The notes below the pieces were generated by a model, which was not told the origin of the DNA, ran no database searches, and saw only the letters and a program-made list of their open reading frames with translations. Shown here one piece after another: positions 1 to 35,301 of a stretch of 35,301 nt of DNA (its first letter is position 1; every line of letters begins with the position of its first letter). This stretch comes from Mycobacterium sp. Marseille-P9652 (GTDB taxonomy: Bacteria; Actinomycetota; Actinomycetes; Mycobacteriales; Mycobacteriaceae): contig NZ_CACRUY010000051.1 in NCBI RefSeq assembly GCF_902652685.1, positions 1-35,301 of the forward strand, in the 5' to 3' direction. A program made the translations under genes and the position numbers.

Positions 1-1956
1 GCCCCGGCGCCCCCCCCCCCCCCCCCGGGCGGCAAGCCGCCGCCGACCGCGCGCGCGGCCTCGTGGTTCGGCGAGCCGGGCAAGAAGCGAAACCGCCTGG
101 CGATGCTGGCCGGCGCGCTCGTCGTCGTGGTCCTGCTGGTGGCCGGCGGCATCTACCTCGCCGTCGCGTCGAACAAGAAGGAGCACACCGTCGCCGGCGG
201 CCAGTCGAGCGCTCCGCCGGGGCCGGCATGGAAGCCGATCACGAACGCCCGGGTTGCGCGCGATGCGGCGGCGACCACGCAGGTGGACGGGACGATCTGG
301 ATCTTCGGCGGGATACGAAGCGACGGCGCGGTCAGCCCGCGACACGAGGGCTATGACCCCGCGATCGACGAGTGGAAGGGCGGCGACGACCTGCCGGTGG
401 CCGTTCAGCACGCGGCGGCGGTCACCTGGATGGGCAATCCCGTCGTGCTTGGCGGCTGGAAGGCCGATGGCGCCAAAAATGTTGCCTCCGATCAGGTTTG
501 GCGTGTGGTGAACAGCCGCTGGGTGGAACTTCCCCACCTGCTCCAGCCCCGGGCGGCCGCGGCCGCGGCCGTGGTGGACGATCGGTTGATCGTGACGGGC
601 GGGGTCGACGCGAACGGCGCGCTGCTGAACACGACCGAGGTCTTCGACGGCACGTCGTGGACCCTCGGGGCGCCCATCCCGACCCCGCGACGGATGCTGT
701 CCGCCGCCTCGGACGGAAAGCTCGTGTACGCGGTCGGCGGGTCGAACGCCACCGGTGAGCTTGCGACGGTAGAGGCGTACGACCCGGCCGCCAGGGCCTG
801 GGCGGCCCTGCCGGCCCTCCCGGACGCGCGGAGCGACCTCGGGGTGGCGATCGCCGACGGACGCCTCGTGGCGGTCGGGGGCGTCGCGAAGGGCCAGGTT
901 CTCAAGAGTGTGTCGGTGTTCGACCTGATGACCCGGACGTGGGGGGGCCTGCCGGACATGTCGACTCCCCGCCACGGCATGGCTGTCGCGGCGGTCGAGA
1001 AGTCGGTGTACGCGATCGGGGGGTCAACGGCGGTCGGAGACGGCCAGGTGGTCGCGACGGCCGAAGTGCTCAAGCTGCCCGCACGCAGGATCCAGCCGGC
1101 CGCCCAGTGGCGCAGCCTGCCCGACGCGCCCACCGCGCGACTGATGATGGCGTGGGCGGTGGTGGGCGACAAGATCTGGATCATGGGAGGCCTGCGCAAC
1201 GGCGTCACCCTGCAAACCGTCGAGAGCTACCAGCCCAGCACCGGGGCCTGGGAGACGGGCCCACCCCTGCCTATCCCGCTGCACCACGCGACGGCCGCGA
1301 CCTACCGCGGCGAGGTGGTTGTGCTCGGGGGCGCCACCGACAACATCGCCGACGGGTCGAACAAGGTCTTCGCGCTGCGGGGCGGCAACTGGGTGGAGCT
1401 TCCCAGCCTGAACCACGCCCGTGCGGCGCCGGCCGCGGCGGTGGCGGGCGACAAGCTCGTGGTGGTCGGCGGACAGAACGCCAAGCAGCTGGTCCCCCAG
1501 ACCGAGGTCTTCGACGGCAGCTCGTGGACGGACGCTCCCGACATGCCCACCCCACGCGAACACCTGGCCGCGGTCTCCGACGGCACCTACCTGTACGCCG
1601 TAGGCGGGCGCTTCCTGTCGTCGGACAAGAACACCGCGGCGTTCGAACGGTTCGACCCGGCGTCGGGGACGTGGACCAAGCTGGTCGGAATGCCGACCCC
1701 GCGCGGAAGCTACGGGGCCGCCTACATCGACGGGCGGATCGTCGTGGCCGGTGGCGAGGAGCCGACGATGGTGCTCAACACGGTCGAGATGTTCGACATC
1801 TCGGACGGGAAGTGGAGCACGCTTCCGCCGATGCCGACGGCGCGGCACGCCGAGGTGGTCGCCGCGGTCGGCAACACGGTGTACTGCATCGGGGGCGCCA
1901 ACCGCCCGACGCACGAGGGACCCATCGCGACGGTCGAGGCGCTCGACTTCATGTAG
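1..1956 (+). CDS. Membrane-anchored kelch-repeat protein (5' end outside window)
   Basis: The reading frame is open from the first base, so the start lies upstream; the first in-frame ATG inside the window is at 103. The order is a proline-rich stretch (1-60), basic residues (KKRNR), one membrane helix (residues about 2-21 counted from the ATG at 103), then an extracytoplasmic domain of about 570 residues. That domain holds twelve kelch repeats, each marked by a Gly-Gly pair spaced about 47 residues apart (69, 117, 166, 212, 259, 306, then 362, 409, 456, 501, 550, 597). The slightly longer gap after the sixth suggests two six-bladed beta-propellers. A proline-rich juxtamembrane linker plus one helix plus an external propeller is how mycobacterial Ser/Thr kinases are built, so the missing N-terminus may be a kinase domain; that is inference. 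The external domain probably binds a ligand or cell-wall component. It is not part of the neighbouring steroid operon, which is on the other strand. Confidence 0.85.
   Translation, partial: APAPPPPPPGGKPPPTARAASWFGEPGKKRNRLAMLAGALVVVVLLVAGGIYLAVASNKKEHTVAGGQSSAPPGPAWKPITNARVARDAAATTQVDGTIWIFGGIRSDGAVSPRHEGYDPAIDEWKGGDDLPVAVQHAAAVTWMGNPVVLGGWKADGAKNVASDQVWRVVNSRWVELPHLLQPRAAAAAAVVDDRLIVTGGVDANGALLNTTEVFDGTSWTLGAPIPTPRRMLSAASDGKLVYAVGGSNATGELATVEAYDPAARAWAALPALPDARSDLGVAIADGRLVAVGGVAKGQVLKSVSVFDLMTRTWGGLPDMSTPRHGMAVAAVEKSVYAIGGSTAVGDGQVVATAEVLKLPARRIQPAAQWRSLPDAPTARLMMAWAVVGDKIWIMGGLRNGVTLQTVESYQPSTGAWETGPPLPIPLHHATAATYRGEVVVLGGATDNIADGSNKVFALRGGNWVELPSLNHARAAPAAAVAGDKLVVVGGQNAKQLVPQTEVFDGSSWTDAPDMPTPREHLAAVSDGTYLYAVGGRFLSSDKNTAAFERFDPASGTWTKLVGMPTPRGSYGAAYIDGRIVVAGGEEPTMVLNTVEMFDISDGKWSTLPPMPTARHAEVVAAVGNTVYCIGGANRPTHEGPIATVEALDFM
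10..26 (+). repeat. 17-base poly(C) tract in coding sequence
   Basis: Seventeen consecutive C residues encode most of a polyproline run just before the membrane helix of the kelch protein. The tract lies inside an open frame. Homopolymers this long are prone to slippage in replication and to miscounting in sequencing, so the frame upstream of it should be treated with care. Confidence 0.95.
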
Positions 1957-2043
1957 CGCGGCCGTGTGTTTGATCCGTGTCGAATATGGGGATCTGGTTA
2001 GGGCGGGGTGCACAACGGCACACGGACCTCAACGGAGCCCATC

Positions 2044-2532
2044 ATGAACAACCACAACATCGTTTGGATCGTGATCGCCGTCGTGGTGGCGGTCCTGGTC
2101 ATCGCCGCCGTGGTCGCCGCGGCCGCCCGAGCCCGCCGTCAGCGCCGGCTGCGCGAGGCCGAAGAGATCCGCGAGCAGGCCCGGGTCGAGGCCGGCAGGG
2201 TCGAGCGGCGGCAAGCGGTCGCCGACGAGACGGCCGCCAGGGCCCGCGCCGCGCAGGCGGAGGCCGAGGCCAAGGCCGCCGAGGCGGCCAGGCTGCAGGA
2301 ACGCGCGGCCATGCACCACAACGAGGCGGCGTCGTCGCGCGAGCGGTTGCAGGAACAGTGGGAGCGCGCCGACAGCATCGACCCGACGAACGCGCAGAAG
2401 CAAGAGCAGGACCCTGCGGTGCGGCGCCCCGACGAGGCGCCCCGCGAGTCGGTGGACGATCGGGGCGGGAATCTCGGTAACGGGCGGCCGGAGCATGTTC
2501 AGGAACCCGGTCATCGGGCCACGCCCAACTGA
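2044..2532 (+). CDS. Small membrane-anchored coiled-coil protein, function unknown
   Basis: This 162-residue protein has a short N-terminus (MNNHN), one hydrophobic helix (residues about 6-29, rich in Val, Ile and Ala), a basic stop-transfer patch (RARRQRR), and an Ala/Glu/Arg-rich segment of about 75 residues with the look of a long alpha-helical coiled coil. The C-terminal third is polar and probably disordered. The start at 2044 is chosen because GGAG lies 6 bases upstream; an in-frame ATG at 2008 lacks such a site. The topology suggests the coiled coil faces the cytoplasm. It follows the kelch gene by 87 bases on the same strand and may share its transcript. I do not recognise the family and propose no function. 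Confidence 0.75.
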   Translation: MNNHNIVWIVIAVVVAVLVIAAVVAAAARARRQRRLREAEEIREQARVEAGRVERRQAVADETAARARAAQAEAEAKAAEAARLQERAAMHHNEAASSRERLQEQWERADSIDPTNAQKQEQDPAVRRPDEAPRESVDDRGGNLGNGRPEHVQEPGHRATPN

Positions 2533-2551
2533 AGTGGCCCTCTTCGGATGA

Positions 2552-2586
2552 GCCCGATGGCCCGCCCCCTCAACGGGCCATCGGGC
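2552..2586. terminator. Strong hairpin between convergent genes
   Basis: A perfect 13-bp inverted repeat (GCCCGATGGCCCG and its complement) with a 9-base loop lies just after the coiled-coil gene and before the 3' end of hsaB. There is no T-run, which is usual for mycobacterial hairpin terminators. Its symmetry would let it act on both converging transcripts. Confidence 0.75.
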
Positions 2587-2629
2587 GCGCCCCAAGACGC
2601 ACGTAAGTGCGGGTTTCCAGAACGGGCGG

Positions 2630-2653
2630 CCGCCAAACATCGAATGTCGGCGG
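2630..2653 (-). terminator. Possible second hairpin after hsaB
   Basis: An interrupted inverted repeat, CCGCC-aa-ACAT and ATGT-c-GGCGG around a 3-base loop, starts 8 bases beyond the hsaB stop codon. It is weaker than the neighbouring 2552-2586 hairpin and may only assist it. Confidence 0.4.
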
Positions 2654-2660
2654 TTTGTGT

Positions 2661-3224
2661 TTAAAGCCAGGTGTCCTGCGTGGTGGTCGTCAGGAAGGCT
2701 TCGAGGTCGTCGCGCCACTGGGCCGGCGTCGTCTTGTCCGGTTCGATCCCGGTGTACTCCCCGCGGTAGAAAAGCAAGGGGCGGGGCTTGATCTTGGGCG
2801 CCTCCGACAGCGACCGGACGGCGCCGAACACCACGAAATGATCGCCGCCGTCGTGTACGGACGCCACCGTGCAGTCGATGTGGGCCAGCGAGCCGTCGAT
2901 GATCGGCGAGCCGAGCTCCGATGCGTGCCAATCGATTCCGGCGAACTTGTCCGGCTCTTTGGAACCGAATCGCGCGCAGACGTCCTTCTGTTTTTCCCTC
3001 AACACGTTGACGCAGAACCGGCCGCTCGCCTCGATCGCCTTCCATGACCGCGAGACCTTGGTCGGGCAGAACAGCACGAGCGGGGGGTCCAGCGACAGCG
3101 CCGCGAACGACTGGCAGGCGAAGCCGACCGGCACCTCGTCATGCACGGTCGTGATGATGGTGATGCCGGTGCAGAACTGGCCGAGCACCTGCCGGAAGGC
3201 CCGGGGATCGATCTGCGCGGACAT
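2661..3224 (-). CDS. hsaB: Flavin reductase component of 3-HSA hydroxylase, HsaB
   Basis: The product (187 residues) is a small flavin reductase of the HpaC / RutF-like FMN-binding family. It reduces flavin with NAD(P)H and passes it to the oxygenase HsaA, which hydroxylates 3-HSA (the ring-opened steroid phenol) to a catechol. Family features visible are the N-terminal FRQVLGQFCTGITIIT segment, a central flavin-binding region (GFACQSFAALSLDPPLVLFC) and RPLLFYRGEY near the C-terminus. The length fits the family. The start has AAGGA 4 bases upstream. It is the last gene of hsaA-D-C-B, 12 bases after hsaC. In M. tuberculosis the arylamine N-acetyltransferase gene nat follows hsaB; here it is absent and a convergent unrelated gene comes next. 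Confidence 0.93.
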   Translation of the reverse strand: MSAQIDPRAFRQVLGQFCTGITIITTVHDEVPVGFACQSFAALSLDPPLVLFCPTKVSRSWKAIEASGRFCVNVLREKQKDVCARFGSKEPDKFAGIDWHASELGSPIIDGSLAHIDCTVASVHDGGDHFVVFGAVRSLSEAPKIKPRPLLFYRGEYTGIEPDKTTPAQWRDDLEAFLTTTTQDTWL

Positions 3225-3236
3225 GATTCCTTTGGC

Positions 3237-6192
<2,956 letters not shown>

Positions 6193-6240
6193 TTAGGGTC
6201 CTCCTGGGCCAGACTTACACCGTGGACTTACCACAGAGAC

Positions 6241-6254
6241 TAGAACACGTTCCG
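6241..6254 (-). promoter_or_regulatory. KstR operator (imperfect), hsaA side
   Basis: TAGAACACGTTCCG matches the KstR consensus TNNAACNNGTTNNA at every fixed position except the last base (G for A). It lies 48 bases upstream of the hsaA start codon and is the operator nearer to the hsa operon. Confidence 0.75.
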
Positions 6255-6308
6255 ATTTGTGTCGAGGAGGGTATTCCTGCGGCTGGTAGCGATGCATATC
6301 GGGTTTTC

Positions 6309-6322
6309 TGTAACATGTTCTA
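6309..6322 (+). promoter_or_regulatory. KstR operator (perfect match), kshB side
   Basis: TGTAACATGTTCTA fits the KstR consensus TNNAACNNGTTNNA exactly. It lies 24 bases upstream of the TTG start chosen for kshB, so bound repressor would cover the promoter or transcription start of that gene. Confidence 0.85.
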
Positions 6323-6346
6323 GTTGTGACGAGGGAGGACGGGGTC

Positions 6347-7429
6347 TTGACCGAAGCGATCCCCGACGAGCCACTCGGCGACCACGTCCTGGAACTGCAA
6401 ATCGCCGAGGTGGTCGCCGAGACGGACGACGCCCGGTCGCTGGTGTTCGCCGTGCCCGACGCTCAGGGCGATCCGGCGATTCCGCCCGAGCGGCTGCGCT
6501 ATGCGCCCGGCCAGTTCCTCACCCTGCGCATCCCCAGTGAGCGCACCGGGTCCGTGGCCCGCTGCTACTCGTTGTGCAGCTCGCCCTTCACCGACGACGC
6601 GCTAACCGTCACGGTCAAGCGCACCGCGGACGGCTACGCGTCGAACTGGCTGTGCGACCACGCACACAAGGGGATGCGGATTCACGTGCTGGCGCCGTCG
6701 GGCACCTTCGTGCCCAAGACCCTCGACGGCGACTTCCTGCTCCTGGCGGCCGGCAGCGGGATCACCCCGATCATGTCGATCTGCAAGTCGGCGCTCGCCG
6801 AGGGCAGCGGCCACGTCGTGCTGGTCTACGCCAACCGCGACGACCGTTCGGTCATCTTCGCCGACGCGCTGCGCGAGCTGACGGCCAAGTATCCGGATCG
6901 ACTCACCGTCGTGCACTGGCTGGAGTCGTTGCAGGGACTGCCGAGCGCCGCCGCGCTGGCCAGGCTGGCGGCCCCATTCGTCGACAGGCCCGTCTACATC
7001 TGCGGGCCCGGGCCCTTCATGGACGCCGCCCGCCAGGCGCTGGACGGGCTGAATGTGCCTGCGGCCCAAGTGCATATCGAGGTCTTCAAATCGCTGGAGT
7101 CCGATCCCTTCGCGGCGGTGACGATCGAGGACACCGCCGAGGGCGACCAGCCGCCGGCCACCGTCGTCGTCGAACTGGACGGTGAAACCCACACCGTGTC
7201 GTGGCCCCGCAGCGCCAAGCTGCTCGACGTGCTGTTGGCCAAAGGCCTGGACGCGCCCTTCTCCTGCCGGGAGGGCCACTGCGGCGCGTGCGCGTGCACC
7301 CTGCGCAAGGGCAAGGTCAACATGGAGGTCAACGACGTCCTGGAGCAACAAGACCTCGACGAAGGTTTGATATTGGCCTGTCAATCTCACCCGGAATCTG
7401 ATTCGGTAGAAGTCACCTACGACGAGTAG
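6347..7429 (+). CDS. kshB: 3-ketosteroid 9alpha-hydroxylase reductase KshB
   Basis: KshB moves electrons from NADH through FAD and a plant-type [2Fe-2S] cluster to the Rieske oxygenase KshA, which hydroxylates C9 and triggers ring B opening. Domains in order are the FAD domain (RCYS at residues 72-75), the NAD domain (AAGSGITP at 135-142; CGPGPFM at 219-225) and a C-terminal ferredoxin with cluster ligands Cys307, Cys312, Cys315 and Cys345. I chose the TTG at 6347 because GAGGGAGG lies 8 bases upstream and the resulting N-terminus (MTEAIPDEP) is the one I remember for M. tuberculosis. An in-frame GTG at 6326 would start 3 bases after the KstR operator with no ribosome binding site. kshA is not in the window. 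Confidence 0.94.
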   Translation: MTEAIPDEPLGDHVLELQIAEVVAETDDARSLVFAVPDAQGDPAIPPERLRYAPGQFLTLRIPSERTGSVARCYSLCSSPFTDDALTVTVKRTADGYASNWLCDHAHKGMRIHVLAPSGTFVPKTLDGDFLLLAAGSGITPIMSICKSALAEGSGHVVLVYANRDDRSVIFADALRELTAKYPDRLTVVHWLESLQGLPSAAALARLAAPFVDRPVYICGPGPFMDAARQALDGLNVPAAQVHIEVFKSLESDPFAAVTIEDTAEGDQPPATVVVELDGETHTVSWPRSAKLLDVLLAKGLDAPFSCREGHCGACACTLRKGKVNMEVNDVLEQQDLDEGLILACQSHPESDSVEVTYDE

Positions 7430-7458
7430 TCGCGTAGCGAACCGGGAAGGGGAGCACG

Positions 7459-7992
7459 ATGAGGCGGCTGACAACTGGTCTTGCGGTGGTCGCGGGTGCG
7501 CTCGCGCTGCTCTGGGCCCCGGTCTCGTCGGCGGCGAGCAACACCGCCACCACCCTGTTCCCGCTGGACGGCCCCAACCAGCTGGAAACGCACGTCACCC
7601 TCGATTGCTTCAAGAACGGCGGCTTCTGCAACTTCACCGCCGGCGCCGACATGCGCACGCCGGACGGCGTGACCGGATTCCCCAACGACCTCTGGGCCCG
7701 GCAGACGACGGAGATCCGGTCGACGAACCGGATGGCTTACCTGGACGTGCACTCCAGCGGTCAGAACGAGCGCGTCAACAAGGCGATGGGCAACGACGAG
7801 GTCACGACCATCTACTTCGGCGGCGGCCCGCCGGACAAATACCAGACGAGCGGCCGCATCGACTCGACCGACTGGGGCACCGGCCAGCCCAAGACCGACA
7901 TCAACGTCATCACCTGCACCCACATCCAGGTGGTCTACAGCGGGGTCAACATCACCTCGCCCAGCACCTGCGCGCAGGCCGACTTTTCCTAG
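7459..7992 (+). CDS. Secreted protein, Rv3572-like, function unknown
   Basis: This 177-residue protein has a clear Sec signal peptide (MRR, then a hydrophobic core, cleavage probably after VSSAAS at about residue 26). The mature part contains four cysteines (LDC, GFCNF, ITCTH, STCAQ), which could form two disulfides outside the membrane, and is rich in Thr, Asn and Gly. It begins 29 bases after kshB with GGGAAGGGGAG just upstream, so it is probably co-transcribed with kshB under KstR. The equivalent gene occupies the same place after kshB in M. tuberculosis (Rv3572). No catalytic motif is visible and its role is not known to me. Confidence 0.88.
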   Translation: MRRLTTGLAVVAGALALLWAPVSSAASNTATTLFPLDGPNQLETHVTLDCFKNGGFCNFTAGADMRTPDGVTGFPNDLWARQTTEIRSTNRMAYLDVHSSGQNERVNKAMGNDEVTTIYFGGGPPDKYQTSGRIDSTDWGTGQPKTDINVITCTHIQVVYSGVNITSPSTCAQADFS

Positions 7993-8043
7993 CGCGCGGT
8001 GACGCCGGGCGTTCGCGCCGGATTCGAGCGTTTATCAACGGCT

Positions 8044-8122
8044 TTGAGTGTGAACCGTGGGCGGGAATATCGAGGGAAACGCGACCGCGGCTTCACACCC
8101 GACGCCACGAGTACACACTCAA
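8044..8122. terminator. Nested inverted repeat between convergent transcripts
   Basis: TTGAGTGT (8044-8051) pairs with ACACTCAA (8115-8122), and inside it GTGTGAA (8048-8054) pairs with TTCACAC (8092-8098), giving alternative hairpins. The element lies between the Rv3572-like gene and the end of the ABC permease gene. It probably serves as a two-way terminator, and its form suggests a dispersed intergenic element. Confidence 0.5.
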
Positions 8123-8141
8123 TGGGATTGCCGGCGCCGGG

Positions 8142-8999
8142 TCAGCGCGTCTCCGACCACCGGAACACCCGGAGCGAGGCGATCAACCCACCGACCGTCC
8201 ACGCCGCCAGCACGAGGAAGGTTCGCCAGTGTTCCCAGCTGCCGGCCGGCTCGAAGGCGGCCATCTCCGGCGGTAACAGCACCGACCGGAATCCCTGCGC
8301 CATCCACTTGACGGGGAACAACGAACCCAGAGTCAGCATCCACGCCGGCAAGGCGACGAGCGGCACGTAGGTCCCCGATACGAACTGCAGCGCGACCGCC
8401 GGCCCGTTGGTGATGACGGCGGCCGAGACCGCGTTGCTCGCCAGGTTGCTGACGAAGATCCCCAGCAATGAACAACTGACGATGCCGAGGATGAAGACCC
8501 ACGTCAGCGTGAACCAATCGAAAACGTCCCTCGGCAAATGGAGTTTGAAGACGGTCACCCCCACCGCCAACAGGACGACGGCCTCGGCGAGACTCGCGAC
8601 GGCGACCAGAACGATCTTCCCGAAGAAGTACGAGGTGGCGGTCGTCGGCGTCCCACGGAGTCGCCGCAGGGCGCCGGTGTCGCGGTCGGCCGCGATGCTG
8701 ATCCCCAGGTTGATGAACGACGTCGACAGGATTCCGTAGGCGAGGATGCTCGCCGCGATCACGGCCCCGGTGCTGGTATCGCTGTTGGGCAGCTTGGCCG
8801 TGAAGATCGAACCGAGCAAGATGCCGATCACCGCCGGCATCGAAAACGTCAGCACCACCTGTTCCGGCCGGCGGTAGAACATCTTCAACTCGGGGACGAC
8901 GCGCGACAGGCCGATGCGGAGCGGGGTGGGGAGCGGCGACGCCGGCTCGGCCTCGCGGTGCCGGGCCGGCGAGGACGTCCGCAGGTGGCTGACGTCCAT
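8142..8999 (-). CDS. ABC-2 type exporter permease (DrrB-like)
   Basis: The 285-residue protein has about 40 polar N-terminal residues and six predicted membrane segments, the layout of DrrB-type ABC-2 permeases that export lipids, polyketides or drugs. Conserved-looking features are the amphipathic stretch before the first helix (VVPELKMFYRRPEQV) and the cytoplasmic loop DRDTGALRRLRGTP after the second, which normally contacts the ATPase. Its ATG shares one base with the ATPase stop codon (TGATG), so the two are translated as a pair. With the polyketide synthase directly upstream, the likely cargo is the product of that enzyme; that is inference. It is the last gene of the operon, and a hairpin follows. 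Confidence 0.88.
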   Translation of the reverse strand: MDVSHLRTSSPARHREAEPASPLPTPLRIGLSRVVPELKMFYRRPEQVVLTFSMPAVIGILLGSIFTAKLPNSDTSTGAVIAASILAYGILSTSFINLGISIAADRDTGALRRLRGTPTTATSYFFGKIVLVAVASLAEAVVLLAVGVTVFKLHLPRDVFDWFTLTWVFILGIVSCSLLGIFVSNLASNAVSAAVITNGPAVALQFVSGTYVPLVALPAWMLTLGSLFPVKWMAQGFRSVLLPPEMAAFEPAGSWEHWRTFLVLAAWTVGGLIASLRVFRWSETR

Positions 9000-9847
9000 C
9001 ACGCCTGCCCGATCAGCTGCAGGTAGGCGTCTTCGAGCGTCGGCCGGGAGACGGTGAGCTGCGCCAGTTCCGCGCCGTCCTTCGCCCGCTGCCTGATCAG
9101 TTCGGTCGGGTGGTCCGTCGTCTCGACGTGCACCTCGTCTCCCTCCATCCAGCGGACCGTCGCGGCCGAATCCACGTACCCGATCAGCCTCGCCGGCGAG
9201 TCGACCGCCACCACCCTGCCGTCGGCCAGCACCGCGACCCGATCCGCCAGGGCGGCGGCTTCCTCGAGGTAGTGGGTCGTCAGGAGGATGGTCGTGCCGT
9301 CGGCGGCCAGCACCGTGATGAGGTCCCAGAATTTCCGTCTGGCGTCCGGATCGAATCCGGTTGTCGGTTCGTCCAGGAACAGCAGCTCCGGCATGCCCAC
9401 GATGCCGAGCGCGACGTCGAGCCGGCGACGCTGCCCCCCGGACAGCGCCCTGACTTTCGAGTCGGACGCGGAGGTCAGCCCGACCAGGCCGAGCACGTCT
9501 TCGGGATCGCGGGCCCTGCCATAGGACTTGGCCAACATGCGCACCGTCTCCGACACGGTGAGCATCCCCGAGTCGCTGACCTCCTGCAGCACGATGCCGA
9601 TCCTGGCGCGCCAGTTGCGGCCCGCGGTTCCGGGGTCCTCGTCCAACACCCGCACGCGTCCGGAGTCGCGCTTGCGATGTCCCTCCAGGATTTCGATGGT
9701 GGTCGACTTGCCCGCACCGTTGGGCCCGAGGATCGCGAAGATCTCGCCGTAGCCGACGTCGAGGTCCAGATCGCGCACGGCCTGCCGCTGCCCGTAGGCC
9801 TTCGACAGCCCCCGCACCCACACCGCGGACGACCGATCGTGCGTCAT
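8999..9847 (-). CDS. ABC exporter ATPase (DrrA-like)
   Basis: This 282-residue cytoplasmic ATPase powers the permease encoded next. It has a Walker A motif (GPNGAGKST, residues 41-49), Q-loop Gln88, the ABC signature LSGGQ (135-139), Walker B ending in Asp159-Glu160, and the switch His192 (TTHY). The C-terminal TLEDAYLQL resembles the tail of DrrA-type drug and lipid exporters. The start at 9847 is chosen because its ATG overlaps the polyketide synthase stop codon by four bases (ATGA), so exporter production is tied to synthase translation. The frame continues upstream only as an antiparallel shadow of the synthase gene. Confidence 0.92.
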   Translation of the reverse strand: MTHDRSSAVWVRGLSKAYGQRQAVRDLDLDVGYGEIFAILGPNGAGKSTTIEILEGHRKRDSGRVRVLDEDPGTAGRNWRARIGIVLQEVSDSGMLTVSETVRMLAKSYGRARDPEDVLGLVGLTSASDSKVRALSGGQRRRLDVALGIVGMPELLFLDEPTTGFDPDARRKFWDLITVLAADGTTILLTTHYLEEAAALADRVAVLADGRVVAVDSPARLIGYVDSAATVRWMEGDEVHVETTDHPTELIRQRAKDGAELAQLTVSRPTLEDAYLQLIGQA

Positions 9848-12800
9848 CCCCTGTCCCGATCCGTTACCTCGAGTTCCGCCAGCATCTTTCGCAGGTCGGC
9901 ATCGGACAGCTGTTCGATCATGCGGTCGACGTCGTCGGCGACTGGCGGTTCGGGCCGATCGTCGTCGATCGGTGGCGCGTCGGCGCCGTCCAGATGCAGA
10001 TCGGCGAGTATCCGAACCGCCAGCGAGTTGACGCTGACGCCCTTCAGCAGCTCCAGCACCGGCAGGTCGACGCCGAACAGCGCGCTGATCCTGGCCCGGA
10101 AATCCATGGCCATCATCGAGTCCAGGCCTAGGTCGTCGAGGGCGTCGTCGGGTCCGATGTCGGTGACGGCGAAATCGAAGACCGCGGAGACGACCTGGCG
10201 GACCTGGCGCGCGACCGCGCCGAGCCTGTCGGCTTCCGGGCACGCCGAAAGCAGTTCCAGCATGGACGATTCCGGGTCGCCGCTCCCCGTCACGCGTTCG
10301 GCCGCGCCCAGATCGGAGAACATCCGCGGCGCCTGACCGCCGAGCCCATGGCGAACCCGGGTCCAGTCGGCGGTCAGCGCGACAACCGCGGCCACCTTCT
10401 GGTTGATGAGCCGATCGAGGATCTGGGTGCCCGCCGCCGGCGTGATGAGCTCGATCCCTCGCTGCGCGTATGTGCTTTCCAGCTCCAGCTTTTCGACCAT
10501 GCCGACGGACCACGGGCCCCACCCGATGGTGAGCGCTGGCAGCCCCTGAGCGCGGCGATAGTGGGCGAACGCGTCGAGGCACGCGTTGGCGGCGGCGTAG
10601 TTCCCCTGCCCGGGTGAGGCGATGACAGAACCGGCGGAACCGAACATGACGAAGAATTCGAGTTCATGCCCCGCCAGCGCGTCGTGCAGGACGCGGGTGC
10701 CGCGCATCTTGGGCGCCAGCACCCGGGCGAAGTCGGATTCGGTCATGTTCACCAGGAGCTGGTCGTGGACGACGCCCGCGGCGTGCAGGATGCCGCGGAC
10801 CGGTGGCGCCCCGTCGCGAATGTGCTTGCTCAACCAGGCATTCACCGCGTCGATGTCGGTGATGTCGACGCTGGCCGTGGTGACCCGGGCGCCGAGGCGT
10901 TCGGCCTTGCGAATTGCCGCGATGGTGGCGTGCCGCGGATCGTCGTCGCCGATCTGCTCCCAGGTGCTCCTCGGCGGGACCTCGGTGCGGCACAGCAAGG
11001 TGATGTGCCGGGCGCCGCGTTCGGCGAGGTATGTCGTGACGACGCGACCCAACGCGCCGGCGCCGCCGGTCACCGCGTACGTGGCGTCGGGCGTCAATTT
11101 GGTGGGAAAGGCCTTGGTGAGACTGCTGCTCGGCCGAAGACGCGGCACCAACGCCGCCCCGCCGCGGATGGCGAGCTGATCATCGGGATCGTCGGCGAGG
11201 ACGTGTTGGCAGACGCGCTCGGCGCTCTCGCCATGGTCGTCGGCCCGGTCGATGTCGACGAGCCCGCCCCAATGTTTCGTGAACTCCTGGTGGCCGATCA
11301 CCCGACCGAGCCCCCAGACTGCCGATTGCCCGACGGCGAGTGCGTCGCCCGCACGCGCCGGCTGCGCATTGGCGGTGATCAGGTAGAGACGCGGCTGGAC
11401 GTTGTCGTGGTCCGCCAGGGCCTTGACGAGGTGCACGACCGCGAAAAGGCCGGATTGGCAATCACTCTCACCGGCCTCGTCAGGAATGTCCAGGGGCCGG
11501 CAGTCGATGATCCCGTCGAGGTTGCCCTCCGCGTCGACGTGCGCTTCGAGCAGTTGGTGTAGCTGCTCGGGCCGCCGCGCGTCGAGCGCGTAGCCTCCGT
11601 CGCGTCGCGTGAGCGCGCCGACGGGCTCATGCACGACCGTGTGCACGCGTTGACCGCGACGGCGCATCCGCTGCGCGAGCTCCGCGCCGAATCCTCCTGA
11701 GTCCGCGAGGATCAGCCACACCGACGCGTCTGTCCGCGTCGGGCTTTCGGGCTCGTCGAGCTGCGCGTCGCCATGCGCGACCCAGTGCAGCTCGAGGATC
11801 CCCTTGTCCACGCGTTCGGGCGACATGCGCGACGAGGCGCTCAGCGATTGCACGGTGAAGCCGTCGAAAACCGCGAGTGGCGCACCGGTTTCTCCGGTGA
11901 TGACGATGTCGCTCTCCATCGAGTCTTCGCTCGCCGATACGACCCTGACGTGGACCGTCATGTCCGGTTCGGGCGGGCCGAAGATGGCGCTGCGCCCGAC
12001 CCGAACGGGCAGGAAAGGGCTCTCGCTGCCGTCCGATCCGAAAAGCGGTGTGCCGAGCAGAGTCTGGAATGCGCCGTCGATGAGGGCCGGATGGAATCGG
12101 TACGCGCCGAGTTCGGCGCCGACCGGTGCGGGGACGGTGAGTCGCGCCGTCGCCCAGCCCTCGCCGGCGATGACCCCGGTGACGGTCTGAAACGCCGTGC
12201 CGTAGGCCAATCCGGCGGCATGCGTGCGCGCGTAGAACTCGTCTCCGTCGATCGTGGTGACCTGTCCCTCGCCGGCGGGGACCTGGCCGCGCCTCGGCGG
12301 CTGGGTGTTGAGCTCGGCCGTCGCCGTGATCACCCACTTGAGGTCACCGCCGGCCGTCGCGGTCAACGCGGTGAATTCCAGCGTCGCGGTGTCCTGGTTG
12401 AGCGTGGTCCTCAGGACGGGGTCGCAGGTGTCGTCGAGGATGAGGGCGCGGTGCAGAGTCAGGTTGTCGACGCTGTGCTCCGCCGATCCATAGGTCTCTT
12501 TCGCGGCGGCCAAACCCATTTCGATGTACACCGCCCCCGGCACGAGGACGCTTCCCTGCACCCTATGGTCCGCGAGGAAGGGTATGCGCGCGGTGCTCAA
12601 CTCGATTTCCCAGGTCGGGTGCACGGCGCTCACGGGCTGCCCGAGCAACGGATGAACCGGGTTGTAGTGCAGCTCCTCGACGGCCTCCGGCGGCTCATTC
12701 CAGTACCGCTTGGATTGCCACGGGTAGGACGGCAGCTTCAGCAAGCGGGCCCCGTGCCGGGGATAGAGCGCTTCCCAGTCGAGCGGCCGGCCGTGACAGT

Positions 12801-15366
12801 GCAGCGCGCCGACACAGTCCATCAGCGTCCGACCGTCGTCCTGGTGGCGTCGCTGGGTCGCCAGGACGACCACGTCCGTGCCGTGCGACGCGGCAGCCTC
12901 GACGATCGACGTCGCGAGGGCGGGATGCGGTCCCAATTCGACGAAGTGGGTGTACCCCTCGTCGAGCATCCGGCGGATCGCGGGCTCGAAAAGCACCGTC
13001 GCGCGGGTGTTCTGCCACCAGTAGGCGGCGCCGGCGGCGTAGGAGTCCAACCGCTCGCCGGTGACGGTGGAGTACAGCGGGACCGTCGCCGCGGCGGAGG
13101 ACAGCCCGTTCAACGAGGCGTAGAGGTCGTCCTTGACGGCGTCCATGTAATGGGTGTGATACGGCACCTTGACGTTGAGGAACCGGTTGAAGACGCCGCG
13201 CTCGTCCAGTTGGCCTGCGATGTCCTCGAGCACATCGCCGTCGCCCGCGATGGTCGTGGCGGCGGGGCCGTTGACCGCGGCGATCGACACGCCCCGCCCG
13301 ACGTGAACTCGCGTCGCGTCGTCGAGGGCATCGAAGAGCGATTCGGCGTCGAGGCCGACCGCCAGCATGCGGCCCTGCCCGCTCACGCGTTGTTGGAGGC
13401 GGCTTCGGTGATAGATCACCCGGATCGCCTGCTCGAAGGTGAGCACTCCGGCCAGATAGTGGGCGGCGACCTCACCGGCGCTGTGACCGACCACGGCGTC
13501 GGGGTGCACCCCGAACCGTCCGAGTTGCTCGGCCAGTGCTATCTGGATGGCGAAGTTGGCGGGCTGAGCGAATTCGGTTTCGGCCATGCGGGAACGGGTT
13601 TCGTCGGCCGTGAGTTCATCGAGCAGGGACCAGTCGGCGTAGCGGGACAGCTCGCGATCGCTTCGCGCGATGCTGTCGGTGAAAGCCGGAAAGGCATCGA
13701 GCAGGTCGCGGCACATCCCCCACCACTGGGGGCCCATCCCGGTGCAGACGAACGCCAACTTCGCGGCGCCCGCGGGTGTGCGGCCCGCGGCGCTCCGCCC
13801 GCCCTCGGCGAACGCCCGCAACTGATCTCGTGCCTCGGTCACGCTGCCCGCGACCACGGCATGACGGTAGCTCAGGTGCGAGCGGCGGCGGCTGAGGGTG
13901 TATCCGAGATCACCGACCGTGACGTCGGGATGCGCGTCGAGGTGCGCGGCGAGCCGTTCGGCCGTCGCGGCCAGCGCGTCCTCGGAACGAGCCGAGATCG
14001 GCAACACGGCCAACGGAACGGGCGCAACGGGTTTCGCGGCGGGAACGTCGGGCGCGGCGGGGGGCTCGGCCAGCACGACGTGGGCGTTGGTGCCGCCGAA
14101 GCCGAACGAGTTGACCCCCGCGATCCGCCGTTCGGCGGCGGGGAACGGGCGGCCGGTCCGGGGAATCTCGATGCCCATGTCGTCGAGTGCCATTCGCCGG
14201 TTCGGCGTCTTGAGGTGGAGATTCGCCGGAATGTAGCCATGCTTGACGACCAGCGACGCCTTGATCAGTCCGGCCACGCCGGCGCCGGCCTCGAGATGGC
14301 CGATGTTGGTCTTGACCGATCCGATGAGCAGGGGACTGTCCGACGGGCGTTCTACCGCAAGGGCTTCGGCGAGGGCCTGCACCTCGATGGGATCGCCCAC
14401 GGGCGTTCCGGTGCCGTGCGCCTCGACGTAGCCGACCTCGGCGGGGCGAACGCCCGCCCGGCGCAGGGCGGCGGTGATCGCGGCCCGTTGCGCCTCGGCG
14501 CTGGGTACGGTGATGCCGTCGGTGTGACCGTCCTGGGACACCGCCGTCCCGAGGATCTGTGCATAGACGTCGTCGCCGTCGCGCAGCGCACGCCCGAGGG
14601 GTTTGATGACGACGACCGCGCCCCCCTCTCCGCGCGCGTACCCGTCGGCCGAATCGTCGAACGCCTTGCTGCGCCCCTCGGGGCTCAGGAACCCACTCTT
14701 CGACTCCGCGATCGCGGTGTTGGGCCCGATCATGATGTTGACCCCGCCGGCGAGCGCGAGGTCGCATTCGCCGTTCCAGATGCTCAGCGCCGCAAGGTGA
14801 ACCGCGACGAGCGAGCTCGAGCAGGCCGTGTCGATCGTCATGCTCGGGCCGCGGAAGTCGAAGGCGAACGAGATGCGGTTCGCCAGCATGGTCATCATCA
14901 TCCCGGTGGAGGAATGGGTCTTGAACCGGTACCGACTGGTGCGGCCCCGGTTCTGCAGCAGTTGGTAGTCCAGGGTGAACCCGCCTACGAACACGCCCAC
15001 GTCGGCGCCGGCCAGGCCGTCCGCCGGTATTCCCCCGTCTTCCAGGGCCTCCCAGGTGGTCTGCAGCATGAGGCGTTGCTGCGGATCGAGGAGGTTCGCC
15101 TCCCGGGGGGAGATCCCGAAGAACTGGGGGTCGAACTGGTCGACTTCGCCGAGGAACCCGCCTCGCCGGGTGACCATCTTGCCGATCTTCCCCGGATTGG
15201 GGTCGTAGTAGGAGTCCGCGTTCCAGCGCGTCTCGGGTACCGGACAGGTGGCGTCAATGCCACCGCGCAGCAGGTCCCAGTAGCCATCCGGATCGTGGAC
15301 ACCTCCGGGCAGATGACAACCGATCCCGACGATCGCCAGGGGCTCGCGGGCGCCATGGTCGGACAT
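9844..15366 (-). CDS. Type I polyketide synthase, single module KS-AT-DH-KR-ACP
   Basis: Domains, numbered from the ATG at 15366 (1840 residues): ketosynthase about 8-435 with Cys182 (DTACSSS), His317 and His357; acyltransferase about 535-840 with Ser629 (GHSAG) and the specificity-region motif YHTH (736-739); dehydratase about 900-1175 with His934 (HxxxGxxxxP) and Asp1097; a structural pseudo-KR; active ketoreductase about 1425-1680 with GGAGALG and Tyr1590; acyl carrier protein with Ser1750 (LGLDS); and a helical tail (MIEQLSDADLRKMLAELE). All catalytic residues seem intact. There is no enoylreductase or thioesterase. This order and size are those of iterative aromatic synthases such as 6-methylsalicylate synthase, but a one-module modular enzyme is equally possible. 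The start at 15366 has GAGG 6 bases upstream; the ATG at 15372 abuts that site directly. Confidence 0.95.
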   Translation of the reverse strand: MSDHGAREPLAIVGIGCHLPGGVHDPDGYWDLLRGGIDATCPVPETRWNADSYYDPNPGKIGKMVTRRGGFLGEVDQFDPQFFGISPREANLLDPQQRLMLQTTWEALEDGGIPADGLAGADVGVFVGGFTLDYQLLQNRGRTSRYRFKTHSSTGMMMTMLANRISFAFDFRGPSMTIDTACSSSLVAVHLAALSIWNGECDLALAGGVNIMIGPNTAIAESKSGFLSPEGRSKAFDDSADGYARGEGGAVVVIKPLGRALRDGDDVYAQILGTAVSQDGHTDGITVPSAEAQRAAITAALRRAGVRPAEVGYVEAHGTGTPVGDPIEVQALAEALAVERPSDSPLLIGSVKTNIGHLEAGAGVAGLIKASLVVKHGYIPANLHLKTPNRRMALDDMGIEIPRTGRPFPAAERRIAGVNSFGFGGTNAHVVLAEPPAAPDVPAAKPVAPVPLAVLPISARSEDALAATAERLAAHLDAHPDVTVGDLGYTLSRRRSHLSYRHAVVAGSVTEARDQLRAFAEGGRSAAGRTPAGAAKLAFVCTGMGPQWWGMCRDLLDAFPAFTDSIARSDRELSRYADWSLLDELTADETRSRMAETEFAQPANFAIQIALAEQLGRFGVHPDAVVGHSAGEVAAHYLAGVLTFEQAIRVIYHRSRLQQRVSGQGRMLAVGLDAESLFDALDDATRVHVGRGVSIAAVNGPAATTIAGDGDVLEDIAGQLDERGVFNRFLNVKVPYHTHYMDAVKDDLYASLNGLSSAAATVPLYSTVTGERLDSYAAGAAYWWQNTRATVLFEPAIRRMLDEGYTHFVELGPHPALATSIVEAAASHGTDVVVLATQRRHQDDGRTLMDCVGALHCHGRPLDWEALYPRHGARLLKLPSYPWQSKRYWNEPPEAVEELHYNPVHPLLGQPVSAVHPTWEIELSTARIPFLADHRVQGSVLVPGAVYIEMGLAAAKETYGSAEHSVDNLTLHRALILDDTCDPVLRTTLNQDTATLEFTALTATAGGDLKWVITATAELNTQPPRRGQVPAGEGQVTTIDGDEFYARTHAAGLAYGTAFQTVTGVIAGEGWATARLTVPAPVGAELGAYRFHPALIDGAFQTLLGTPLFGSDGSESPFLPVRVGRSAIFGPPEPDMTVHVRVVSASEDSMESDIVITGETGAPLAVFDGFTVQSLSASSRMSPERVDKGILELHWVAHGDAQLDEPESPTRTDASVWLILADSGGFGAELAQRMRRRGQRVHTVVHEPVGALTRRDGGYALDARRPEQLHQLLEAHVDAEGNLDGIIDCRPLDIPDEAGESDCQSGLFAVVHLVKALADHDNVQPRLYLITANAQPARAGDALAVGQSAVWGLGRVIGHQEFTKHWGGLVDIDRADDHGESAERVCQHVLADDPDDQLAIRGGAALVPRLRPSSSLTKAFPTKLTPDATYAVTGGAGALGRVVTTYLAERGARHITLLCRTEVPPRSTWEQIGDDDPRHATIAAIRKAERLGARVTTASVDITDIDAVNAWLSKHIRDGAPPVRGILHAAGVVHDQLLVNMTESDFARVLAPKMRGTRVLHDALAGHELEFFVMFGSAGSVIASPGQGNYAAANACLDAFAHYRRAQGLPALTIGWGPWSVGMVEKLELESTYAQRGIELITPAAGTQILDRLINQKVAAVVALTADWTRVRHGLGGQAPRMFSDLGAAERVTGSGDPESSMLELLSACPEADRLGAVARQVRQVVSAVFDFAVTDIGPDDALDDLGLDSMMAMDFRARISALFGVDLPVLELLKGVSVNSLAVRILADLHLDGADAPPIDDDRPEPPVADDVDRMIEQLSDADLRKMLAELEVTDRDRG

Positions 15367-15415
15367 GTTCATCCTCTGGGCTCGAAACGGGTCACGATGC
15401 GGGAGAGCGGGCGCG

Positions 15416-17182
15416 TCAACGGAATTCGAGCGCCGGTGCCGGTGTGCAGATCCAGTCGCGGCTGATCGGATTGGTTGCCTGCTCGCGCCGGTAGACGGAG
15501 CGGAGTTCTTGCACGAACGGGTCGCGCTGCCAGGCCTGCACCTGGCGGATGACGTCGTCGTCGTCGAAGCGACCGCCCTTGTCCGACACCACGGTCTCCA
15601 TCAGCTGGCCGGCCAGCTGGCGCAGTAGCAGAGCGTTCGCGTCGAATCGCGCCAGGAATTCCGGAGCCTGCCCCATCATCGCCGTGTGCAGGGTCACCAT
15701 GAAGTTCAGGGGAGAGTACAGGTCGACGAATTGCGCCGAGGGACGCGCGTCCTCGACGGCGGCCCACTCCCGGAAGAACCGCTGCATGCGGTTACTGAGC
15801 TTGATGAGCCCTTCCAGGTGTGGCACCACCTGCGGGTCGTCGGCGACGCTCACGAACCGGCCGTTCGCATAGAGGAAACCCACGAAGCCCCAATAGAAGG
15901 CGATATCCCAGATCACCTTTGCCGACATCACCGCCGGCGACCCCATCAGCGGGTATTGGTCGCAGTACACGGCAAGCCACATGTCGGTGAGCGAGCGAAA
16001 CAGGGAGTCGCTGATCGCCGATCGGGCGACGACGTCCTCGCCGTCGAGGTCGCGGGCGATCATGTCGGTGATGAGGCCGTTGCCGATCGCCACGAGGTCC
16101 AGCCCCGACGAGTACAGGGGATCCAGGAACACCCCTGAATCGCCGGTGAGACACCAACGTTCGCGGCCGTCGTAGACCTTCGTCGCGCCGTGGCTGTAAT
16201 TCTTCATGACCCGGAAGTCCCTGATGAGGTGCTCGTTGTCCGCGAGGACCGCGGCGCACTGCGGCTCGTGCTCGCTGAGCCAGGAGCGCGCTTTGGCCAG
16301 CGTGTTGTACCGGTCGAAGGGGTGGACGGCCGGGTCGGCCACGATCCCGACGCTCGTGGACCCGGACGCGAGCCGGATCAGCCACACCCAATACCCTTCG
16401 CCCATCAGATGATTGGTCGACAGCGCGCGGTCCCCCTCGATGAGCCGCGACTGCCACTGCGTGTCCTCGCTCCAGGTGCCGATGTCGATTTCCATCGCGA
16501 TGCGCAGCCACACCGCATTGCAGTTGTGTTCGTTGGCGCGCCTGAGGCCCAATTGCCTTGACAGCGTGCGGTTTCGGCCCGACGCGTCGACCACCCATCG
16601 CGTGGTCGTGCGTGCGACGGTCTCGCCGGTTTGGTAGGCAACCGTGCTCGCGCGTCCCGCCGGGCCGAATTCGACGGACACCACCCGGCCGGAGACGATG
16701 TCGACGCCCTCGGCGACGCAACGCCGGTGCAGCTCGTTCTCCAACCTGCCGCGGTCGATCTGGTAGGTCACCTGCGGCACGAAAGCGGAGCTTCCGAGTT
16801 CCACCCGTTGAGCGATGTCGGTGTTCTGATCGTGCGAGAAGAACATTCGCAGACCCATCTTGCGAATCTGCGAGGTCTGCAGATGGTCGCCCAGGCCGAG
16901 ACGGTCGCGCAGGTAGTGGGCGGAGACCTCGACCGTGGACTCGCCGACCGTGTGGGTGACCTCGGGCACCGGGTACGAGCGCGGCGAGACGACCAGCACG
17001 CGCGTCTGCGGCCGCGCGCCGCGGATCTCCAGAGCGAGGGTCAAGCCCGCCGCGCCGCCCCCGACGATCGTGACATCGTGGTCGGGCGTTGCCGCGTCGG
17101 CGTCGAGCAGGCCCCTGATCCTGTCCGCCAGGACCCGGCGCTCCTCCGAGCTCAAGTGCGACAGCTGTGCTCGCGCGTCCAC
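15416..17182 (-). CDS. FAD-dependent halogenase-like oxidoreductase
   Basis: This 588-residue protein belongs to the flavin halogenase / monooxygenase superfamily. Residues 38-46 form the FAD-binding GGGAAG region, and GESTVEV (80-86) matches the GES/GEA segment of halogenases. Lys108 in the IRKMG segment sits where carrier-protein-type halogenases keep their catalytic lysine. FLDPLYSSG (352-360) fits the halogenase Fx.Px.Sx.G motif. The usual WxWxIP motif appears as WVWLIR (265-270), with Arg for Pro. The first 27 residues contain LSSEERRVLADRI, a short helix like those found on assembly-line modules and partner enzymes. The start is GTG with GGGAGG 9 bases upstream. It directly precedes the polyketide synthase, so it probably halogenates, or otherwise oxidises, the polyketide chain or product. 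Hydroxylase activity is the main alternative. Confidence 0.82.
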   Translation of the reverse strand: MDARAQLSHLSSEERRVLADRIRGLLDADAATPDHDVTIVGGGAAGLTLALEIRGARPQTRVLVVSPRSYPVPEVTHTVGESTVEVSAHYLRDRLGLGDHLQTSQIRKMGLRMFFSHDQNTDIAQRVELGSSAFVPQVTYQIDRGRLENELHRRCVAEGVDIVSGRVVSVEFGPAGRASTVAYQTGETVARTTTRWVVDASGRNRTLSRQLGLRRANEHNCNAVWLRIAMEIDIGTWSEDTQWQSRLIEGDRALSTNHLMGEGYWVWLIRLASGSTSVGIVADPAVHPFDRYNTLAKARSWLSEHEPQCAAVLADNEHLIRDFRVMKNYSHGATKVYDGRERWCLTGDSGVFLDPLYSSGLDLVAIGNGLITDMIARDLDGEDVVARSAISDSLFRSLTDMWLAVYCDQYPLMGSPAVMSAKVIWDIAFYWGFVGFLYANGRFVSVADDPQVVPHLEGLIKLSNRMQRFFREWAAVEDARPSAQFVDLYSPLNFMVTLHTAMMGQAPEFLARFDANALLLRQLAGQLMETVVSDKGGRFDDDDVIRQVQAWQRDPFVQELRSVYRREQATNPISRDWICTPAPALEFR

Positions 17183-17213
17183 AGGTCCCCACCTCCCGAA
17201 TGCAGTCGCTTCA

Positions 17214-17233
17214 GTTATTTAATATTTAATAAC
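17214..17233 (-). promoter_or_regulatory. AT-rich near-palindrome at the halogenase-PKS promoter
   Basis: GTTATTTAATATTTAATAAC is a 20-bp inverted repeat with 9 of 10 base pairs symmetric and only two G/C bases, in a window that is otherwise strongly GC-rich. It lies 32-51 bases upstream of the halogenase GTG, where a promoter or operator for the operon is expected. A dimeric repressor or an AT-binding nucleoid protein such as Lsr2 could bind it. No regulator gene is adjacent. Confidence 0.65.
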
Positions 17234-17386
17234 CTACACCAATGTGGCAGTCTGGCAAGCGGAGAAGAACACCTCACCGCGATCGCCGTCGACCGGCGGT
17301 TTTGCGTCGAAATACCCTGCTGCGGAGCGTCTTCCGCGAACTTTGCAATCTTGTATCGCGCGCCAACGAACGGCTCCGCCGAATGC

Positions 17387-18676
17387 TCAGCGAACAAATT
17401 CTGTGGAAGCGTCATTGATCTTCTTTGCCGAGTATGGCTGGTCTTTGGGACGGTGCCGGCCGTAGACGAATTCGAATATCGGCGTTGCCATGAGGGTGGT
17501 GACGATGGCCACCAGCACCAGGATGCTGAAGAGGGTAGGCGTGATGATGCCGGCCTGCAGTCCGATGTTCAGGAGAATGAGTTCGATCAGGCCGCGGGCG
17601 TTCATCAGCGACCCGAGTGCAAGGGATTCGCGCAGCGGCACCTTTCTCAGCCGCGCGGCGAGGGTGCACGCCACTCCCTTTCCCGCGATCGACACGACGA
17701 GGATTCCCGCGGTCACCGCCCACAGCGCCGGGCTGTTGAGCAGGCCGATCTGGGTGTTGAGCCCCGAGTAGACGAAGAACAGGGGCAGCAGGAACGTGGT
17801 GACCAGAGGCTCGAGAAGCGCGGTGAGTTTCTCCGCGAAAAAGCCCGACGGCATGGCGACACCGAGGATGAAAGCACCGAATATCGCGTAGATCCCGATG
17901 GTGTCCGTGAACCAGGCGCACATCATCAGGGCAATGAGCACGACGCTCAGCACTTCGGGGGTGATCGCGTTGTGACGCTCGGTCCTCGGACCCAGCCCGG
18001 CGAGAGCCTTTCGCCCAATCGTCAACAGCAGGACGGTATAGAGAATCCCACCGATTATCGCCGTCGCCGCCGTGGCCGGGCTGCCGCGGTGGATCGCGAG
18101 GACGATCGCCAGAATGCACCACGACAGCGCGTCGTCGGTCGCACCACAGATCAGGGCCAGGGTGCCCAAAGACGTTCCGGAGAGTCGTTGTTCGAAAATT
18201 ATCCGGGCGAGCATCGGAAAAGCGGTCGTGGCGATCGACGCGCCCAGGAACATCATGGCCAGCGGCAGCGAAACGCCGTTTTCGAAATACCTTCCCGCTT
18301 TCAGCATCGGCATCGCGATCAGCGCCCCGAGGGCGAGCGGGGCGACGATGCCCGCGGCCGACACCGCCACCGCGGTGCCGGCGCGGTGCCTGATGAGGTT
18401 GGCGTCGAAGTTCAGCCCGATCAGGAACATGTAGAGCACCAGCCCGATCTGCGCGGCCGTGTACAGCACAGTGTTCGCCTGTCCCGGCGGAAACAGCTGA
18501 TGCTGAATGCCCGGTGCCACCCGGCCCAGCAATGACGGCCCCAGCAGCACCCCAGCGATCATCTCGCCGACAACCTGCGGCTGCCCGAGGCGTTGGGCCA
18601 GGAGGCCGACGAGGCGACAGGTTGCCAGGATGACGGCCAATTCGAGGAAGAAATGCACGGCTGTGGTTGCGGGCAT
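17387..18676 (-). CDS. CPA2-type cation/proton antiporter
   Basis: This 429-residue integral membrane protein has 12-13 hydrophobic segments of the Kef/NapA (CPA2) fold. Features include an N-terminal repeat (GEMIAGVLLGPSLLG), the unwound-helix region GASIATTAFPML, and the ion-binding pair Asp181-Asp182 (GATDDALSW). An Asp-Asp pair is typical of electrogenic Na+/H+ exchangers. No C-terminal RCK/TrkA-N domain is present, so it is not a complete Kef channel. It lies upstream of the halogenase gene on the same strand with 204 bases between, so it may have its own promoter and be only loosely tied to the cluster. Antiporters of this type occur in some polyketide clusters, where self-protection or ion balance is suspected. 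Confidence 0.88.
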   Translation of the reverse strand: MPATTAVHFFLELAVILATCRLVGLLAQRLGQPQVVGEMIAGVLLGPSLLGRVAPGIQHQLFPPGQANTVLYTAAQIGLVLYMFLIGLNFDANLIRHRAGTAVAVSAAGIVAPLALGALIAMPMLKAGRYFENGVSLPLAMMFLGASIATTAFPMLARIIFEQRLSGTSLGTLALICGATDDALSWCILAIVLAIHRGSPATAATAIIGGILYTVLLLTIGRKALAGLGPRTERHNAITPEVLSVVLIALMMCAWFTDTIGIYAIFGAFILGVAMPSGFFAEKLTALLEPLVTTFLLPLFFVYSGLNTQIGLLNSPALWAVTAGILVVSIAGKGVACTLAARLRKVPLRESLALGSLMNARGLIELILLNIGLQAGIITPTLFSILVLVAIVTTLMATPIFEFVYGRHRPKDQPYSAKKINDASTEFVR

Positions 18677-18840
18677 CAGTCAGGTCCTCGAGGTTCGGCG
18701 TACGGTCACCACCGCCGTTGGTGGGGTTCGCTCGTGATTCGTTGCCGCGGCGGGCGCGGATTGGATGACGATGATGTCGTCGTGATCGACGGCCGCGGCG
18801 CGACCACGCCGGCAACCACGGCGCGGAGGATTACCCGCGG

Positions 18841-20946
18841 CTAGCGCGGCAGACCGAGCAGCCGTTCGGCGGCGACCGTGAGCAGGATCTGCTCGGTGCC
18901 GCCGGCGATCGTGAGGCAGCGGGTGTTGAGGAAGTCGAACACCGCCTGGTTGTGCACCAGGCCGGCGTCCTCGGCGACGTCCATCGTGAACTCGGCCAGG
19001 GCCTGCCTGTAGCGGACGCCGATCAGCTTGCGAACGCTGGACTGTGCCCCGGGGTCCTGCCCGCCGACGGCTAGCTGGGCGATCCGCTGGTCGAGCAGCG
19101 CGCCCGTCTGCGCGATGCAGATCAGCCGGCCGAGCCGGTCCTGCTGGGCGGCGTCGAGATCCAGCTCGGCGAGCACCCTGAGCAGCTCCTCCATCGGGTT
19201 GCCCAGCGCGGTGCCGCTGGCCATCGCGATCCGCTCGTTGGCCAGTGTCGTGCGCGCCAGCCGCCAGCCGTCGTTCACCGCGCCCACCACCATGTCGTCG
19301 GGGACGAACACGTTGTCCAGGAAGACCTCGTTGAACAGCGAGTCGCCGGTGATCTCGCGCAGCGGGCGGATCTCGAGGCCCGGCGATTTCATGTCGACCA
19401 GGAAGTACGTGATGCCCTTGTGCTTCGGGGCGTCGGGGTCGGTGCGCGCCAGGCATACCCCCCACCGCGCCTTGTGCGCCGCCGACGTCCACACCTTCTG
19501 CCCCGTCAACAGCCAGCCGCCGTCACCGCGCACCGCCTTGGTGCGCAGCGACGCCAGGTCGGAGCCGGCCCCGGGCTCGGAAAACAGTTGGCACCAGAGG
19601 AACTCGCCGCGCATGGTGGCCGGCACGAAGCGCTCGACCTGCTCCGGCGTCCCATGCTCGAGGATCGTCGGCGCCGCCCACCAGCCGATCACCAGGTCGG
19701 GACGCACGACGCCCGCCGCCGCCATCTCCTCGTCGATCAGCAGCTGCTCAGCTGGGGACGCCCCCCGGCCGTAGGGCGCCGGCCAGTGCGGCGCCTGCAG
19801 CCCCGCCTCCGCCAGGGCCGCCTGCCGTTGGTCCTCGGGCAGCGCGGCGATCTCGGCGATCACCGCCGCCAGTTCGGGGCGCAGGTCCTCGACTTCCGAG
19901 AGGTCGATGCCCAGGCGGCGGCGGACCCCGGACTGGGTGAGCGCGGTGACGCGGCGCAGCCAGCTTTCGGCGCCGCCGAGGAACGCGCCGATGGCGTGCG
20001 CGCGCCGCAGGTAAAGGTGCGCGTCGTGCTCCCAGGTGCAGCCGATGCCGCCGAGCACCTGGATGCAGTCCCTGACGTTGGCCTTGGCGGCGGCGATGCA
20101 GATGCTGGCGGCCAGCGCCGCCGCGATTGCGAACTGGTCGTGATCGGGATCGTCGGCAGCTCGGGCGGCGTCGGCGGCCGCGACCTCGGCTTGCTCTGCT
20201 CGGCAGAGCATTTCGGCGCAGAGGTGTTTGACGGCCTGGAAACTGCCGATCGGCTTGCCGAACTGCTCGCGCACCTTGGCATAGGCGACGGCCGTGTCCA
20301 GCGACCACCGGGTCACTCCTGCCGCCTCGGCCGCCAGGACGGTCGCGACCAGATCCTCGACCCGCCGTCCGGAGTCGACGCGGGTGGCCGGCGCGGACGT
20401 CAGCGTCACCCGGGCCAGGGGCCGGGAGAAATCGGTCGCCCGCAGCGGCTCGATTTGCACGCCCTCGCCGGCGCTGTCGACCAGCACCCAGCCGCCGCTC
20501 GTCGGCAGCAACAACAGGCCGCCGTCCGCCGCGCCGAGCGCCAACCGCACGGTGCCCGTCGCCGCGCCACCCTCCAAGCGAACGTCCCCACCGAGCGCCA
20601 GGCCCGCGAACCTCTCACCCGAGGCCAGTGCGGCCAGCACGTCGGCGTCGCCGACGACGAGGGTGGCCAGTGCGGTGGTTGCGACCGGTCCCGGCACCAG
20701 CGCCTTGGCGGCCTCCTCGACCATGGCGCAGAGGTCCTCGATGGTGCCACCCGCGCCGCCCGAGTCCTCGGGGATGGCGACCCCGAAGATGCCGAGGTCG
20801 GCGAGGCCGGCGAACACCGGCCGCCAGGCGTCCGCGTCACCCTGCTCGACCGCGCGGATCGCCGCGGTCCCCGGGATGGCGGTGCGCGCCCAGTCGCGCA
20901 CCAGCGCACGCGCGGCAAATTGCTCGTCGGTGACGGTCGCTACCAC
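18841..20946 (-). CDS. fadE34: Acyl-CoA dehydrogenase FadE34, two-domain
   Basis: This is a fused acyl-CoA dehydrogenase of 701 residues with two dehydrogenase-like halves. The N-terminal half (about 1-330) includes REQFGKPIGSFQAVKHLCAEM. The C-terminal half (about 345-701) includes WCQLFSEPGAGSDLASLRTKAV and KVWTSAAHKARWG, with AGGTEQILL near the end. In M. tuberculosis FadE34 (ChsE3) oxidises steroid-CoA side chains, probably the five-carbon side chain, introducing the alpha-beta double bond. The GTG start has GGGGAGGA about 9 bases upstream. It diverges from kstR across a 212-base gap holding a perfect KstR operator, so it is a direct KstR target. Confidence 0.92.
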   Translation of the reverse strand: MVATVTDEQFAARALVRDWARTAIPGTAAIRAVEQGDADAWRPVFAGLADLGIFGVAIPEDSGGAGGTIEDLCAMVEEAAKALVPGPVATTALATLVVGDADVLAALASGERFAGLALGGDVRLEGGAATGTVRLALGAADGGLLLLPTSGGWVLVDSAGEGVQIEPLRATDFSRPLARVTLTSAPATRVDSGRRVEDLVATVLAAEAAGVTRWSLDTAVAYAKVREQFGKPIGSFQAVKHLCAEMLCRAEQAEVAAADAARAADDPDHDQFAIAAALAASICIAAAKANVRDCIQVLGGIGCTWEHDAHLYLRRAHAIGAFLGGAESWLRRVTALTQSGVRRRLGIDLSEVEDLRPELAAVIAEIAALPEDQRQAALAEAGLQAPHWPAPYGRGASPAEQLLIDEEMAAAGVVRPDLVIGWWAAPTILEHGTPEQVERFVPATMRGEFLWCQLFSEPGAGSDLASLRTKAVRGDGGWLLTGQKVWTSAAHKARWGVCLARTDPDAPKHKGITYFLVDMKSPGLEIRPLREITGDSLFNEVFLDNVFVPDDMVVGAVNDGWRLARTTLANERIAMASGTALGNPMEELLRVLAELDLDAAQQDRLGRLICIAQTGALLDQRIAQLAVGGQDPGAQSSVRKLIGVRYRQALAEFTMDVAEDAGLVHNQAVFDFLNTRCLTIAGGTEQILLTVAAERLLGLPR

Positions 20947-21002
20947 CGTTTGGTCCTCCCCGTCGTCGATTCGACGTTCGCTAGAGCTTGTCCTGGGCCG
21001 AC

Positions 21003-21016
21003 TAGAACGTGTTCTA
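21003..21016. promoter_or_regulatory. KstR operator between fadE34 and kstR
   Basis: TAGAACGTGTTCTA fits TNNAACNNGTTNNA perfectly and is symmetric apart from the two central bases. It lies 57 bases upstream of the fadE34 start codon and 142 bases before kstR, so it can control both, including autoregulation of the repressor. Confidence 0.9.
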
Positions 21017-21158
21017 ATAGTGCCAGCGATCGACCGTCAAGTCGAACGCCATCGCAGCAGGACAAAAGGGGGTTGCGGCGGTACGGAGGTGAGAAGTTCC
21101 GACTCAGCATGCGTATCGTTTGCCAACGAACCCTCTTCGAACAGGAGTAAGTCGTCGA

Positions 21159-21827
21159 ATGCCAGCGAACACGAACTCGGGTCGTGTCCCGGACTCGCAG
21201 CCGCGCGAGGTCGTGAACGTGGCGGTGCTCGCCGAGTCCGAACTCGGCTCGGAGGCGCAGCGGGAGCGCCGCAAGCGGATACTCGACGCGACGATGGCGA
21301 TCGCCTCCAAAGGCGGCTACGAGGCCGTCCAGATGCGGGCCGTCGCCGACCGCGCCGACGTGGCCGTGGGCACCCTGTACCGGTACTTCCCCTCGAAGGT
21401 GCACCTGCTGGTGTCGGCGCTGGGCCGCGAATTCGGCCGGATCGACGCCAAGACGGACCGCTCGGCGCTCTCCGGCGGCACACCGTTCCAGCGGCTCAAC
21501 TTCATGATCGGAAAGCTCAACCGCGCGATGCAGCGCAACCCGCTGCTGACCGAGGCGATGACGCGGGCTTACGTCTTCGCCGACGCGTCGGCGGCCAGTG
21601 AGGTCGACCACGTCGAGAAGCTGATCGACAGCATGTTCGCGCGGGCGATGGCCGACGGCGAGCCGACCGAGGACCAGTACCACATCGCACGGGTGATCTC
21701 GGACGTGTGGCTGTCGAACCTGCTGGCGTGGCTCACCCGACGCGCCTCGGCCACCGACGTCAGCAAACGGCTCGACCTGGCCGTGCGGCTGCTGATCGGG
21801 GACCAGGACGGGGCGAAGGCGGGATAG
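21159..21827 (+). CDS. kstR: TetR-family repressor of cholesterol catabolism, KstR
   Basis: KstR represses the cholesterol regulon and is released by a CoA-thioester steroid intermediate. The N-terminal TetR helix-turn-helix spans about residues 38-84 (MRAVADRADVAVGTLYRYFPSK) and the rest is the all-helical ligand-binding and dimer domain. The ATG at 21159 has AGGAG 11 bases upstream and gives 222 residues. An in-frame GTG at 21219 gives the shorter form (MAVLAESELG) that I remember as the annotated M. tuberculosis start; the DNA-binding domain is complete in both. It ends 8 bases from the convergent LacI-type gene. Its operators are found here before kstR/fadE34 and between hsaA and kshB. 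Confidence 0.95.
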   Translation: MPANTNSGRVPDSQPREVVNVAVLAESELGSEAQRERRKRILDATMAIASKGGYEAVQMRAVADRADVAVGTLYRYFPSKVHLLVSALGREFGRIDAKTDRSALSGGTPFQRLNFMIGKLNRAMQRNPLLTEAMTRAYVFADASAASEVDHVEKLIDSMFARAMADGEPTEDQYHIARVISDVWLSNLLAWLTRRASATDVSKRLDLAVRLLIGDQDGAKAG

Positions 21828-21835
21828 CGCCGGGG

Positions 21836-22915
21836 TCAGGCGGGCGGTCCCGCCGTGCGTCCCCGAATCAGCTCCGTGTCGAGCAGTTCGGTGACCGGGA
21901 GGTTCAACCGCGGTGGCTCCAGCAGGAGTTCACCGGCCCGACGCCCCTTGCGCAGGCTCGGCTGGGCCATGGTGGTGAGCCCGCGGCCGATGGCATCGGG
22001 CACGCCGTCGAATCCGGTGACCGTCATCTGCCCCGGCACGTAAATGCCATGTGCGCGAAGGTAATCCATTGCCGAGAGGGCGAGCATGTCCGCCGTGCAC
22101 ATCAGCGCGGTGATCCGCGGATTGGCTTCCAGCGCGGCCTTGGCCGCCGCGCCACCGGACTCCGGCAGGTGCTCGTAACTCTCGACGACGGTCAGCGAGT
22201 CGGGGTCCACGCCGGCCGCGGTCATCGCCTCCCACACGCCGACGATGCGTTCGCGTTGCACGTCGAACGCCGGCGACCGCAGCCGGTCGGCGTCGACCAG
22301 CCCCTGCCGGCGGTCGCGCCCCAGCCGCATCGTCAGCAAACCGATCTCCCGGTGTCCCAGGCCCAGCACGTACTCGGCGATCTCGCGCATCGCGGCGCGG
22401 TCGTCGATGCCGACGCGGGACACCCCGGCCAGGCCCTTGGGCTGGTCCACCACCACCACCGGCAGGCGCCGCTGCAGCACCACCTGCAGGTAGGGGTCGT
22501 CGTCGCAGACCGAATACACCACGAACCCGTCCACGCCGGCGGCCAGCACGGCGGCCGTCCCGTCCTCGAGGCTCCGGCTTCCGCCGACTGCCACCAGCAG
22601 CAGCCCCTGCCCCAGGCCCTCGCACGACTGCGCCACCCCGGCCACGAAGTCCCGCGCCGCCGGATCGCTGAAGAAGTAGGTCAGCGGCTCGGCCATCACC
22701 AGGCCGACGGCGCCCGCCTTGCGGGTGCGCAGCGAGCGGGCCACCGGGTCCGGACCGGCGTAACCGAGGCGCTTGGCCGTCGCGAGCACCCGCTCGCGCA
22801 GGTCGGCGGAGAGCTGATCCGGCCGGTTGAAGGCGTTCGAGATCGTCGTGCGCGAAACCTTCAACTCGGCCGCCAGCGACGCCAGAGTCGCACGCCGGCG
22901 CGGGGTGGGACTCAC
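21836..22915 (-). CDS. LacI-family transcriptional regulator (Rv3575c-like)
   Basis: An N-terminal LacI helix-turn-helix (TLASLAAELKVSRTTISNAF, about residues 9-28) and hinge are followed by a periplasmic-binding-protein-like effector domain (GLVMAEPLTYFF, VDGFVVYS, VTGFDGVPDAIGRGLT). I place the start at the GTG at 22915, giving 359 residues, the length I recall for Rv3575c. A -10-like TAGCGT lies 7 bases upstream, which would make the transcript leaderless. An in-frame GTG at 22978 adds 21 low-complexity Arg/Ala residues and is less likely. It diverges from the pxpA operon, which is the obvious candidate target. The effector is unknown. Confidence 0.9.
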   Translation of the reverse strand: MSPTPRRRATLASLAAELKVSRTTISNAFNRPDQLSADLRERVLATAKRLGYAGPDPVARSLRTRKAGAVGLVMAEPLTYFFSDPAARDFVAGVAQSCEGLGQGLLLVAVGGSRSLEDGTAAVLAAGVDGFVVYSVCDDDPYLQVVLQRRLPVVVVDQPKGLAGVSRVGIDDRAAMREIAEYVLGLGHREIGLLTMRLGRDRRQGLVDADRLRSPAFDVQRERIVGVWEAMTAAGVDPDSLTVVESYEHLPESGGAAAKAALEANPRITALMCTADMLALSAMDYLRAHGIYVPGQMTVTGFDGVPDAIGRGLTTMAQPSLRKGRRAGELLLEPPRLNLPVTELLDTELIRGRTAGPPA

Positions 22916-22922
22916 GACGGGG

Positions 22923-22928
22923 ACGCTA
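22923..22928 (-). promoter_or_regulatory. Possible leaderless -10 element for the LacI-type gene
   Basis: TAGCGT fits the mycobacterial TANNNT consensus and ends 7 bases before the GTG at 22915. No Shine-Dalgarno sequence is visible before that GTG, so transcription probably starts at or next to the start codon. Confidence 0.45.
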
Positions 22929-23026
22929 CCGCGCTGCCCCGCCGCCCGCGCTCGCCGGGCGTTTCGTTCGTCATCCACCGCGTCCGTCCGGTCGCCGGGT
23001 GCCGCCGGGAGGCCGCCCGGTTACGC

Positions 23027-23045
23027 GGCCCCATAAGGTGGGGCC
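23027..23045 (+). promoter_or_regulatory. Hairpin presenting the pxpA ribosome binding site
   Basis: GGCCCCA and TGGGGCC form a perfect 7-bp stem around the loop TAAGG, and the stem directly touches the GTG start of pxpA. The likely ribosome binding bases AAGG sit in the loop and stem edge. The fold could modulate initiation, though it may be coincidental in GC-rich DNA. Confidence 0.4.
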
Positions 23046-23804
23046 GTGGCCGCTATCGACCTCAACGCCGACTTGGGCGAGGGCTTCGGAGTCTGGCGCC
23101 TAGGCGACGACGACGCCATGCTCGCCATCGTCACCAGCGCCAACGTGGCGTGCGGCTTTCACGCGGGCGACCCGGCGGGCCTGCTGCGGGTGTGCCGGTC
23201 GGCCGCCGGGCGCAGCGTGCGCATCGGGGCGCAGGTGAGCTACCGAGACCTGGCGGGCTTCGGCAGGCGGTTCATCGACGTCTCGGCAGAGGACCTCTGC
23301 GCCGATGTGGTGTATCAGATCGGGGCGTTGCAGGCCCTCGCGCGGTCCGCGGGGTCCTCGGTGTCGTACGTGAAGCCCCATGGCGCTCTCTACAATACGA
23401 TCGTCACCCACAGCGCGCAGGCGGGCGCGGTCGCCGAGGCGGTCCGCATGGCGGACCCGGCGCTGCCGGTGCTGGGCATGGCGGGTTCGGCGTTCTTCGA
23501 CGAGGCGTCCCGCCGCGGCCTACGGACGGTGGCCGAGGCGTTCGCCGACCGCGCCTACCGGCCCGACGGCCAGCTGGTCTCTCGCCGCGAACCGGGCGCG
23601 GTGCTGCACGACGCGACCGCGATCGCCGAACGAGTGGTGACCATGGTGCGCACCGGGCGGGTCACGGCCGTCGACGGCAGCGAGATTCCCGTCGGCGTGG
23701 AATCCGTTTGCGTTCATGGTGATTCGCCGGGAGCCGTCGACATCGCCGCCGCGGTGCGCGGTCGCCTCGAGGCCGCCGGCATCGAGATCCGGGCGTTCTG
23801 CTGA
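23046..23804 (+). CDS. pxpA: LamB/YcsF family protein, 5-oxoprolinase subunit A-like
   Basis: This 252-residue LamB/YcsF (PxpA) protein shows the N-terminal [12 protein letters not shown] signature, then [11 protein letters not shown] and the VKPHGALYN segment typical of the family. PxpA works with PxpB and PxpC to hydrolyse 5-oxoproline to glutamate using ATP. Neither partner gene is in the window, so the activity here is uncertain. The GTG start directly follows a small hairpin. Its stop codon overlaps the next gene's ATG by one base (TGATG), so it is co-translated with the metallo-hydrolase. In M. tuberculosis I recall a lipoprotein gene (lppH) in this place. Confidence 0.85.
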
Positions 23805-24724
23805 TGCGACTGAAGCTCGGCCGCCCCGACATCACCCGCTACTCGGACCGGTTCGACGCGCCCGCCGCGCGACCGGACGCGCCGCTGTCCGTGACGTGGA
23901 TGGGCGTCGCGACGCTGCTGATCGACGACGGGACGTCGGCGCTGATGACGGACGGCTACTTTTCCCGCCCCGGGCTGGCGCAGGTCGCGGCCGGCAAGGT
24001 GGCGCCGTCACCGGCGCGCGTCGACGGCTGCCTGTCCCGGGCGAAGGTGTCCCGCCTGGCGGCGGTCGTCCCGGTGCACACGCACATCGACCATGTCATG
24101 GACTCAGCCCTGGTCGCCGAGCGCACCGGCGCGCAACTGGTCGGTGGACGGTCCGCGGCGAACGTCGGGCGGGGGCACGGCCTGCCGGAGGACCGGCTCG
24201 TCGTCGCGGTGAGTGGCGAGCCGATCACGTTGGGCGCCTTCGAGGTAACCCTGGTGGAGTCGCACCACTGCCCGCCCGACCGGTTCCCCGGCGTGATCGA
24301 CGAACCGCTGATCCCGCCCGTGCGCGCGTCGGCCTACCGCTGCGGGGAGGCGTGGTCGGCGCTGGTGCACCACCTGCCGTCGGGCCGCCGGCTGCTGATC
24401 CAGGGCAGCGCGGGCTTCGTGCGGGGCGCGCTGGCCGGCCGGCGGGCCGACGCCGCATACCTCAGCGTGGGACAGCTCGGCCTGCGGCCGCGTTCGTACG
24501 TGGTCGACTACTGGAACGAGACCGTGCGCGCGGTGGGCGCGCGCCGGGTGCTGCTCATCCACTGGGACGACTTCTTCCGTCCGCTCTCGAAACCGCTGCG
24601 CGCGTTGCCGTATGCCGGCGACGACCTCGACGCGTCCGTTCGCATCCTTGACGAGCTGGCCGCGCGGGACGGTGTGGCCCTGCACCTACCGACGGTGTGG
24701 CGGCGCGAGGACCCCTGGGCGTAG
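23804..24724 (+). CDS. Metallo-beta-lactamase-fold hydrolase (Rv3577-like)
   Basis: This 306-residue protein has the metal-binding signature HTHIDH (His92, His94, Asp96, His97), preceded by a beta-strand hydrophobic core (VTWMGVATLLIDDG). Further candidate ligands are His174-175 (ESHHCPP) and His254 (LLIHWDD). There is no signal peptide, so it is probably cytoplasmic. The substrate cannot be told from sequence; related enzymes include lactonases and phosphodiesterases. It overlaps pxpA by one base and is followed after 13 bases by arsB2, suggesting one transcript. Position and length match Rv3577 of M. tuberculosis as I recall it. Confidence 0.82.
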   Translation: MRLKLGRPDITRYSDRFDAPAARPDAPLSVTWMGVATLLIDDGTSALMTDGYFSRPGLAQVAAGKVAPSPARVDGCLSRAKVSRLAAVVPVHTHIDHVMDSALVAERTGAQLVGGRSAANVGRGHGLPEDRLVVAVSGEPITLGAFEVTLVESHHCPPDRFPGVIDEPLIPPVRASAYRCGEAWSALVHHLPSGRRLLIQGSAGFVRGALAGRRADAAYLSVGQLGLRPRSYVVDYWNETVRAVGARRVLLIHWDDFFRPLSKPLRALPYAGDDLDASVRILDELAARDGVALHLPTVWRREDPWA

Positions 24725-24737
24725 GGCGGCGGAAAAC

Positions 24738-25979
24738 TTGATACTGACCGTGGGGCTGGTGCTGCTGGCTGCCGTGCTCGTGTTCGCGGTCGTCCGTCCG
24801 CGGGGCTGGCCCGAGGCGGTGGCCGCGGTGCCGGCGGCCGCCATTCTCGTTGGGGTTGGCGCGATCTCGGTGCGCCAGGCCGCCCATGAGATCGCCGGTC
24901 TGTCGGGCGTCGTCGCGTTCCTGGGCGCCGTGCTGGTGCTCGCCAAGCTGTGCGACGACGAGGGGTTGTTCGAGGCAGCGGGGGCGGCGATCGCGCGGGG
25001 CCGAGTGGGGTCGGGCGGCCTGCTGCTGCGGGTATTCGTCATCGCGTCGTTGATCACCGCCGTGCTGAGCCTGGACGCCGCCGTCGTGTTGCTGACCCCG
25101 GTGGTGCTGTCCGCCGTCCGCCGGCTGCGGACCTCGGTGCGGCCCTATGCCTACGCGACCGCGCACCTGGCCAACGGCGCCTCGCTGCTGCTGCCGGTGT
25201 CGAATCTGACCAACTTGCTGGCGTTCCACACCGCCGGCGTCTCGTTCGCCAGGTTCACCCTCCTGATGGCGCTGCCGTGGGTGGGTGCGGTGGCCACCTT
25301 GTACGTGATCTTCCGCCGGTTCTTCGCCACCGACCTGCGCAAGCAGCCGGAACCCCCCGAGGACGGGCAGGCGCCGCGGCCACCGGTGTTCGTGCTGGTG
25401 GTCGTCGGGCTGACGCTGGCCGGGTTCGCGGTGGGCCAGTCCGTCGGCGTCGATCCCGCCTGGGTCGCGCTCGCCGGTGCCTCGGTGCTGGCGGTGCGGA
25501 GCCTGAGCCGCGGTCACACCTCGGTGCTCGACATCGCGCGCTCGGTGCATGTCTCGTTCCTGGTGTTCGTGCTCGCGCTGGGCGTCGTGGTACAGGCCGT
25601 CATGATCAACGGAGTGGACAAGGCGATGTCCGAGGTGCTGCCGACGGGGTCCGGCCTGCCCGCCCTGCTCGCCATCGCCGCCCTGGCCGCCGCGCTCGCC
25701 AACGTGGTCAACAACCTGCCCGCGACCCTGGTGTTGCTGCCGCTGGTGGCGCCCAGCGGGCCGGCCGCCGTCCTGGCGGTGCTGATCGGGGTGAACATCG
25801 GGCCGAACCTGACCTACGTCGGGTCGCTGTCGAACCTGTTGTGGCGCCGCGTGTTGCGCCAGCACGACGTCGACGCGGGCGTCGGCGAATACACCCGCCT
25901 CGGCCTGCTCACCGTCCCGACCTCGTTGGTGGTGGCGGTGGTGGCGCTGTGGGCGTCGGTGCGACTGCTGGGCGTGTAG
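24738..25979 (+). CDS. arsB2: ArsB/NhaD-type anion or ion transporter, ArsB2-like
   Basis: This integral membrane protein of 413 residues has about 11-12 hydrophobic segments and belongs to the ion transporter superfamily of ArsB and NhaD. Family motifs are SLDAAVVLLTP (first half), NVVNNLPATLVL and NIGPNLTYVGSLSNLLW (second half). It may export arsenite or another small ion, but no ars regulator or reductase gene is near, so arsenic specificity is unproven. The TTG at 24738 is chosen because it follows the preceding stop by 13 bases and gives 413 residues, the size I recall for M. tuberculosis ArsB2. Starts further upstream would lie inside the hydrolase gene. Confidence 0.85.
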   Translation: MILTVGLVLLAAVLVFAVVRPRGWPEAVAAVPAAAILVGVGAISVRQAAHEIAGLSGVVAFLGAVLVLAKLCDDEGLFEAAGAAIARGRVGSGGLLLRVFVIASLITAVLSLDAAVVLLTPVVLSAVRRLRTSVRPYAYATAHLANGASLLLPVSNLTNLLAFHTAGVSFARFTLLMALPWVGAVATLYVIFRRFFATDLRKQPEPPEDGQAPRPPVFVLVVVGLTLAGFAVGQSVGVDPAWVALAGASVLAVRSLSRGHTSVLDIARSVHVSFLVFVLALGVVVQAVMINGVDKAMSEVLPTGSGLPALLAIAALAAALANVVNNLPATLVLLPLVAPSGPAAVLAVLIGVNIGPNLTYVGSLSNLLWRRVLRQHDVDAGVGEYTRLGLLTVPTSLVVAVVALWASVRLLGV

Positions 25980-26037
25980 CCCAATGGTCGCGATCCGCGT
26001 CGCCCAGCTTCGCTGCGCTCGCGATCGCTCCTAGCCC

Positions 26038-28656
26038 CTAGCGGCACTCACCCGGCCCGGATCTCACGATCGACGCCAGTTCCTCGCGTGACTGCGCCCC
26101 CACCCGCTGGCACGCCCGGTACACATGGCCCTCCACGGTGCGCACGGACATCACCAGCCTCTCGGCTATTTCGCGGTTGGACAGGCCGGCCACCACGAGT
26201 TCGACGACATCGCGTTGACGGCCGGACAGCTTGATACCGGCCGGGGTGCGCAGCGCCGGAGTGCACAGGCCGCCGCACTGGTCGGCCAATTCCTTCGCCA
26301 GCGCCGCGGCATACAGCCCGCGCCGATGCTGCTGAGCGGCGTCGAACGCGACGGACGCCTGCGCGGCCGCGTCGGCCGCCGCGACCCGATCCCCCATGTC
26401 CCGGTACTGCGCCGAGGCGGCCAGCAGACCCGCGCCGTCAGTGGAAGACAGCGAAACCGTATGCGCGGCAACGGCCTCAGCCAGCGGCAGCGACAACTCC
26501 TCGGCCAGCTGGCGGGCCCGCCCCGCCTGCGAGGCGTCACCCCACTGGGCCGCGGCCTGGATGCAAGCGAGCTCGTGGGTGGGCTGGTCCCTGTCCCGGG
26601 CGAGCCCGGCGGCCCGCTGCGCCGTCGCCACCGCCTCCCCCAGCCGGCCGCTTGCCGCCATCGCCCAGCCCTCGGCCAGCGACAGGGCGGTATCCATGAA
26701 CAGGAAGTCGGGTGGCACACTCGAACGCGCCTGGGCCACAGCGTCGTTGGCCTCGACGGCCTGCCCGAGCTTGGCGTGGGCCTCGGCCAGCGCGAAGTAG
26801 CTCGCCGGACGCAACCCCGTTGTGATCGCGTGCATGTGCACCCCGGCGTGCGCCTCATGCACCAGCCGGGCGGCCTCGCCGACTGCGCCGCGGGCCAGTT
26901 CGGCGTTGCCCAGCAGGAGGGCGAGATTCGCATACGCCAGGCCGGGAAGGTCGCGCGCCGAGTCTGCCACTTGTCGTGCGGTGGTGACGAATTCGTCGAT
27001 GCGACCGGTCAGCCGGCACGCGCGTCCGTACACGGCCCCGAACCAGAACCGCATGTGGGACGCCTCAAACGACGTGGTGGCGCGTCGCAGCGCCTGCCCG
27101 GCCACGTCCGCCAGCTCGTCGACCTGCCCCAACGCCCCCATGGCCATGATCCAGGCGAGCGAGGCCATCATGACGTGAAAGTCGGGCAGAGCCTTGAAAT
27201 TCAAGGCGTTTCGGGCGTTCTCGGCGGCGAGCCGGCAGCGCGCCGAGACGGCGTCCAGGCAGGCCTGAACCGCGAGGCGCTCCGCCACCTGAGCCGGGCT
27301 TTCGGCCCCGGAAGCGAGACCTTCGAGTAGTGCCGCCGCCTCCCGGGGCTTGCCAAGCATCCAGGCCAAGTTGGCCGCCCGCACCGTCGCCCAGTGATGC
27401 CGGTCGGGCGGGGCGGCGTCGACGATGTTGCGCAGCGCCGCCTCGGCCTGTTCGCCGCGTCCGAGCAACACGAGGTTCATGGCCCGCACCCCGGCGGCTC
27501 CGGGCGCCCCCGCGTCAGCCGCCGCCGTGGCCAGCCGGTCGGCCAGATCCAGGTCGAGCAGCGCCATCGCGTGCCGCGCCGCCTCCAGGTACAGCGCGGG
27601 CTCGGGGCCGAGGTCGGAGTCGAGGCGCAGCAACGCCCGGCGGACCGTGGCCTGCAGGTCGACGTCAGCGGTCTGCGCCAACCGCGTCGCCAGCCTGCCC
27701 CGGATCGCCGAGAGGTTGATCTCGCCCGCGGCGGCGCGGCGAAGCTCCCCGAACAGCGGGTGCGCCAGCCTGGCCAGTAGCCCGCCCCCGACCCGTTCCA
27801 CGCTCACCAGGCCCAATTTCTCCGCGTCGGCCAGGTCGCGGCGGCGCACCAGATCGCAGAGCACGTCGACGTCCAGCGGCTCACACTGCGAGAGCGTGTC
27901 GACGACCAGCGTCACGCCCGGGCTGAGCCGACCCATTTGGCGTGCGAGCGTGTCGGAAAGGCTCGCCGAGACGGCGACGTCCCCCTCCCACATCCACACC
28001 CCGGCCACTTCCCGCATCCGCCCCGCCGCTACCTGATCGCTCAGCAGTTGTTGCAGGAACAGGGTGTTGCCGCCGGTCAGCTTTCGGAAGCGGGCGGCGC
28101 TGCGCGAATCCACCGGACCGCCCAGCGCGCTCTCGATCACCTCGCGCGTTCCGGTCGCCGAAAGCGGTTCCAGGTCAAGGCGAACCAGCAACCCGTCCTT
28201 CCATAAGCTCGTGATGGCGTCGGGTTCGGCACCGCCGGTGCGCAGCGTGACCACCATCCGGACCCCGCCCGACTGGGCCAGCTGATGAACGACGAAGGCC
28301 GACAACCCGTCCAGGAGATGCGCGTCGTCCACCCCTACCACCACGCGACCCTGACGCTGTTTGGCGACGAACGAATTGATCACGCGCCGAACATTGGTCA
28401 GGGGATCCGACATCTCGCCGAGCAGGCCGATGAATGCCCCCAACGGCAGAGCACTCGCCGACTCGGTGCCGACGATCCACTTCGTCCGCTCACCTGACGC
28501 CTCCGCGCGCCGCAAGGCTTGACGGGCGAGCCAGGTCTTGCCCACACCGGGGGCTCCCGCAATCACCACACCCGAGTGGTTCCCGGCACCGCTCAGGGCG
28601 CGGCGAATGATCCCCAATTCGCTGTCGCGCCCGGTCAGCGGCTCGGCGCCGATCAC
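26038..28656 (-). CDS. Large ATP-binding LuxR-family regulator (LAL/MalT type)
   Basis: This 872-residue regulator has an N-terminal AAA/NB-ARC-like ATPase with Walker A GAPGVGKT (34-41) and Walker B VVVGVDDAHLL. A long helical, TPR-like middle region follows, and a C-terminal LuxR helix-turn-helix occupies the last 65 residues (LSGRQRDVVELVVAGLSNREIAERL, TVEGHVYRACQRVG). Such proteins act as ATP-dependent transcription activators. The GTG at 28656 is preferred over the ATG at 28695 because TATAGT lies exactly 6 bases upstream, giving a leaderless transcript. It diverges from the FAD oxidoreductase over a 145-base gap with a perfect palindrome and may control that gene and the cyclase behind it. 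Confidence 0.9.
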   Translation of the reverse strand: MIGAEPLTGRDSELGIIRRALSGAGNHSGVVIAGAPGVGKTWLARQALRRAEASGERTKWIVGTESASALPLGAFIGLLGEMSDPLTNVRRVINSFVAKQRQGRVVVGVDDAHLLDGLSAFVVHQLAQSGGVRMVVTLRTGGAEPDAITSLWKDGLLVRLDLEPLSATGTREVIESALGGPVDSRSAARFRKLTGGNTLFLQQLLSDQVAAGRMREVAGVWMWEGDVAVSASLSDTLARQMGRLSPGVTLVVDTLSQCEPLDVDVLCDLVRRRDLADAEKLGLVSVERVGGGLLARLAHPLFGELRRAAAGEINLSAIRGRLATRLAQTADVDLQATVRRALLRLDSDLGPEPALYLEAARHAMALLDLDLADRLATAAADAGAPGAAGVRAMNLVLLGRGEQAEAALRNIVDAAPPDRHHWATVRAANLAWMLGKPREAAALLEGLASGAESPAQVAERLAVQACLDAVSARCRLAAENARNALNFKALPDFHVMMASLAWIMAMGALGQVDELADVAGQALRRATTSFEASHMRFWFGAVYGRACRLTGRIDEFVTTARQVADSARDLPGLAYANLALLLGNAELARGAVGEAARLVHEAHAGVHMHAITTGLRPASYFALAEAHAKLGQAVEANDAVAQARSSVPPDFLFMDTALSLAEGWAMAASGRLGEAVATAQRAAGLARDRDQPTHELACIQAAAQWGDASQAGRARQLAEELSLPLAEAVAAHTVSLSSTDGAGLLAASAQYRDMGDRVAAADAAAQASVAFDAAQQHRRGLYAAALAKELADQCGGLCTPALRTPAGIKLSGRQRDVVELVVAGLSNREIAERLVMSVRTVEGHVYRACQRVGAQSREELASIVRSGPGECR

Positions 28657-28662
28657 TCGGCG

Positions 28663-28668
28663 ACTATA
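28663..28668 (-). promoter_or_regulatory. Leaderless -10 element of the LuxR-family gene
   Basis: TATAGT, a good TANNNT match, ends 6 bases before the GTG at 28656. That spacing puts the transcription start on the G of the start codon. No ribosome binding site is present. Confidence 0.65.
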
Positions 28669-28715
28669 ACTTTGCGGCGGCGCCGTGCGGCACATTTGCC
28701 GGCGTTTTCGTCATT

Positions 28716-28731
28716 GCGTAGTCCACTACGC
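28716..28731. promoter_or_regulatory. Palindromic operator candidate in divergent promoter region
   Basis: GCGTAGT-CC-ACTACGC is a perfect 7-bp inverted repeat with a 2-bp spacer. It lies about 60 bases before the LuxR-family start and 70 bases before the FAD oxidoreductase start. TACGCT at 28727-28732 overlaps it and could be the rightward -10, so a bound dimer would block that promoter. The size is typical of TetR- or GntR-type sites. Confidence 0.6.
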
Positions 28732-28801
28732 TACCGACTCCCGTTGCCGGCCGTGAGGATCGCTTTCGTCGGAGAAGCGCGCTTGACGAAGGCGGTGGGC
28801 G

Positions 28802-30244
28802 ATGACACTCGGGACCAAGGTCGGTGACCACGCGGTGGTGTTGGGGGCGAGCATGGCCGGCCTGCTGGCCGCGCGGTCGCTCGCCGACGCGTTCGAGAGG
28901 GTCACGGTGGTGGAACGCGACCCGCTGCCGGACGGCTACGGCGATCGCCGCGGTGTGCCGCAGGGCCGGCACCTGCACGCACTGTTGCCCCGGGGCGCCC
29001 AGGTGGTCGAAGGATTCTTCCCCGGCGTCCTCGAAGATCTGGTCCGCGACGGCGCGCAGTACTTCGACGGGAGCGACCTGTCACGGCTGCACTACAACGT
29101 TGGCGGGCACCTGCTGGCGCGCACGGGCAGCGCCCCCTCGTTCTCGGCCTACTGCGCGACACGGCCGTTCCTGGAGGGCCATGTCCGCAGGCGGGTGCGC
29201 GGCATCGCCAATGTCACCATGCTGGACGAGCACGACGTCGTGGCGCTGACGTCGACCCCCGACAACCGGCGCGTCACGGGCGCGCGGGTGCTGAGCCGCC
29301 GCACCGGCGAGTGCACCACGCTCGGCGCCGATTTGGTCGTCGACGCCACCGGCCGTGCCGCACGGACCCCGGCATGGCTGGAGGGCCTGGGGTACGGGCG
29401 GCCGCAGGAGGACCGCGTCGTCGTGCACCTGACCTACGCGAGCCAGCGGCTGCGCATGACGACGGACCCGCCGCACGAGTTGGGTTTCCTCGTCGGCGTG
29501 GTGCCGGGAAGGCCCCGCGGGGCCGGCCTGCTGCACTGCGAGAACGACACGTGGCTGTTCACGGCGATCGGCATCGCCGGCCACGAGGCCGCCGGCGACC
29601 TCGCCGCCATGTGCGAGTTCGTGGAGGACTGCGCACCCGCCGAACTGCTCGACGCGGTACGCCGGGCCGAACCCGTCGGCGAGCCGGTCCGGCACAAGAT
29701 GCCGTGCAGCCGATGGCGCCGTTACGACAAGCTGCGCCGCTTCCCGGTCGGCCTGCTGGTCACCGGTGATGCGATCTGTAGCTTCGACCCGATCTACGGC
29801 CAGGGCATGACGGTGGCCGCGCTCGAGGCCCTGGTGCTACGCGACTGCCTGTCCTGCGGCACCGACGATTTGGCTCGGCGGTTCTTCCGCGCCGCCGCCG
29901 CACCGATCCGACAGGCGTGGCAGCTGGGCGCCAACCCCGACCTCGCCCTGCCCGAGATCGAGGGCACGCCGTCGCTGACCTCGCGACTGCTTAACGGGTA
30001 CGTCGAACGCGTTCTGGCCGCGGCGGAATCCGACACGGTGGTCGTCGATCAGTTCACCAGGGTGACGGCGCTGCTCGACCCCGCGTCCCGGTTGATACAC
30101 CCAGCGATGATCTGGCGAGTTGCCCGCGCCAACCTCCGTAAGCGTCGAGAGGGGCGGATGGGCGTGACCTCGGATCCGACCGTCGTGCCGACGGCCCGGT
30201 CGGCCGACCCGCTGGACGCCGATAGCGCCGTGTTGAACTCGTAA
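28802..30244 (+). CDS. FAD-dependent oxidoreductase / monooxygenase-like
   Basis: This 480-residue flavoprotein has an N-terminal Rossmann fold (VVLGASMAGLLAARSL, residues 12-27) and an acidic strand end (VTVVERDPLPD). A second FAD motif (VTGDAICSFDPIYGQGMTVA) places it with aromatic hydroxylases, epoxidases and geranylgeranyl-reductase-like enzymes. The halogenase motifs WxWxIP and Fx.Px.Sx.G are not matched. No membrane segment is obvious. The ATG has AAGG 8 bases upstream. It starts a likely two-gene operon with the cyclase, which begins 18 bases after its stop, and diverges from the LuxR-family gene. The substrate is unknown. Confidence 0.82.
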   Translation: MTLGTKVGDHAVVLGASMAGLLAARSLADAFERVTVVERDPLPDGYGDRRGVPQGRHLHALLPRGAQVVEGFFPGVLEDLVRDGAQYFDGSDLSRLHYNVGGHLLARTGSAPSFSAYCATRPFLEGHVRRRVRGIANVTMLDEHDVVALTSTPDNRRVTGARVLSRRTGECTTLGADLVVDATGRAARTPAWLEGLGYGRPQEDRVVVHLTYASQRLRMTTDPPHELGFLVGVVPGRPRGAGLLHCENDTWLFTAIGIAGHEAAGDLAAMCEFVEDCAPAELLDAVRRAEPVGEPVRHKMPCSRWRRYDKLRRFPVGLLVTGDAICSFDPIYGQGMTVAALEALVLRDCLSCGTDDLARRFFRAAAAPIRQAWQLGANPDLALPEIEGTPSLTSRLLNGYVERVLAAAESDTVVVDQFTRVTALLDPASRLIHPAMIWRVARANLRKRREGRMGVTSDPTVVPTARSADPLDADSAVLNS

Positions 30245-30262
30245 GCACCCTATTGTTAGCCC

Positions 30263-33200
30263 ATGACGGCCGCGTTGGCCTGCACGAAGTGCGCCGCAGA
30301 GCTGCGGCCCACCGCAAAGTTCTGCGACGAGTGCGGCACGCCTACCGAGGTGCCCGGCGCGCCGGCCGAATACAAGCAAGTCACCGTCCTGTTCGCCGAC
30401 GTGGTGCACTCGATGGACATCGCCTCCGCGGTGGGTGCCGAGCGGTTGCGCGAGATCATGGGCGAGCTGGTGAAGCGTGCGGCGTCCGTGGTGCGGCGCT
30501 ACAGCGGGACGGTGGACAAGTTCACCGGTGACGGCATCATGGCGGTGTTCGGCGCGCCGGTTGCGCTGGAGGACCACGCCGTGCGGGCGTGTCTCGCGGC
30601 GCTGGGCATCCAGGAGCAGGTCACCCGTCTGGCCACAGAGGTCGAGCACCGCGACGGTGTCGAGCTGCGGCTGCGGGTAGGACTCAACTCGGGACAGGTG
30701 ATCGCCGGTGAAATCGGCTCCGCGGCAATGGGTTACACCGCCATCGGCGAGCAGGTGGGCATGGCGCAGCGGATGGAGTCGGTCGCACCACCGGGCGGGG
30801 TGATGCTCAGCGACTCCACCGCACGGCTGGTCGAGGGCACCGCGATGCTGGGCGAGCGGCAACTGGTGCGAATCAAAGGCGCCGATAACCCAGTGCCGGC
30901 GCGGCGGCTGCTGAGCCTGGCCGCCGGACGAACAGGTGTCTCGCACTCGACGTTGGTCGGTCGAGACTGGGAATTGGCGACGCTTGCCGCGATGCTGGAC
31001 CGCTCGACGGGTGGACGCGGCTCGGTGGTGGCGGTGGTCGGCCCTCCCGGCATCGGCAAGACCCGGCTGACGGATGAAGCGGTGAGAATCGCGGGAAGCC
31101 GCGGGGTCGAGGTGTATTCCGCCTTCTGTGAATCGCACGCCACCGACGTCCCGTTCCATGCGGTGGCGCGGCTGCTGCGGGTGACCGGTCGACTCGGCGG
31201 TCTCGACGATCACACGGCGCGAGCACATTTGCGGGCACAATTTCCCGACGCAGATCCGCAGGACCTGCTGCTACTTGATGACCTGTTGGGCATCGCCGAC
31301 GCCAATGTGGAGTTGCCCAAAATCGACCCCGACGCTCGGCGCCGCCGGCTGACCGCGCTGCTCAACTCGGTTCAGCTGGCCCGCACCGAGCCAGCGTTAT
31401 TCGTGGTCGAGGACGCCCACTGGATCGACGAGGTCAGCGAATCTATGATCGCGGACTTCCTCGCGGTCATCCCGCGGACCCCCTCGTTGGTGCTGATCAC
31501 CTTTCGCCCCGAGTACCACGGGGCGCTGGGGCGCGTCGCCGGGGCACAGACGATCGCCCTGGCGCCGCTAAGTGACGGTGAAACCTCAACGCTGGTCGCC
31601 GAGCTGCTGGGGTCCGACCCGTCCGTTGGCCCGATCGGCGAGATGATCGCCGGCCGCGCGGCCGGAAATCCGTTCTTCGCCGAGGAGATCACGCGCGACC
31701 TCGCCGAACGCGGCGTGCTCATCGGCGAGCTCGGGAACTACGCCTGCCGCACCAACGCGGCCGAGGTCAACGTGCCCGCCACGCTGCACGCAACGATCGC
31801 CGCGCGCATTGACCGGCTCAGCGCGCCGGCCAAACACACGCTCGCGGCCGCGGCCGTCATCGGCTCCCGCTTCGGTCCCGATCTGCTTTCCGCCCTCGAA
31901 GTCGACCCCGCCATCGACGAACTCATCGCGGGCGACCTCGTCGACCAGGTTCGGTTCAAGCCAATCGCCGAATACGCCTTCCGCCACCCGCTAATCCGCA
32001 CGGTCGCCTACGAATCGCAACTGAAGGCAGATCGCGCGCGCCTGCATCGTCGGCTGGCCGCCGCGATCGAGGCCCGCGCGCCGGAGGCGACGGATCAGAA
32101 CGCAGCATTGATCGCCGAACACCTCGAGGCCGCCGGAGATCTCGCCCCCGCCTACAGCTGGCACATGCGCGCGGCGACCTGGGCGACCAACCGCGACATC
32201 ACCGCGGCGCGACTGAGCTGGGAGCGCGCCACGCGGATCGCCGACGCCCTGCCAGCCGATGATCCCGAGCGGCCGACCATGCGCATCGCGCCGCGTACTC
32301 TGCTGTGCGGGACGGCATTTCGAGTAAGTGAAAAAAATGCAGGCGCCCAGTTCGAAGAACTGCGGGAATTATGCGCGGCAGTTGGGGACAAGGAATCACT
32401 GGCCATCGGCATGGCTGGTCTTGTAGCGGATCACACATTTCGAGGCCGCATGCGTGAGGCGTCGCTGCTGGCATCCGAGGTCTGGGCCCTTGCTGAGTCG
32501 ATCGGTGATCCGACCCTGACGGTGGGGCTGTCTTTCCCGGTGGTGTTCGCCAAGATGGAAAGCGGTGAGTGGTCTTCCGCGATGCGGTGGTCCGAGCGGA
32601 CTATCACCCTGGCAGACGGGGAACCGTCAAAAGGAAATATTATTTTCGGGTCCCCGTTGGCCGCCGCTCTGGCGACGCGTGCCCTGGCCGGAACTTTCTT
32701 GGGGGGTAGCGGATGGCGCGACGACCAGCGGTGCGCACTGACCATGGCCCGCAGTGCCGACCCGACGGCCTACGCCACTGCGATCGGCTGGGTGTATAAC
32801 CCGTCGATAGCGCTCGGCGTCCTGAGACCCGACGACCATGCGATCGACGAGACGGAAGAAGCCATCAGGATCGCGCAGCGATCCGGCGACGATTTCGGGT
32901 TGGCTCTCGCAGGGTTGACGCTCGGCGATGCCTTGGTGCACCGCACGTCGTTTGCGGATCGCATCCGTGGCGAGAAGGTGCTGACCGAGATAAGCGACCT
33001 GCTGCGGCGGCAGGGCCAAAACCTCGGCGAGTTGCCGATCATCAACGTGTACCTGGCGCGCGAGCGAGTTAGGTGCGGAGATCACGATGAGGCGTTACCG
33101 CTTATGCGGGCCGCCGTCGATGAGCTGGTTCGTGCCGGACAACTGCTTGGGTGGGGCATCCCTGCGACGGGCGTTCTGGTCGAGTCGCTGCTCGACCGAG

Positions 33201-33430
33201 GGGGCGCTGATGATGTGGTAGAGGCCGACGCCGCCATCGAGAGGTTAGCCGCCGCCCCGTTCGAAGGGGTATTGGTGATGCGAAACATCTGGCTGCTTCG
33301 ACTGCGCGCCTTGCTGGCCCGGTCGCGCGGCGATGATATTGCCTATGCCGAGTTCCGGGATCGCTACCGCGACCTAGCGAAATCGCTTGGTTTCGAGGGC
33401 CATATCGCCTGGGCCGACGCCATGCCCTAA
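30263..33430 (+). CDS. Zinc-ribbon / class III cyclase / AAA ATPase / TPR signalling protein
   Basis: This 1055-residue protein contains a zinc ribbon (Cys7, Cys10, Cys21, Cys24), a class III nucleotide cyclase domain (about 36-215), an AAA-type ATPase (Walker A GPPGIGKT, 260-267; VVEDAHWID) and a long C-terminal TPR-like helical region. In the cyclase, metal Asp46 and Asp90 and Lys86 are kept. The segment usually read as GDTVNxAxR is GEQVGMAQR, so the adenine-recognising Asp is Glu163 and the transition-state Asn is Gly166, while Arg170 is kept. Cyclase activity may therefore be weak, altered or lost. There is no DNA-binding domain. Its stop codon overlaps the convergent glycerophosphodiesterase stop by four bases. 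Confidence 0.88.
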   Translation: MTAALACTKCAAELRPTAKFCDECGTPTEVPGAPAEYKQVTVLFADVVHSMDIASAVGAERLREIMGELVKRAASVVRRYSGTVDKFTGDGIMAVFGAPVALEDHAVRACLAALGIQEQVTRLATEVEHRDGVELRLRVGLNSGQVIAGEIGSAAMGYTAIGEQVGMAQRMESVAPPGGVMLSDSTARLVEGTAMLGERQLVRIKGADNPVPARRLLSLAAGRTGVSHSTLVGRDWELATLAAMLDRSTGGRGSVVAVVGPPGIGKTRLTDEAVRIAGSRGVEVYSAFCESHATDVPFHAVARLLRVTGRLGGLDDHTARAHLRAQFPDADPQDLLLLDDLLGIADANVELPKIDPDARRRRLTALLNSVQLARTEPALFVVEDAHWIDEVSESMIADFLAVIPRTPSLVLITFRPEYHGALGRVAGAQTIALAPLSDGETSTLVAELLGSDPSVGPIGEMIAGRAAGNPFFAEEITRDLAERGVLIGELGNYACRTNAAEVNVPATLHATIAARIDRLSAPAKHTLAAAAVIGSRFGPDLLSALEVDPAIDELIAGDLVDQVRFKPIAEYAFRHPLIRTVAYESQLKADRARLHRRLAAAIEARAPEATDQNAALIAEHLEAAGDLAPAYSWHMRAATWATNRDITAARLSWERATRIADALPADDPERPTMRIAPRTLLCGTAFRVSEKNAGAQFEELRELCAAVGDKESLAIGMAGLVADHTFRGRMREASLLASEVWALAESIGDPTLTVGLSFPVVFAKMESGEWSSAMRWSERTITLADGEPSKGNIIFGSPLAAALATRALAGTFLGGSGWRDDQRCALTMARSADPTAYATAIGWVYNPSIALGVLRPDDHAIDETEEAIRIAQRSGDDFGLALAGLTLGDALVHRTSFADRIRGEKVLTEISDLLRRQGQNLGELPIINVYLARERVRCGDHDEALPLMRAAVDELVRAGQLLGWGIPATGVLVESLLDRGGADDVVEADAAIERLAAAPFEGVLVMRNIWLLRLRALLARSRGDDIAYAEFRDRYRDLAKSLGFEGHIAWADAMP

Positions 33431-34374
33431 CGGTGGTTGGCGGGCGGCAGCGGCAGCCCGAGTTCACCCATCACCCGGCGCAGCAGTGTCGGATAGTCCG
33501 TGATTATTCCGTCGACGCCGTAGCCGATCTGCTCGCGCATGTCCCCCGCGTCGTCGACGGTCCACGGAATCACCTTGAGTCCCAACCAATGTGCGCGATC
33601 CACATAGGATTTGCCGTCGACGAGGGTGTACCTGGGTGAGACGATATCGGCGCCAATGATCTTGGCTCCGACCATGGGATCGCCGATGATCGCCGCGTTC
33701 TCGCCAGCCAGCCAGGGCGAGCCGGCCGCCCATGTCTGCTCGTTGTACAACGCCACCAACGGAATCGACGGCTCGGCGCGGCGCACCATCGGCAGGGTTC
33801 GCCAGTCGAAGCTCTGGATCTCGACGCGGTCCGCCTTGGCCGCCGCCCTGACCGCGGCGAGGATCATGTCGACGAACTCCTGCGGCCCGGCGGAGTCGCC
33901 CGGGTGATCGGCCTCCACCTTGGTCTCGATGTTATAGCGGACGTCCGCGTGATAGGAGTCCGCGAGCGCGAACACCTCCGGCAGCGCCGCTATCCTATTG
34001 CCGCGCACCACTTCCGCGTCGGGAAACTCGGCGAGCCGCTTCCCGCAGTCGAGGGTGCGGATCTGCACCTGAGTCAGCTCGTGAACGAGCTTGCCGACGT
34101 AGGGAAACTGCGGGTCGCCCGGAAACGCGGGTGCGGTATCGCTGCACTTCTCGGCCTGGATCCTCGGGTCGTGCCACACCAGCGGCTGGCCGTCCTTGGT
34201 GATGACGATGTCGAGTTCCAAAGTGCTGACGCCCAATTCGAGCGACTTGGCGAACGCACGCAGGGACTCCTCGGTCGTCTCGCCGCGCCCGCCGCGATGA
34301 GCCTGCAGGTCGAACTCCGGCGCCTGCGCGGAGGCCACCGGGGCGACCCCCACCGCGAGCCACGCGGCCAGCAA
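33427..34374 (-). CDS. Secreted glycerophosphodiester phosphodiesterase
   Basis: The mature protein has the GDPD signature: AHRGG near the start, ESLRAFAKSLELGVSTLELDI with the metal Glu and Asp, and LVWHD. It is expected to hydrolyse glycerophosphodiesters to glycerol-3-phosphate and an alcohol outside the membrane. A hydrophobic stretch ending in VASAQA looks like a signal peptide. The start is uncertain. The best candidate is the TTG at 34374, which gives a signal sequence with no positive charge; upstream in frame there is no ATG, GTG or TTG before the adjacent palindromic element. The native 5' end may have been lost or replaced when that element arose. In M. tuberculosis I do not recall a GDPD gene here. 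Confidence 0.8.
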   Translation of the reverse strand: MLAAWLAVGVAPVASAQAPEFDLQAHRGGRGETTEESLRAFAKSLELGVSTLELDIVITKDGQPLVWHDPRIQAEKCSDTAPAFPGDPQFPYVGKLVHELTQVQIRTLDCGKRLAEFPDAEVVRGNRIAALPEVFALADSYHADVRYNIETKVEADHPGDSAGPQEFVDMILAAVRAAAKADRVEIQSFDWRTLPMVRRAEPSIPLVALYNEQTWAAGSPWLAGENAAIIGDPMVGAKIIGADIVSPRYTLVDGKSYVDRAHWLGLKVIPWTVDDAGDMREQIGYGVDGIITDYPTLLRRVMGELGLPLPPANHR

Positions 34375-34376
34375 CT

Positions 34377-34436
34377 GCGAGCAGACGCAAAAGCGCCAAT
34401 TTCCCCGGCGTGTCGCGCGCTTTTGCGTCTGCTCGC
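34377..34436. repeat. Perfect 20-bp inverted repeat element
   Basis: GCGAGCAGACGCAAAAGCGC (34377-34396) and its exact complement (34417-34436) flank a 20-base spacer. The element lies immediately before the only available start codon of the glycerophosphodiesterase gene and can form a very stable hairpin. Perfect arms of this length are not needed for termination, so it may be a dispersed palindromic or MITE-like element; similar motifs seem familiar from other mycobacterial intergenic regions. Confidence 0.85.
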
Positions 34437-34482
34437 GAGAGGATGGTGCGCCCAGCCCGCGAGAGAATGGCGCCCACAGCCC
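34435..34482. repeat. Tandem imperfect direct repeat, 2 x 24 bp
   Basis: The 24-base units at 34435-34458 and 34459-34482 agree at 20 of 24 positions. They follow the 20-bp palindrome with a 2-base overlap and fill most of the gap to rlmB, so palindrome and repeats appear to form one structured intergenic element. Confidence 0.75.
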
Positions 34483-34493
34483 GGCCAGGGGAG

Positions 34494-35301
34494 TCAGCCC
34501 CTGCGCTGGCGGGCTATGTCGGCGAGCACCACCCCGGCGGCGACCGAGGCGTTCAGCGATTCCGTCCGCCCCGCCATCGGGATGGACACCACCTCGTCGC
34601 AGGTTTCCCGCACCAGCCGGGACAGCCCCTTGCCCTCGGAACCGACGACCACCACCATCGGGTCGGTGCCGTCGAGATCGTCGAGGTCGGTGTCGCCACC
34701 GGCGTCCAGGCCGACCACCCGCAACCCGCGGCTGGCCCAATCCTTCAGCGTCCTGGTGAGATTGGTGGCCCGCGCCACCGGGATGCGGGCCGCGGCGCCG
34801 GCGCTGGTGCGCCACGCCACGGCGGTCACCGACGCCGACCGGCGCTGCGGGATCACCACGCCGTGCCCGCCGAACGCCGCCACCGAACGCACTATCGCGC
34901 CGAGGTTGCGCGGGTCGGAGATGTTGTCCAGCGCGACCAGCAGGGGCGGCGGCGCAGCGAGCGCGGTCGCCAGCATGTCGTCGGGGTGGGCGTACTGATA
35001 CGGCGGCACCTGCAAGGCGATGCCCTGGTGCAGGTGGTTGGCGGTCATCCGATCCAGGTCGGCCCGCGGCACCTCGAGGATCGCGATGCCCGAATCGGCA
35101 GCGCGGGCAACGGATTCCGTCACCCGCTCGTCGGCCTCGGTGCCCAGCGCCACGTACAGCGCCGTCGCGGGGACGCCGGCGCGCAGGCATTCCAGCACGG
35201 GGTTGCGGCCCAGCACCGTCTCCGCCTCGTCGGTCCGCGTCCGCGGCGGCCGATTCGATTGCGGCTGAGCACGTTTGGCGGCCGGGTGGTTGGGGCGAAG
35301 G
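34494..35301 (-). CDS. rlmB: SPOUT-class 2'-O-ribose RNA methyltransferase (TrmH/RlmB-like), 5' end outside window
   Basis: The frame is open to the window edge, so the N-terminus is missing. The visible part starts in a basic linker ([11 protein letters not shown]), then a substrate-binding domain beginning [17 protein letters not shown], then the SPOUT methyltransferase domain with its three knotted motifs: [29 protein letters not shown] and [15 protein letters not shown]. It methylates a ribose 2'-OH in rRNA or tRNA using S-adenosylmethionine. The equivalent M. tuberculosis gene is Rv3579c, which continues into the cysS-ispF region as I recall. A GTG at 35216 is in frame, but the conserved upstream residues argue against it as the start. 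Confidence 0.93.

Follow-up and report, generated by a model that had tools for sequence, protein, structure and literature searches.

Gene organization of the locus

The window is a stretch of 35,301 nucleotides from Mycobacterium sp. Marseille-P9652. It holds five minus-strand genes between an Rv3572-like gene (7459-7992) and a fadE34-like gene (18841-20946), flanking gene names which we presume to apply, and this is the arrangement given in the original prediction. The features of the locus are:

7459..7992, plus strand: left flank, outside the cassette; Rv3572-like gene, without a Pfam match
8142..8999, minus strand: ABC-2 type permease, DrrB-like (PF01061, 80.5 bits; PF12698, 58.3 bits)
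8999..9847, minus strand: ABC ATPase, DrrA-like (PF00005, 95.8 bits)
9844..15372, minus strand: type I polyketide synthase (PKS) of 1842 aa, one module, KS-AT-DH-KR-ACP by Pfam domains
15416..17182, minus strand: halogenase-like flavoenzyme of 588 aa, WxWxIR replacing WxWxIP (PF04820, 50.1 bits)
17214..17258, minus strand: promoter-like region upstream of the flavoenzyme; TTGCCA, 16 nt, TAGGTT, then TTAAATATTAA
17387..18676, minus strand: cation/proton antiporter of 429 aa, type A, CPA2-type by resemblance (PF00999, 195.6 bits)
18841..20946, minus strand: right flank, outside the cassette; fadE34-like acyl-CoA dehydrogenase (PF00441, PF02771, PF02770)

The permease start was taken as the ATG at 8999, the listed open reading frame of 8142-9821 being an overlong frame. 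Start and stop codons overlap at both the PKS/ATPase and the ATPase/permease junctions; the gaps are 43 bp between flavoenzyme and PKS and 204 bp between antiporter and flavoenzyme. As had been stated earlier, the block contains no gene for a regulator, a thioesterase or a starter-activating enzyme. An Rfam search of the window returned no match.

In the promoter-like region, the AT-rich TTAAATATTAA (17219-17229) lies within the near-palindrome GTTATTAAATATTAAATAAC (17214-17233), an inverted repeat with 9 of 10 palindromic pairs, a value attained by 1 of 500 mononucleotide shuffles. In a set of 53 rows, some not cut at the flavoenzyme start, the AT-rich box occurs in 13. The composite promoter-like pattern is present in the window and in 11 of 14 loci, which is not a frequency since the 14 (these 13 and L080) were selected by the box. 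A generic promoter scan of 7400-21200 gave no site. Palindromes of 9-10 pairs also lie upstream in L028, L039, L046 and L067.

Linkage and distribution in mycobacteria

By tblastn, the flavoenzyme, PKS, ATPase and permease were found with exactly one antiporter in all 51 named flank-complete mycobacterial loci, a count in which L034, a MAG with the label Ilumatobacteraceae, is taken as mycobacterial. Of 118 relatives, the best 80 make up the named loci, so the absence of a species name from them proves nothing. The ABC permease and the ABC ATPase are each present in 51/51 of these loci, and the PKS lies at most 500 bp from the flavoenzyme in every one. Routine separation of the five genes was looked for, and the set was intact throughout; the compact combination of synthesis, tailoring and export that had been proposed is co-inherited. 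Such conservation of the block across loci is more than chance. The gene families of the cassette each occur in 45 to 74 loci, and any other family in at most 9. Jointly with the overall explanation given below, the cassette is probably a self-contained, portable biosynthetic unit for making, modifying and exporting one small molecule.

The flavoenzyme is present in 56 genomes, about a quarter of the 198 sampled from Mycobacterium. M. neoaurum ATCC 25795 (locus L066) is an environmental carrier of the cassette. One carrier genome, G090, has a stop codon within the flavoenzyme frame. A literature search gave, among the matches listed, no description of the cassette or of its mycobacterial product, in line with the earlier statement that none was described for this gene set. 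This distribution, the intact PKS motifs, the strict linkage and the lack of a described product among those matches point to an overlooked mycobacterial metabolite.

Polyketide synthase

The window PKS is a single-module type I enzyme with KS, AT, DH, KR and ACP domains and their catalytic motifs; Pfam found neither an ER nor a TE domain. The KS, AT and KR-Ser motifs are kept in 66 of 66 aligned PKSs, and the DH, KR-Tyr/Asn and ACP motifs are intact in the window PKS and among the variants listed. Malonyl-type AT domains are recognised by the motif HAFH, which the AT motif VPYHTH resembles in its aromatic residue. The module would elongate with malonyl units, and reduction by KR and dehydration by DH would leave an ACP-bound enoyl or polyene-type chain. 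With one module and no linked PKS, the enzyme is probably used iteratively. The chain would be released either by a thioesterase acting in trans or by being passed to an acceptor; in mycobacteria the cassette has no linked thioesterase or starter enzyme, and the genome holds three thioesterase-like matches (29-33% identity) at other places. Among solved structures, mycocerosic acid synthase is the PKS closest in sequence.

An enediyne PKS was considered because of DUF1702 in relatives, and was ruled out by the domain order KS-AT-DH-KR-ACP and the absence of DUF1702. According to PMC7692728, KR precedes DH in enediyne PKSs, and DUF1702 is treated with enediyne-type clusters among others. DUF1702 was found in 0 of 198 genus genomes and, as a control, detected in 3 of 3 other genomes; against the PDB its best E was 0.16.

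Flavoenzyme: halogenation or oxidation

The flavoenzyme carries the GxGxxG flavin-binding motif (GGGAAG, residues 41-46). Its catalytic lysine K108, aligned with a lysine of 3nix and of CmlS, is invariant in a 48-row alignment and present in 86 of 87 rows, the remaining row being truncated. In the FxxPxxSxG-like form, our interpretation of a review's notation, the tunnel motif reads FLDPLYSSG (352-360), as compared with FVDPIFSSG in PltA and ChlB4; 3nix likewise carries such a motif, and several P-bearing tandem paralogues lack its F. The WxWxIP motif is replaced by WVWLIRL. Over the 87 rows the final position is R in 64 and P in 23 (one L088 gene counted twice); R is the residue in 57 of the 58 mycobacterial rows and in 7 rows outside that group. 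Automatic ORF choice dropped some genes, among them the flavoenzymes of L032, L042, L054, L061 and L069, so the motif table and tree represent the rows kept. R is spread over more than one clade of the tree: L090 9764, placed with the first flavoenzymes from other actinobacteria, bears P, and L083 9920 and L084 9908, which bear R, are placed with the other paralogues (support 84).

Lysine and fold are kept but WxWxIR stands for WxWxIP, which makes halogenation uncertain. The flavoenzyme may be a true halogenase making a halogenated polyketide, with WxWxIR as a tolerated variant, a reading that falls somewhat short of even. It draws on the invariant lysine, the tunnel motif, a PDB profile search led by the aliphatic halogenase CmlS and by PltA, nearly tied (106.1 and 105.7 bits), and a structural model (pLDDT 89.5) for which halogenases are 17 of the first 18 matches; some halogenases, such as Bmp5, are described in a portion of PMC8407142 as lacking WxWxIP. 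It has to accommodate the change from P to R and a single-sequence PDB search whose best match, 3nix, is not named a halogenase. It must also accommodate the proposal, in a passage of PMC10696468, that WxWxIP favours halogenation over hydroxylation. CmlS (3i3l), which heads the profile search, does not appear in the fold comparison, which has 50 rows, an absence that does not rule it out as a match.

There is likewise a fair-sized but less than even chance that the enzyme is a halogenase-derived oxygenase or dehydrogenase, which would hydroxylate, epoxidise or desaturate the chain. The near-fixed change from P to R argues for it, as do weak matches to the flavin monooxygenase QhpG. In both cases an FAD enzyme would act on the ACP-bound chain, by oxidation or halogenation, and would depend on a host reductase for reduced flavin. 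The same passage of PMC10696468 calls the roles of the WxWxIP residues in halogenation versus oxygenation unclear, and flavoenzymes with WxWxIR and WxWxIP side by side in one pathway offer natural material on them.

Antiporter and ABC exporter

Each mycobacterial cassette examined comes with one antiporter, which belongs to one of two types; this is an addition to the original prediction. The 51 flank-complete loci comprise 30 with type A and 21 with type B, and the two types share about 44% identity. Across the 198 genomes of the genus, flavoenzyme and antiporter occur in an identical set of 56 (37 type A and 19 B-like, the latter assigned from the 46-48% identity band of matches), and in 0 of 142 flavoenzyme-negative genomes does such an antiporter reach 46% identity. 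Antiporters of mycobacterial type B are on average 72-76% identical to those in the Rhodococcus, Lentzea, Pseudonocardiaceae and G446 clusters. On the flavoenzyme tree, a quick tree with SH-aLRT support only, the label A/B requires 4 changes among mycobacterial rows, and starred branches force 3 when all rows are counted; the genes dropped by automatic ORF choice include the antiporters of L062 and L067, so identity figures and tree use the rows kept. Because one antiporter is always present and its label changes on the tree, it looks required by the cassette but exchangeable between two distantly related types. The co-occurrence derives in part from shared ancestry of the whole cassette, which does not explain the exchanges. 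The Chloroflexota loci L083 and L084 show no antiporter in the stretches examined, which end inside the PKS.

The window antiporter consists of the membrane domain only (PF00999 alone) and passes the Pfam cut-off of 26.2 bits; with TIGR00932 (CPA2) it scores 134 bits, under the NCBIfam cut-off of 238.3, so it is CPA2-type by resemblance. The DD motif is found in the variants shown of types A and B alike. The antiporter would probably protect the producer through cytoplasmic pH or cation balance, a role suggested by its co-occurrence, and the product would be exported by the ABC pair, to judge from its family. The exact co-occurrence makes a directly testable case of ion exchange as self-protection alongside efflux.

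Nature of the product and genomic setting

The evidence is best explained by an exported, reduced polyketide of enoyl or polyene type, oxidised or halogenated, with antiporter-based self-protection. We consider this likely, although product, iteration and release are inferred. Of the small, possibly halogenated, exported polyketide proposed earlier, the synthesis, tailoring and export set stands, being complete in 51/51 loci; the halogen keeps the fold and lysine on its side and is weakened by WxWxIR in the mycobacterial rows. A bolder and rather doubtful version is that mycobacteria carry a reduced, mobile form of a polyketide pathway found in several phyla; the halogenase-derived WxWxIR enzyme would perform non-halogenating chain oxidation, and the pathway would persist only with a dedicated antiporter, several times replaced by a distant homologue. 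If this is true, a so far undescribed class of mycobacterial metabolite would have, in addition to efflux, a self-protection that depends on the antiporter.

It is unlikely that the cassette supplies a lipid component of the cell envelope instead of a diffusible product. Many PKSs of mycobacteria do produce envelope lipids, one of which DrrABC exports, and the match to mycocerosic acid synthase fits such a role. Against it, the PKS lacks an ER domain, no further gene family (the families being unannotated) is common to more than 9 loci, and relatives occur in Chloroflexota, which have no mycobacterial-type envelope.

The cholesterol-catabolism locus is an incidental setting of the cassette. 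Rv3572 and fadE34 are presumably adjacent in M. tuberculosis, and a search of 98 genomes of the genus detected fadE34 in 91 (E up to 1e-200). Among the 30 best fadE34 loci, it directly neighbours the Rv3572-like gene in 13, with at most 306 bp between them, and lies about 1 kb away in 5; the cassette stands between them in 2, the window and G058, and 10 have no Rv3572 or kshB match within the 1.5 kb examined. A function in, or shared regulation with, cholesterol catabolism is very improbable and was ruled out: the position between kshB/Rv3572 and fadE34/kstR, the exact KstR-like motifs at 6309 and 21003, the one-mismatch sites within the block at 8875, 12653 and 13178, and an antiporter gene that lies downstream of the co-directional fadE34 without an intervening terminator-like site are outweighed by the occurrence of these neighbours in just 2 of 51 flank-complete loci and by the lack of an exact motif inside the cassette, the three near matches all lying within coding sequence. 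The significance that the original prediction gave to this placement is thus not borne out.

Comparison with known systems

Like DrrAB exporters, the ABC genes are an ABC-2 pair of two genes, and they match the same families, but they fall below the NCBIfam cut-offs (TIGR01188 drrA, 228.5 bits against 312; TIGR01247 drrB, 50.9 against 223). With KefB/KefC and other CPA2 antiporters, the window antiporter has PF00999 and weak KefB/KefC scores in common; these reach only about 50 bits against cut-offs of 752-804, and the protein has no KTN domain, which rules out Kef-type glutathione gating. The flavoenzyme shares its fold, GxGxxG-type motif, catalytic lysine and FxxPxxSxG-like region with CmlS, PltA, ChlB4 and CndH, and is similar in length to CmlS (591 aa). 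It differs from these halogenases in WxWxIR, in an identity of 14-23% in fold alignments, and in a score of 72.6 with the NCBIfam CmlS model against a cut-off of 900.

Larger homologous clusters were found in Rhodococcus sp. ARC_M5 (L074), Pseudonocardiaceae YIM PH 21723 (L079), Lentzea (L088), Herpetosiphon (L083) and Ktedonobacterales (L084). Their best flavoenzymes share 49-64% identity with the mycobacterial one and their PKSs, where the locus reaches the PKS, 46-61%; L074, L079 and L088 have a type B antiporter. They carry two or three flavoenzymes in place of one and, in those reaching the PKS, a thioesterase before it, which the mycobacterial cassette lacks. The actinobacterial ones add DUF1702 proteins, some also have ferredoxin, SCP2 and regulators, and the mycobacterial ABC pair is unmatched in the stretches examined of all five. 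A plasmid collection gave two distant flavoenzyme matches, one in Janthinobacterium, where antiporter, hydrolase and PKS genes lie next to that of the flavoenzyme, and one in Gloeothece, with no PKS in the stretch read.

Neocarzilin-type clusters, from a 2004 paper, reportedly comprise a type I PKS, a thioesterase and an FADH2 halogenase. By this description the mycobacterial cassette departs from them in having one PKS module and no thioesterase, whereas the larger non-mycobacterial relatives share with them the combination of a PKS, a halogenase-like enzyme and a separate thioesterase.

Conservation and layout of the cassette

The cassette is transcribed from the minus strand (8142-18676) in the order CPA2-type antiporter, halogenase-like flavoenzyme, KS-AT-DH-KR-ACP PKS, ABC ATPase and ABC-2 permease, which agrees with the five same-strand genes of the original prediction. 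Start and stop codons overlap at the PKS/ATPase and ATPase/permease junctions, and 43 bp separate the end of the flavoenzyme gene from the PKS. On this spacing the four genes resemble a single operon; the upstream antiporter gene stops 204 bp short of the flavoenzyme start. The nearest NCBIfam models for the ABC pair are drrA and drrB, both scoring under cut-off. Gene GC is 0.633-0.691, lowest in the antiporter, and 0.663-0.726 in the measured neighbours, a weak sign.

Among 198 Mycobacterium genomes, 77 matched the flavoenzyme at E up to 1e-3. Strong orthologues occur in 56 of these, including the window's own genome (66-83% identical, the window itself excluded); some have the gene split over contigs and one, G090, has a stop inside the frame. 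Among the named loci (best 80 of 118 relatives), 65 were counted as mycobacterial and 51 had adequate flank on both sides. Every one of the 51 has the PKS, the ATPase, the permease and a single antiporter beside the flavoenzyme: type A, the window's type, in 30 and type B in 21, never both or neither. The expectation that the block is kept together was confirmed. Cassette gene families are present in 45 to 74 compared loci, each other family in at most nine. The cassette is real, conserved and biosynthetic, a unit whose genomic address is not conserved. A contig labelled as an Ilumatobacteraceae MAG (L034), perhaps misbinned, carries it with a 73% identical flavoenzyme.

Genomic setting

The window's setting between fadE34 and Rv3572 genes recurs only in Mycobacterium sp. 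E787 (L021) and M. bohemicum (L022) among the 51 loci; placement inside the cholesterol-catabolism locus is incidental. Across the 30 best fadE34 loci, 13 have the two genes side by side, 5 have them about 1 kb apart and 2 have the cassette between them; the other 10 show no neighbour within 1.5 kb. This space (7992-18841 in the window; also loci L127, L128, L138, L140 and L146) is possibly a recurrent insertion spot. Exact matches to a KstR-like consensus lie at 6309-6322 and 21003-21016, before kshB and before fadE34/kstR; none lies inside the cassette, where three one-mismatch sites all fall in coding sequence. The window holds 12 sites with up to one mismatch, against 2.5 expected. At its left end, 103-1956 encodes a 617-aa Kelch-repeat protein.

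Antiporter exchange

Type B lies downstream of the permease. Mycobacterial type B proteins share on average 72-76% identity with antiporters of the Rhodococcus, Lentzea, Pseudonocardiaceae and G446 clusters, the figure for type A being about 44%. Type A (at least 71% identity) was found in 37 of the 198 genomes and B-like antiporters (46-48%) in 19, altogether the same 56 genomes that are flavoenzyme-positive; five weaker matches (37-40%) are all in genomes without the flavoenzyme. On a flavoenzyme tree made by a quick method, the A/B label needs four changes among mycobacterial rows and five over all rows, three of them forced by starred branches. That a distant homologue has repeatedly taken the antiporter's place without loss of linkage argues more strongly than any other result here for a role of ion/proton exchange in the working of the cassette.

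Predicted chemistry

The KS Cys, both KS His, AT Ser and KR Ser motifs are kept in all 66 aligned PKSs. The window PKS and the variants listed also preserve the DH, KR Tyr/Asn and ACP motifs, so ketoreduction and dehydration would be expected; enoyl reduction would not. The AT motif is presumably of the malonyl kind. The PKS falls under every equivalog cut-off among the 25 NCBIfam matches listed, and it is not a recent copy, since long matches (>800 residues) elsewhere in its genome are only 35-41% identical. No thioesterase is linked to the cassette in mycobacterial loci, in agreement with the original prediction; three distant matches, at 29-33% identity, lie at other places in the window's genome. 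Of the small, possibly halogenated polyketide originally proposed, halogenation is possible on grounds of family resemblance, but the flavoenzyme motif is WxWxIR, a variant of the halogenase signature WxWxIP. The sole mycobacterial row with WxWxIP (L030, 9986-11749) shares a tree region with a Nocardia WxWxIP flavoenzyme (L090, 9764-11791), either a reversion or a retained state.

Putative control region

Candidate elements upstream of the flavoenzyme
Promoter-like stretch, window sequence: TTGCCA, 16 nt, TAGGTT, then TTAAATATTAA
17214-17233: AT-rich inverted repeat TTAA-3-TTAA, directly following a TANNNT element

Besides the window, 11 of 14 loci selected because they have the AT-rich box show the composite pattern, and TTAA-3-TTAA is present in all 15 aligned sequences. 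The same repeat precedes the flavoenzyme in L021-L027, L029, L030, L033, L044, L048, L070 and L080 and was not seen in most other loci scanned; a generic promoter scan gave no match in the region. If real, this putative control region suggests a trans-acting repressor. Elsewhere in the window's genome (contig C26, 25340-25360; L159 2839-2863), a similar inverted repeat, its arms 12 bases long, is found some 120 bp upstream of an ORF that on visual reading resembles an MmpL transporter; the adjacent ORF, again by eye, resembles a SAM-dependent methyltransferase.

Relation to known systems

Two or three flavoenzymes occur in Rhodococcus (L074, the same sequence as L122), Pseudonocardiaceae (L079), Lentzea (L088), G446, G363, Herpetosiphon (L083) and Ktedonobacterales (L084), and a thioesterase gene precedes the PKS wherever the locus reaches it; of these thioesterases, the L074 protein is the one assigned to PF00975, the others being its BLAST homologues. 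Subsets also carry DUF1702 proteins, ferredoxin, SCP2 and several regulators. DUF1702 was found in none of the 198 genus genomes and in all three control genomes. The simplest account would make the mycobacterial cassette a reduced form, with one flavoenzyme, PKS, its own ABC pair and one antiporter. Tandem DUF1702 genes (L119 2467-6366 in G446, four; L079 1-3575, at least three tested) adjoin flavoenzyme-thioesterase-PKS clusters of non-enediyne type. A Janthinobacterium lividum plasmid (L124, 10859-26477) combines an antiporter, a 37% identical flavoenzyme and a 2616-aa PKS with a phosphopantetheinyl transferase, an Asp/Asn hydroxylase domain protein and an alpha/beta hydrolase.

CPA antiporters are reported to favour the detoxification of electrophiles, in the case of KefB/C through acidification of the cytoplasm (PMC7349511). 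The antiporters of the cassette have no KTN domain, which leaves just the broad principle to apply to them. As far as literature searches show, the cassette is undescribed: its parts are of familiar kinds, their arrangement is new, and two features are uncommon, namely an antiporter that can be exchanged and a flavoenzyme that reads WxWxIR.
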